From assembly GCF_021134715.1 (NCBI RefSeq), contig NC_060028.1, positions 6,842,501-6,906,500 of the forward strand: a DNA stretch of 64,000 nt, written 5' to 3'. A program made the position numbers and the translations under genes. Shown here piece after piece: positions 1 through 64,000 of this stretch; position 1 is the first letter of the stretch, and each line of letters starts with the position of its first letter. This DNA is from Daphnia pulex (lineage: Eukaryota; Arthropoda; Branchiopoda; Diplostraca; Daphniidae). The notes under the pieces are model-generated. The model was not told where the DNA came from. It saw nothing but the letters and a program-made list of their open reading frames with translations, and made no database searches.

Positions 1-189
1 TAGGTTGTAAGTTTGTAACATGGAGGGTTCAGTAGCCCCAACACCTGCATTGCCGGTCGAGCATGTTCCATATCCTGTTATGTTTGGATTTGACCCAGAG
101 ATAATCATTTTTCCACCAAATTTGAGCTGGTACCCAGTTTTAATGTTTTTGGGTTTTCAGACTGACCCCATACTATTGTCACAAGGAAT

Positions 190-2030
190 GGAATGGTGCG
201 ATTATCGCTTATTTTCGTTGATTTTAGCTTTGTTACTTTAATGTGAAATTGTCAACGAGTGTTTGTGAAAAGCAACTGGCTTTGAAATATTTCAAAGGTA
301 ATTCCTCGATAATTCAATACTATTACTTGTTCTATTCTGTTAAGTTTTCTCTTCCCTTTGTCTTGAAGAAAGAAAAACCACAAGGAAACACAGACCTGAG
401 GTCGACAAGTTTATAGCGAATGTTCTCGATGGTAGTCATCACCAAAGTATTCAATACCTCCTCCTTATATTTAAAATGGTGCACTCATTCTCTCATGCAT
501 CGACATTTTTATCAATGTGTAAGAAATTTTGATTTCATTAACGTTTCAGAACGGTGTATTATATGTCCTCCCTCCAACACGAGCAATTCCATTGGCTCAG
601 TGGGGTATGGTGCTTACTCACTCTCAGCTGCCAACAAGTCGGCTCCAGCCAGTAAGCAGCTGTTGACTAGCCATCATCAACCAATCAATGCAACATTTAT
701 GTAATGAATTACATGTAATTATTTATATTTAAATTTAATTTAAATTAATTTTGTTGAATTATATGTAATGAATTATTATGTAATGATGACATCGCATCAA
801 TCGTTGGTTTTCTGTGCCTGTATTTATATGGGCAATTCGCCATCACAGCTTCGGACAACGGAGAATTACACATATACGATTTAAAATACAACACAATCTG
901 CTTATCAATAACTGGTCATCCCAAGTCCATTACTTGGCTGTTTTTAATCCCCTCTGAAAAGACTACCAATGCCACTGGAATTTCGCTTATACACCTTTGC
1001 CTTTTGCTGGTGGATTAGACTTGTGTAAATGACATTATGGTTTTCGAAACCTTGAGTTACTGCGACAACAAACGAAATGTGATCACATTTTGTCGTGTGT
1101 GGCTGGGTAGCTCGACGAAAACCCTCCAATCTTGTACGTTGGTACTGCAAGTGGATATGTTTTGTCACATGGCCTATCTACTGTATCTCACATCTACTGT
1201 AAAACATTTCGAAGTTAGTTTATTCATTTTGATTTATGTGTCGCTAAAAATAAATTCACTCTTAATCATAGTCGCGTAGTGAAGTTCTTTTTTGGATCTT
1301 ATTTTGTATTGCTTGGAGACCAAAGCTGTACTTTTCAATTCCAAACTCTCCAAGTTTTCCATTGTACCAAATGGAGCATAACCCGTTAGATTTGTTGACT
1401 GTACTTCACTGGTTTTACTGCGATGACTACTAGTATGTGTCCAAAATCGATATCAGAAGTGATCTGTTTATTATTACGATCGTAATAAATGTTTTAATAA
1501 ATTGCATTGACTATATTTTTTAAAAGATTTTTCTCTTTCAGTTCCTTCGTCATCGGTTAGATGTGTTGTGTACGGTGACTGCTACTTAGTTCTTAACTGT
1601 GAAGATGGCCTGGTACGTGTGTTGGACGCTTCCCGAAAACGTACATTCCCCATCCACACTTGCAAAAATTTAGATCGTTAAGCACCGATTTCAGTGCTAT
1701 TCATTTCAGTTGAGTAAAGGTAATACATTTAAAGAGTCTTTTCACCAGATATAAATATAAGTAAGTTCCCTTTTCTTTCTAGGTTCTTTTCGGATTAAGC
1801 AACGGTGCTGTGACACTGTTTCGATTTCCAAATTTGTATGATCTGATTCACCTTTCCCATAAATGTGCCTAGTACGATCTGTTTGCTACGTGTTGTTAAA
1901 GGTATTTTAAGGTTTTGTGGACCCTTTCCTGTTTCGTCCCAGTCGATGGCATATAAGTTGAAATTTGAAATTTGAAAAGGAGATATATTATAAGTAAATT
2001 ATTATTTTTTTTTCGTAAAACGCTGTTATT
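190..2030 (+). pseudogene. WD40-repeat protein pseudogene, copy 1
   Basis: Coding-like pieces lie in shifting frames and resemble beta-propeller strands. Examples are ITASDNGELHIYDLKYNT (about 850-905), LYVGTASGYVLSHG (about 1134-1175), CEDGLVRVLDASRKRTFPIH (about 1590-1660) and VLFGLSNGAVTLFRFPN (about 1782-1830). The alternation of G-x-V/L with aromatic residues and Asp is typical of WD40 blades, usually a scaffold for protein complexes. Pieces are separated by AT-rich gaps that may be old introns, but frameshifts and stops interrupt the frame, so no intact protein is possible. A second diverged copy lies at about 30085-31910 in the same order. The parent family member was not identified. 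Confidence 0.6.
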
Positions 2031-2862
2031 TAACATTTTGGATCGTAATTTCATTGTGAAATGACTACCTTAACAATTTAATTAAAGAATGCATTGCATA
2101 AGAATTGATTTTATTTGCCTTTTTTATTATTATTAAAATAAAAAAAAACGTTAGGGCACACTTAAACTTGTTTTATTTTCATGGTCAGTACCAGTAGTGT
2201 TCGTCTTGACTTCCTTTAGTCTTCGAAGATCTGCGCTTTCCTAAGCTGCTGTACCGAAGTTCCTTAATACCATGCTGATTCTACGTTTCACAGCATGATT
2301 ATACCCTCAGTTTGACACTTAGTCCATACACCTTTACAGTTTATCCATGGCTTCCTTACATAAAATTTTTTCTTTACGTACTTTTTTATAATTTTTTTTT
2401 GCAGATATTACATATTAATACGAAAATGGTTGTCAAAGAAGAGATTAACAGTAGAAAATTATTGTTAAAATTCAAAATTTGCATTGAGGTTTTGGTTTTG
2501 TAATTACATCTGGGCAAGAAGTAGCTATGGTTTGAAATTAAACTGGCTTAGTTTAGTTTGTTATTCTGCTGGTACACTAGCTTTAAAAGATCAAAATTTC
2601 CATTTGACTCGTTTTAACGCTGCACTCGTTTCTACTCGCCAGTTACTAATTTAATAGTTCTCATTTCTTCGTTTGAGATGGCCATAGTCAAGTTTTTGCC
2701 ACTACATGAATATAACCTATGCTTGCTTGTAGGTTTTTTGAATCCTGGTGAAGAAAGAAAAAGTAGACTTCCATTATTTTTTAGACCTATTCTATTGACA
2801 AATAGGTCAACTTCGACTTGGCTTTCTTTTGAGTACTTTTTTCTGTATTTAGCATTTATTTA
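2031..2862. other. No gene seen; AT-rich spacer
   Basis: AT-rich sequence with homopolymer runs and only short open frames without recognisable motifs. It separates the WD40 pseudogene from the next coding-like block. Confidence 0.5.
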
Positions 2863-3955
2863 AAAAGCCAAGTTGAATCGTTCAATATTACCGCCTTGGC
2901 ATCTGGAGTCTTTAAGTCGGCATATCTTTGGCCAAATGCCAATAATGACGATGGTTTGCCTGATAATAAAAGTCGCCTGTGCAGTGTAGCCGGAATCATA
3001 GATCAACTTAAAGATCTGTTATCCTGATGGCGAGCATTTATGTCTTTATTATTAGTTTAAGTTTTTCTTTACAACATTTCAATAGTTTGAAATTTAGGGC
3101 ACTCTTTTATGGCCATGAACCAAATTTGAGAGGTTAAAGGAAATTCGCTTAAAAAACATGCCTTTCACTTGTCATGAATGCCCAAAACAATGGTTGGCTG
3201 ATTTTCCAGTTCAGGTAGAAAACATTCAATTAAGTCTCCTTGTTTATATTTAATAGAACACTGTTTTAGATGACTGGGTTATTCATGAAAAAAAATATCT
3301 ATTCTTGTAGGGCATGTTTATTCCGGCACAATATGGAAAGGTGTTCTTATTATTGGATCTTTTAAATTGCAAAGTCCAGCCCATGCCAATCAGTGAGGGA
3401 AAATAGAGAAGTTCTGTAAGATAACTGTAAAACAGTTGTTGGTCGGCAACAGAACAATCTGAAAGCTGCCATGTTTTAGAATTGGGCTAATAAAGTTATC
3501 CTAAACCACAAGTTTATTTTTAAACAGCTTCCTGGACATTCTGATTTATATGTTGAAGAGTTGGTCACCAAAATATATTACCAGAGCTGCTCAGCCTTCT
3601 TTGTCAGCAGAAAAAACAGCACGAATAACGACATCAGAGCAGTGTCGGCCACTACGACGGCCAAATTCGTCGACCAGTATGATTCAATTGATTCAAATAT
3701 TATACACCACAGTCAGAGTATTTTGATTTAGTCGCTCGTTTTCTATTGCCGATGATCAAACGATTGCTACTATTACGAGATGAATTCTATCTCTTGAATT
3801 TTGATAGCCGGCGATATCAACAAAACGGCAGACTTGGAGAAGAGATTGCCAAGTGTTGGCTCTTTCGTCGTCGTCAGACGGGAGGATTCCCTGTCGGACT
3901 AGTATGGGCATGCGTGTCAAGATCACCAGGACATCAGTGTTTTTTTTGTGAGTAA
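2863..3955 (+). pseudogene. Remnant of an unrecognised multi-exon gene
   Basis: Several coding-like segments lie in order. One open segment is at 2863-3027 (contains ASGVFKSAYLWPNANNDDG, ends with TGA). Another near 3115-3213 contains FTCHECPKQWLADFPVQ and stops at a CAG/GTAGAA donor. A third begins after a TTCTTGTAG acceptor at 3310 (GMFIPAQYGKVFLLLDLLNC) and stays in phase with the previous one. A fourth follows an acceptor near 3527 (LPGHSDLYVEELVTKIYYQ). A fifth at about 3710-3955 contains FDLVARFLLPMIKRLLLL. In-phase splice borders argue that this was a real spliced gene. Stops close the third and fourth segments, so it looks decayed. I do not recognise the family. It might be part of the same locus as the WD40 pseudogene upstream. 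Confidence 0.4.
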
Positions 3956-5156
3956 ACTCGTAGCGTGATTCGTCTTTGGTGAATAAAGGAGAAGCAAGAA
4001 GATTGAAGACGAAGGCTTTATGGACAATGATCTTTAACCTCCTTAAAAGGCATTTGATTTTTGTTTAACTCAGATGAACACACGTCGTCGTATGTGTGGA
4101 TGAAAAACTTATATATGTAAGTATCGCTGCGATGGAGTAAACAAACGAAATAAAAATGAAGGACTGGATGAGAACGAAAATATTTTATATCAGTTGTTTT
4201 TGGATGCAAGTATAAAATATCCTTTTCGTTTCTAGCTTTATCGAAAAAAAATGGGGCAGTTGACAGAATGATTTGCCGGGAAATCTTAGACTACAAATAA
4301 CAAACAATTTGATTATGAAAACGGTCAATCAAGTAGGCAAACAATATATTCTTAATTTTTTTTGTGACGATTTTGGATTTAGAAAAGGTAACTCTGCTTC
4401 GGTCGGTGATATAGCTTTCATGCGTGGCTGGACGATCCACTTCATCCGTAAGACGTTCCAGCACGCATCCAGCTAAAAGAAGTAAGCGCTGTACATTGGA
4501 AATTTTCAATTGCATTTCAATTCACGCGCAACACCGTCTATTGGGCTTGTTTCTCAATAAAAATTTGATATTATGAATTTTCCACAAAAATGGGTTTTCG
4601 CATTTTTGTGTGATTCATTTCGAGCAAAGTATCGAATTATGTTCCCATTAGCCTAATTTACTAGTACCTATTCTAACGTTAAATAAATTGCAGCAGTTCA
4701 ATCCTTCATGGTTCTGGAGTGGGGCCACAAAAAGAATATTTGTCAAAAAAAAAAGAAAATAAGCTAAAAAGGGTGCAAAAAGGCCACAAGAACGCCAGCT
4801 GTTTTGGCCGGAATGGTTGTAAAGTCTTGCGCAAGTGATTTGGATGGACTCCTAAACCTAGGTAATTTTCTCTAATTTCACAATATAATATCATAATATA
4901 AATAAATTAAACATTTGTTTTTGGCAATAAAAATCGCAAATTTGTACATGCCGTCTTTGTATGCTACTTTCCGTGATTTTAAAAATTTTTTTCAACTTCA
5001 TTGAAAAAGCGTACAAGTACGTATCTTCCATAAAAATCCGACCACCCTTTTCTAAAAGAAATGCCGCCTATCGTTTCGCGGAGGAACTAAGTTCCCAAAC
5101 AGTGGAGAAACCAGACAGTAAGTTTTCCGCGGTTTTTCGAAGATTTTCTAGGGCTG
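3956..5156. other. No gene seen
   Basis: Low-complexity A/T-rich spacer. Short open frames on both strands overlap each other and carry no motif I recognise. Confidence 0.5.
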
Positions 5157-5769
5157 AATTGTCATAGTTACGAGACAGCCCTTAAGGTATCAAACTCAGC
5201 CTTTTTGAGAAGAGGTTAGGTAACGTTGCCGCAAGTAATCGAAAACAATTTTCAACTAGACTGCCCTTTTCTCTCAAACATGACGAAAAGAAGGTGGGGT
5301 GGTTGCTATAGCAACTTAGCACCATAACACGTCTTTGATTTATTCGCGCTCGTTAGTTGGATTGTTTTTTAACATTAAAGGGAATAGGCTGACATAAATA
5401 TTATAAAGTCTCAATATTTCGTCAGAATTTTTTGAAAAATGAATGCTGGTGAAAAAGGTGTGGTCGTCGTATTATGTTTTTCAGGACACATTCAATCAAC
5501 CTGTGTGGCAATTTAGCTGCAACAGATATTATCTGTCTAATTAATTTTTTCAGTTACTATAACTTTATAAATTGCCGCTTGATTATTAAAATTTGTCAGT
5601 TGCCATAGCAACCGGCCCTTCCTCATTTTCAGTCGGGTTGAGCGAAAAGGGAATTCTCATTGAAATTTTGTGTCGATGGCTTGCGGCAACGAGACCCAAC
5701 CTCTCCTTAGTATAGGCAATGAGATTAAGAGTTAAATGCCTTAAAGGCTGTCTCGTTGCCATGACAATT
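5157..5769. mobile_element. MITE/foldback element with long terminal inverted repeats and X-box-like motifs
   Basis: The ends are inverted copies: AATTGTCATAG at 5157 matches the complement of ATGACAATT at 5761-5769. Similarity continues inward for about 175 bases, with 'acgagacagcc' near both ends, 'gttgccgcaag' in both arms, and the palindrome-like GTTGCTATAGCAAC (5302-5315) opposite GTTGCCATAGCAAC (5599-5612). No protein is encoded. The family is unknown and no clear target duplication is visible. The 14-bp cores match the RFX X-box consensus, but they are part of a repeat. Confidence 0.65.
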
Positions 5770-6125
5770 AAGCATTTGAAAATCAATAAAAAAACTACCC
5801 CCCACCCTAACTGTCTGGTTATGGAGTTAGATGGAAGAGTTATGGAATTCTTCTACGTGGTTGTTTGTTTTGCGCATTTGCATAAATATAGACGAGTTTT
5901 TTAGTCCAAATAGAGCTATTAACCCAGGTGTTTTCTACATAAATGCAAAAGGATAAAAGATCAGAATCCTCTTCCATCTCAATTTGCTCTTTAATTTTAT
6001 AGAAACACTTTCTGATTTTCACAGCAGGGAGCAAATTTAAAGATAATAGTTGACGGCAGCATGTCTTAACACGAGAATCAGTTCGATAAGAAGGCCCTAA
6101 TCTAAGTTCTTACAAATGTTTAAAC
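5770..6125. other. No gene seen
   Basis: AT-rich spacer between a MITE and a transposase fragment, with no supported feature. Confidence 0.5.
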
Positions 6126-6326
6126 TTAGCTTGTCGATATGAAAAGCACATACCATAAGCTTGACATTATGCATTGAGGCATTATGCTTTTAAAACCTTG
6201 CCATACAGCCGCTTCAAAGTCAATGACAAATTCTTCAACCGCAGAAAATTGTTGCCCTTCGACCATCAGTAAATCCAAAATGTGTATGAACATAACTCGA
6301 TAATCGCAAGCCCTTTTTCGTGCCAT
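6126..6326 (-). pseudogene. MULE-type transposase fragment
   Basis: A 66-residue open frame contains EEFVIDFEAAVWQGFKSIMP. This resembles the segment of Mutator-like (MULE) transposases around a catalytic Asp, where the usual pattern is V-x-D-F-E-x-A-x-W-x-A-hydrophobic-P shortly before a Cys-x-F-H element. Upstream in the same frame, a Tyr/Leu-rich helix (FIHILDLLMVEG) fits the helix that precedes that Asp. The usual Cys-Phe-His after it is not preserved and the protein ends soon after, so this is a truncated relic. A full MULE transposase would be 500 or more residues. Confidence 0.5.
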
Positions 6327-6970
6327 AAGAAGAAAAACAAGGGGGACTTGGGTATCTAAATTGTCATGTCAAATGAATGCATGGATAGAATAAACTTAAT
6401 ACCAATAAGGTGATGGCGTAATGCCAAGTAGCGCCGTACCATCTTTTTGCATTGCGGAACAACTCTCGTTGAAGATCTGTTGCGAATATCAGATAGCTTG
6501 CGTAAGTACACTGAGTCTCCACCACGACATCACCACGATAGAATCCCGGTACGATGAATTCACTGTAGGTTTCTATTCTGTAGGCGGACTCTTGCAGCTA
6601 TGAAAATGTCTCTCTTCTACAAAGTCTTTGAAGAAGAAGCTCTGACATTGGAAAACAACTCAACCACATCAACACTCTCTTCGACGTTTGGATCGATTTT
6701 CAGTGTTGATGGGTTTATCTTTAAGGAATCTATAGAGAAAGGGCCGATAACAAAGCATTGCCACTCGTTGAAACATCGTGTTTTCAGAGCATCAGCTCAG
6801 AATTTCTCATTTTGATGAAGAAGGTATTCAAATCTCCTATGGTCATGGACGTCTTGTGCATTCCCGGCGTCCAGTGTTCTCTTGAGTGCCTTGCAGACCT
6901 ATGATGTTTAGTCACAATTTGTGAACCAATTTGAATTGTGTAAGGTGAAATTTTTCTTTTTTTCTTTAAA
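6327..6970. other. No gene seen
   Basis: Short non-matching open frames on both strands; nothing supported. Confidence 0.45.
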
Positions 6971-7172
6971 ATGTCTCGTGACGTGGCTCGTGTCGTGGCC
7001 CGAAGTTTGGAGGAAGAACTACACAACTTTCGAACAATCAAGTCTGGTGATGATTTGCAGAAGCGTGAACTCCAAGATCAGTTGGAAGCCGAGCAATATT
7101 TCTCGACAATATACGCAAGTGACCAAGCTGCGCGAGGTGGCACACAAAAAGCCCAAGCAATTTGGCGAATAA
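6971..7172 (+). pseudogene. Rho-associated kinase (ROCK)-like coiled-coil fragment
   Basis: The frame beginning with ATG at 6971 gives a charged helical stretch and then QLEAEQYFSTIYA. Just after it the coding signal moves to another frame, giving TQVTKLREVAHKKPKQF. Together these resemble the ROCK coiled-coil segment built on LEAEQYFSTLYKTQV followed by a charged helix. ROCK kinases act downstream of RhoA on actomyosin, and this segment is only structural coiled coil. One frameshift falls near 7110. No kinase, PH or zinc-finger part is present, so this is an isolated non-functional scrap, probably a gene fragment carried by repeats. The match is from memory of the family motif and needs a search. 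Confidence 0.5.
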
Positions 7173-7321
7173 AAGGACAAACGATTAAGTATTGCTCTAT
7201 TTATTATGTGGCATCATCGATTCTGTCAAAAAATGGAATTACATTTTCTTCCAATTCTTTGTGGCATTCCATCTACACAATTAAAAAATTGAAAGAAAAA
7301 TCATATTTAGGAAAACAGTAA

Positions 7322-8088
7322 ATTTTAATTCTTATAATATTTTGGACTTGTGGTGTAGTCTCCAGGACAACACATCACGTAAGCAATCCAGTCTTCTTTG
7401 TGGTACAGCACGGCGAAGATGTCCAATAGATACGCTAGTGGCGTTTCATTTTCATTTTCATTTTCAGAAGTACAGCAACAGATGCCTTTGTGCATGGTTC
7501 GACATGTGCACTGCCATTCCCAGCAAATTCCGCAACAATTCTCAATGAAATATTGAATCCAACATAATTGTGTGTATCTCTAAACAAATAGTTAAAATAG
7601 AGAAAAACCTGATTAAGAAACTTTTAAGCGTGATGATAGATTAAAAAAGTAATTGCATTTTTTTATTGATGACAAACTCTCTTAGGCGAACGAAAATGTC
7701 ACAAACAGCTATTTCTCTGAAATTCCTTGTAATTAATCTGACTAACATAACCGGATCAAATGTTAGGATACGGACTGGGCAGAAAAACAAAAAATTTCCA
7801 CTAAAAGAGTTTTTTTGGTTTCCAGTGTATATACATTTTCAGCAAATATTTTGTTTAAAAAAAATATTCGTTTCCAAACCGCAAGCCTTGTTTTGACAAA
7901 CTAAGCCTTTAGGTTGGGTAAAGAATTCCTTTTTTAACGACCATCGACGAATTTAGCTACATTAAATCTAGTAGTGCTGTTTTGTACGATATGATCAACT
8001 TTCCTACGATATGAACTCAACTTCAACTTTCGATATGAACTGACTGGGCAGTGCCAGCAGAGACCAATCCATGGGCACTTCTGCTGAC
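7322..8088. other. No gene seen
   Basis: AT-rich spacer. A (ttttca)n-like microrepeat lies at about 7445-7468. No supported coding feature. Confidence 0.45.
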
Positions 8089-8405
8089 CAGCGTCATCCA
8101 ACAGTATCAGATCACTACCACTGCCCCCTCCTTCTTCTTCATCCACTTCCTCCTCGTCACCAAAAATATCGCAAAACACGTCCGCTGCTTCCTCTTCTAT
8201 TGATAATTGTCCCCTGAACAATGGACACAACTTTGATGAGCCTCTTCTAATAGAAGACAACCAAAAAATTGTCGAAACTTTACAGAAAGTGAACATAAAT
8301 CACGATAGAAGCATATCACCTTTCCCAGTGCAAATGCAAACAAACAAACATATATCGGCCATGACCAGAGGTAATTTTAGCTCATCATCTTTTCGTGCTA
8401 TATAA
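8089..8405 (+). CDS. Hypothetical Ser-rich open frame
   Basis: An open frame without a clear ATG reads from about 8089 to a stop near 8405. It begins with a Pro/Ser run, continues as STSSSSPKISQNTSAASSS, and then a mixed segment (NFDEPLLIEDNQKIVETLQ) that has normal protein composition. It may be an exon of a disordered protein whose other exons are lost. The minus strand also has an open frame here, which is probably a shadow of the Ser-rich codons. The downstream DNA (about 8400-9115) is a set of imperfect repeats that may derive from the same locus. Function unknown. Confidence 0.25.
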
Positions 8406-9115
8406 GTGGAGATGCAACAGAGCCAATCACCACTCCAAACCAGACGAAAGAGTCAAGGGTCTTCTTGATCAAACGAGTACCACGCCGGAAGAAATCTACT
8501 CCCACACTCCAGCATCCACACACGATCATCAATCCAGTTTTTTAAAAAGGTTTTCATGCCAACGCCAACTCTAATTTTGCTCCTGGAAGTACGTCTAGCT
8601 CATCATTATTTCCTGCAGAGTTATCGTTCAATTGATGGCCATTAATCCTGCTCCAGTCCCGGATTACCTCCTTGGGCCACCACGATAAGCAATCCTCCCC
8701 CTGATGTAGCCGTATGTGGAAAGGGATCAAAGCCGGTCGCCAATCAGAAGGATAAGATGGACCAGGAAGAGTCGAGGGTTTCCTTTATTAAACCACTTCT
8801 TCCATCAGTACTATAACAAAAGTAATATTCACCCACACTTCTGCATCCGCAATACTCAATCGAAAACCAGTTTTTGATAATGGATTACATACAAACGCCA
8901 ACTCTAATCCTGCTCCAGCGTATCTTCTCAGGCCACCATGTTAAGCATTCTTCCTCCAAATGTAGCCGTAAGTGGAGATGGATCAGAGCCGTAGCCCCTC
9001 CAAATTAGCCGGAAGAGTCAAGGGTCTTCATGGTCAAACGAGTACCACACCGAAATAAAACTACTCCCACAATTCTGCAACCTCCGTATTCGATCGAAAA
9101 CGCAGTTTTTTTAAA
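8400..9115. repeat. Three imperfect tandem units of about 230-300 bp
   Basis: Blocks recur in the same order: 'gtggagatg.a.cagagcc', 'gaagagtcaagggtcttc', 'caaacgagtaccac', 'ccaacgccaactctaat' and 'tcctgctcca'. They are found near 8405-8590, 8620-8900 and 8920-9110. The units are diverged and contain stops in every frame. The origin is not clear; it could be a decayed repetitive coding region or a satellite-like duplication. Confidence 0.55.
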
Positions 9116-9275
9116 AAAAGTTCGCAAACTTAATCTATATATTTTTTTTACTTTGCTTTTCTATAACGATTTATAATAGAAGTGATATGTGTTTCGATTC
9201 AGCCTATAAAGCAAAACTTATTGGTGCAAAATAAGCCTGAAAATATATTGCTCGTGTGGTCACTTAAAGTAACAT

Positions 9276-9328
9276 AAAAACATACTTATGTGACGTTTAA
9301 GTCTTAAACGTCACATAAGTATGTTTTT
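9276..9328. repeat. Perfect 26-bp-arm palindrome with a one-base centre
   Basis: The arm at 9276-9301 (starts AAAAACATACTTATGTGACG) is the exact complement of 9303-9328, with a single T between. No surrounding gene explains it. It could be a very short foldback relic or a hairpin-forming site. Confidence 0.85.
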
Positions 9329-9877
9329 TATTTTTTCGGGGATGCTTTGTTAAACATTAAAAGTAATTTAAATTTTACGTTGTTGGATGTCAAATTCTTT
9401 TGTGATGTATAAGACAAAAGTTTCGCAACTAAATGTTTAATGTGATTACACTAAAAAGTGCTCGCAAGGGCTCAAGAAAACAACAAATCAACAAGCATCA
9501 AACTACGCAGCAAAAAAATAAACAAGCAAGTTGCAATGCAGTAACATTGAAAAAGCTAATGTTGACCGACTTGCCCAAATCTAAAGGGATCATGCTGTCC
9601 AAAGTGTAGTGTTGCAATTGTGTCCCAATAACAACTTATAATAATTTCTGAATTTGAATGAAATATTTAACTATATTTAAAAATTGATTTACACATTAAC
9701 AGGCAAATTCTTTGGCTAGAAAAGAATAATCTATTACGAATTAAAATAACCTGCTACCGATGATGAAGATAAAAATTTCTACACATCCATACAGAAACAT
9801 GCATCTTGTTCAGTAATTGATAATGTTAAATAACGTAATGCTATTATTCCCTGCATTATTGTCTTTGTTTCTTGTAG
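9329..9877. other. No gene seen
   Basis: AT-rich spacer without supported features. Confidence 0.45.
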
Positions 9878-10184
9878 CATGTTTCCGATATATTGGCTTT
9901 TGATGATCATGCCCAGAGTCCACTTTTTGGCTCTTGCCATGTTCACCTTTGTTAGAAAGAAGACAAATTCAATTTAAAAAAACTACGTTATCTAGAAGTG
10001 GTAGTGACGATAAATATTTACGTGATGAAGTTAAAATGTTGCTTATGGTTATTAAAGCCAACAGTTACCTGATCCGTTGGATTTGTCGAAGGAAACATTT
10101 GAGGCGGCACGGAAAGAACTTTATGCTGTAAAAGTTTCTGAAAAACTTCAACTTAAAAAGCAAGTTGCCAATCTGGAACAAGAG
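9878..10184 (+). pseudogene. Coiled-coil gene fragment
   Basis: After a good acceptor (TTTCTTGTAG, ending 9877) the frame gives HVSDILAFDDHAQSPLFGS. The signal then shifts frame to SGSDDKYLRDEVKMLLMVI and again to LDLSKETFEAARKELYAVKV and LQLKKQVANLEQE. It ends at a CAAGAG/GTAACG donor at 10184. The last 35 residues form a typical heptad-rich coiled coil. At least two frameshifts make it non-functional. It was an internal exon or exons of a spliced gene; the family is not recognised. Confidence 0.4.
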
Positions 10185-11483
10185 GTAACGCTTATGCACT
10201 GTAACATGTTTATCATTAAAAATTGATTTCCCAGATTACTGGCATTCCGGGTGCTGCCGTGTTGTTTCACTGTGTGACAAACCGAAGGTAGATGATCTTT
10301 TGGCGCTTTTCCAGCGCTTAGTGACGCTGCTCTAGAGTAAAGGCTTCCTCTAGGAGTTTTTTCCACTTCCAGAAAGACAACCTTACGCCGGACGGGCAAT
10401 GGCTTGTTTCAGTGTCTCCGTGTCCTACCGCTGCTTGAACGGGACAAACTTTTTCCTTAGCAAAGCCTTGGGTGCAGGGATTTGGAGTAAGTTGAAGAAG
10501 GCTGCTCGAAAAGAAGTTCGAGGAGCCTCCAGCACATTCGCTTATTCTTTTTAGTTGTCATGGTTTGAACATAGTCCTTATATTCGGCTCGGGAAATTTG
10601 AGGGTTTGGGTCGGTGGGTTAATGTAATTGCGTTCGGGCGTGTTCACGATGACTGTGTGTTTCTGCGGCACTAGAGAAGAGAAGAATAGGTCAAATTCGT
10701 CACGGGGAACTGGTTCGAAGTACCATGCACGTATTTTGGCACACATAAATTTTACTTTTGACGAATTGTGAATATCAATCCAAAAAGGCTGCAGGCAAAA
10801 TTTCAGCAAATAATTCCAAATTTTGAAATTGAAAACCTGTATTTGATCGTGCGACAGAGTCCTCTTTCAATGTAATACCATAAGTTCTGGTAACGTCAAG
10901 TGCAACTGGCTTCCAACCGTGGACAACCCTGATAATGTTACAATACCAAAAAGTGTTAACACAGCGATTTTCAATAATTTGTTAATTTCTTTAAAACTAA
11001 CCGTCTTAGAAACGTCGTTTTTTCTCCTTCACAACGATGTTGATCCTTCCCCTAGGTCCTTCCAACACACACCAACGTATTTTTCAAAAACATGTTGCAA
11101 ATCTCTTTTGTCAGAAGTGCTGCAAGTTTTTATTTTAACACGGTGAACGACACATTGATCAGTGGTAAGATGGAAGATGTCCTGATTATAATTGCCATAT
11201 ACTTTGGCGTTGAGAGCAGTGCTTAGTAGTGCATTTCAGTGCTACACAGAAAAATCAAAATAATGCATTGTGAAGTATGATGGGAGAGCAGATAATTCAA
11301 TTGAGTTATTGAGGAACTCTTAACGATTCTTTAGGGAAAGAAGACATGCCATGTTGGCTTTTCGATATTAATCACATACCTTATGAAGCTTTTGCAGCAT
11401 CTAAACGTATTATACGTATATTTGTATGATTATATACATATATTTACATGAAAAAACAAAATATGTTTAAAACGTCCAACGTA
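10185..11483. other. No gene seen
   Basis: Short overlapping open frames on both strands, none with a recognisable motif. Confidence 0.45.
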
Positions 11484-11583
11484 AAGTATCCTACGACAAA
11501 TTTGAAGAGAAAAATTCCATTTTTGTTAGGCATTTTAGGGGTTGAATGGAATTTTTCTGTTCAAATCTTTTTGTAGGATACTG
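11484..11583. mobile_element. 100-bp mariner-type MITE
   Basis: The terminal inverted repeats extend for more than 35 bp with a few mismatches: left AAGTATCCTACGACAAATTT, right end (reverse complement) CAGTATCCTACAAAAAGATT. Both continue into 'gaacagaaaaattccat'-type sequence. The element is flanked by TA on both sides (11482-11483 and 11584-11585), as in Tc1/mariner elements, whose ends often start CAGT. The size and end sequence resemble the 99-bp element at 55350-56048 before it was interrupted. Confidence 0.7.
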
Positions 11584-11629
11584 TACTTTAAAAAAAGCTG
11601 CATTCGTAATTAGAAGAAAGAGTCAGAGA

Positions 11630-12985
11630 GAATTTTAATCCTGTTATAGTGTTCAGCACAATTTTAATTGCCTCATCAAGCTCAATTTTGTGACGATGTT
11701 AAATTGACCAACGCCTCTTTAATTAACCGTTTGTAATGGTATCCAACATTTAGAGACGATTTGTTACGGTTTAATTCAAAATTTCCGTGATCATCGAAAT
11801 ATATTCAGTGTAGCGCTTACCCGGGAACAAGTAAGCAAACATATTTAAAATCAAAATTTTTAAACATTCTAATTGAATGTCTGCCTGATTAGAACCGGCG
11901 CTGCTGCGAAACACACAATCAAATACCGATCCCAAAATACAAACTCAGTCATTCTCTTTTGAAGAAGAAATAAATGCCGTTCTTTTCCACTTCTATGTTC
12001 CCATTCTCGCCTGTATCAATCTTTTCATTAAAATCTGGAAAGCTGACATAGTAACGTCCATTAATTCGATCTGTGGAAAATGCAAAAGATTCACACCATG
12101 GATGAGCAATTGGGAAGGAAATATCTAAAGTTCGTTAGCGTAAACATGAACATAGAGAGATTACATAGGAATGCATGGTTGAGGGTTTAACGGGGATATT
12201 GGTTCTTGGTAAAGCAACCGTCTTTGAATAGAAAACTTTGTTTTAATGTTTTAACGAAGAGTTTAGCATAAGCCCTTCTTGAACCTTCGATCGCAATCCA
12301 CAAGAGAAAGCAAAAAAAAACCTTATTAATCTGATTGTTGAAATTCGAAAAAAGCAACCTTTCAATCCTTACTTAATTCTATATCATATATCCTAAACTG
12401 GACGAGCTAATTTACGAACCGGGTGGGCAAGTAAACGTGTCTGAGATGACCTTGCAGAAGAGAAGTGTCTTGAATTTGGTCTCACTGCCAAACTATACGG
12501 TGGTTATAATAAAAACACCTCTGATCTTATCTCAAATCTTAGTGTCGTTCACCGTCTCCAAATCAAAACGTATTACGACACAGCTTCAACTCGTCTAAAG
12601 TACATGAATGCTTTCAATAAGATATTGGGAAACCCACACTCAACTAAACAAAGCCAGAAGATCTAATGTACGACGCCCTTATTCTTAACAACCAGACCAC
12701 ATAATGTCCTCATAATGTCCTCATAACATCTAGAGAACCTTGGAACCGGAGTAGACCTGGCCATGGGAATAACTTCTACGCTTGACCTCACGATAGTCTC
12801 CTTGAAAATGGCAACATTGGCCACAATCCGAATCCCATCCCAATCTAGGCTATCCCATATCGACCACACAAGACAACCAGCAACCTGGATTTTAATAGGA
12901 AAAATCAAAAATTTAAACGACTGGAACCAATGCTTCCATAGCACTTTATAAGATCTGATACAGAAGAAAATTCAAATATTATGAT
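11630..12985 (+). mobile_element. Non-LTR retrotransposon remnant, copy 1
   Basis: The frame at about 12480-12660 reads TAKLYGGYNKNTSDLISNL then YYDTASTRLKYMNAFNKILG. A downstream frame (12763-12951) contains TSTLDLTIVS. The pattern TSTLDLTI is typical of the C-terminal end of the AP-type endonuclease of non-LTR retrotransposons. Stops and frameshifts are frequent. The whole block, including its non-coding left side beginning 'gtgttcagcaca', recurs at about 54030-54945, so both are copies of one family. No reverse transcriptase part is visible in either copy. Confidence 0.55.
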
Positions 12986-14536
12986 ATTCCACCATGTTTC
13001 ATGGCCTGAAATTTTAATCAGAATTTTAGATTTCAAATTACAACATTTAAAAAAGAGAAACTTTATTAGCAAACAAGGTATCAAAATAAAAGTCTTAGAA
13101 CGACGCGTAACCCAGCAAAGTTGATAAAATCCATCTCGGTCAAACAATAATTAAAAATTTTTTTAAACAAAAGAAACTGATTTTCCAATGTCAGACGTAA
13201 GTAATTGATTGTATCACCCCTTGATAAACCACTTTAATCAGTAACCAACCGATTATATACCCCTTGATAAGTCTATGCAATCGCTATTTACAACACTTAC
13301 TCCAGAAATTTAGTATTACATCGCCACTTGGTTAGACACTTTAATCGCTAACACCAGACATTAATAGCGGTTGCAATCGCTATAAAGCCCATTGATTTAA
13401 GAAATAGTTATGTAATATATTTGTGGAATGCAGACATTATCCACTGTTACTGTCTTTTTCGAAAGAGCAAGAAACAAACTGCTTGGTAACATACTCTCAT
13501 AGACATAAGACGGTGTTAGGATTCTCTATACGGATAAGTTAAGCAGCTTCCTTCATCAACATACGTTTGTAGGTCGATTAAAAAAATGCGCAAAGAGAAG
13601 ACAAATTTTAAAAATATGAAAATATTGACCAGAAACTAAAAAATAAAAGGGACGATAGGGCCAAAATCTTAAATCAAACTGTAAAAGCCAAATTAATTGA
13701 TCAATTCATTCTGCTGTGATGAGCTATTAGCCCAAAGAGATGATTTTGAGGTAACTATACACGTGTAGAAACATGCAACCCTCTTTGAAATTTCTATTAC
13801 TTGTACCGGAGTGAAGGTCTAATATTAAACTGTCTTCATGAAACAAGTGGATGCATAAAATATTTTTTTAATCAATATGTGTATTCTGGAGTTTCTGGAG
13901 AAGAACCATGCAAACGTCTGTTTCTACTAACAGTAAAAACGAAAATCCATGCATGAACCATCTCGGAGAGCCACTCATTGCAAGTGCCCCGCGTAAAGGG
14001 CTTTTTGAATTCATCAAACAAGATGATGTGGAATCAACAGAGAGGTGACTTGGATTTTTTCGAACGATGAGATAAATGCGGGCCACAGTCATTCCATCCC
14101 AATTGAAAGCAAAATGGATTAAATGTAAAAAGATGGCATCACAACTTTATTGAGCATGGACCCATCGATCACCCGAAGAAAAATCAGCAGCGGATATGGA
14201 ATAAGCTATAGCCCACTCAGCGTTTAAAATGCCGCTGGAAAAAACAACACTCTAAAAAACTACGCATACCGAAACAAGGTAAAAGATCTGGAATCTCCTT
14301 GCAACAACAGACTTCTTCTTTAAAATTTCGAGAAATATGTGTCGAGCAAAGTGGATGAAGTGGACACGGCAAAAAATGTATTGACGTGGATAGAAATCAA
14401 CAAGTTCTTAATAATATACTTGAATAAGGCTTTGCACGCCTTATTCAAAGTGAATTTGATATCTAATATGCGTTCATTCTTGACGATTTTTAAGTGAATT
14501 TTTTGTTGCTTTTAGGTTTAAAGCTTGTGATTTTGA
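12986..14536. other. No gene seen
   Basis: AT-rich spacer. At 13200-13390 short motifs recur loosely (cacctttgataa-like, 'actttaatc', 'caatcgctat'), suggesting a decayed repeat. No coding feature is supported. Confidence 0.4.
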
Positions 14537-15100
14537 ATGGATGAAGATTTTGCAGTCTTGGCTACTCCTCACATTATAAGCTTGGTGGAAGACGCCATAT
14601 TTATTGAAGTCGACGTTACCTTTTCTGGAAAGAAGGCTTTTCCGTATCTGCTTAACATGGTCACTTCCAATCTGCATACAAACGAGCACCAAGTTGCAGC
14701 TCGGATTATAATGACAAAGGTTACAATGGCTGCCAAAAATCCGCCATCCAGAAGGCGCTACGTCTGATGACCAACATTCATATAGAGTTAAATTTTAGTA
14801 CGCATGTAAAAGCGTGTTAAATAGATTTTAGCCTTGCACAACGAGTAGGCCTTGCGGCCACCCATGCTCAAAATGCTGGCGAAGAACGGTGTGAGGAGGT
14901 GTGAGTTTCACTACATGCGAAACCTAAAAAAAGTGGCGATAAATGTGAATTCACCTTCGGATAAAAATTTCTTGCCATACTTACTAAGATTTCCCACCCA
15001 CTCCCAAATTCAAAATTGCAACCAGAAACCCAACTTGCTTTTGATATCCTTTATTACAACAGGAAGTTGCCTGAACAAAAGTGGCCATACGTTTTCCTGA
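14537..15100 (+). pseudogene. MULE-like transposase fragment
   Basis: The frame starting at 14537 contains FIEVDVTFSGKKAFPYLLNM. This matches the layout of the MULE DDE core around the first Asp (D-x-T-F, a short loop, then a hydrophobic strand). A second frame at 14852-15000 contains GVRRCEFHYMRNLKKV, similar to the Cys-x-F-H-x-x-x-N-x-x-K motif further on in the same domain. The two pieces are in the right order but in different frames with stops between, so this copy is dead. A different scrap of the same transposase type lies at 6126-6326 on the other strand. Confidence 0.5.
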
Positions 15101-15170
15101 TTCAGAATAGACAGAAAAACATAGCACTAAAACCTTTGCAGCTGTGAACTAAAAAAAAGAAATTGACAAA

Positions 15171-15641
15171 ATGGTTTCATTCTTCAAATTCACCAAACCC
15201 ACGGACGCGAAGAAGGCGAAAGAGGGATCCGCCTGCTACGGCAGTTCAAAGCCTCGACCTGTTCTGGTTCCTTCTAGTGGTGGAGGCTACGTTGGTGGCG
15301 GATCAAATCAGCAACAAAAAGGATCTTTAGGATATGGAAGCCAGTCAACTGCTCTAATCCAAATTCCAGCGGCTCAATCAGGTGGTAATTACGGTGGGTC
15401 ACAATCTTGTTCTGCCTCTTTCCCGTCTTTCGGGAAGGGGGGGTTCTCTGTAGAGGTTCCAAAATCCAAACTGCAAATGTTAAGTTCTATTTGTAATGCG
15501 GATGGAGGGATTAATTATTTAATTTTTCAAGATGTTCTCAAAGATGGTTGCATTAAGAACATGATGAAAGCATTAAGAAGTTTTCCTGTTATTGATTATA
15601 TTGCAATCTCAAATGAAATAAAGAAATTGCGCGAGATTTAA
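15171..15641 (+). CDS. Hypothetical Gly/Ser/Gln-rich protein
   Basis: The frame runs 156 codons from an ATG in a purine-rich context (ttgacaaaATGG). Residues 1-25 are charged (KFTKPTDAKKAKEG). Residues 35-95 are rich in Gly, Ser, Gln and Tyr with repeats such as GGGYVGGGSNQQQ and GYGSQST, as in disordered or glue/cuticle-like proteins. The last 50 residues change composition and are mixed helical (NMMKALRSFPVIDYIAISN), suggesting a junction with other DNA near 15450. No signal peptide is visible and no family is recognised. It could be a chimera of a gene fragment and repeat sequence; expression is unproven. Confidence 0.3.
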   Translation: MVSFFKFTKPTDAKKAKEGSACYGSSKPRPVLVPSSGGGYVGGGSNQQQKGSLGYGSQSTALIQIPAAQSGGNYGGSQSCSASFPSFGKGGFSVEVPKSKLQMLSSICNADGGINYLIFQDVLKDGCIKNMMKALRSFPVIDYIAISNEIKKLREI

Positions 15642-17744
15642 TATTTTGGTTGATGAGACCACAGAAAGATATGAAGGAAGAATTTAAAAAATATGATATG
15701 GAAAGGAAGTTAAAAAATTACATATTTCCATTCTTAAAAAATATATGGAGGGTTAGACAGATTATCTATCCTCCCTCTAAAAAACCCTCTCAGCTCAGCC
15801 CAGCCAAAAGAGGTAGGAGACTTCACTTTTCTTGGTGGGTCTCCCTGCCGTCTCCTCAGCCCTCTAGCGTTTTTTATACGACAAAATATGTAACGACATC
15901 TAGGGTCGTGACTGAATAAAATTTAAAGGGTATGGGAGAGTGGAGTTGATTTGGACGCGTGATGTGACTTAAGTTGATTTTTGAAACGTTAACGTTATCC
16001 CTTAAGTTAACGGAGCTTTACTTTTTGGTTTTAAGTTAACGCGTTAATTTGTATCGTCTGTTTTATGAAAATTTTCAGGAAGAAAAAAAGAGGAAGAAAA
16101 AAGGAGTGGATGAGTACGCTTGTATACTTACCTCCAATATACTTTATTTTCACCATCTTCTTAATCTGACTAACCAGATTCTCTGCCCAGATATCCACTC
16201 TTTCAACTTTGGTCGACTAGAAATGGGCAACCACCATACCTATTACTAGAAATAGGTGGTTGCCACTTATCCCGTCACCAAAACCACTCCAACATCCTTT
16301 TCGTTTATTCCCAATATTCGTTTGCTCAAAATTTATCATTAAAAATCCATTTCATTTCAATAATTTTTCCACATCATCACTCAAATTGGTTTAAAATCAA
16401 ATCAGTTTATTATGTTCCAGCTGTTCCTTTGAACCGACAATTTGTTTCCGCACATCAAATCTAAAAAAAAATTTATTAACTGAAGAAATCTTCTTTGTCA
16501 TTAAAATTTTTCTTACTGATTATCGATGATTGGTTCATGAACCAAAAGCTTTCAAGAACCAAAGCACGTTGATAAACACTTTTTTCATCTTGGGTATTTT
16601 TAATCAAAAGTCTGAGATGAAAAAATTTGAGAGTTGATGCCGGCCATTGAAGAGTTGGATAATGCTGCCGAAGTTGCTGTTGGCAAAGCTGTTTTCCGAA
16701 GCGTACAGGGACACTAGTAAACACAAAAAATATATAAAAAACAGGATAAATCCGGAATTAAAGCACACTAAAAAAAGGACAAAAGAAATAGAAAGCGTTG
16801 AAAAAAGATAACTCCCATGAGCCAGTATTTGCAACTACCCCTGTGCAGGAAATTTACGCTGGACATGTTCAAATTCTGTAAGTACCAGCCCGTGCAGCTC
16901 TAGGCTGGACCGATAATGAGCTGACATGCATTGATTCACAGCAACGTTTCGTTGGGGTCCTTGAGGTAGGGTTCGAAAGTTGCTCTTAACTTTGGCAAGT
17001 TCCTTGACATAAAAACAAAGAAATAAACAGAATGCTGAAACAAATTATAATCAAGAATCCAACGAAAAATATAAACCTTTTTACATAACCTTTTGTACTT
17101 AATGTAAAAGTGACAAAAAACAAAAACAAAAACAAGATAAAATATCTTGTTTAGAAAGCTACCCTACCAATTTGTGTTGTCTGAGGGAAACAGGGTGGTT
17201 TTTTATGTGGGAAGAGCCAAATCCTAAAGTAACAAAAAATCATCACGAAAGCAAAAAAAAACTTGATAGAAGAATCGGTAAAAGTATCCGTTAATTATTT
17301 GAATCTGTATCAGCTCTTATTGTATCCGTATCAGCTAACAATCAGAATCCGAGTCAGCTATACCCGTATTTTTATCAGAATCCGTGTCCACAGTTATATA
17401 TCCGTATAAATATAATGTTTTAATACATTCTAAGTGTCTTTCTGACATTAAAGGTGCTGTAGTATCATCGTATCTTTATTCCCACTCAAGGAACTTTACT
17501 CCTGACATGATGACTGAAATTGTTTCCAGATCGCTCTGCAATGAGACTCTTGGAACCCTAACCATAAAATATGGATTTCAAAGATGTCTCAAGAGTAATT
17601 TGTCAACATGAGTGTGGACAAATATTGCTTGAAAATGGAGTAGTTCCTCCTTACAAATTATTTGAGGAACTTCCAAGTTCATAATTGGTTGGGGTAATCC
17701 GGCAAAAGTCTACTTATGTTATATTTACACATGAACTACATTGG
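15642..17744. other. No gene seen; repeat-poor spacer with a small hairpin
   Basis: Mostly AT-rich sequence with short open frames and no motif. A hairpin with 10-bp arms (GGCAACCACC at 16226-16235 and its complement at 16255-16264) stands out. 'ttaagttaacg'-type repeats occur at about 15970-16040, and (atcagaatccgt)-like short repeats at 17280-17390. Confidence 0.45.
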
Positions 17745-17751
17745 ATTGGCG

Positions 17752-17935
17752 GTGATTTAGGACTAAACCAAATAGGACTAGTAGAAATAGGACTACGATT
17801 TAGGACTAAGTAGAAATAGGACTGGTCGAAATAGGACTACATTTTGCAACTCAATAGTGCCAGTCCTATTTCTCCTTACGAGCAGTCCTATTTCTACCAT
17901 CCACTAGTCCTATTTCTACCTGTCCTATTTCAACA
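17752..17935. repeat. Subterminal array of AGTCCTATTTC / GAAATAGGACT units (left arm)
   Basis: Roughly six copies in one orientation are followed by four in the other, spaced 15-25 bp. The mirror array is at about 19540-19720. Such clusters near transposon ends often bind transposase; this role is an inference. Confidence 0.75.
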
Positions 17936-18365
17936 GACAAAAGATCTGGCATCCTTGTCGGATTTGCCAAAAGACGAATGAACCGTAGATCCGGCACCGT
18001 TCATATACTATTCAGCCAATTAAACTATGTTAGTAATAGTCCAGTTCGTTTTTCATTTGTAACTTGTATATTTCAAAACTTTTTTAATTTTTTTTTTAAT
18101 AAAAAGGTTGAATACAATCATGTTAATAAAGCCCATTTGTTAGAAATATCAATTTGATATGCAATTTAAGGTTTATTCGGAAATAAGATATTGTGTTAAA
18201 AGTTTCGATTTTTACGGGACTGACGCGCAGCCCAAGCCGGCCAGAAGGGGGGTCGGACGGGGGGGATTGCACGTACCCATGGGAGAGGGGTAAGAGAAGG
18301 GGGGTTTACCTGGGCCATACCATACGGAACCATCTTTTCCCTATTGCTAAAACGTCAACGGTGAT

Positions 18366-18435
18366 ATATGGTTAGCAATCCGTTCTATCATACCAATTGA
18401 TTGAGGATCGAAGTTCGATTCTCGGTCAAGGCGAG
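18366..18435 (+). ncRNA. tRNA-like / SINE-like Pol III promoter module (left arm copy)
   Basis: TGGTTAGCAATCCG resembles a tRNA A box (D-arm) and, about 45 bp later, AGTTCGATTCT resembles a B box (T-arm). The spacing fits Pol III internal promoters. I could not fold a good cloverleaf: the T-stem is imperfect, so it is not called as a tRNA. An inverted copy lies at 19037-19107. Confidence 0.35.
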
Positions 18436-19036
18436 ATAAATGAAAATTTAATTTTGAAAATTTTAAATCACAACAGCTTCAGGTACTGTAATATCAATCG
18501 ATCACATATTGCATTATATAAATCAATATCTATGGTAATGAATAGCAAATATAATAGAAAAAAAACTCAAATTGACGAAACTAAAATGGAGTCTACTACT
18601 CCTGCAAAAGGCTCCAATGGCGTCGAAGCTGCAGCAGGTACATCGTCAAAAAACATTTGGATTTCTTCCAGTGAGAGACTAAGTTGGTTCGACATATTTC
18701 CTTGGAGTATTTGCCGTAACTAATCTTGTTACAATTCCGCTTTCCATAAGTAAACTATTTTTGATTTAGAAAACTGCCGTTATGTGTGTGATTGTTGCGT
18801 GATTGCGTGGTTGCTGGAAGCTTTTGGACGATTTTTATTTTTCAAAAATTCGAAACTCAAATTGATTAACAATACACCATTGCTGATTTGAGAGGAAGGA
18901 AATAAATTGTTCAAATGGTAATTTGCTATTCATTACCATAGATATTGATTTATATAATGCAATTTGTGATCGATTGATATTACAGTACCTGAGGCTGTTG
19001 TAATTTAAAATTTTCAAAATTAAATTTTTATTTATC

Positions 19037-19107
19037 TCGCCTTGACTGAGAATCAAACCTCGATCCTCAGTCCGTTGGCATGATAGAACGGATTGCTAAC
19101 CATATAT
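19037..19107 (-). ncRNA. tRNA-like / SINE-like Pol III promoter module (right arm copy)
   Basis: This is the mirror copy of the module in the left arm, with B-box-like GGTTTGATTCT and the same A-box-like TGGTTAGCAATCCG on the minus strand. It differs at several bases, including a CAACGG that could pair with CCGTT as an anticodon-type stem. Confidence 0.35.
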
Positions 19108-19727
19108 CACCGTTGAAGTTTTAGCAATAGGGAAAAGATGGTGCCGTATGGTATGGCCCAGGTAAACCCCCCTTCTCTTACCCCTCTCCCATGGGTACGT
19201 GCAATCCCCCCCGTCCGACCCCCCTTCTGGCCGGCTTGGGCTGCGCGTCAGTCCCGTAAAAATCGAAACTTTTAACACAATATCTTATTTCCGAATAAAC
19301 CTTAAATTGCATATCAAATTGATATTTCTAACAAATGGGCTTTATTAACATGATTGTATTCAACCTTTTTATTAAAAAAAAAGTTAAAAAAGTTTTGAAA
19401 TATACAAGTTACAAATGAAAAACGAACTGGACTATTACTAACATAGTTTAATTGGCTGAATAGTATATGAACGGTGCCGGATTTACGATTCATTCGTCTT
19501 TTAGCAAATCCGACAAGGATGCCAGATCTTTTATCTGTTGAAATAGGATAGGTTGAAATAGGACTAGTGGATGGTAGAAATAGGACTGCTCGTAAGGAGA
19601 AATAGGACTGGCAATAATGAGTTGCAAAATGTAGTCCTATTTCGACCAGTCCTAATTTGACTAGTCCTAAAACGTAGTCCTATTTCTACCAGTCCTATTT
19701 CGTTTCAGTCCTATTTCACCGACTACC

Positions 19728-20748
19728 CTACATTGGTACTCATTGACCAACCAACTAAACTATATTTTTTTTCTGGTTATTCTACTAGCAATGTCTGACA
19801 ATAGAATCGACGACTAGTAATAACAACGAAAAAAAATGGCCTTGTGGCTTGTTGTCCAAAAGAATTGGGATATTTATTTGAATCGTTGACCGGAGCCGTT
19901 CTATTTGATTCTGGAGAATCAATTGTTGTTTTGTTGAAAGTTTTTTTTACCCTTTCCTGAAAGATGTAAAATTATAATTTATTTCTTATAAAATTCTAAG
20001 CTTATTTTTCTTTACTCTTTTCTTACTTTTACATGCAATCTGCAAGAACCCGAGATCGCTCTCTCAAAAACTGAACGACAAATTCCCGGTTGCCCCCCGT
20101 TTTGACACTATTTTTGGCACTTCAATTTCCGCATTTTTGGCATCAAATTTAACCATTTTGGCACCAATTTTGCCATTTTTTACATTAATTATTTGCAAAA
20201 TATTTCAATAAAAACATTTTTTTTGCTATGTTGTCTAAAGCAACAGTGCTACAATTAGAATTCAAGAGTTCTTTGATATATTTGTCCATCAAAAGGTGAA
20301 AATCAGCGTTTTGGTATTCTTCACGGGTGTTTTTGAAAGGTTGTAAGGCTATGTTGCACTGAATGTTGATCTGGTCATTATAGGATCCTGAATTAAATAA
20401 CGCTTTAACTACTGAAGTGAATTCTTGGAATGTGACAGATCATTCATTCTCTGCAAGAAGATGGAATGCAGTTGTTCATGATTTATAAAATTTGTGTTGG
20501 CGCATGCTTTCAGTAAAGCTCTTATTAGCAAAAGATCTTCTTCTTGTGTACTGTAGGGGTCGGGCTTTGGTCGATAACATTAAAATGAGAATGCGCTCGA
20601 CACTTGAGTTCCTCGTTCGTTAACCTGTAAGTGCTTTTCGATCATGTTGTGTAGTATAGCTTTCTGCGCTTTGGTTTCTGGTAAGGTCACAGTAATCTTC
20701 CCGACCATGATGATGACACCTGAAATATAGGCCTATTTCAATTTCTTC
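19728..20748. other. No gene seen
   Basis: AT-rich spacer. On the minus strand at about 20600-20712 a 37-codon frame (starts MVGKITVTLPETKAQKAI) looks protein-like and may be an exon connected with 20749-21123, but I cannot link them. Confidence 0.35.
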
Positions 20749-21123
20749 TCATAAATATGTCTTCGGAAAAAATTCCTGGATAGTCTCCAAATAACTGCAC
20801 AGAAATCTTAGCGAAAATATCAGGCTATCAAAGGTCAGCACTGTATCTTCCTTCTTCAATTGCGATTCAAGCCATTTGCGATCCTGAAATAATTTTTCCA
20901 TCTCGCCTACGATCGCCAACACTAAGTCTAGGTGTTTCAACGGAGCGCAATTGGCTAGATGTTCGAGAAGTAGTTCAAAGAAGAAAAGGATGATGGCATA
21001 AACCCTGGCATAATGAAGTTCTCGTGTGTCCCAATTCTTGAGAACAAATGTATCTACCCTAGTGGCACACGATGGCCTGTGGATGTCCACCCTTGGTTTT
21101 GTGTTGATCCCAATAGATGACAT
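20749..21123 (-). CDS. Hypothetical 124-aa helical protein
   Basis: An uninterrupted frame of 124 codons. Residues 40-60 are hydrophobic (YAIILFFFELLLEHLANC) and residues 60-124 are leucine-rich helices (LDLVLAIVGEMEKLFQD, DSLIFSLRFLCSYL). No family is recognised. It lies about 375 bp beyond the 3' end of the decayed DUF4806-type gene, on the same strand. It could be part of the same transposon or an unrelated repeat-borne protein. Confidence 0.3.
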   Translation of the reverse strand: MSSIGINTKPRVDIHRPSCATRVDTFVLKNWDTRELHYARVYAIILFFFELLLEHLANCAPLKHLDLVLAIVGEMEKLFQDRKWLESQLKKEDTVLTFDSLIFSLRFLCSYLETIQEFFPKTYL

Positions 21124-21499
21124 CTGGATGTATTGTGGACGTCTTAATTACCGTTCCATACCAAGTCACTGAGATGTCTTACAGACGAATTTTTCTATTT
21201 ACCAGAGACGTCTTATAAATAACCCCACGACGTCTTAAAAATAACCCCGGGACTCGTTTTATGAGGTAATTGTTGCCCTAAAATTTACTTATCGAACTAG
21301 AATATCCCCTCCTCTTTCCTACATGCATATATTAAAATAAAAATTTAGTTTTATTCGAGTTCGACTATTGTGTGTATTGCTGATAAACGGTACAAAAACA
21401 GAGACATAAATACAATAAATTAAAGTAAGGTTTCTCAGTTTTTGAACAATAAATTCGTCACACATAAAATAGTCGAATGTTGATTTCCACTAATTACTT

Positions 21500-23295
21500 C
21501 TAGTAGTTATTACTTTCAACATTATCGTAACTGTGATCCAAGGGATGACGTGCACCGGCTGCAACATCAGCAGCATGTGCAACCATAGCTGCTTCCTCTT
21601 TCTCAGCTCTGGCTGCAGTTTGCTTGACGCGCGCTGGGGCGTGTCGGAGAAAATCCTTGGAGCCCTTCTCCATTTCAAACTTTGAAGCTTGTGGGAATCG
21701 CCGGTTGACAGCAACTAAAATTTAAATGCATCATTATTAAGGCTTCAGATTAAAAAATAAACTATTAAACAGAGTAGTATTAATTACGGTGAATTAGTTT
21801 TTGGCTTTCTGAATTGCCAAATTTTCCTTTTGCTACACCTTCCCGAGCTAATCCGTTCCAGTTCAAATCTCCAGCCATAGAATTAGTGAATAGTGCACCC
21901 ATGCAACGAGTCATCATATTAGCAGCAGTTTTCCCATGAATAAAATTGAAGTAAGCCAGCTGTAAATTACAAACGGAAAAGTTAAAGATTATTGTTGTAA
22001 ATGAAGTACAAAGTTATTACCAGTTTGTCTCGAACTTTGTTCTCTACACCTGGAGTAAATGCTAAAGTCCTGTTGAGTCTCTGGAATTGCATGTAGTCGT
22101 TGATCGGCAATCATTCTGGCATTTGGTCAATTGTTGCATCAGCTGATGACGCTTGTTGGTTCAGAATTAATACGTCAATTTGAGTTTGTTGCTTTGTTAA
22201 CATGTTTATCAGCACTGATTGAAACTGATCCCCTCGATTTGAAGATGGCCGTTGGAGCAAGGAGCTAACCTGAACCGGGGAAGGAACACTGACAGTAAGT
22301 GGAGCGGTAGGACCGAATACCGGTTGTGTAACAGAGGGATTTCTATTAGCAGTAGGATTTCTACTAGTAGCGGGATTGTGGCTGGGACGCATCAATGGAG
22401 GGCACTCGTTAGCTGTAAGCTTAGACCTTTTGTGACGCACAGGATTCGCGGAAGGATTAGCAACATGGCACAATTTGTCATGCAACGGCATGCCAGCGAA
22501 GAGAGAAGATTGGGTTTGTTGCGGCTGTGTTTTGTCCACATTCTTTCTGGTTGCTGGAATGTGAAAAAAGGACAAATATTAATTAAGAGAACTGAAATTA
22601 AAACAATAAAATTTAGACCTCTACTACTAGTTGATTCCAATGATCCATTAATAACCCCAGTAAGAGCCTCTATAAAGACGGGGAGAGCCCGGAAATGATA
22701 GATGGAGCAGAGGGCATTGGAATATTAGGTAACTGCAGATAGTGTCTGGCAGAATAACTTCGATTGATTCTACTAGCTGCTGATTTTGAAGCAGCTTCTG
22801 CTTCTTCATCAGATTCCGATGCACTAGATGACTCATTTGAGCTTAGAGTTGGTGAGTATCTTTCTGTTGGTCTTCTGGCTCTTTTCAAGGGAATTTTTCC
22901 TGTTTCTTCGGCAGCTGATTGTTCACTCAATTCCACATTTCTTGAGTTGAAAAATAGTTCGGCATTTTCTAAGGTTTCTGTAAGGAAGGATAAATAAACT
23001 ATCAGTAAATTTTAAGCGAATAAGATTGACTTACACAATTGTGTGTTTTGATTTCTAACTTACCAAAGGACTTGCGAACTTTACAGAAATAACGAATCCA
23101 AATTGATGATGGCTTTGTGTTCAAACGCAGCAGCTTTTGAAGCTTTACATGTGATGTAACCTTCATGGAAGTCGGTGGCCAAAGGCATGCAAACCCATCA
23201 TCTAACAACCAGAGATCATGAACAATACAGACTTCTTTCGTAGAGCCTGCTATCCATAAGTCAGCTATGTGAAATGAATTGTATACTCCGGCCAT
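21500..23295 (-). pseudogene. DUF4806-type transposon accessory gene, five exons, with two lesions
   Basis: Exons read on the minus strand: 23295-23064, 22977-22619, 22553-22021, 21959-21788, 21714-21500, all with GT/AG borders and consistent phases. Exon 1 has the family's N-terminal layout: a strand (KEVCIVHDLWL), then CLWPP, then WIRYFCKVRKSF. Exon 2 is acidic and Ser-rich with a basic patch (KRARRPTERYSP). Exon 3 is Asn/Pro/Gln-rich. Exons 3-5 give the C-terminal domain (LPINDYMQFQRLNRTLAF, then MTRCMGALFTNSM). Lesions are a frameshift near 22680-22690 in exon 2 and an in-frame TGA at about 22111-22113 in exon 3. The architecture matches the intact gene at 39664-41759. Proteins of this type commonly accompany tnp2-like transposases in arthropod genomes (recalled, not searched). 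Confidence 0.7.
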
Positions 23296-24065
23296 ACTAG
23301 CTATCTAGGAAAAGAAATTAGCGTTATAACGACAATGCGTGGCAGTACATGTATGGACTACATAAATATGGGGATTGAAAAACTAAAACCATTCAATAAT
23401 AATAAACAACAATAGTTACCGTTATTAGCTAAGTAGTGCTGCTTTAACACTTTAAAATAACTGATCAAGAGGATAAGAGACGATTGAACGTTGAACACGT
23501 TAGTGTAAGAGATTGTAAGACGCGTCAAAATGAAAGAAGCTTCGACTGCATAGATCGGAAGTGGTACGTATGTTGCCAGTTCCCGGTTCATATAGCGCCT
23601 TCATTACATGTTAAATTAAATCATAATATTGTAATGAATGGTATTGTTAAATAGAATATAAATTTTATTAAAACCTCATACACAGTCAAAAACTTTACGC
23701 AATGAACGATGTTATTTATTTTACTATATTTTACCTAAAGCGTAATAATATTTATCAACCGGCAACGGTGCATCTTAAAGACGCGATCTCATTCTTTTCA
23801 TTGTCAAATGGCTACCATTTTTTCTAACGCTCGTAAATAACTTACAGCTATTTTTGTGGTTAACTTTTAGCAACATCATCATTATTATTGATATTCTTTC
23901 AGCCGTAAGTGGAATTTTTATTAATGATCGCTTATAGTTTAATTTTATGCCATTACATTACGCCATTACAGATAATGAAGCAGCACACATGTTTATCGTG
24001 TGTTTGGTAGCTCTAACAACGTGCTTTCTCAAGAGATATTGCTCTCGTCTTGACTTCAAGATTGT

Positions 24066-24848
24066 TTCATCTTTATGTTGTGTTGGATATATCTCCCAAC
24101 TGCTGCTAGTGCTTTCTCATCGAGTTCTTGCTCTCTTGATTTCAAGTTTGGTTAATGCTGGTAAACCTTTTCCCTATTTTATCGATAAATTTTTGTCCAT
24201 TACTATATTTTCAGCTTCTCTAAATTGTCTTAATTTATGTTTTAATAGAATCCAAAACTTCACGTTGCTTTCTTGAATGACATGTAAACAACTCATGTGA
24301 ACAACCTAACATATGCTGCTGTCAACAGTCAGTGATTTATCGCTGTAAGGATTTTCTCTATTGCATGATGCTTTAGCGCTGGTAAACTTAATCCCTATTT
24401 CATAATTTATTTTTGCTATGAATTATTTACAGTTTCTATAATTGTATTTTCTGACTAAATAGATGCTCGGTCTTGTGTTGGATATATCTCCCAACTGCTG
24501 CTAGTGCTTTCTCATCGAGTTCTTGCTCTCTTGATTTCAAGATTGGTTAATGCTGGTAAACCTTTTCCCTATTTTATCGATAAATTTTTGTCCATTACTA
24601 TACTTTCAGCTTCTCTAAATTGTCTTAATTTATGTTTTAATAGAATCCAAAACTTCACGTTGCTTTCTTAAATCACATGTAAACAACTCATGTGAACAAC
24701 CTAACATATGCTGCTGTCAACAGCCAGTGATTTTCTCTGATGCATGATTCTTTAGCGCTGGTAAACTTAATCCCTATTTCACAATTTATTTTTGCTATGA
24801 ATTAATTACAGTTTCTATAATTGTATTTTCAGATTAAATAGACGCTCG
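24066..24848. repeat. Tandem duplication of a 0.4-kb unit
   Basis: The segment at about 24066-24472 is repeated at 24473-24848 with about 95% identity over long stretches (for example 'ttggatatatctcccaactg' near 24083 and 24478). The unit ends just before the ATG of the acidic ORF at 24859. Each copy contains TTTCAG-like acceptor sequence, so the duplication probably lies in the 5' leader or first intron of that gene. Confidence 0.85.
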
Positions 24849-24858
24849 GCAATCAGCA

Positions 24859-25239
24859 ATGAGAAGAAAACAGAGAACCATTGCCAGTGAGAGACAACTG
24901 CGCAACAGAATCAGGGAAGATGCCGCTCACCTTGAAGCGGAAGGAGCACTAATTCACGGCTCAATAACACCACCTCTTCAACCGACACCGTTAGTCGAGA
25001 GTGAAGAAGAAGAACTTGGCGCATCATTTCACGATTCACCGCCACCTCCTCACGATTTTGCTGACTCATTTCTTCAAGAAACAGTCGATCTTCACCTTCT
25101 CACAGACTGCGATTCCCAATATGATAGTAGTCAAGATTCATACGACTCCTACGAATATGGAAGTGATCCCGAAGGTGAACCTGAAGGAGAAGACCGTAGA
25201 GAAGATTGGGATTTTGGAGAATGGGAAGACGAATATTGA
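24859..25239 (+). CDS. Acidic, disordered 126-aa protein, probable transposon-encoded ORF
   Basis: The single-exon frame is intact from ATG (24859) to TGA. Residues 1-25 are very basic (MRRKQRTIASERQLRNRIRE). Residues 35-75 are Pro/Glu-rich (VESEEEELGASFHDSPPPP). Residues 85-126 are highly acidic with Tyr-Asp-Ser repeats, ending DFGEWEDEY. An AATAAA signal lies at 25302-25307, 63 bp past the stop. It is divergent from the DUF4806-type pseudogene (start at 23295), the same arrangement as the two genes of the intact transposon at 38935-46314. It may be the N-terminal exon of a truncated transposase or a separate accessory protein. No enzymatic motif is present. Confidence 0.5.
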   Translation: MRRKQRTIASERQLRNRIREDAAHLEAEGALIHGSITPPLQPTPLVESEEEELGASFHDSPPPPHDFADSFLQETVDLHLLTDCDSQYDSSQDSYDSYEYGSDPEGEPEGEDRREDWDFGEWEDEY

Positions 25240-25307
25240 TTACCACGTTGCATCTTTGTTGTTGTCTAATAATTGTATACTATGAATTTCATTTTTCATT
25301 AAATAAA

Positions 25308-27196
25308 CCTTTCTTTTCATTTACATCTTATTGTTTTGTTTACTGTATATTAGTTTTCCCTACGATAGTACATACTAAGTATTAACATTAAAATTCTGAG
25401 TGCGACGAGTTTCTTGTTTTATTATCTATCAGCGCATTAGTTAATAATAAATTATATATGCATAATATACGTCGGGTGGATAAACTAAAAGACAAAAAAG
25501 GGATATCTATTGGATATCGATGATAGACATCCAATAGCTATCTGCTGTTGATCCAAAATTTTCAAAATGGATGGGGATATGGCTCGGATGTACAGACGTG
25601 CCATGGACGTCCAAGAGAGGAAATGTGCCACTAGGGTAGATTGTTGGTAACAAATCGATTTGGATAGATATATAGATTGGATAGATCGCATATCCGATTT
25701 CTTTAGAATACGTCGACTGGTGAAGAATGCTTGCGTTCTCCGCAGTGCTTTCGCTGTTGCCTTGACAATGCCCGAAGATCTTAAGCCTTCTCGATTTCTC
25801 TTTTATTCCTTAAAACTAGTCTTTCGAAAAAAAAATGAAAGAATACTGCGCGACTTCGGCAGGGCAAGCCTTCTTACGGGAAATCACAATTTCATGGCCA
25901 TCCTCAAACAAGACAATCCGTATTTCCGGGTGTTAGCATTTACATGTAAAATACGGGCAGCGCCAACCAACTGGAGTACATAAATCTGTTTCTCCCTGTC
26001 GGTGTCAATAGGGTGATTCACAAACTTTTCAGTTGCATGAAGCTTAAAAAATGGATATCGACCGACGAGATAATCAATCATATCCTCTTGGGTAGACACA
26101 ACAGCTGTACAACATAAATGCACAACACAAAACAAGGGTTTTTTTCTATGAAAATAAAATAATAAATTCCTCTATTTAACGGAAGTTTTTCAGACCAAGT
26201 TACTATTAGGACATAAGATACTATGGAATGATTTTTCAAGAAAACGTTTGTTACAATTTTTCATCCAATATTCTTCTATTACACCAAAGTTTTCTCAGGT
26301 CCGATTGCATTCCAGTAATTCAAACGGGGGGAGGATTGAAGCAAGAAAAAAAGAAAAATTTAACGTTTTTTCTAAAAATATAATTTTTATTCCGCACTTC
26401 CGCACCGGGAAAATTCCTGTCATATACAAAAACGACTTCAACAAGATCAAGGAATCTTTTCCTCAAACCCCAAAAATCGATTGGTGACGCTTCTGGACAT
26501 GATCTTCATCCACATATTATTGGAAATCCACAGGAAAACCAGCAGGAAGGCGATGAAGGGAAGTTACCTGAAGTTCGTGATTGATCTGAAAGAACTGAAA
26601 AAGAATGGAAAAGAAGAACTGTTCAGTCTCAATTAGTTAGTTTAAGAAGAGATTTCTCGAGAAGCAATGTTTGAAAATCGAATACTTTTAGACAGCAATT
26701 TACGGACATGGCAAAATAAACTGTTAATGCACAAGCAGCATTCCACATTTAAAATAAATAGGCGATGAAAACCAAAAATTAATTTTTGTAGCTTTTTTGT
26801 CTGAATTTCAAGAAAAATATATTTTTGAAAAAAAATAATTTATTATTCAAAGAACCAATGAATAATCTTAAAAATCAACAGGACGAAATTCAAGCACTGT
26901 AATGTATTCACATGCATATTCACTCCGCGCATTGATTCATCCCTCTTCATCGATTTTCCTTTCCGCAACCTCAGTTTTCTTTCCAGTACCAATCTGCAAT
27001 TAATTATCTAAAACAACCCTGTCTCCACTGAGTCAATCCCTTTACTCACCCCTAGCATCATCCGTACAGATTCTTTTGTTTTTGTTTCAATCCTTTTGAG
27101 ATACTTTTTCCTTTGTTTCAATAAAATTCACGACCTTAATCACGAGCAAGACCACCGTAATCTAGACGATTATAGATCACACAGAGACACAGCTAG
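25308..27196. other. No recognised gene
   Basis: Open frames on both strands at 25660-26135 overlap and neither has a motif. At 25495-25545 'ggatatctattgg' and its inverted form make a loose hairpin. A charged stretch near 26470-26640 (DASGHDLHPHIIGNPQENQQ) looks protein-like but is broken by stops. Confidence 0.4.
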
Positions 27197-27303
27197 TATA
27201 TAATCAACCAGCTAGGGCAACAAATCAAGACCTCTACGAGTCAAGAAAATCTACAATGAGGTTGCTTGTCGTACTAGTTTCAATATATGCTGTGTCTCAA
27301 TAA
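27197..27303 (+). pseudogene. TATA box plus signal-peptide mini-exon of a lost secreted-protein gene
   Basis: A TATA-like box (TATATAATC, 27197-27205) is followed about 55 bp later by ATG at 27256. The 15-codon frame MRLLVVLVSIYAVSQ ends with TAA at 27301. The peptide has the shape of a signal sequence (Arg, then hydrophobic core, then small residues). Arthropod secreted and cuticle genes often have such a short first exon. Here the frame closes at once and no second exon is visible, so it is probably a decayed gene start. Confidence 0.3.
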
Positions 27304-28744
27304 ACTGCTTCATCCTTAAGATGAATCTTCTCATTCATCTAGTAAATTCTTTAGTGGACCAAGCACAAAGTGCCTGAAAATTACTACACGAAGTCAAACG
27401 AATGAGAAATATTCATTTAGTCACTTAAAGCGTCAAAATTTCCGGGGTTATTTTTTTAATTTTAAAATGGTTGATTTTTTATGGATCTTTCAGGTGAATT
27501 ATTCCAAATTAATTACTGGAATAATTCCTTCTTGAATCACATCCTGACATGTGAGAACATCAATTCCTCACACAGGAAGGTATTTTTTACCTTGGGGGAG
27601 GGGGGTCTAAGTTATAGAAGTTCAATACTTGATTTTTGCCTACGCGACTAAATCACACATTATTTTTTGTCAGTTATTAGCTCATTCATTAAAACTCCAT
27701 CTAAAAACTCTTTGATCGATGAAGATGATAATTTAAAAGAGATTTAAATGGTATATTTTTAATCAGAGATATATTGAATGAACATTCAACAGTAACCACA
27801 CCAATAAAAAAAAAGTGTGACTATGACAACAACTATTAGTCAAACTATTACCTTTGCACAAAAGACGTGCTTGCCACCAAATCAATTCAATTTCGAAAAA
27901 TGATACCAATAAAGTACAAGATACCTATTAGAACAATTAGGGGTTTTTGAGAAATTTATGGAGAATTAGACAAGCAAAGTTCCTTGAGTTCTGTCATAAT
28001 AACGCGACACTAAGGTAAAATTTCGTCATAAAAAAACAACACGCGTTGAAATTCGTACAACTTTACAGTTTGATGTTTCGTACGATTATTTAGGATGAAA
28101 AACCGTACAAAGAAGAAGGCTGTTTGAAGAATTTAAGCTTGATTTCATAACTCATGAAATCACAACAACAAATGAAGAATATTTTTTCAAAGAAGCATTA
28201 CTTTGTCGTCACGGAAAATGTTTGTGGATCATTGGATGTTTCAGAGGATGACAAAAATATATCAATAGATTAAATATTACCTACTCTTACTGTTTTTAGA
28301 AAGAAGTTTAGAAAGAAGACGTATCTTAGGGATGGCACTTCACTCATCCTAAATAGTCAATGGATGCCATTTTTAAAATAAATTTTTATTTCTATAATTG
28401 AAATCATTTTGTCATATTCTAAATGTTTTTATATTTTCCATGATTTGAAAAAAAAATGTTTTCTGACAACGAACTTACGGCAAGATACGATATCTGATCC
28501 CATGTTTAAGCTCCAGTGGTCAGTGAATGCTTAATAAAAATATAATAATAATGTATTTCATATTTAACAAGCGCTTTTACTAATAATATGAACAAAGGCA
28601 ACACACGACAGATATGAATCTTTGGGGTGGAACTATAGTGTGCTAACATTGTAGCCGATCTCACAGAAAAAGGATGAGTTCCAGATTACTGGACCAGCAT
28701 GTGAGAATGAGGTTTACGGTTAACCTCATTCTTGTTATAAAAAG
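27304..28744. other. No gene seen
   Basis: AT-rich spacer with a short hairpin at about 28704-28735 (AGAATGAGGTT and its complement). No supported coding feature. Confidence 0.45.
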
Positions 28745-29930
28745 CTCAGGGAATGAAGATATTCAACGAGGAGAACTGGGTGGCTTATACCACGTGACAA
28801 GAGAAGTCAGATAGCATGGTGCAATTTCATTTAGGTAATGAAACATAAGCAGTTATATCTCAAAATCTATGCTGCGGTGATGGACAGAAAGCTAATGGAG
28901 AGATTTAATATAAGGAACATTGTGTACTTGAACCTTTTGAAGCACACCTAACTTGGATTTAAGACAAAAAACAAGAATAGAGTTGTTGCAGTTGAGGGTA
29001 GAGAGAACAAATGCGTGGAGAAATTGAGCCAAGTTGGGTTTCGATAGGGAACTTTTCATTTAAGATCCCGGCTGAGGTGAAATAGAACCTTCTTAAAAAT
29101 TGCAAAAATTTGGACTTTCAGAACATTGTGCTTATTATCAATTTCGTTAATTGGCGCAGTGTACAGGATGTAAAGGATGGGGGCCCAATACTGATTCTTT
29201 AGGAACGTCATATCGAAAAGGTTTAGTAGTGGATGAGACACCTCAGAGTCTAGCAAACTGATAACGGCTTGTAAGCAATTCCTTAAACGGGTGCAGTATA
29301 CAGGATGTAAAAGATGGGCCCAAGTACCAATCCTTGAGGAATGCTACATCTAAGAGGCTTATAGGAGTAGATGCGACACCTTGGAGGCTAACAGATATAT
29401 AACGGTCCGACAGATATAGGATGAGATCCAAAAAAGCTCAACTCTTGTTACTCCATACCTTACGAACAGGCGAATGAATAAGATGGAGTGAACGATAGTG
29501 TCGAAGATAGAGCTTTGATCTAGCAACAAAAGTAGCGCAACATCACCAGCATCAACAGCCGTTTCCAAGCCGTTGACAACCCTAAGGAGTGTCTTTCCTG
29601 GAGAATGATGTCGCCGATAGGCAGACTTTACCGGGACGAGGAGATTGAAGAAATCATGGTTAGTGGTGAATTGCTTCACACGCTCAACAAGCTGAGACAG
29701 AAAAAAACAGGTTTTACATTGGCCGGTGATTTGACAGATTGTCGAAGCAAAGCCTAGATTTCTTGAGTAGTGGTGTGATCGAAGTCATTTTCATCCCATC
29801 TGGAAAAACGCCACTAAAAAGAGATAGGTTGATGATCCTTAATTGAAAAGCCTGGAATTCAACAAATTATTTGAGGAGGGAAGTTGGAATTGGGTCAAGT
29901 GGTGATGACTTAGCAGGACATGACATATTT
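28745..29930 (-). mobile_element. Non-LTR (CR1/L2-like) reverse transcriptase remnant
   Basis: On the minus strand, 29679-29359 reads PVKSAYRRHHSPGKTLLRVV, GDVALLLLLDQSSIFDTIVH and ILFIRLFVRYGV. These are classic reverse-transcriptase motifs: the QSAYR-x-HHS-x-x-T-x-L-L block and the A motif, where the usual LLDLSSAFD is changed. Then comes a LGP-x-LYILYTAPI-like block. The C-terminal thumb follows at about 28990-28880 (STLNCNNSILVFCLKSKLGV) and 28840-28770 (HYLNEIAPCYLTSLVTWY). The YADD box region is not recognisable, and frames shift repeatedly, so it is dead. The LGP/LYTAPI segment is present twice (29150-29243 and 29288-29382), an internal tandem duplication. Confidence 0.8.
29150..29382. 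repeat. Internal tandem duplication inside the reverse transcriptase remnant
   Basis: About 94 bp at 29150-29243 recur at 29288-29382. Both contain 'caggatgtaaa.gatggg' and 'gtagatg.gacacct'-type blocks, with moderate divergence. Confidence 0.75.
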
Positions 29931-30084
29931 AGAGCTACTTTCTGACTAACTGCGATGGGTAGGAACAGAGAAAAATCATTTTTTGAATTTAAAGTTTCAT
30001 CATTACTAGGAAATTCATCATTTAAAGGCCTCGTTAGACCCCTAGCACGATTTTATTGTTCACAACTCCTAAGCTCCGCCGGCA

Positions 30085-31910
30085 GGCACCGTGGTGCAAT
30101 TATCGCTCCGTTGATGGCAAGATTTGTTACTTTAATGTGAAATCGTCAACGAGAGTCAAAAGCCACAGGCTTTGAAAGTTTTCGAAGGTAATTCCTCGAT
30201 AATTCAATACTATTACTTGTTCTATGCTGTATAAGTTTTCTCTTTATTTTGCCTTCGCCGCATCAGCCGGGGACTATGCTACTCCCTATGTCCTAAAGAA
30301 AGAAAAGCCACAAGATTGGAAACACAGATCTGATGTCGACAAGTTGTTAGCGAATGTCCCCGATGGCAGTCATCACCAAGGTATTCAATACTTCCTCCTT
30401 ATATTAAAAAACGGTGCAGTCGTTCTCTCGTGTATCGACATTTTTATCAATATGTAAGAAATCATTTATTAATTAACGTTTCAGAACGGTGTATTATAAG
30501 TCCTCCCGACACAAGTTATTCAATCGCTTAGTGAAGTATGGTGCTTTTTTACTCTCAGCTGCCACCATGTCGGCTCAAGCCAGTACGCAGCTGTTGACTA
30601 GACCATCATGAACCAACCAATGCAACACTTATGTAATGATGACTTCGCATCGATCGTCGGTTTCCTGTGCCTATATTTTTGGGCAATTCGCAATCACAGC
30701 TTCAAACTACGAGGAACTACACATATACGATTTAAAATACAACACAATCTGCTTAGGAATAACTGGTTATCCAAGTCTATAACTTGGCTGTTTGTTATGC
30801 CCTCTAAAACACCTACCAGTTCTAATGAAATTTCGCTTGAACACCTGTGCCTTTCACTAGTGGCTCAGATTATAAATATATAAACGACATTATGATTTTG
30901 GAAACCTAGAGTTACTGCGAGAACAAACGAAATGTGATCACTTTTTGTCGTGTGTGGCTGGGTGGCTAGACGGAAACCCTCCAATTTTGTACTTTGGTAT
31001 TTCAAGTGGATCTGTTTTGTCACATTACCTATCAACAGATCTCACATCTACTGTAAAACAATTCGAAGTTTATTCACTTTGATTTACGTGTCACTAAAAA
31101 TTTATCATCTCTTAATCATGGGCGAGTGGTGAAGTTTTTTCTTTGGAGATTCTTCGCTTTGAAGGGAAAATTTGCCATTGCCGTAACGGGGAAAAAATCT
31201 GATCTTATTTTGTATTGCTTGGAGACGAAAGCAGTTCTTTTCGATTGAAATCCAAACTCTCCAGGTTTTCCATTGTACCAAATGGAACACAACCCGTTTA
31301 GATGCTGTGCTGGCTGTACTTAACTGAGATTGTTTCGCTGCGATGACCACAAGCATGTCTCCAAAATCGATACCAGAAGTGAGCTTTTTGCATGTTGTGC
31401 ATGTGCATGTTTATTATTTCGATCGTAAGAAATCTTTTAATAAATTGCATTGACTACATTTTTTTTTTAAAGATTTTCTCTCTCAATTCCCTCGTCATCT
31501 TTTAGATGTGTTGTGTACGGTGACTGCTACTTTATTTCTTGCCTGTGAAGACGGCCTGCTAGGTGTGTTGGACGCTTCCGAAAAACGTAGATTCCCCATC
31601 CACACTTTGAAAAAATTTAGATCGTTAAGCACCGATTTAAGTGCTGTTCATTTCAGTCAAGGAAAGTTTTAAAGAATTAAAAGAGTCTTTTCACCAGAAA
31701 TAAATATAAGTAAGTTCCCTTTTCTTTCTTGGTTATTTTCGGATCAAGCAACGATGCTGTGACACTGTTTAGATTTCCAAATTGTTTGATCTGATTCGCC
31801 ATCCCCAAAAAAGTGCCAGTTCCCAGTTGATGGCATATAAGTTGAAAGGGTTGATGAAGTTAAAAGTAAATTATTCTTTTATTTTCGTACAACACTGTTA
31901 TTTAAAATTA
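30085..31910 (+). pseudogene. WD40-repeat protein pseudogene, copy 2
   Basis: Collinear with 190-2030. Shared blocks include 'ttccatatcctcgataattcaa'-type leader sequence, the strand-coding ELHIYDLKYNT region (about 30710-30750), SFRLKSKLSRFSIVPNGTQ-like sequence (31215-31290) and CVVYGDCYF/GLLGVLDASEKRRFPIH (31503-31600). This copy keeps an N-terminal segment absent or altered in copy 1 (SAGDYATPYVLKKEKPQDWK at about 30255-30315). Small indels put the frames out of register, and a blade piece around 30990 is changed. Both copies are decayed, so they are duplicates of a pseudogene or were inactivated independently. Confidence 0.6.
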
Positions 31911-32565
31911 TCCTTTATGCCCCCTTGGTGCATACAGCCACAGCCCTTCCGCATCCATAAGTCCTGACCGACCTGATTGGCTAAATCCTCACTTAAATTC
32001 ACCTGACGAGTGGAAACATTTCTTCAGTCATTCAATAAAATTTCAACAATCATAAGGTTTTTTTAAATGAACTTTGACATATGATGATATTGCGAACTCG
32101 ACCCCGAATCCTTAACTGAAATGTCTTGTACGTGTTAATATTTTGACGCCATTAATGTACTTTTTGTTCATCATAAGTTTAACTTATTAAGTTTGGTAAT
32201 CGTGTGAATTTGAACGCTATACATATACCAGCTCTTTAACCGACTAGATGTCGTAACAGGAATATTATTTATTCTTCAAATTGTTCAACGAAGGTAATCG
32301 AATGAATCAAGCGTTACGACAAGCTAATATAAACAACAATTTCCCAGACTGTTGTAAAGTAATAAATAATAATAAAATATATATTTATTTGGGGTATTCT
32401 TGTTCATGGCTGACTGACAAAATCTATCATGGTTGAAAAGTAATCCGAATCATCAACCAAATTACATTAGCGATCTTATCAACTCTTACCACCCCATATC
32501 CAGTTGACCGGCATTGTTCGTTATTGAAAAATTCAATTTTCCCGACTGACGAAAATGATATTAAG
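31911..32565. other. No gene seen
   Basis: AT-rich spacer without supported features. Confidence 0.45.
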
Positions 32566-32759
32566 TTCCTTAAAATGCCGCTTGGATCGCGGGCGTAGCT
32601 TGGCCACCAGCTGTTGTGTGTTGCAAAGTCTCCCTCTCCCCCCTCCTTCTATATATTCGTGGAATCCCACCCCAAGCCGCCAGCGGCAATTGGCGACAAT
32701 GTCAGCATTGAAGAGTTCTGACCAAGCTACGCCCACTATCCAAGTGGCATTTTAAGGAA
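32566..32759. mobile_element. 194-bp MITE with about 38-bp terminal inverted repeats
   Basis: The left end TTCCTTAAAATGCCGCTTGG is mirrored by the right end (reverse complement TTCCTTAAAATGCCACTTGG). The match continues through GGGCGTAGCTTGG in both arms (32591-32603 and mirror). There is no coding capacity in the 115-bp centre. The target duplication is not clear; 'ttaag' occurs close to both ends. Confidence 0.75.
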
Positions 32760-33529
32760 GCTTTTAAGTCCCTTGATTATTCTGCTGCCATGGCGTTTGG
32801 CTACCTCTCCTGGTAGACCGTGGTTCTGTCATCAGCTGTAAAGCTTGCAGACGACACTGGGCGCCAAGCAAGAAGCAACCAACAAATTGACGTTTGCTTT
32901 TGACAAGCCAACAAAAAAGAGCAGACCAATGAACCAACGCGCAAGCCATGGCAACCTCGCGGCGGGCTATATTTAGGATCACATCATTATTGTACTTTGT
33001 GCAGTTCTAATGGATTTTTTAGAGTTCCTTAGGTTAAATTCTGTAGTTTTATTCCACTGGAATAAATCTGTTCTACTCATAAAAAGGGAATTGCACAGGA
33101 AATTTTGTAATGTATTTGTCTTTTTTTCTGAATTCCAGTTTACTTAAAAACAATCTTGGAAAAGTGTTGTTTACGTTTTTCGGGGAATAATCCACAGAGT
33201 AATTCGTCCGAGGGAAGAATGGGAAGAATAGGAAATATGGGTTTGCTTTATTCATATACGGGACTTGCAGTTCAATTTAGCTTCACATTTTTCTATAAGT
33301 TTTTCTTTGGGCACACATCGTTTCTTTGCTCTCCCTTTTGAAGATGTTTCTCCAGGCCGCCTGAACCCATAAACATTGAATGGCAAAATTCACAGGAAAA
33401 TGATCTTGAACAAATTGTAAAAATTAAATAAAAAAATTAATTGTAAAACTTAATTGAAAAATTACTGGTGCATCTCTTCATTGTGCAAGCGTAATTCATT
33501 TTTTGCTTTGAAGTCTTTCTTACAACGTC
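32760..33529. other. No gene seen
   Basis: Mixed-composition spacer. The minus-strand frame at 32764-32982 has no recognisable motif. Confidence 0.4.
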
Positions 33530-34735
33530 TGCAAGTACAAATTTCTTTTTCTGTGTGCTTTATTAACCATTTGTTGCTGTGCAACTTGTAGAATTAACAG
33601 GAAGTTGTAACTTCTCGCGAAAAATGAAACGAGTAACTTTTCCACGTCGATAAAGGAGTTCAAACATCTTTTGGTAGGCATCCGTGATAGCGTAGTCCTT
33701 AATGCAATCAATTATTGTGACCTTGTGTTCTGAAGAAAAAAAAATTATTAAAAAAAATATTTTAAAAAAATAAAAAAAAAATTTCAAAACTTACTTAAGC
33801 CTGGTAAATACACCAGCAATGTACAAGCATACTCATTTCCCTTAGGATAAGTATACTCTTTTTTAACCCAGAATTTTTTCTTGGTGATCTTGTCTAATTC
33901 AATTTGGACAACGCAACAGATTTCATCTTCTCTTCTTGAAGTTTCGCTATCTCACTTTTGATTTTGGACTGTTGAACTCCCAAAAGATCAAACTGCTGCC
34001 TTTAATCATTGATTTCAATCTTTTTCTTGTCTTCTTTTTTTCTTGCCTCTTCTGACTCGGCCGATTTCTTGAAACTTTACATTTTGTCTGTGGCGCCCTG
34101 AAAAAACACTACATATCCCTCCATTGGTCGGTTCTTGTAGCGTACGTCGCTACTTGAATATTCAACACCTGAAAAAAATGAAAAAAATAAATTATTTTCA
34201 ATTTCTAATATCAATTAAATTAGTTAAAATGTTACCATTTGTTGCTGTGAAAGAACTGACAGGTAGCTGCTCAGCAGCAACTGGAATTTCTTCCTTTTGG
34301 CGGAAAATGTATCCAGTAACTTTTTCGCTACGATAGAGGGTTTCAAACATTTTCATATAAGCATCTGTGACGGCGTAGTCCTTTATCGAATTTATGATGG
34401 TGATGTTGTATTCTGTAAAATAAAAATAAGATATTAATACCAAAAATGTAAAAATAAATAAAAAAAAAATATTTGAACATACTTAATCCATTTTGGAGGA
34501 ACACCAGCAGTGTACATGCATGTTGGTATCCTTTGGGATACGTATTCTCTCTTTTTTTCCACTTGTTTTTTGTGATGAGTTTGTCTAATTCCACTTGAGC
34601 ACCGTGGGGGTAAACCCCACCCCCCCCCCCCCGGTTGTAGTGTTTCCTGGACGAAATTTTGGTAATTTGCAAAATTTGTTCCCGGTAGATAATCCCTAAA
34701 TGTAAATGACTAGAATAAATACACGATAAATACAC
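33530..34735 (-). pseudogene. Two tandem copies of an unrecognised coding module
   Basis: Copy A (about 34735-34198) reads VELDKLITKNKWKKR, YPKGYQHACTLLVFLQNGLS, an AT-rich gap, then NSIKDYAVTDAYMKMFETLY and EKVTGYIFRQKEEIPV. Copy B (about 34080-33530) reads a Lys/Glu coiled coil (RKKEDKKKIEI, KIKSEIAKLQEEKMKS), then broken YPKGNEYACTLLVYLPGLS, the same type of gap, then DCIKDYAITDAYQKMFELLY and GKVTRFIFREKLQLPV. The gaps have GTAAGT-like donors and AG acceptors, so the unit was a spliced gene. Each copy has frame breaks between its parts. The family is unknown to me. A 14-base C run at about 34620 interrupts copy A. Confidence 0.45.
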
Positions 34736-35189
34736 GACAAAATACTTATGACTAAATTGACTAGAATTGGAGAATTAAAAAAAATATGACTAGAATGACT
34801 AGAATTGGAGAATTTAATCTTAATTAATTAATCAGCATCTATCATCGCTTGTTGCAAAACCATGGCCGGATCTAAGACGGTAGGCTGTAAATGAGGTAAA
34901 TTTTCTTCGTGTAAATAGCATTTGAAAATGCGTGGAATTGTCTAGCTAACGGATTAACATAATGTAAATTTTAAATACATAAAGAATCGTTCGAAATCAC
35001 CTCAAACTCCTCCACTTCGTCCCGCCCTTAGGTTTCGTAGAACGTCTCTCTTTATGCTGACAAAACGGGCTTATCAATAATAATCCCATAATCTATCATC
35101 TCTTCTCATCATCTATAATCTCATGTCATAATCTCATCATATTACCATCTCTTTTCCTCATCATCTAAATTATACAATTATTCCTGTAA

Positions 35190-35943
35190 CTATGGAATAA
35201 ATACCTGCCTGAAGTTGCCTCATGGGAAGGAGACCAAGTCATAGCGATGGATCGTGTAAGAAAGTTGATTGCCCATCGCATGGTTGGATCTGAAAGAATA
35301 GCTCCCCGTGTGACCTCTTTTATACGGTTAGATGTAACCGATATAGTGGCTTATTGGAGAAAACAAGTTAAAGAGGCTTTCAAAATTCAATGTTATCTGA
35401 ACTTAACCTATTTTCCTATTTGTATGGCTGTAACGGCACGTGCTTTGCAAGCCTTTCCATTACTCAATACCATCGTTGAAGACGATTATTGGTTTTGCGG
35501 TAGCTCTACAATATGGTAAAATGATCGTTCCTGTAGTCAATCAGGTAGAATCATTGGATTTCGTTGCCCTAGCAAGACAAATAGATGCCTTAATTAAAAG
35601 AGCACAGAGTGGTAGCCTTACGGGCGATGAGCTAAATGGAGGTAGTTATACCCTTTTTCCAATATTGGCTCTTTCGATAACCTAAGGGGTACATCCATTA
35701 TCGTTCAACCACAAGTGGCCATTTAAGTCTATTGAAAGCTATTGAAAGGAGGCCCGCTGTAGTCGATGTTCAAGGGAAAGAGACCATAGCCATTCGTGAT
35801 GAAATGTTTTTATCCCATACCTATGATCACCGCATCATAGATGGGGCCATTGGGGGAAACTTTTTAAAATACCTGGCAAAAACATTGAATCGTTCTACTT
35901 TTAAAGACTATTATACCCAAAAAAGAAAAAAATATACTATTTA
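35190..35943 (+). pseudogene. 2-oxoacid dehydrogenase E2 (dihydrolipoyl acyltransferase), catalytic domain
   Basis: The E2 subunit transfers acyl groups from lipoate to CoA in pyruvate or branched-chain 2-oxoacid dehydrogenase complexes. Visible in order: YLPEVASWEGDQVIAMDRVR, KLIAHRMVGSERIAPRVTSF (start of the catalytic domain), ARALQAFPLLNTIVEDD, IGFAVALQYGKMIVPVVNQV, GDELNGGSYT, SNIGSFDNLRGTSIIVQPQV, and the active-site region SHTYDHRIIDGA (catalytic His and D-G). The lipoyl and linker domains would lie upstream and are absent. Frameshifts occur near 35490 (with loss of about 8 codons), 35655 and 35725. The intact motif order shows it was a normal bacterial gene before insertion. Confidence 0.85.
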
Positions 35944-36137
35944 AGGCTATTTGATTATTTTTTCGTATCTAGTATCCCAGAGAGGGTATGTTGTAATAAC
36001 TTCTCCTCTATACAGTTTCTTGTTTTTCAGTTATGAAAGACTTTTTGCAGCATTTTTTTCTGTAAGGCAAGTTTTGAAACCCAAATTATAAGCAGAGGTA
36101 GAATGATGCAAAAAATCTAATGATTAAACAGGTATGT

Positions 36138-36722
36138 ATATGGCACATATAAATCGAAAAGTTCTAGCTTTTTACCCGTCTGGTTTGTTCCATCCTTTTT
36201 TGGTAGCCTCTTGTAAGAAGAACTATTTCTAATACAAATTCTCCACCTTTCAATGTACAAGAGGATTGTTCTGCCGTTCCATCATCTGTTTATAAAAGAA
36301 TGGATGCACAACCCAATCAACAATGTAGCAGTTGTTGTCAAATATTTCCTAGGAGTGACCCTAATGAGCAACTGATTTACAAAGAACATGAAAACTATTT
36401 TAAATGTTCACTGCTGCATATGGCTTCTAGGGAAGGGTATACAAAATTGGTAAAACTACTTGAAATCGCTTCTTTATAAGCCCGGATTGATGTTGTTGAT
36501 CAGCAATAGTATACGCTTTTGCATTATGCCTTATTACAAGGTCATTTGGATGTAATGGATTTGTTTATCCAATCTAAACAAATAGATATCAACTATAGGG
36601 ATAATATGAAAATAGCCTACCTACCTGCATATTGCGTCGTTGCTTTATCGACTACAGGTAGTGAAATTTCTGCTCAATGTTCATGGTATATGGTAACCAA
36701 CTATGGTCAATCGCAAAAGAAT
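36138..36722 (+). pseudogene. Ankyrin-repeat lipoprotein
   Basis: From ATG at 36138 the start resembles a lipoprotein signal with LVASC near residue 24, the usual lipobox layout. After a frameshift near 36229 the frame continues with a Cys-rich stretch (QPNQQCSSCCQIFP). It then gives two ankyrin-like repeats, CSLLHMASREGYTKLVKLLE and YTLLHYALLQGHLDVMDLF, the latter followed by DINYRDN. Stops occur between the repeats (TAA near 36476 and TAG near 36508). Ankyrin proteins are abundant in intracellular Bacteroidota and are often host-interaction factors. The last 40 codons (after about 36600) lose the repeat pattern, suggesting a junction. Confidence 0.7.
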
Positions 36723-36743
36723 TAGTCCCGTTGAGCTGGTTGC

Positions 36744-37545
36744 ATTTTGAGGCCTACTCAGATGCTATTCTTATGGTCTATAAGCCACCGGGTTTTACTT
36801 CTTTTGATGTAGTATAAAAGGTCCGTTCTCTGTTAAAGCTAAAAAAGATAGGTCATGTAGGTACATTATATCCTTTGGCCTCAGGCTTACTGTTGCTTTT
36901 TATCGACAGGGCCACTAAATAAATTAGTAGCCATCACGCCCATCAGGAACTCAATAAGGTCCGTCGTACTTTGGATAAGGTGACTTCAACGCCGCACTTT
37001 TCGCAAACGACGCCCCAACTATTTCCTGCCGTGAAAAAAATCTCCGAAAAAGGCGGCATAATCCGTTCCCTTACATTGACACAGGGAAATGAAGCCGAGA
37101 TCGCTCACAATAAAATCGCTAAACATTTCCGTTTTAGGAGAGATCTTCCCCTTCTCTGGATTCTTGGCGCAGCGTCTCGACCGTCTCCACACCCTTTTGG
37201 GAACCTCTCTGATTGTTCTCGGAATCATTATCGCGACAAGAAGCTATATATACCGACCATATTGTACTGGGTAAGACCACTTTCTCTATGGATTTAGAGA
37301 CGCCTTTTGATAGCCACTGTAGCTATAGCCACATCGATAGAAGCATGGTAGAGGTTGCAGCAGCTTCTATTGTGGGCACTATAGCTCAGATACCCCCAAT
37401 GCATTTAGCTGTTAAGGTGAAAGGAGCAAGAGCTTATGCATTGGCTAGAAAAGGCGATAGACCTGAACTGCATCCTCGTTCTATTGTGATTCATTCTTTT
37501 TTCAGTTTTTGACATCAACTTACCTTTTATTGCGTTGAATTATGA
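36744..37545 (+). pseudogene. truB: tRNA pseudouridine-55 synthase, interrupted
   Basis: TruB makes pseudouridine 55 in the tRNA T-loop. The first part (36744-36925) reads AILMVYKPPGFTSFDVV and KIGHVGTLYPLASGLLLLF. The family motif here is GTLDPLA-x-G, and the catalytic Asp is a Tyr in this copy. A stop precedes KVRSLL. About 300 bp of unrelated sequence (36935-37235) interrupts the gene. The second part (37236-37545) resumes with YTDHIVLGKTTFSMDLETPF, HIDRSMVEVAAASIVGTIAQ, IPPMHLAVKVKGARAYALAR and PRSIVIHSF. It then runs on in another frame (FDINLPFIALN). The loss of the catalytic residue, a stop, an insertion and a frameshift make it clearly dead. Confidence 0.85.
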
Positions 37546-37739
37546 ACAACAATTTCCGAAGTTTTCGAAGATGCGATTGAATATCTAGAAAATTCAGATT
37601 TAGCTGTGCCAAATGATCTGGTATGAATGGTTCGGGATGAATGGTTAGGGTTCTGATTCTGGTTCCAGTGTGCGTACTCAGCATAAACCAGTGCTTGTTT
37701 CAGATCCAACAAATCAAGTGAAAATTTAAACCGTTCTAC

Positions 37740-38100
37740 CTATACCTGTTTTACTATCATGTTAGCCATTATAGTAAAACATCCACAAGTAGCCATAGAT
37801 TGGGAGATGCTGTTATCGTATATTTCACAGATGTAGAAACGTCCATGCGACTGTATGCAAGTTTGAAAAGGGGGATTGGTCTAGCACGTGCTACTAGAAA
37901 AAGTATTTTACTGGCCCGTCTAGCGCAAGGTGATCTGAATCAGCTTATTATAGATACAAGCCAATTCACGGAAGAAAGTATGAAAAAATTACCCGGGATC
38001 ATTTTTTTCTTTTCTTACAAGTGAGCATCCATTGTTTAATTATACAAGCAGTAGCCTTCCCCTAGAAATTCCCTATAATCATCGGCCTATATGTCTTTAT
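37740..38100 (+). pseudogene. Unrecognised bacterial-type ORF 1
   Basis: Coding signal runs from about 37755 (LAIIVKHPQVAIDWEMLLSY) into the frame at 37800-38024 (ETSMRLYASLKRGIGLARAT, QGDLNQLIIDTSQFTEESMK). It then shifts to another frame (LTSEHPLFNYTSSSLPLEIP) up to about 38100. Composition and lack of introns fit the surrounding bacterial DNA. I do not recognise the family; it is probably an endosymbiont hypothetical protein. At least two frameshifts are present. Confidence 0.5.
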
Positions 38101-38134
38101 CAGCTGAGATGGTTGGTGGAAAGGTAGTGTTTTT

Positions 38135-38780
38135 TTGAAAAAAATGAAGGTGTTTACAGGTAGCATAGAAGAAGATGTATTGCCGATCCCCAACCAGGAG
38201 GAATGGAATCTGATGCGGAAGCCTTTGGTATCGAAGTTTCCTGCGGATGATTTACATATTGCTTTCATGCATCAAACTTCGATTAAAGATGATTCGCTTA
38301 ACTTGATCTTTTATTATATGGTGGAAAGTCCAAATCCAAAACCCATGTTTGCTGATGAACAGGAGGTTATGGATGGCCTAGAAGCATATCTATCTCCGAT
38401 CCAGCTCAAGAGGATTTGGTGTGCAGGGTTGAAGGTATCGGAGGTACCTGCTGTTTATTTATATTATTCAAGTTGTACGCAGCAGGTTACCTTTTATGCG
38501 GGTTCAGATGGGAGTGTGCCTACACAATGGGTCTATATCAAGCCAAAACATGCCGATAGAGGAATCTTAAAAAATCAGTGTTCACTATGTTGAACCGGTT
38601 GTGCCTAAAAAGAAATCTGCATTTAAAAGATGGGGATCAGCTAGATGTAAAAGAATTGGATCTAGTATTGATAACTATTTTATGAGATGTACCTGTATAA
38701 GCAGGCAAACTGATTCAGATGGTTCATCTAGTGATGTTTCTCCATGTATTAAAAGGCATAAACTTAAGCATTAAAAGAAG
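38135..38780 (+). pseudogene. Unrecognised bacterial-type ORF 2
   Basis: An open frame of 152 codons (38135-38593) is followed, after a frameshift near 38577, by about 60 more codons (VHYVEPVVPKKKSAFKRWGS ... CIKRHKLKH) to a stop near 38780. Its residues include VLPIPNQEEWNLMRKPLVSK and AGLKVSEVPAVYLYYSSC. No domain is recognised. It lies downstream of the other bacterial genes on the same strand, and the last coding base is about 155 bp from the transposon boundary. Confidence 0.5.
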
Positions 38781-38930
38781 CCTTAAGCAGCCAGTTATAG
38801 ATAGGGTTAGATGATTAAGGCCGTTGCAACATTTTTCTACTTCAATGGCTTTTTTATGTAAACTTAAACCTAAAGCCTATTTTAGACCAAATTTAGTAAC
38901 TTGGTGCTATATATAAACCTTTTCTTAACC

Positions 38931-38934
38931 TTAT
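38931..38934. repeat. Target site duplication, left (TTAT)
   Basis: TTAT directly left of the transposon end matches TTAT at 46315-46318 directly right of the other end. Because the terminal bases are ambiguous it could also be read as a 3-bp TTA duplication. Confidence 0.6.
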
Positions 38935-38939
38935 CCCTA

Positions 38940-39360
38940 GCAAAGTTTTTGCGGGTGGGATCCCGTGTTGAACTGGTGTGGCTCTCCGGTGTAAAGTGTG
39001 ATACTGGTGAGTCACACTGGTGTAACACTTCTTGTTCGCGTGATATGGAGCGAATCACACCGGTATTCGTTCTACAGTTCATTCTCTTTGTTTGTTTTTA
39101 TTTGGTATAGTTTTGTAATTTTACCCGAGAACGTTCTGGGAATATACACCCGTTTAAACCTCAATTTTGAACTAGTGTTCTCTTCAGTTTTGTTACTCAC
39201 GCTTCTAAAAATAAATGGTGCTCCACACCAGTACCAAACCCTTTCAATTTACTTGTTAATTATTCCAGTTTCAAACCCATCCTATATACTGGTGGGTCGT
39301 TCCAGTTTCAAACTGTTCAGTTGCACTGGTATACCACACTAGTTCTTAACCGTTGCAATC
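38940..39360. repeat. Subterminal motif cluster of the transposon, left
   Basis: Copies of ACTGGTG/CACCAGT and related CACACCGGTAT motifs recur near 38969, 39002, 39015, 39056, 39224, 39288 and 39323 in both orientations. In CACTA-type elements such subterminal repeats are transposase binding sites; that role here is inferred. Confidence 0.55.
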
Positions 39361-39663
39361 TTAAGTTGACACTTCACGGGACCCAACCTCGCAATTTGCA
39401 AGAAAACAAGTAATGTCTCATTTAACACAAACTTAGTTGAATACTGGCTAGTTTATTTTGAATCACACCGTAAAATTGAAATAATAATTGGAATGTAGTC
39501 AAACACAATAATAAATAACGCTATCGCCAGGGAGTGATGGACTGATACAGTCCATTGGGTCTCCAAAATATAAATGGAAAACAAACAAAAAATGACTTCT
39601 CGAGGTGCGAAAACCGGAAATCCGAAAACCAAGCCACATATTACATGTCAATAGTATAACACA

Positions 39664-41759
39664 TTAAAGGGTGAAATTGTTCACTAATATTTGCAGTCGA
39701 TCAATGTGTTGTTTTAGTGTAATCCCATCGTTATCTTCAATGTTCGGTCCTGTTGGAGCGTCAATTACAACCTCATCTTGTTTGTTATCGCGAGAGGTGG
39801 CACGATATTCGCGAGCGTGCGTTTTCCTAGCATCGCGTACAAGCTGCTGGATTCGGCCCTCATTTAATTTTTCTCCTTTCTTCTGAGCAAAAATCCTTGC
39901 GGCCACTAAATTGCATGGAAAATATGTAAGTTAAAATTTTCGAAACAATTCTGACAGTCATTACGTTACCTCCGAAAACAGCCAACAAATTGAAAAGGCC
40001 AGCCATTCCAGGCCTGTTATCTCTGCCCCTTGGGCTCATTTTCCACTGCAAGCTATTGCTGACATCCTTTGCTACCAGGAAGCCCAACATCTGATAGAAA
40101 AACTTGTTAACCGTTTTAACTGTTTTCAGTTTTTCGACAAAAACAAAAACCTGTATCATTGAAAATTGAGATAGTAAATGGAAATAAACGTAAGTAATTA
40201 AAACACGTATACTTACAAGGCTTACTGCCAAAGTGTTGTCTTGCAAAAGTACATCAATGGCTTCCACAGCCTTCGTCGTCGTTACTGGTAATTCTTTTAA
40301 GTACGTTTCTACCACAGATGTATGATGATCAAAATCAGTCTCTGCCATTTTGTGGATTGCAACTTTACGCATTTTTTCAATTTTTTGGTCTAATGCCTCC
40401 AACTTCTCCACGATTAATAGAAAGTTTGTCGACATTTTGGCTTCAATGGCACTAATTCCATTTTCAACACAGGTTAAGCGTTCAAGGGCTTGATGAAGAA
40501 CATGCTGGAGCATCCAAGATGGCTCCCTGGGAGGACCTGAACAAAGAATGATTTTAAATAGCATTAAATGTTGTTGATATTCTCAAAGTTTCTTAGTATT
40601 AACACCACTGTAACAGATAACACTCACCTCCACTATTAGATGAAGATGTAGAAGGACACAGTTCCAGAGTGTCTAAGTCCATTATTGTTTTATCGGGGAT
40701 TGGTGTTCCAACTTGTTCCATCGTTTCATCCGGTTGTTCAAGCCAAGTTTGTTCAATTGGTGCTGATAAGTCCCCTGTTACATATATAATCCAAATTTTA
40801 AAAACTTTAAGTACATGTACATTGCATATCAATATACCTTGATTACTGTTGTAATCATCATGACTGTTCCAGTTATCTGCAAGGTGAGGCAACACTACAT
40901 TGTCAATGACGTTGTAGTTATCTAATTCAGAGGAACTTGATTGTAAATCTTTATCGTTGTCGGCCTTGGCCAGACTAGTTGCTGGAACGGCCATCAGTTC
41001 CTTTTCCTCAGTTGATTTTTTCACTTTTCTCTTCTTGGGCTGCTCCATTTCGGCGTCTTCTAAAACTTTTTTTCTTTTTACTCGGTTCCCCCGGCCTAAT
41101 GACTCATCATTATCAGACTTGAGCAGATCTTCAAAATTCTTCATGCCTTTAGATGCTGCGGTTGCAGCCTTAAAGATCCGATCATGACTCCCTGAAAGAG
41201 GATTAATGCAACAAATTAAGAATATCACATGCAACGTAATATACTCAAGATTTTTCTGTTTTACCTGGTTTTACTAAATTGAAAATTTGCACAATGTCGT
41301 ACTCAAACCAATCTTTCGTTGGATAACGAAACCTTTTAAAAACATTACTTCTCCATTGATTCGGTTCTTGATGTCTTCCGTTTGCAGAATGTGTCCCAAC
41401 GGGGGGGTATAACATGAACTTCATGCACACGGAAACCCAAGTTGTTGGAACACAACTAAAGAAAGCTTTTTCTTTAAAGTCTTCGTCTGTTTCTACAGTT
41501 TTGACCAGGTAATACTTCAAAGAGTTAAGGTTGTTCTGGGCACTTTCCTCACTCGTTTGTTCCAGCCTATGCTCGCCCTTCCAGTGAAGTTGCAATCTAC
41601 CCACCTATTACAGTAACACAATAACTTTAGCATATGTTTGAAAAAAAAGTTGTCATACAGTAGTAATACCTGGAAAGCACAATAACTAACGGGCGTCACG
41701 GCACTAGTTAATAACGAATCCTCTCCACCATTTTCTATCTGAGCACTTTTGCTGACCAT
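39664..41759 (-). CDS. DUF4806-type transposon protein, seven exons, intact
   Basis: Exons on the minus strand: 41759-41670, 41604-41265, 41191-40838, 40774-40628, 40536-40217, 40150-39970, 39905-39664. All borders are GT/AG and all phases fit, giving 557 residues without a stop. Exon 2 holds the N-terminal module (EKAFFSCVPTTWVSVC, MLYPPVG, then DWFEYDIVQIFN), as in other DUF4806 proteins. Exon 3 has likely nuclear signals (NRVKRKK and QPKKRKVKK). Exon 5 has a coiled coil (LDQKIEKMRKVAIHKMAE). Exons 5-6 give the C-terminal domain (LPVTTTKAVEAIDVLLQDN; KDVSNSLQWKMSPRGRDN). The role is unknown; pairing with a transposase suggests an accessory or DNA-binding function. It is divergent from the transposase gene, 492 bp apart. 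Confidence 0.8.
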
Positions 41760-42251
41760 TACTTATATCCTACTACGAACAAACAATAACTCGTTATAGC
41801 ATCTTTGATTTCACTTTAAAAAAAACACGGGTACATTTCTAAAAGTAAAGGGGCAAAACGACAGGTTATAAAACTTATTATGTGTTTAATTACCAGATTA
41901 TACACCAAACTAGAAAACCACGCTTCGAACTTCACTTCCATACAAAAAATATGATGAATTCTGTCTGCTCTTTCAAGTTTCACTAGACCATGCGTAAAAA
42001 AACAAAAGACGGATGGTGTGCGTATCCATCAAAGCATTAGCCCTGGTATCCATGGTTACTACGTCAAGTCGTCTGTATCTCCTGAAAACTGCGCAGTGCG
42101 AGAGTGCATGCTGGAAGCTGTTACAAGCTCTTCATTGGAAATATTTCCCCATAGGTAATAAATAACTACATACATATGTTTTTGTCTTATCTTAAATTAT
42201 ATCGTCTTTGTCTGTGTGAATGCAGTGTCGCTAAGAAAACATTCAGACGAA
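41760..42251. promoter_or_regulatory. Shared divergent promoter region of the transposon genes
   Basis: The 492-bp region between the two start codons must carry both promoters. It includes a TATAAA-like sequence on the plus strand near 41867. A likely 5' non-coding exon of the transposase gene ends at an ATAG/GTAATA donor near 42154, joined to an acceptor at TGAATGCAG near 42225. No other element was identified. Confidence 0.45.
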
Positions 42252-45200
42252 ATGGAAGATATTGCAGCAAAATTAGGTGACAAGGAAGTTGACGAAATTC
42301 TTCTCGTATGTGGAAAACAGCAACGTAAAAGAAAAAGGAAATTAAACCATTTGACACCAGAATACCACAAGCGACTGAAAACAACAGCCATGAAGGAACT
42401 TCTTATTTGGATGGCTACGGGAGTTCCTGAGAAGTACATGACACACTTAGTTTCACTATCGTCTGGGTTGCCTCAGATGTTTGGACTGAAGACCCAAGTT
42501 TGTTTATCGGAAGCTAATGTTATGGAAAACCCAACAACACCTGAACATCTACATGAGCCAACTCCCATCGTGCAAATGGTATTAATATTTACAGTGATTG
42601 CCGTCTTTCTGATGACTTCTATTATGCATTTGTATTTTATACCAGGAAGAAAGCTGCATTATTGAAGAAACTGAGAGACTTATTAATTTAAGTGAATGTA
42701 CTGAAGAGCCACAAACTAATAATGACCAAGCAGTGTTTCGTCTCCCTCTTGGTAACATTCACATGATTTGATTCATACCAAATTTGAGCATAATTAGTAA
42801 TAAAGCATTGTTAAATTAAATATGGATTCATCCTCGACAGATAAACAGCAATCAAATGAAGATGAAGATTTATTTGAAGGGACACCGGTGATTAATATTT
42901 CTACCAGTTCTGCGCCAATTAACAACAAACCGTTGTCATTTAAAAGAGTTCTTTGTCATTGGGCAGCCAGTACCATGCAAAAGAAAAGCCACCTCACTTA
43001 CTTGCTGGAGTTGCTCAAAGAGCATAGACCCCCTATAGATTACGATGCCTTGCCATCTTCCGGCCAGCAATTGATGTACATCGACGGGCGTGATGTGCCC
43101 CATTTATCTTCTACGACAGAACAGGACCCACCTAGGTAATTTTGAATGGACATATCGTGCAGTACGTATATTTAAAAAAATATTGTGTTACAGTCAAAAC
43201 AGCAAGAATGGGAAAAAACACCGATTGCCACCCGTCGTTGATTTAGATAATAAAGGAAATGGGAGGTACACTCACTTCGGTCTTGAATGTGCATTGGCCG
43301 GAGACTCTCCAGGATTATATCACCGCCATGCAGATTTATTGCAATATGCTGCTATTTACAAAACAAATCCAAAAGCCCTTCCACTATCTATTCGAAGAAA
43401 GGTACATATTTGTTTAAAGTGCATGTATGCCTTCCCTCCGCATTACTTTGTAGCAATGCGAGGAAGTGGATTAAATAGATTATGGATTTCATTATTATAC
43501 AGCTTAGGTTACATTATAACTGTAACTTCATTTTCCCCTCTAGATTGAGAAACTTAATCCTGAAGCGGAATTCGAAGCAGCCAAGCAGTTACTTAAAGGA
43601 GATACACAACACCCAGATGTCGATACCGCTTTGACAACGAACGTCCCACATATTGTAATTGATGCGAGCTGTGATGGCGTCCTTTTTTTTGAGAACTCCG
43701 AGCAAGCAGAATGCATTCCTCTATGTGTGATTGTACATTCAGTAAGCGAGAGTTGCGATCCATCACGAAGCAAGCCTATCTTATTACAGAAACGTTCTCC
43801 TATAATCGTTGGTGTTGCTCACTGCAAAGAGAAGCCAGATGTTAATTCGTTTTTATCTGCCTTCATTGAAGAACTGACAAGACTGGATCCGAATAACGAC
43901 GGCGATACTACCTTAGGCCGCCAATTCACCGTTTCCATTCGTTGTGTCATCGCTGACTGGCCAATGCGGTCGTATTTAAAAAGGGTAAAAGGTCATACAG
44001 GATACTGGAGCTGCGAGCGGTGTGTGCAGTGTGGTGTTGCGTGTGACAATCATTCGAATCAGAGAAATTCAAAAAAGAAGAAGAAAAAAACAATTCAGTT
44101 TTTAGAAGTGAACGCCCCTCGTAGAACTAACGAAGACTTTCTGACTTATATGAAATCTGACGACTGCCTTGACGAACATCTTAATGGACTTCACGATCTC
44201 AGTCCATTTCTGAAATGGAATTTTCCGATGGTGTCCGGTTTTGTTGTAGAATCCATGCATACATTTTACGCTGGGTGTGTAGGCGGAAGACTCAAGGGTA
44301 TTGCCGGAAAAGCAAACGAAGGTAAATTGAGCGCATCACAACTTCTTCAAGTTGATCAACGGTTAAAACTCTTTGAAAAATGTAAACCTTGTGAATTTGA
44401 TAGGCATGTCAGAAGCCTTAGCAAGTGCGCTAAGAAGTACAAGCATCACGAAATAAGAGATATGCTTATGTACATTTTGATTCCGGCATTTTGTGGGATC
44501 TTGCAGGATGAGCACTTAGAAAACCTTTTATTGCTTCAGTATTCCATGTTGTTGATCGGTGGTTTTGCCAACGATCCAGTCTCCCACGACAATATAATGG
44601 AAGCGTCTCGAGTTTTGAAGATGTATGTTGAGCAACTGAAACATTTCAAGTACCCGATCCGACCGACTACTCACTTATCGTCACACTTACCGGAAGATGC
44701 GTTGAATCATGGGTGTGGGGTGGAATCATTAAGTGCGTTTGTATTCGAAAACTTCTACAGATTTTTCCGGAATATTCTCGCTTCGGGAAACCTGCCGTTA
44801 CAACAGATAAGAAATAGGCTTGTTGAAAGATCAAAGTACTTGCTGCCAACTTCTGCTGACGGAATGATCATAAATTCTTCAAAACAATTTGAAATTGAAG
44901 TGAAAAAATTAGAAGCAAAGCACAGTGGCCAAAAGATAGTAGTAAAGTTTGCTCAATGGAAAGGACTGAAGAAAATTGTGTTCCCTGATTTTGTGCTGAC
45001 TAATCAATATCCGAACAATGTCTGTTTATTAAAAAATGGAAGTGTTATTGTTTGCTGCGATTTCATTGAGTTTCCGAAGCATAGCAATAATTTTCTGATT
45101 GTTGGTTTCTCATTTAAAATAAAAGAAAATGCTTGCGTGCAGCCCTACGTATCAAGCAGATACAACACATTTATTGTATCGCAGTTGGACAATCGCATTA

Positions 45201-45343
45201 ATGAATGGAATTTAAATAACTTACTTTGCAAAATGTATACTATTCCTTATAAGTTGATAGACTATTCCAAGTTACCTGACATTACCCTGCCGAATGTGCG
45301 CAACAGATGGTTTGCTACTCCTATCCGACACACAATCTCATAG
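42252..45343 (+). CDS. tnp2-like (CACTA/EnSpm-related) transposase, five exons, intact
   Basis: Exons: 42252-42578, 42646-42751, 42841-43135, 43194-43401, 43544-45343, all GT/AG with matching phases, giving 911 residues. Residues 1-110 are basic and then helical (KQQRKRKRK). The last exon holds the catalytic part: VIDASCDGVLFF (candidate first Asp near residue 352/356), CVIADWPMRSYLKRVKGHTG (second Asp near 450), the zinc-binding-like GYWSCERCVQCG, then HDLSPFLKWNFPMVSGFVVE and SHLPEDALNHGCGVESLSAF (candidate Glu near 706). The 'KGHTGY-x-x-CE(R/K)C' signature is typical of tnp2-like transposases. No lesion is seen. AATAAA lies at 45424-45429, about 80 bp after the stop. I chose the ATG at 42252 because the upstream exon does not splice in frame. 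Confidence 0.85.
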
Positions 45344-46314
45344 CCACAAAAGTAAAAAAATGTCTCCGTAAGTGAATTGCCGTGTACATTTCGTCATTGG
45401 TTGATGTGTATGACACATTTGGAAATAAAAGAACACAATTTCTTCCTGTAATGTAGTTTCTCTGCTATCTCCAGTATTAAAAAGCATTCACTTTACATCT
45501 GCACATGAATCATTTAAATTTGCGCGCCTTTCAATAGACGACATAAGAGCAATAAAATAGACAGTCGGAAACACAACATGTGTAAAGCGTATTAAAAGCA
45601 TTATTTAACGTGAATTTGAAGTGAACGTGTGTGCGTCGAGGCTCACGCGAGTTCCATTCCGGTGTAAATATAGCTATGCCAACCACAAACACAAATCCAG
45701 GAAAATGAATTTCAGCGTACAAAACCAGTTTTCAACGCAGATGACAGTTTCCGTGATAGCTTTACGGCCTGTTATTTTGATGCCATATTATTAAATCGTC
45801 ATCGCGGAAAATGTGGGTTTAAACTAGAATTTCCCCCGTATGAGCACGGCGTTATACACAAAGAAATGCGTAACGGTTGCTCAATGTGCGACACCGGTAT
45901 GAAACTCCTATTTCCCCAATAAAATTCTTACACATTCTTATACGGATATTAACAGTTTTTCAATCCAATTTAGTACGCAAATAGTTCTAGTGTCACACAC
46001 CTTAAAAAATCTCTAGAAAAAAGTTTAAAATTCCTGTTTCATGGTGCACTGCACTTGTGTATAACGCTGTTCAACCTGGTTTAAAAAAGGGACATGGACG
46101 AAAGAAAAAAACACGTGCTTCAAGCTGTGTACTGCGGGGATAGTAACAGTATAAAACGCAGTTTTAACACGACAACTGTCGAACACATTTTCAGCGAGGA
46201 TTTCTATTACCAATTGACCGGTTCGTGAAGAACACCCACTTTGAACCAGGAATTAAGGGTTTCAAATAAGTGTTTTGCACCATCCCAGGTTAACACCGAA
46301 AATCTTTGCTAGGA
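45344..46314. other. 3' and subterminal region of the transposon, right side
   Basis: Non-coding. It holds the polyadenylation signal, CCGGTGTAAA near 45659, GACACCGGTATGAAAC near 45892, and several AACC(T/A)GG motifs toward the terminal repeat at 46304-46314. Confidence 0.5.
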
Positions 46315-46318
46315 TTAT
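46315..46318. repeat. Target site duplication, right (TTAT)
   Basis: Pairs with 38931-38934. Bacterial sequence resumes immediately after it. Confidence 0.6.
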
Positions 46319-46333
46319 GTACCCAATTGCAGT

Positions 46334-47001
46334 ATGAAAATCAACCATATGCTTATTGCTAAGGACATATGTAAAACGTATGATCATGCTCCTATTATTC
46401 AAAACCTGAGCTTATCCATTCAACCAGGAGAAATGGTCGCCATTGTAGGGCCTTCTGGTGCTGGAAAGACTACGTTGCTATATCTGTTGTCTATCTTGGA
46501 TCAGCCAGATAGTGGCTCCATAGTATATGAGGTTATAGAGGTAACCCAGCTAAAAGGTAGGCGTTGGCTAAATTTAGGAAAATAGGTTTTGTATTTCAAT
46601 TTCATAACTTGTTGCCAGAATTTACACTTTTTGAAAATGTTTGTCTGCCTTGTTATCTGGGCAATTTCCATAAAAAGGAAGTAGACCAAAAAGCAGGTGA
46701 AATATTGACTTTACTTGGGTTGCACCACCTGAATCATCGTTTTCCAGCCGATGTGTCTGGGGGAGAACTCCAACGTATAGCTGTAGCTCGGGCGTTGATC
46801 AATAATCCGGCTATTGTTTTTTCCGATGAACCGAGTGGTAGCTCGGATGCCAAAAATGCATCCCGGTAACACGATCTTTTTTTCCGAATGTTCTAAGGTT
46901 TTCAAACAATTTTTGTAGTCATAACCCACAATCACACTTTAACCACCAAGGCAGATAGGGTTTTGTGGCTTAAAGATGCTGATGTAAAACATCCCACATA
47001 A
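46334..47001 (+). pseudogene. lolD: Lipoprotein-release ABC transporter ATPase, frameshifted
   Basis: LolD powers extraction of lipoproteins from the inner membrane (LolCDE). The frame from ATG 46334 has the Walker A motif GPSGAGKTTLLYLLSILDQP. A frameshift near 46565 follows, then KIGFVFQFHNLLPEFTLFEN (Q-loop and the LLPEFT signature), the ABC signature VSGGELQRIAVARALINNP, and Walker B AIVFSDEPSGSSDAKNA. The usual 'GNLD' is changed to 'GSSD'. A second break near 46870 is followed by the H-loop VVITHNHTLTTKADRVLWLK and a stop at 46999-47001. All nucleotide-binding motifs are recognisable but the frame is broken at least twice. It is the first gene of the bacterial segment after the transposon. 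Confidence 0.85.
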
Positions 47002-47014
47002 ACAGAGTAAAGCT

Positions 47015-47135
47015 ATGTCCAAATCCGCTGAAACGGTCTTAAAAGAACTAAAAAAAAGCGAGATAAAAGCCCTTTTACTTTAGACAAGGAGAGGAGACCT
47101 ATTATATAGATGAAATTATAAAATACTTTAACATA
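47015..47135 (+). pseudogene. holA: DNA polymerase III delta subunit, N-terminal stub
   Basis: ATG at 47015 lies 13 bp after the lolD stop on the same strand, consistent with a bacterial operon. The frame reads MSKSAETVLKELKKSEIK. After a one-base slip near 47067 it continues FYFRQGEETYYIDEIIKYF, the typical start of HolA, where 'hydrophobic-x-G-E-E-x-Y-x-I-D' opens the delta subunit (clamp-loader arm). The gene stops at about 47130, where unrelated eukaryotic repeat sequence begins. This marks the right edge of the inserted bacterial DNA. Only about 40 of roughly 340 codons are present. Confidence 0.7.
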
Positions 47136-47640
47136 CAACTAAAGAATTTCTGGAAGCACTAGCTAACCAAATTGTCACACACGTAAAGTACCTTCCCCTG
47201 GTGCTGCTAACGTTCGAATGCATCCTACCCGAACGAGTCAAGATGGTGTTCTTGTGTACAAATGTATGTAACCAACTCATAAAGGTGTCACAAATGCTGG
47301 CAATTAGTCCACACCACACCAAGATGTGAATCCCCTCCCTCACAACAAATCCAATAAATGGGGCACACCACACCACAAAGAACAGGAATATACCACGAGA
47401 TGCGTAAACTATGGAAACAAGTCACACGAAACACACAGCAACGACTGGCCAGCCTTCCTGAAAAAAAAGACTTACAAAATGGCCTACGTGGAAGGCATAA
47501 CTGTCAGAGAACTCTTCAAAAGAATCGCCCACGCCCAGCTGAACAACGCCCCTCCCCCCCATCCACACGGAGATGATGAAAGAACTGCTACAGACCTTAC
47601 AACAAGAATTAAGGCGACATAGAGAATCAATGATTTCCAA
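47136..47640 (+). mobile_element. Retrotransposon gag-like zinc-knuckle remnant
   Basis: The frame at 47326-47622 contains TRCVNYGNKSHETHSNDWPA followed by FLKKKTYKMAYVEGITVREL. The spacing matches the zinc knuckle C-x2-C-x4-H-x4-C of ORF1/gag proteins of non-LTR retrotransposons, where 'CVNCG...H......CP' is common. Here the second and last Cys have become Tyr and Trp. The block AYVEGITVRELFKRI is typical of the region after the knuckle. Upstream frames are broken. It directly borders the bacterial insertion. Confidence 0.5.
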
Positions 47641-50389
47641 GATCAACAAGGGCATCAAAGAGCTAACGGAAGACCTTAACGTGTTCTATTTCAGTTAAAA
47701 GTAAGCATTTTTAAACACAATTTTTGGACCGACTAAAATTACACTGATTTTTTATTCTATTTTTTAAATTAAATCTGGTATTGCCGGAAATGAAAAAAAA
47801 CGAAAAAAAAACTCCTTTTTAGGCGTTTTTTATATTTCAGGGTTTAGTTCAAAGATATTCATCTTGTCATATTAACTGTATAGTGTAGACCAATTAAGTT
47901 TGTCCCTCTAGAAACGAGATGATTGTAAAAATGAGGAGGAAGTAGAGAAAAACAAGTATCACAGCTAAGAAACATGGGCAACCTTCATTGTAAGACTTGG
48001 ACAACACGATCAACAATCCGAAACAAAAGTGGTCATTCCATTGCTGAAGCCAGCAAAACTTTCCGATGGCCCTAACGGATACCGAACAGAAGTTGCATTA
48101 TAACCTGTCTAGGTAAAAACTTTGAAAGACTACAGACTCCACTTATTTTCTTCAAGTCCAGAGGCATCACAAGAACACGCAGGCTTCCGGAGAAGATGCG
48201 AACTCGGATGTGAAAGGATGTGAAATTCACTATTTCCATTACTACACTAGGGAAGGAAGCCTGCAGCGCGAGGCCTAGTTACGATACCTAGTTGGGGAAT
48301 CATATCACATCCAATGCGTGCACGGAATGATTAATGAAAAATATTTATAATTTATAATATTATTATATTAATAAGTACATTTATAATTTACTTTATAATT
48401 TATCCTAATGAATGTGTCATTTATGTTCAACAATTATAATTATTTATGGATGTTTTTTTAACCCATTGCCGATGATCATCATGCCATACGCATTTGGATC
48501 TGTAATTCTGCGGTCTTACCCCAGTCCATAGACGGCGTGAAACATCCTATGGCTTAACGCGAGTTGTCTTCTTTTTACAGCAGAAGTAAATTATTCTATA
48601 ACCAAAAAGAATGCTTTGCACTCGTCTGGAGTTAAAGCTCTTCATCGTTCCCGATAATTAGGTTCTATTTTGATTACGAAACAAAAAGAATACAGTCCGT
48701 GTGTCGGCAATTATAAATCGTTTGGGGAAGTTTGGGGGTTCGACAAAACAACAGGGAGGGACATAGAAGAAAGCCTATCCTCTTCATGTCTTCATGCACT
48801 ATTATTTTTAAAGAAAAGAAATACTGGTGATTTATTCAGTATGTATCTCATTTATCTTTCCTTTTGCGAATTTTTTGGGGCGAATACGAAAATTTGTGGG
48901 GGGGGGGGGGACTGCCGAGAAAAACGCATTTTTCCATAAGGTTCTCTTGCTCATTCAGTGAGGGTTTGGTTCACCTTTTGAGATTTCTTCGGGCTTTGGG
49001 ATATTTTAGGAGTAGGGGGGGGACGGTACCAATATCTCTTCCACGAGGGAAAGTTTGGAGCCGCTGAAGTCGTCTAATTGGTTCTCTAGCACAACTCGGT
49101 AAACTACTAGTAGATGTCTTTCTCGTAACACCAAACACAAAAAATTATAGTGGGAAAATGTTGTTTGTTGTATGTGATTACCAATATCAAAAGGTATGTT
49201 ACCCTTCCGGTCTAGTTATTCAAATTCTTTGTATCCTCATATTCAGTTTAGTTTTCCCCCTCCATTGCAGTTCATTGTAGCTTATAAAAAGACCAGACAC
49301 AGTCAGGGACTTTCTCACATTCTTGCCAACGCTTGTAGTAAATACAAGTCGTGCCATGCAGTCTTGCATTGGTGTCAGAACAGGTTCGACCACGCAGTAA
49401 CAAAGTAAGTTCAAATGTCTAAAGATGATTTAAATAATTCATTTTTTTGGGGGGGGCCTGATATCTTTATCGGAACAAGAGACGATTGGGCCGTCGAAAA
49501 TGTCCCTGTAGCCACAAGAAAAGCACAGGGAAAAAAGTTTGCGGAAGCTTGTACAGTTCTAATTATTTTACGAATACATTATCAACCAATATATTTGTTT
49601 TAAAAATGTTTTGAATCTATCCCCATTACTTGCGTCGCAAATCAGCGAGACAGTTAACTAAAAACTAACTTAACTTAACTTAATTTTAAAACACGGCGGC
49701 CTTATGGGTCTTTGAACATTTTCGAATACTTGTGTTGTTTACTGTAGGTATTCAAATGAAAGTAAAGCCAGGTCTTGATTGTTATAGCCTATATTTGCAT
49801 AGCTTATTATTAAAGGGGAAAAATTAGTAAACTTCAAATGCAAACCTTTAAAAAGAATCATTTCTTATCGGAGTGGTTTGGGACGGAACAACGGGTTCAA
49901 GGGACCACCCGAGTTGTGGCACCATCTAATAGTCAGATAAGAAGGTAACTCATTAGCTTGGCTCTGGCTTAACGTAAAAACAAGTTGCCATCGAATTCGT
50001 TATAAATTGATCCCCTTGAGCAGCTTTTAGGGTCACCACATCACGTGTAAAAGCCAGCTATTGTCATTAAACGTAAGTGGACGAAAAAATGTAAAACTTC
50101 TCGATAAATTTAAAAAAAAAGTGCCTCAACCTGATTCTTAACCCGGGAAATAACCCGGCCTGGGTTATTTTTTTATGACCATCAAAACCATTTAAGGAAA
50201 AAAACTTAATTGTAAAATTAAAAAAAAATGTCCCATAAGGTCATGGCACAGCGCTGTGCATGAATATTAAATTTTTTTTTTCCTACGTGATGAACGAATG
50301 TGGTTGAATTATCTTGAAATTTCAGTGATAGTGAACCTTTAGGTTTTATACTTGCATTATATATTTGTTTGCTTAGATTTCTAAGTGCC
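47641..50389. other. No gene seen
   Basis: Repeat-like, AT-rich sequence with poly-G runs near 48896-48910, 49014-49022 and 49447-49455. A broken coding-like stretch near 49270-49410 (FIVAYKKTRHSQGLSHILAN) and 49415-49600 has no recognised family. Confidence 0.4.
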
Positions 50390-50565
50390 AATTTGCGGGG
50401 TTTTCCCCCTGATATGCTTGTATATCAGGGAGACAACCCTATTTAAGTGTTGCCAATGCATCTCGTACTCTCCTTGGTGCGGTTTGCTGGTCTATATTCT
50501 ATAAGGCCGGCTATACTCCACAGACATCGACTGCCGGTAGACTTGGGTTCGTTTACATCTTATTG
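50390..50565. repeat. Repeat copy with empty insertion site
   Basis: The sequence 'atttgcggggttttcccc... tctataaggccggctatactccacagacatcg' is paralogous to about 56440-56616 plus 57208-57260. Here GCTATAC (50510-50516) is single and uninterrupted. In the paralogue it is duplicated around a 584-bp element, so this is an in-window empty site. Confidence 0.8.
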
Positions 50566-50586
50566 TCTTGAATCTGATGATCTGAA

Positions 50587-51440
50587 ATGTTTGTTGCTGA
50601 CCACCTCATCATTGAAAGTGACATCGCTTTGCAGCCAGATGCTACTTCCTATGCTCAAGCCTCAAAAAGGCCAGTTAAAGTAACGGAGAAGAAACAGTTT
50701 ATGGATGCTGCAAACAAAGGGAAGAATCCAGCACCCCACACCAAGCGAGTACAAAACCCAAAAAGCTTGAAAGTATTACGCATCAAAATACTATGAAGAA
50801 AATAGAAGAACAGGAGCAGCTGGAAGGTGAAAGCAGATAGAAGATCACAACGAAACAACATCTGATAGCAGAGCTGTTTCTGCTTCCATGCCAGATCTTG
50901 AAGGCAGCACCAGACCACCAGTGAAGATTAAGCTGAAGATGATTTTGAACATGACAATGTCTTTCCTCCTGGCAGCAGCAATACTCTTTGTACTACAAAT
51001 AAGAAATCTTTGCGATACTGTCAGAAAATACTTATGTGCAGATTGTTATTCTATTTTTTTGTTTCTATTCCATGACAATATTCATTGTGTCAATATGCTG
51101 CGAATACAAAACTCATCTTCTGGAGCTGCTGCAAGCTGAGTTTAATTTGTACAAGAGTAAGTTTTAACATTAATAAATGAAAAAAATCATGCTTCCGAGT
51201 CTAAAAAGTTCAGTGTAAGTTTAAAATTACTACTTTTTAAATTAATTATCTAACTATTTTCATCATTCAGGATTATGATGGTCTATTTATAGAAGAAAAG
51301 ATTCTAATCCGATGCGTCGACGTTAACATGTCCGTTTGGACTGGGAATGTTCTCTCTATAGTGTTCGGAAAAGAATACTTATTAAAAACACACAAAATGA
51401 CAAGTAAGGAAGACACGCGGGGATAAGAATTTGATCTTTT
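50587..51440 (+). pseudogene. BEN-domain-like protein remnant
   Basis: The frame at 50587-50796 reads ADHLIIESDIALQPDATSYA and SKRPVKVTEKKQFMDAANKG. A broken acidic linker follows (DDFEHDNVFPPGSSN). After an acceptor ending at about 51272 comes DYDGLFIEEKILIRCVDVNM and TGNVLSIVFGKEYLLKTHKM. This last part resembles a BEN domain (a helix with an R/K-C pattern, then hydrophobic helix plus F-x-x-E-x-L). BEN proteins bind DNA or chromatin. Breaks in the linker and an early stop near 51424 indicate a pseudogene. The call rests on motif shape only. Confidence 0.35.
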
Positions 51441-52700
51441 GATTAATATGTTGTTTGCTGGATTACAATTCTAATTTTTATTTCAGACCACGTCAAACAG
51501 AAGTGATCTGATATTCGTTCCTGCCCCCAAACTAATAAAATCCGCCGAGAAATCACAGTCACAGAAGTTTAATTATACTGCTGGTTCTTGAAAATAAATA
51601 TCCTTATCATTTTTTATTATCAGATCAAGAATAATCTTGACATAATACATCTTATCTTACAATTGTGTTTATGTATTTTATTTTCACGAAGCACGCTTGT
51701 TAACACTAAAATGAAATTGTTTTAAGTATGCTCTTATTACTTTTGTCACTTTATATGCTGTACATATTTAGAGCGAAGATAATAAGCATGTAATAAGATA
51801 TTTCAATAACATAGTTATATTGATACGTCGTATTTAGTACAACATAATTATGTGTTGACGATGCAAGCAAAGATAGTATTCACAAGACAAAACAACATGG
51901 TACTCACAAGTTAACACAAGATAATTACATGATTATGACATCTTAACGATGAACCAAAAACGTGTTACCTACTACATGTTTATTACATACTACAAAGTTA
52001 AGTACAGTATCCTAAAAAAAATCCAAACAGGAGTAATATGCTGAATTAGCCACTAGCCATGCCATGGTGAATTCTAGCTATAAGTTTAATCGTTATTACA
52101 AATCATCATTCTTACATTTTCCTTTACTATAGAATTACTTACTGGTGCCCCACAAACAAGCTACAAACTCCATAAATAGTCCGATAACCTTGTAAATATG
52201 AAATCGAATCTATGGCTGGAATTCAGACAGGAGAAAAAACTTGTCAGGCTAAGAAATGGAGGTATAGTTAAAAAATAAAAAATAAATTTCTTTAATATCA
52301 AGTTTTCTCATCAACTTTCTATCGGACCAGAATACTCAGTTGAAAATGGATTGGATAATTTGTTCTCATAATGCTGAGAAAAGATAAGGAGGATATTGAT
52401 TCTGGAGTTGGTTTGACACAAGCTCGCTTGAAATCCATAATTCAAGATTTAGTCCGTTTATGCGGAATATATCTCAAAGTGAAATCCTTCTTATTAACTA
52501 AGGGGATAAAATGTTAAAATTTCAATTAAAAGTCGATTAACTAGATCAAATAAATAATAAAAATTTTAGGGCTACTGAATTTCTTCTGAACGGAAAACTA
52601 ATCGCGTTTGCGGGGCATCGTAAATTGTCTATAGAACTTCATATACAGAAAATCCTAACATGGATGAAATAAAGAAAATTGATTCTGAAATTTAAAAAAA
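51441..52700. other. No gene seen
   Basis: Very AT-rich spacer. A single mariner-like end (CAGTATCC near 52003) has no visible partner. Confidence 0.45.
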
Positions 52701-53236
52701 ATGAGGGCAAAAAGACAAATCTGGACGTCCAACTCCAATAGAACCCCAATATCACCATTTATCATGGCAGATGAAGCAGTAAATGCATACAACATAAATC
52801 ATCCGGCTTTGCAGCCAATGTCTTTCACCCATAAAGTGTTGCGGGATGTGTCATCAAAGTTTTGGAAACATGTAAATTTTAAATTTAACTTCCGTTTTTA
52901 GAAGCTTCGTTTATGATATTTAACTTACACTTTAACAGGATAAGTACTGGCACGAAGTGCATTTCAAGCCATTAACAAAATGGAACGATTGGATATTGAT
53001 ACGCTTACCGTCCCCCACGTGAATTCCATTTTGAGGACAATCGAAGAAAAGGGAAAGTTGATTGGTATTGTAATTTTTATTTATTATTATTATTATTATT
53101 TATTAGTAAGATCGTTTCTAGCAAATCGTTTCCTTACAAATTTTTTTAGAATTGGAAAAATTGGATCGGTAACAGAAAAAAGTCGACCAAAGGCAAAAAA
53201 ATGGATGAACGATTTTACCACATTATCCCAAACGTA
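52701..53236 (+). pseudogene. Unrecognised spliced gene fragment
   Basis: The first segment (52701-52872) includes FIMADEAVNAYNINHPALQP and TLKVLRDVSSKFWKH-like sequence before a CAT/GTAAAT donor. After an acceptor near 52939 come DKYWHEVHFKPLTK and then, in another frame, MERLDIDTLTVPHVNSILRT and IEEKGKLIG at a GTATTG donor. A third segment near 53150 continues ELEKLDR. A one-base shift lies in the second exon near 52980. Compositionally these are real exons of a decayed gene; no family is recognised. Confidence 0.35.
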
Positions 53237-53289
53237 ACATCAAATAAAATAAAAATCAGTGTTGATACTATGGAAAAAGTGGACGTGTA

Positions 53290-53499
53290 GGAGACCGGGG
53301 CTGTGTGGGACATGGGGCTACATGGGACATCGCAGTTTTGAGCATGTTCCCGTAATTTTTTTTAAATAATTTTTTTACCCAACATGGGGCATGGTAAATA
53401 CTCAAATATAGTAAAAAAATTATTTAAAAAAAATTACGGGAACATGCTCAAAACTGCGATGTCCCATGTAGCCCCATGTCCCACACAGCCCCGGTCTCC
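53290..53499. repeat. Near-perfect inverted repeat with 89-bp arms (MITE-like)
   Basis: The arms 53290-53378 and 53411-53499 are complementary throughout, starting GGAGACCGGGGCTGTGTGGG, with a 32-bp loop. It is GC-rich at the ends and T-rich toward the loop. No coding capacity. Both outer flanks begin with similar 'gta(g)g' sequence. It could form a very stable hairpin RNA if transcribed. Confidence 0.9.
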
Positions 53500-54029
53500 C
53501 CTACTTCCTCGAAAAGGTTGAAACAATCGACGAAAGAAGTTTATGTATAGTACCATATACTAAGTTTTTACATCAGAACTTTTGAAGATTCATTTTGGAA
53601 TCTGCTACGGTCTCAATACAATATTGTTATTATTGACGAATCCTACAAGGATTTGGAGTATTCCGTGTCGAAACAAGTCTTGCTGAACTCAAATGCAGCT
53701 ACATGTACTCCAGAACTATCGGACTCCATTGCATACGACATCTCACCTCAGTAATATTGTTAATGCTATTTTAGTTTAGTATGTCAAATATTGATACATT
53801 TGTTTTTCTTCTTCAGCCGTCATGTTGGATTCCAGGAAATGGGGTTTGGCAGGGACGCAGGTTTAATCTCACTTTTGATTTTTCCCTTCAAGCAAAGAAT
53901 TTTCGGAAAATTACATTTCTGAACGTTTTCCAAAGAATTGTCACAACAAAGAAAAAATCTTTGAAAGAATATCCTCAAAGAAAAATTGTCTGTAAAAATT
54001 TGATTTTAAATTTTTACTTTTTTATTACA
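53500..54029. other. No recognised gene
   Basis: A coding-like stretch near 53650-53755 (GVFRVETSLAELKCSYMYSR) ends at a CAG/TAATAT border and is unassigned. The rest is AT-rich. Confidence 0.35.
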
Positions 54030-54945
54030 ATTCGGTTGTAGTGTTCAGAACACTTTGAATTGCCTTACCACCCAATTTTGTGACGATGTTTGAATTGGTG
54101 GGAATCAGAGTTTGTATCACTTGTTTTAGTCTTTTGAGTTGGTGTCGTCTCACTTAGGCTGAGCATGTTCAACTAAACCCATGCTGGTCTCTTTAGCAAA
54201 TGAAAGTGGAATAAACAACTTTGTTTCAACGACGAACAGTTTAGTACAAATCCTTGTTGAATAACACTTCCCCGATCGGAATTCGCAAGAGAAAGCCGAA
54301 AAATAACCCTCATTAATCTGATTGAAGACCTCGGAAAAAATTAACCTTTTAATCCTTTGGGTGAGGTGGGTGAGCATATTTATGAATTGGGCGGACCGGA
54401 AAGGGTGGCTGATATGACTCAACAGAAGAGAAGTATCTTGCAGTTCTGCTCTCAGTGCTAAACTATACGGTGGTTAGTTTCAGGAGACCATCAATTTTAC
54501 CTCTGATCTAAGTTTCGTTCACCATGTCCAAATCAAAACTTACTACGATACTTCTGCTACTCGTTTAAAGTAAATGTATGCATTCAGTAAAATATTGAGA
54601 GACGGACACTCAACAAAGCTGAATGATAGATCAATTTACGATGCCCTTCTTAACAGTTAGACCACATTCCTCATAACCCCAGTGGACCTCGGAACCAAAA
54701 TATACTTGACCAAGGGAAAAACTTCTACACTTAACCTCATAATAGCCTCCTCAGAAATGGCAATATCGACCAGTATCCAAATCAGTCCATATCTAAGCAG
54801 CGACCACCAACCCCTCAAAATCTTACTAAACACTATAGCATCAATGAACACTGGAAAATTCCAGCAACCTGGATGCGGATGTTGGAACAACACTGTACAA
54901 GATCTAATACAGGAGACATTTCAATTATTTTGATATTTTTCTGTT
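54030..54945 (+). mobile_element. Non-LTR retrotransposon remnant, copy 2
   Basis: Collinear with 11630-12985, starting from 'tagtgttcagaacactttga'. Near the end it reads DLGTKIYLTKGKTSTLNLII, SSEMAISTSIQISPYLSSDH and QPLKILLNTIAS. This is the C-terminal part of the AP-type endonuclease, where TSTL-x-L and the S-D-H-x-P motif are diagnostic; the final His of the S-D-H is intact in this copy. Upstream YYDTSATRLKYMNAFSKIL-like sequence is out of frame. Truncated and inactive. Confidence 0.65.
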
Positions 54946-55347
54946 TAAGTCAAGTCAATAATTCACACCAATTAGACGTAACATTTCAGATACTCGTGAA
55001 GGAAAGATTTTACAGCTAGGACAGCAGGCTGCGTAGTAATATCTTTTGGAGGTTTTAATTTTTTTTTCATTGAAAAGAAAGGTTTGTTTCTAGCATTCGT
55101 TCTAACTAGGCCTACAGTACCAACCCGAATAATCTCACCTTCCCTAACATGACCTCCCTTTTTTTAAGTTTACGGATAGCCTTAACTCTTATAGAAATAA
55201 AAAAAAAACAGCAGCTCATCGATGAGTTTGCTTTCGACTTGTCGCTTGTGGCCGTGTGGTGCATCTATGTCTACGCACATATACCGTTCAGGTGTATACA
55301 TTCCCCCCCCCTTTCCCCGTTTCGCTCCGCCATTTGCTTTGTTAATG
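54946..55347. other. No gene seen
   Basis: Spacer; a short C run at about 55303-55312. No supported feature. Confidence 0.4.
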
Positions 55348-55349
55348 TA

Positions 55350-56048
55350 CAGTATCCTGCACGGAAACTGGGACAGCCGCTAGGGGTTTTACACAGGATA
55401 CTCGTAACATGGACTACTCAATATTAAGGACGGGACTCTTCGGCCTTTACTATGCCGGCCATGTAAAAAAAATTTCCGGGAGAATCGGAATCGAAATTTA
55501 AAATTATTTATTGTTTTACCTGATGTCTCTATACCTAAAATGTACGGTTATAGAGATATTGCAAATTACTGTACGGAAAATTTGAAAAAAGACAAAACAC
55601 CGGTGCCATCTAGGAACCAAACCTCCTAAGCTCTTGAAAGTCTGCAAGCAGATGCCCATTCGTGCATACCAAGAGAAAGAGACACCACTCTTATCTCTAT
55701 TGCTTTGACATAGCTGCCTAACTCTCTTTTACCTTGTGGCATATATTCTTGAGAGCTTAGGGTGCTTGGCTGCTAGATGGCACCGGTGTTTTGTCTTTTT
55801 ACCCCCACTCCTGGAAGTAAAATTAGAATACCTCATTAATTAGTTTTTTTTACTAAGATTTATAAACAAAGTTGGAATCAGCGATAAAAACTGTGTTTAT
55901 TGATGTTTTCCATTAATTATCTCCTGAACAAACCCAACCCGACTAGCTTCAACACGGCGACAAAGCAAAGAATCCCGTCCTTATTATTGAATAGTCCATG
56001 CTCGTAAGAACCACCTAGCGGCTGTCCCAGTTTCCGTGCAGGATACTG
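55350..56048. mobile_element. Mariner-type MITE interrupted by a second MITE
   Basis: The outer ends are CAGTATCCTGCACGGAAACT and its complement, continuing through GGGACAGCCGCTAGG, about 35 bp of terminal inverted repeat. TA flanks both sides (55348-55349, 56049-56050). Removing the inner element and one CTCGTAA copy leaves a 99-bp near-palindrome, the same size class as the element at 11484-11583. Confidence 0.8.
55408..56000. mobile_element. MITE A, copy 1 (593 bp, 7-bp target duplication)
   Basis: The ends are CATGGACTACTC and its imperfect complement, continuing through AAGGACGGGACTCTTCG. The target duplication CTCGTAA is at 55401-55407 and 56001-56007. The element is non-coding and contains a conserved 'acaccggtgccatctagg' block. 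It is in inverted orientation relative to copy 2. Confidence 0.85.
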
Positions 56049-56439
56049 TACTCTCTCCCCTCACTAAAATGGCGCTTTTCTATTTCGTGCATAACTTTAA
56101 AAAAAAAAGTCCCACAAACTTCTAGTTTTTTCCTCCGTAACAAGAAGAAATTGAACTTTATTTTTATGTGGTCATATATTTTGTAATTCCCTATTTTCCC
56201 CCATGATTTTTGTGTTTTCTGCAAGTTAAAATTTTTTTGTGGAAATCCAAATACATTTTTTCTCGATAGACGGAGTTATTTTTTTGTTTTCTTCCACTCA
56301 AGGGGAAGTCATAAAAACAGAAGTTTTTGGTAGGATTATACGGGGGAATTAAAAATATTTGACTACATAAAAAACAAAGTTCAATTTCTTCTTGTTACGG
56401 GTGGGAAAACTAGAAGATTGTGCAATGTTATTTATATCT

Positions 56440-57260
56440 AATTGTCAATTTGCGAGATTTTTTCCCTGATATGCTCATATGCTATGCTAGTATCAAGTAC
56501 TACTGCGTCGTCAGATGGCTCTGGGCGACAACCATATTAAAGTGTTTTCCAATGCCAATGCGTCTCGTACTCTCTTCGCGCGGTTTGCTGTTTATATTCT
56601 ATAAGGCCGGCTATACCATGGACTACTCTAATTAAGGACGGGACTCTTCGCCTATCTCACCGTGTTAAAGCTAGTCGGGTGGGCTATTTTCATGAGAAAA
56701 TTAATGAAATACATCAATAAATTCAGTTTTTTTCGCTTATTCTAACTATGAATATAAATCTTAGTGAAATAAACTAATCAATAAGATATTTTAATTTTAC
56801 TTTCAGCAGTAAGGGTAAAAGTGGGAAACACCGCTGCCCTCTAGCAACAAAGCACCCTAATCTCTTGCCAATATAACCTACAAGGTAAAGGAGAGATAGG
56901 CAGCTATTTCAGAGGAATAGAGATAAGAGAGTGGTCTCTCTTATACGCAATGGGTATCTGCTTTTAAACTTACAAGAGCTTACGAGGTTTGGTTCCTAGA
57001 TGGCACCGGTGTTTCCCACTATTTCAATTTTCCAATAAAGAATATCAAAATATCTCCATAAAGATAAATTTTAGGTATAGGAACATTAGGTAATTAAATA
57101 TTTATTTTCTAATTCCGATTCCGATTCTCCCGAAAAAAAAATTTACAGTGCCGACATAGGAAATGCCGAAGAGTCCCGTCCTTAATTAGAGTAGTCCATG
57201 GCTATACTCTACAGACATCGGCTGCCCGCTGCGACTTGGGTTTGTTTACATCTAGAGTTT
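56440..57260. repeat. Repeat copy carrying MITE A
   Basis: Paralogue of 50390-50565. The flanks 'tctataaggccggctatac' (left) and 'tctacagacatcgg' (right) are separated by MITE A copy 2. It also has a local extra segment at about 56478-56525. Confidence 0.7.
56617..57200. mobile_element. MITE A, copy 2 (584 bp, 7-bp target duplication)
   Basis: A 34-bp perfect terminal inverted repeat begins CATGGACTACTCTAATTAAG. GCTATAC is duplicated at 56610-56616 and 57201-57207. The uninterrupted site exists at 50510-50516. The 7-bp duplication and the CATG start recall P-type elements (whose duplications are usually 7-8 bp), but the superfamily is not established. Confidence 0.9.
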
Positions 57261-57376
57261 AACCGGTTACTGTATCAAGATTTCCACGTGTGTTTTTTTA
57301 GTAGGCCAAGTAGTGTTATGAATTACATGTCCAAAAACTATTCTAATTAAAGCTGTAAATCACTATATGAAGAATT

Positions 57377-58212
57377 ATGTCACAATTGATAAAGCTATCG
57401 GCTATTTTTCGGCAATGGCCATCATTCCTGATTCGTGCTGAACGTTGCGAAGCCAAAAGTGCAGTTAAAAATCTAACCAACACGTCGAAATTTTCTACAA
57501 AACATGCTTGGGAAATTGATACAAATGTGGGCAGAGATGTAGTTCTATATGCCCACCATAATCCCCGGTTTCATAGGTTACTCAACCTCTTTGCACTGAC
57601 ACAGCTTGGATTCTGGTTCTACCTTGCAGAGTTCTCTGTGTCCACATTAAGAAATGTTCCAGTCCCTAAGGAAGAATCTTCCAATTCAAATCTACCATGG
57701 TACCGTTCAATAAATTTAGGAGAGAACAAATACAGAAGAGGCATAACAGCTATGTGTGTGGCTCTTGGTATGTAACTTACATATTATTTCTGTTAATCAC
57801 TTGAATCATATATTTTGTTTACAGGAGTTCTAATTCTGGGAGGTAGCTGGATGTTTTCCTTAAAATCTGTCAAAAATATTATATTGAGGAAGGGAGGCAA
57901 TAATGTAACAATCATTACTTATGCTCCATTCAATAAAATGAGATATGTGGAGGCGCCGCTCAAAACGTAAGATAGTTCAAGAGTAATGAAAATGCCTTTT
58001 AAAAAATTCCAAAATGAAAAAAAGATAAAATATGCAAATAAATTACTTTAATCTAGATGAGTGCAGCGCAGTCGCGAAGCCGAGCAACCGTCTCGTTACC
58101 GCTGAAAGTCAAAGGCAATATGGGCTATTTCGTGATCGACATGAAGGGGGAATTTAAAAACATCCCCCTTTTTGACGCTACAGTAGGACTGAAACGTATA
58201 TTAAGTAAGTGA
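57377..58212 (+). CDS. TMEM223: TMEM223 orthologue (mitochondrial inner-membrane protein)
   Basis: Three exons: 57377-57767, 57825-57966, 58062-58212, with GT/AG borders and matching phases, giving 227 residues (human about 200). Residues 1-45 are basic and could be a mitochondrial presequence. The core starts with DVVLYAHHNPRFHRLLNLFA. Two membrane segments follow (about residues 67-88 and 122-142, the latter MCVALGVLILGGSWMFSLKS). The C-terminal domain reads NVTIITYAPFNKMRYVEAPL and SLPLKVKGNMGYFVIDMKGE, all as in TMEM223. TMEM223 helps assemble cytochrome c oxidase through COX1 translation regulation (known for the human protein). The exon 3 acceptor at GATGAG/T keeps the frame. AATAAA is at 58263-58268. 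It is convergent with the bHLH gene downstream. Confidence 0.9.
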
Positions 58213-58641
58213 TTAAAACCGCATCACTCCCTCTCCTGTGTTGTTATAGTCGCCACCAGAGTAATAAACAACAGCCTCCTTCTCCACCGCAAGAGTCGCC
58301 GGATACATTTTTTTTTTTATGCAAATGCATCCGTGATCGTTTGCATTGATCAACTGACTTTTCCGTCCCCATGACAATGTTTGTCGCCTCCCTACCAGTT
58401 TCACTCCCCTCTTGTGAGTAAGCTCCACCGTAACATCATTAAGCTTCCTCAAAATCCAGTCGACGATACCATCTGCGGTCGGTTGGTTGCGGGGGTAATG
58501 GTAATTGGCGGAAAATCGCAATCGATACATTCTTTTGTATTTGAAGTCACGACACCCAACCTTGCATTGTTGAATCTTACACGGCGCTGTATATTTACAG
58601 AGACGAAAAAAAAGGTAATTTAGCAGAGCCTAGCGGTTGAT

Positions 58642-59103
58642 CTAGACGTCGAGGACGTGGTTGAGATATCCAATGTAACAGATTGCCAACCGGAGGATCT
58701 CGATCTTGGAGAGTTTCTTGTCCGGTGGAAGAGTGGGAAGTAATTTTCTTAGATCTGCGAAAGCTGAATTGAAGGCCTCTACGCGAACACGCTCCCGAGA
58801 TGCGTGAGCTGAACGATATTTAGGTGTAGCCCTCCGTCGGCGTCTTCGCTCTTCTCGACTTAGCGTCACTCCACCTGTCGCCCTTAGACCCCTGTGTTTG
58901 ATAAGTAATTGATTAAGAAAAACATTTTGTTCATTGCACTTTGGTAAGAGGCAATGTTACTTCTTTTTTAATGGTTTTTCGTCTTGATGGAATTGAACGT
59001 AAGTATTGGATGGCGGGATAGAAGATGACGTCACGGTGTTAGTCTGCAACTGGACTTGAAGCCCTGGGTCCGGCCCCAGATGATGGTGAGACATGTAGCT
59101 CAT
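58642..59103 (-). CDS. NHLH: NHLH-type bHLH transcription factor (HEN/HLH4C family)
   Basis: Two exons on the minus strand: 59103-58961 and 58891-58642, joined in phase, giving 130 residues, close to the 133-135 of vertebrate NHLH1/2. Residues 1-47 are a short leader ([14 protein letters not shown]). Residues from about 55 read [20 protein letters not shown], then [20 protein letters not shown] (basic region and helix 1), [20 protein letters not shown] (loop and helix 2) and [11 protein letters not shown] at the C-terminus. The end immediately after helix 2 is a hallmark of this family. It binds E-boxes as a dimer and acts in neuronal differentiation (family knowledge). The frame is intact. 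Tail-to-tail with TMEM223. Confidence 0.92.
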
Positions 59104-60763
59104 GCTTTTTAGTCACCCTTATCCGTATGTCCAGGGCTTTAATGTAAATAAAGAGAGTGTTAGCCCGTTTATTCCAGTCACCCGGTTCCTATTCCCTAAT
59201 GAGCCGTATAGAAAGAGAATAATTGATATTCTATTCGGAGGGGTTCAATCAAGCACATTGACATTAACTAACTCCATCTCATCCATTCGTTGGTGTTGTT
59301 ACTCTTTAAATAAGTTGGGACAAACAATCCATCAGGCGACTCGACTATAGAACAAACACACAATCCATCGTTTTAGTTTGAGGTAGACTTTTTGGCATGT
59401 TTGCTCAAATCCCCTCCCCCAATAAAAAAAGAGTACGCATTCCAGTGTTCAGGCTACTTATTTGAGAAGTTTGAATCGAGAATTTCCATGCCGTTAGATA
59501 TTAGCTGTTGTAACATTCATTCTCTTTGACACGATTTTAAAAAGTCCGGTACTTTTCAGTTACGCAATAGAAAACTTTGTAACGCATACTTTTCTTTTTC
59601 CGGCGCCGTATGGTTTCGTAAGTATTATCGATTAAGTCACGGTAGTTGCCTTTGTTGGCGGATTCTTATTATACAATCAATTTCTGAAAATAACAACATC
59701 AGAACAGACTGAACGAAAGGGGTGATTGTGCGTCGAGCAACGGAGTGTATAGGAGTGCTCCACTGGGAAATAACACTGACACGGCTGGGTAACACCCCTT
59801 GATATTATTTCCCCTTTATTCCCACCCCCTTCTACTATCAGTCCCTCCCAACACCCATTACGTTTTTACAGGCCCTATCACTCTTGTTCTTTTTTTTTTC
59901 TTTCTTTTTTCGATTTTTATGTAACACATTCAACACTCTGCAAGGGTTTCCCGTCATGTCGGAATCCATCGCGAAATTATAGCAAAAATCTAGTAAAATT
60001 GTACTCAATGGAAAGCGGAAAATATCCCGAGCGAAAAATTGCGCTTCTAAATTCTAGACCTTCCGTTTAGAAAAAAAAACTCACTAAAATTAGAAAAGAT
60101 CTAACAAAAATAAATTTTTATCGAATAGTACCTTTTTTCCACAAAACTGTTTGAAACTTGGATGATGGGGACCTGGAAACGTCTTTGATGATCAGAAGTT
60201 GAAAGAATTTTGGGTCTACTTCACGCGATACACGCAGATAGATATCTAGATCATCACGTATCAGTCAAGGGCAAAAGAAGCGAACCAATCCGGGTAGGTT
60301 AGAACAGAAAATCCGTGGCCGGTTCACCAATCACCGCGAGAGATATCAGTGCGAGGGAGGAAAAGATCCAGCATCTTCCGCGCATGACAATTTGAGACCA
60401 CGTTGTATTTGTTTTTCTTCCCGTTCGAGAACACGGATAGGCCAACAAAATGCGTTTTAAGTTAAAAAAAAAAACGAAAATGGAGAGGCAACAAGATAGA
60501 ATCATTGAGCTAAAATAGTGGAATTGCGAGAAAACACCGAGAAAAAGTTACGAATAATCCAAAAAGGACGAAACATTGTGCACGGAAGTTTTTGATATCG
60601 AATTTAAATTTAAAAAAAAAAAAAGTGTACGTATTCAAATATAGAGAGTTGGACAAGAGAGGACAATACAAATAAAAATGGAGTGGCAGTGATGACAATG
60701 TATACTCGGGGATCGACTAGAAATGTTGAGGGGGTGATTTCCTCCACTACAATTGGGATATTT
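59104..60763. other. Upstream region of the bHLH gene and 3' region of the next gene
   Basis: No coding feature supported. The first part is the 5' flank of the NHLH gene and probably holds its promoter. T- and C-rich tracts lie at 59760-59920. The last part (60300-60763) is likely the 3' untranslated region of the minus-strand gene. Confidence 0.45.
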
Positions 60764-63453
60764 TTACGACCTCCATTGCCGGCAATTCTTTTCGTTCAAT
60801 AACGCCGTCAATGTCTTCGGACGTCGACGTTGGGTTTGCGTGTGGGCGCCGTAGGACAATCGGTAGGTTGAGTCCAGTCGTTTGAAATCGGGATAATCGA
60901 CAATCGGTTCATTCCCGATGCCGGCAGACAGCGGAGGAGCCAGAGTGCCGCGGATATGACGTGCGTGCGAGCTCAATGGGGCCGGTTTGGGAGCCCGGTA
61001 GCTTTGTCTCCGCTGGATTACCTTCTCCAATTCCGTCTGGCTTTTGACGCAAGGATTTCCCGCTTTCATGGCCTGCTTGTATGGTGTTTTCCCGTGGGTC
61101 TTGACTCGGCTGGCCTTGTTATTTGTTGGCGGTGGCGAATGACAAGCCAAACAAGGTCGGGAGCGGCTGCGATGGAGTTGACCCGAAGCGGCCAACTCTC
61201 TTTCCTCGTTGTCATATTCTTCTTCTTCTTCCTCTTCTATTTCCGCTCGATCGTGCACATCTCCAATACCGGAATCGTGATCGCACTGGTGATGCTGAGA
61301 CGGTTGGTGATGGTGGACGTGCTGGGGTTCTCGAGTCCGGTAATGGGCCGAAGTGGTGGACTCCATGTGCTGTGGCGGATATTCGTTCAAGGGAAACGTA
61401 GCCGGCTGGACCCTTTGTTTAGGCTCGATCAGAAGTGGTTTGGAAGTTATAGACTGGAGGACAGGAGATCGCCGTTGAAGTGGATATTCGGGCAACATGA
61501 CCGGATCGTCATGGTTGTTTGTGTTGTCGAAAGCGGAAGTCGAAACAAGGAAGTGATTTTTGGGTGGATTTGCGGAAGAAACTGCGGATCTGTACGTGGT
61601 CTTGATGGGTTCTTCAAGGCCAGCCAGCGCCACCTTATTAGTCTCTCTCGCCCAGCGCGGACTATTGTATCCCGATTCGGGATCGGATGCGAATTCGGTC
61701 CGGTTTCGGGAGTCTACGGCCGTCTCGGCGTTCTCCAGAGGACACTGGCGACTTCTGACCGAAGCCAAACTGTCCTTAGATCGAGCACTTCCATTGCCTG
61801 AATCGGATGAAGGCGGAGGTCTTTGAGCTTGCTGAGCCACCACCGGATTGTTGGCAGGTTGGCGTCTCATATCGGGTCGACCGGCCCGATAGTTGATCGG
61901 AGGCTCGTACAGCCATTCAAGGGTCTTTTCTACTGGTTTGGCATTAGCGGCTGCCAGCTCAGCCATCTTCTTTCTCGTTCGGGCGCTGGATGGCGGACTG
62001 TTCACATCCCATTTGATGGCCAATTCCATGACATTTGGATGGTGATCCAAAACCGATTCACCCTCTGGGAGCAAACGGACAACCGTCCGTTTGGTGCAAG
62101 AGGTTGGTCCCTTGGCTTTGGTCGTCTCTACAGTCATGGCCGACGCTTCCGGACCTTTCCAGTTGCGCGGAATGAGCACATCCCTTGACTCCAGCATCAA
62201 ATCCGGCAGTGGTCGGTGGTTTTTCTGCCGGGCGGCCAGCACGATGGCCGCCTTTCGCGGATTATCCGGAAGCATTGATGACGGAAGGCTTAGCGGTTTC
62301 AAAACTTGCAGATGATTTTGGTCACCTCCACTCGTCACGTCGTTTTCTCCGCTCTCCTCATCTTCTTCGCGTAGCTCCTGCTCGATCCCGACTAGCGGCT
62401 GGATTTTTCGGGACGATGTCGCTTCGTTAATGGCACCCGTTGACTGGTTGGCCGGCTGGTTACCTTTAATGCTTACCCTGATTGGTTTGGTCGTATTTAC
62501 TGCCGATCCAGCGATGAAAAGCTGATTGGATTTCGGCAGGGGTGCGCTCTACCAAAATCAGAAATATGTAATTTCTTAATTAATTACCTTTTTTCATCTC
62601 ATTATCTTAATTTTACCTGGAATCTTAGATGGTGGTTGTTGTTCTTCCGACCGCTGGATGGGTGGCCATTGGCTATAAAGTGTCCGCTATCATCAGCAAC
62701 CGTCCGCGTACCGCCCAGCCGAATCCGCGGCCGTTCTTGAAAATTTTTCGGAATTTGCCAATTGCCCAGTCGCTGCGGTGCGTAGGCATCTTCAAACTAC
62801 ACGTAGATGTAAGGACATTTTTTTTTTTAAGTTTTCTTCTTCACAGTAATAAATAAAAGGGGGTATCTCTTTTTGCACGAGAATGGATTTCGGAAACGTC
62901 TGGTCGGCACGACTGTAACGGTCACAAAGTTCTAGGACCCGGATACCGGCACCTGCGACTCGCTTTTTTAGCTGACAAATTCAATCGAGATATCCCATCT
63001 GTCTCTCTGCTATCCGGCTAGGAGGGGAGAGAAAAGGAGTACAAGACGAAGAAAAATGTGCCCCATGAGACGCGATGGATTTTCCATCCACCCATCGTAA
63101 CTACAACAAAAAGGCGGGAATCGAGTGAGACAAAAAAAATATACTGTTATCCACTTAATCCCTTCAATCGCTCGCATAAATGCCCCGAGAAATTACTCAA
63201 ACTGGTCGAACGAGGGACACTTCTACCTACTGGATATCCTTACTAAAAGTAATAGCTATAATCAACTACGGTCGTCGCGTGGGCTGCTGCTTGCTACCGT
63301 TGAAGCTTTCTACAACTTGCCTAAAACCTAGAAATTTGTTTTAAGTTACTCGAATAGTGAAAAGTAAATTTTTACCTGATTCGCACTGAAGTGCAGCGAC
63401 ATGAGCGTTTCTCCGGCTGGCCGAATGTGAATTAAAACACCAAATGCATACAA
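60764..63453 (-). CDS. Large disordered protein, 3' exons of an unrecognised gene
   Basis: Exons on the minus strand: 63453-63376 (reading ...RPAGETLMSLHFSANQ; an ATG is at 63402), 62796-62617 (FEDAYAPQRLGNWQIPKNFQ ... HHLRFQ) and 62548-60764, all phase 0 with GT/AG borders. The last exon alone is 594 residues. It has short conserved-looking blocks (MLPDNPRKAAIVLAARQKNH, MELAIKWDVNSPPSSARTRK, EWLYEPPINYRAGRPDMRRQ), a His/Gln stretch (PQHVHHHQPSQHHQCDHD), an acidic run of Glu and a basic C-terminal tail. There are no catalytic motifs, signal peptide or membrane segments. Composition suggests a scaffold or cytoskeleton-associated protein. The upstream exon at 63376 may itself have an acceptor (CACACTAG), so the true start may lie further right or outside the window. 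Confidence 0.75.
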
Positions 63454-63846
63454 CTAGTGTGCGGTGAAGAACAACTTCGATCTATTGGACCCATCAAGCG
63501 TTCCGTTGTCATGGAGACATAAAGCAGGCGGTAAATGGGGGGGGGGGAGGGTTGAACGTATGAACAAGACAGACGGTTTTTTGTGTAGAGGGTGGAATAT
63601 GTATATGTATATATATATATCTAAGGTAGGGGGAAGAGCTGGGATTTTATTTTACAATTGCATGCCTATGCAACGCAGTTAGTTGAATCGATAAAATTAA
63701 TCAATGCATATGACCCATCGCGTAACAAAACGCCACTGGATTGTATTCTTTTTCCGTGGCTCTTTCATGGAGTACAGTACATTCATAAATTCGTTCATTT
63801 TGTTTTTCTCGAATATTTTTTTTGCAATAAAAATCTGAAATAAAGA

Positions 63847-63930
63847 TTATGTTGCTCTACTTTTGTCGTTATACACGATGATACCTTTCTGGATAAGATC
63901 TGGAATTTCTACCGCCAACCAGGGTCCCAA
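63847..63930 (-). CDS. Possible terminal exon of a minus-strand gene
   Basis: After a good acceptor (TATCTTGTTACAG, ending 63931) the minus strand reads LGPWLAVEIPDLIQKG and IIVYNDKSRAT to a TAA at 63847. The composition is protein-like and the splice site is strong. The gene body would be to the right, outside the window. No family recognised. Confidence 0.4.
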   Translation of the reverse strand: MGPWLAVEIPDLIQKGIIVYNDKSRAT

Positions 63931-64000
63931 CTGTAACAAGATAAGAACACATTAGAATGTTAAACAATATAGCTTTTTAACTGGAATTTTAAATTTCTAA

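Follow-up and report, generated by a model that had tools for sequence, protein, structure and literature searches.

Why should an animal CACTA transposon carry, back to back with its transposase gene, a second gene, and what could the product of this gene do for the element? The question is raised by a locus of Daphnia pulex lying within a 64,000-nucleotide stretch of DNA (the window), in which the original prediction had placed a complete, young DNA transposon with two lesion-free genes of five and seven exons, diverging from a shared region of 492 bp. In these respects the prediction held: each gene yields a single open frame (911 and 557 aa, respectively), the gene models leave precisely 492 bp between the two start codons, and a full-length copy with other flanks, in which both genes are likewise open, is found on contig C5. 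The coordinates of the features are collected in Table 1.

Table 1. Features of the two-gene element, in window coordinates
Feature	Position	Strand	Details
Complete transposon	38935..46313	.	7,379 bp; end-to-end alignment with the C5 copy (99.8% identity, other flanks)
Left terminal inverted repeat	38935..38945	+	CCCTAGCAAAG
Right terminal inverted repeat	46304..46313	-	CTTTGCTAGG; one G less than the C5 copy
Left target site duplication, AT	38933..38934	.	from comparison of the window and C5 copies
Right target site duplication, AT	46314..46315	.	holds if the window copy has lost the terminal G of its right end
Left subterminal repeats ACYGGTG	38972..39294	+	starts 38972, 39003, 39016, 39058 (minus), 39226 (minus), 39288; chosen by eye
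Partner gene	39664..41759	-	7 exons, 557 aa: 41759-41670, 41604-41265, 41191-40838, 40774-40628, 40536-40217, 40150-39970, 39905-39664
Region between the divergent start codons	41760..42251	.	492 bp; presumed bidirectional promoter (inferred function)
Transposase gene	42252..45343	+	5 exons, 911 aa: 42252-42578, 42646-42751, 42841-43135, 43194-43401, 43544-45343
Transposase exon 5, catalytic core	43544..45343	+	D356, D450, C469, C472, H689, H693, E714 (protein numbering)

The independent copy (C5:3322.9-3330.3k) has different flanks and identical end points, is 99.8% identical to the window copy over its whole length (12 substitutions in 7,379 bp) and, like the latter, has intact frames in both genes and GT-AG borders at all 10 introns. 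Because this identity covers the entire element and ceases at the same two points, the pairing of the two genes is not a matter of chance; the element is an intact, recently transposed cut-and-paste DNA transposon with two genes, and may still be active at present. A search of the same genome for an empty target site, with the flanks as query, gave only the flanks themselves.

As to the boundaries, that originally set at position 38935 stood, whereas the right end, set at 46314, was found at 46313. The right junction of the C5 copy reads CTAGGG/AT (the slash marking the end of the element) and is the basis for presuming the loss of a G from the window copy, whose target duplication is AT only if this terminal G is counted as lost. 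Duplications of 2 bp were found at the C5 copy (AT), at a non-autonomous copy on C3 (GT) and at a copy on C11 (GG, within a G run), the first base of one end being deviant also in the C3 and C11 copies. Both ends of the C5 copy have the hexamer CCCTAG, which several related copies carry on the left. The 2-bp duplication lies within the 2-5 bp typical of the CMC/CMCT group, and its occurrence together with CCC-initial termini is the combination that characterizes the animal TRC elements. The element sits in decayed Amoebophilaceae-like DNA and its immediate flanks look like broken bacterial genes; the notion that everything around it is decayed agrees with these flanks, and farther off in the window a stop-free ORF with a bHLH domain is present at 58642-58956.

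The transposase is read in one open frame across its five exons, the introns being GT-AG, and the D. magna protein P0004, which includes a counterpart of the N-terminal exons, lends outside support to the gene model. In an alignment of 23 rows (the window protein and 22 of the 24 homologs found, P0021 and P0022 having been left out) D450, C469, C472, H693 and E714 are invariant, and D356 and H689 are conserved in at least 90% of the rows. The protein thus bears the DDE, C(2)C and H(3)H signature of the CACTA/EnSpm-Mirage-Chapaev (CMC) group, of which the C(2)C/H(3)H part is probably zinc-binding. As to the Pfam names given in the prediction, neither Transposase_21 nor DUF4218 was returned for the window protein (E <= 5, with the HMMER filters dropping most matches above ~0.1), the window is absent from the matches of a genome scan with PF02992, and among the 23 aligned proteins weak matches to the two families were obtained for 4 (E 0.0011 at best) and 1 (E 0.0029), respectively. 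Searches of the PDB with the alignments of transposase and partner gave no credible match; two matches at E ~4e-5 were to designed TIM barrels, and in neither does any stretch pass on its own. Pattern searches of viral contigs gave 61 and 52 matches, none of which was confirmed as a relative.

The window element has the marks of a CACTA transposon of the known TRC kind, with a divergent partner gene in addition. According to the available part of their description (DeMarco 2006, PMC1636069), the animal TRC elements (SmTRC1, Tribolium, Aedes) have, like the window element, a tnp2-like transposase and CCC-initial terminal repeats, the Tribolium terminus beginning with CCCTAG and the target duplication of SmTRC1 being, as here, 2 bp long in 7 of 14 copies; the same part speaks of a single unit whose transcripts are alternatively spliced, a second ORF being present in one of these, and mentions no divergent second gene. 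The D. pulex families CactaA1.1-A10.1 (Schaack 2010, PMC2884549) belong to the same superfamily, having been classed by their terminal repeats with reference to the TRC paper, and in the portion of that article available a second gene is not mentioned. No publication on a divergent second protein in animal CACTA/EnSpm elements was found in the literature searched; Repbase and subscription journals lie outside it, and the pairing may be published.

That the two genes belong together is indicated also by their recurrence as a pair. In the whole genome, with 17 partner and 44 related transposase loci, a transposase locus was found within 5 kb of 12 partners, as compared to 0.06 expected, a figure that is a lower bound and that, even if a few times higher, would stay far below 12. 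The transposase loci are undercounted (73 of 174 candidates were scored), and loci of both kinds are clusters of exon-wise matches; since they include broken copies and duplicates (three on C11 fall within 50 kb, and C8:114k duplicates C8:7769k at 97% identity), binomial values for the linkage overstate independence. Ten of the 12 linked partners are divergent and two are not, and these partners span ~26-76% identity and several lineages. The pair, predicted to be fixed, is mostly linked but not invariably so: no counterpart was detected within 5 kb of the remaining five partner loci, nor of 32 transposase loci. The DNA of five of these transposase loci was inspected; the mutual duplicates C2:6924k and C2:7568k are without a partner, as is C3:3662k, whereas C2:11805k is ambiguous and a weak collinear partner is present at C9:5921k.

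Furthermore, the two genes of one element diverge similarly, as judged from the comparison of the window element with that on C9 (dS 0.89 and 0.79, dN/dS 0.35 and 0.41 for transposase and partner, respectively, the last value being taken against a decayed copy); in the comparison with the C11 element, pN is 0.297 for the transposase and 0.295 for the partner. In D. magna one and the same contig of 19,071,972 bp is listed for LOC123469643 (transposase) and LOC123469645 (partner), and this species probably has the pair too. The divergent pairing is old, and since it recurs in distant relatives the partner probably does a share of the work of transposition.

To what family does the partner belong? 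Its gene model finds outside support in D. magna P0025, which is 60% identical to the spliced product where aligned, its C-terminal end and one stretch of its interior being missing. A homolog search with the single partner sequence returned one protein, and a search with the partner alignment at least 18 (P0025-P0042), several of them from Daphnia, the candidates scored being the 7,997 richest in shared words; none of the 18 has a precomputed Pfam domain. The DUF4806-type label originally given to the partner could not be demonstrated. Pfam DUF4806 (PF16064) matched neither the window partner (searched at E <= 5, HMMER filters dropping most matches above ~0.1) nor two diverged partners of the same genome, the 18 homologs and three C-terminal fragments, and a genome scan with PF16064 gave a single match, at C11:6211k, the window not being listed. 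When the 52-aa DUF4806 fragment of the latter locus was compared with the partner by hhalign, it aligned to the C-terminal QWK...LAVFG stretch, which is the expected place, with non-significant probabilities of 0.5% and 1.4%. Weighing this alignment against the absence of Pfam matches in the partner and its relatives, we give somewhat less than an even chance to the partner being a true DUF4806 protein and hence a captured or ancestral gene of the BEN superfamily, DUF4806 having been reported as a BEN subtype (in the available part of PMC11075544); such an origin is compatible with all the functional explanations considered below. In the window partner itself there is no match to PF10523 or to a solved BEN structure, profile comparison revealed no significant similarity to a BEN sequence, and no Pfam DNA-binding domain is found.

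A BEN domain is instead encoded by the divergent gene of a second CACTA family, represented by C7:6377.3-6383.4k and a copy on C8 (L031/L032) 99.1% identical to it, and lies above the Pfam cut-off (PF10523 E=2e-5; BEND6 chain 7yul E=1.3e-6). This family, which has a tnp2 transposase and a 2-bp duplication AG, resembles the window element in its CCC termini, in the length of the duplication, in the divergent second gene and in its young, near-identical copies, and differs from it in the BEN domain of the partner and in a transposase that is only remotely similar. A BEN partner was found in this CACTA family only; when the long frames of a third tnp2-type locus (L033) were inspected by eye, none stood out as a divergent partner. 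A genome scan with PF10523 gave six matches, none within 5 kb of the transposase loci (by eye), and is insensitive, having missed the BEN gene of the second family itself. In the literature on a BEN domain in connection with CACTA/EnSpm or a transposase, the term 'BEN domain' does not occur among the matches listed.

Because the divergent gene of the second family has a BEN domain and DUF4806 is a reported BEN subtype, a DNA-binding partner is favored, and we regard it as rather probable that the element is a TRC-type two-gene CMC transposon, recently moved, whose partner acts as a DNA-binding, TNPA-like accessory protein. The DDE transposase would cut at the CCCTAG termini and produce the 2-bp duplication, while the partner, a putative nuclear protein, would recognize subterminal repeats of the ACYGGTG type and help to assemble both ends with the transposase and/or regulate the shared promoter, thereby playing the part that TNPA has in plant En/Spm. 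The joint role in transposition originally suggested for the two proteins, with DNA binding as an example, stands to this extent, as something that we infer. The subterminal repeats of En/Spm are bound by an accessory protein, and PIF/Harbinger is likewise a two-gene cut-and-paste element, whose transposase is accompanied by a Myb/SANT protein, the presumed DNA-binding partner; both its transposase superfamily and its partner domain differ from those of the window element. In En/Spm a single transcript is spliced to give both TNPA and TNPD, unlike the two divergent genes of the window element, and the likeness of TNPA to the partner is one of role. En/Spm too encodes two proteins of its own, both needed for transposition there (available part of PMC1636069).

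The candidate target was picked by eye: ACYGGTG is present six times in the 727-bp left end, compared to 0.26 expected by shuffling, whereas an unbiased count of 7-mers in this end reveals no excess over shuffles and does not single it out, the best 7-mer of that count having 5 copies in the two ends versus a mean of 5.25 for the commonest 7-mer of shuffled ends. The right end has one copy only and the interior of the element one palindromic site; that related termini share positions is in part what common descent would produce.

On the other hand, the partner could protect or regulate the element, with no help in transposition itself, as a factor that counters silencing or represses the element from within and has the shared promoter and host chromatin as its targets. 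This explanation, which we deem unlikely yet worthy of serious consideration, draws on the passenger enzymes thought to be anti-silencing, TET/JBP, carried in fungi by the same wide transposon group (available part of PMC12730594), and on En/Spm TNPA acting on its own promoter (PMC1636069, same part as above); the occurrence of ACYGGTG, the putative target, at the left terminus and its complete absence from the 492-bp region fit the binding of the ends better. Far less credible is a passenger, that is, a functionless host gene that was picked up a single time and has since been inherited with the element. The many transposase loci (32 of 44) without a detectable partner within 5 kb would suit it, but several lineages retain the linkage, at partner identities of ~26-76%, as D. 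magna probably does, and a gene of no use would be expected to erode more quickly than the transposase, whereas the partner has a dN/dS of 0.41 against a decayed copy. Finally, two unrelated genes adjacent by chance, or a single-gene CACTA element beside a host gene, can be dismissed with near certainty, the same termini enclosing both genes in two near-identical copies with different flanks and the pairing recurring far above chance (12 of 17 partner loci against 0.06).

Animal CACTA elements are known from their transposase, no divergent second gene being described in the available parts of the sources cited; the present element offers a defined, testable two-gene system, with two intact near-identical copies and diverged relatives through which it can be asked whether an animal CACTA transposase needs a partner and what this partner binds. 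A DNA-binding accessory protein of the kind favored here suggests what a fast-evolving protein family that Pfam does not assign, and that possibly branches from BEN/DUF4806, could do, namely bind DNA during transposition. Going further, and tentatively, since we consider it possible but rather doubtful, the animal TRC-type CACTA elements could work with two components, the transposase requiring as its partner a DNA-binding protein of the BEN superfamily (BEN or DUF4806-like) that is encoded by the divergent gene and arose independently as a counterpart of plant TNPA; were this true, many orphan DUF4806 and BEN genes of animals would be parts of transposons or their descendants.

The original prediction of a two-gene DNA transposon at 38935–46314 of the window was borne out by the sequence, and the gene models agree with its claim of lesion-free genes of five and seven exons lying 492 bp apart. 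The transposase gene (plus strand, five exons, 911 aa) and the divergent partner gene (minus strand, seven exons, 557 aa) carry no lesion, that distance separates their start codons, and predicted exon joints are covered by the D. magna proteins P0004 and P0025, the latter being 60% identical to the partner where aligned. A near-identical copy with other flanks, for which a search had been proposed, was found on contig C5; it is 99.8% identical to the window element over the full length and has the same two ends but different flanking DNA, with 12 substitutions in 7,379 bp (0.16%). In the two copies alike, neither gene is interrupted and each of the ten introns runs from GT to AG; one residue differs between the transposases and three between the partners. 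The element is whole and has moved recently.

The ends of the element are CCCTAGCAAAG, in inverted orientation. The target duplication in the C5 copy is 2 bp, AT, and that in the window is likewise AT on the assumption that one terminal G has been lost at the right end. A non-autonomous copy of 1.5 kb on C3 (L049) has a GT duplication, and the C11 copy (L026) one of GG, located within a G run; each of these two copies has an altered first base at one end. On C4, a left end resembling that of the element is present as three tandem repeats, spaced 399 and 392 bp apart and with the same sequence flanking each, possibly a non-autonomous end that has become a short tandem array.

Positions of the element and of other features in the window and on other contigs of the genome
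Feature	Location	Strand	Remark
Transposon	window 38935-46313		7,379 bp
Decayed-looking bacterial genes, left side	window 35190-38600
Decayed-looking bacterial genes, right side	window 46350-47000
ORF	window 35190-35519		2-oxoacid dehydrogenase acyltransferase match
ORF	window 38141-38590
ORF	window 46561-46869		ABC transporter ATPase match
bHLH domain ORF	window 58642-58956	-	stop-free; Pfam HLH E=4.2e-20
Tandem left ends (L028)	C4:8010500-8018000, at 2860-3737		3 repeats
Second CACTA family (L031)	C7:6374500-6384400, at 2804-8893		6.09 kb
Second CACTA family (L032)	C8
Duplicated locus (L024)	C2:6921-6931k		broken transposase copy
Duplicated locus (L025)	C2:7565-7575k		same broken copy

Decayed-looking bacterial genes lie on both sides of the transposon, and the DNA in which it sits looks like decayed bacterial DNA. 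The single locus confirmed among 80 pattern matches for the acyltransferase belongs to an Amoebophilaceae metagenome bin (74% identity), the bacterial genome collection search being one that finds close relatives only. The ORF at 38141 had no relative in that collection, nor in the Amoebophilaceae bin, the latter search having been run without a positive control, and the element flanks, searched in the host genome, matched themselves only. It is likely that symbiont DNA was inserted in a Daphnia nuclear chromosome long ago and was hit by the transposon later. The bHLH ORF probably belongs to a host gene located close to this decayed DNA.

As to the identity of the transposase, alignment of window exon 5 with 22 of 24 homologs (P0021 and P0022 excluded, some rows partial and P0024 loosely aligned) showed the second D, C(2)C, the second H of H(3)H and E of the catalytic signature to be invariant, the first D and first H being at least 90% conserved. 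The same signature is described as common to the CACTA/EnSpm-Mirage-Chapaev-Transib group (PMC12730594). Pfam Transposase_21 did not match the window protein; among the 23 aligned members, it matched four (weakly), DUF1258 five and DUF4218 one. The element shares its CCC termini and 2-bp target duplication with the animal TRC elements described in PMC1636069, among them a Tribolium element starting CCCTAG. Ten CACTA families are listed for D. pulex in PMC2884549, and one loss event of CMC-EnSpm is recorded for D. magna mutation-accumulation lines in PMC8594854.

The 133-Mb assembly (13 contigs) was searched with each protein. The transposase gave 84 matches (73 of 174 candidates scored) clustering into at least 44 loci, and the partner 40 matches clustering into 17. 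The original prediction held that the two genes being unlinked in relatives would speak against it; in the main they are linked, 12 of the 17 partner loci lying less than 5 kb from a transposase locus, with 0.06 expected from the 44 loci found. The orientation is divergent in ten of these 12, with 1.5–2.1 kb between the matched stretches in eight of the ten. When the window and C5 copies are excluded, ten of 15 partner loci are linked, eight of them divergently. Partner identity across the linked loci ranges from about 76% (C9) to about 26% (C4, C7). The two exceptions are C11:6282-6286k, with convergent neighbours, and C8:109-116k, where the neighbours are on the same strand and the partner is a 97% copy of that at C8:7769k. 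Five partner loci have no transposase within 5 kb.

No partner was detected within 5 kb of 32 of the 44 transposase loci, a real gap in the evidence for pairing; many of these loci are fragmentary, and the partner itself lies close to the detection limit. Five were inspected at the DNA level: C9:5921k has a weak, collinear partner at the expected place (hmmsearch E 0.14 and 0.47, plus inspection by eye), the 2.4 kb inspected at C2:11805k are occupied by transposase exons and other repeats, and no partner was seen in the DNA of C2:6924k and C2:7568k, mutual duplicates, or of C3:3662k. The loci L024 and L025 are mostly 95–97% identical, with one stretch at 90.5%, and probably arose by segmental duplication, not by two separate insertions. 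Related transposase copies also occur in local clusters (C5:3874k, 3888k, 3903k and 3916k; C11:6250k and 6282-6297k), suggesting local duplication or nested insertion; C5:3874k and 3889k have nearly equal scores.

The named relatives found are D. magna proteins for both genes and one D. galeata transposase relative, in addition to a D. pulex fragment (P0037) that matches part of the partner at 91% identity; they point to a Daphnia host, probably from the D. pulex group. In D. magna, the transposase gene LOC123469643 and the partner gene LOC123469645 are each listed with a contig of 19,071,972 bp and, to judge from their numbers, would be adjacent.

The two genes also appear to evolve together. 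Comparison of the window element with the C9 copy, which is broken, gives dS values of 0.89 (transposase) and 0.79 (partner) and dN/dS ratios of 0.35 and 0.41, respectively; against the C11 copy, for which synonymous sites are saturated, pN is 0.297 and 0.295. These values are in keeping with both proteins having been under purifying selection in this lineage.

A clue to the nature of the partner comes from a second, distantly related and young CACTA family of the same genome, represented by C7 and C8 copies that are 99.1% identical, with CCCAGGT... ends and an AG duplication at both. Its transposase (a 783-aa frame) passes the Pfam Transposase_21 cut-off, and the joined C-terminal exons of its divergent gene match the BEN domain over the cut-off (E=2e-5) and the solved BEND6 domain with E=1.3e-6. 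DUF4806 is itself reported to be a subtype of BEN (PMC11075544). The best reading of the window partner is thus that of a putative DNA-binding protein, although BEN was seen in one family only and the profile comparison between the window partner and the BEN sequence was not significant. The DUF4806 name originally given to the partner was not established, since no Pfam domain was found in it and its alignment with the one DUF4806 fragment of this genome, though at the expected place, was not significant; that it is a DUF4806 protein is plausible but unproven, the BEN gene being the stronger, if indirect, clue to its role.

In En/Spm, the TNPA protein binds subterminal repeats. TNPA and TNPD are both described as essential (PMC1636069). 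In the window element the motif ACYGGTG occurs six times in the 727-bp left end, against 0.26 in shuffles, once in the right end (0.14 expected) and at one palindromic site in the interior; none lies within the 492-bp region between the genes. This enrichment is only suggestive, since the motif was chosen by eye and, when 7-mers in the ends were counted without bias, the result was not above that of shuffled ends. Repeats of a slightly looser form, one to four per copy, stand at shared positions when the left ends of nine copies (the window element, the C5 copy and seven more diverged ones) are aligned, which is partly expected from common descent.

Apart from the DUF4806 assignment and activity at the present time, the original interpretation finds support. 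Taken as a whole, a TRC-type CACTA element with a putative DNA-binding, TNPA-like partner is the explanation that we favor, with moderate confidence, slightly reduced because the unbiased 7-mer control does not back the repeat motif. The catalytic signature, the TRC-like ends and duplication, and the CACTA families already listed for D. pulex make the transposon as such one of a known kind; the new part is the recurring divergent partner gene.
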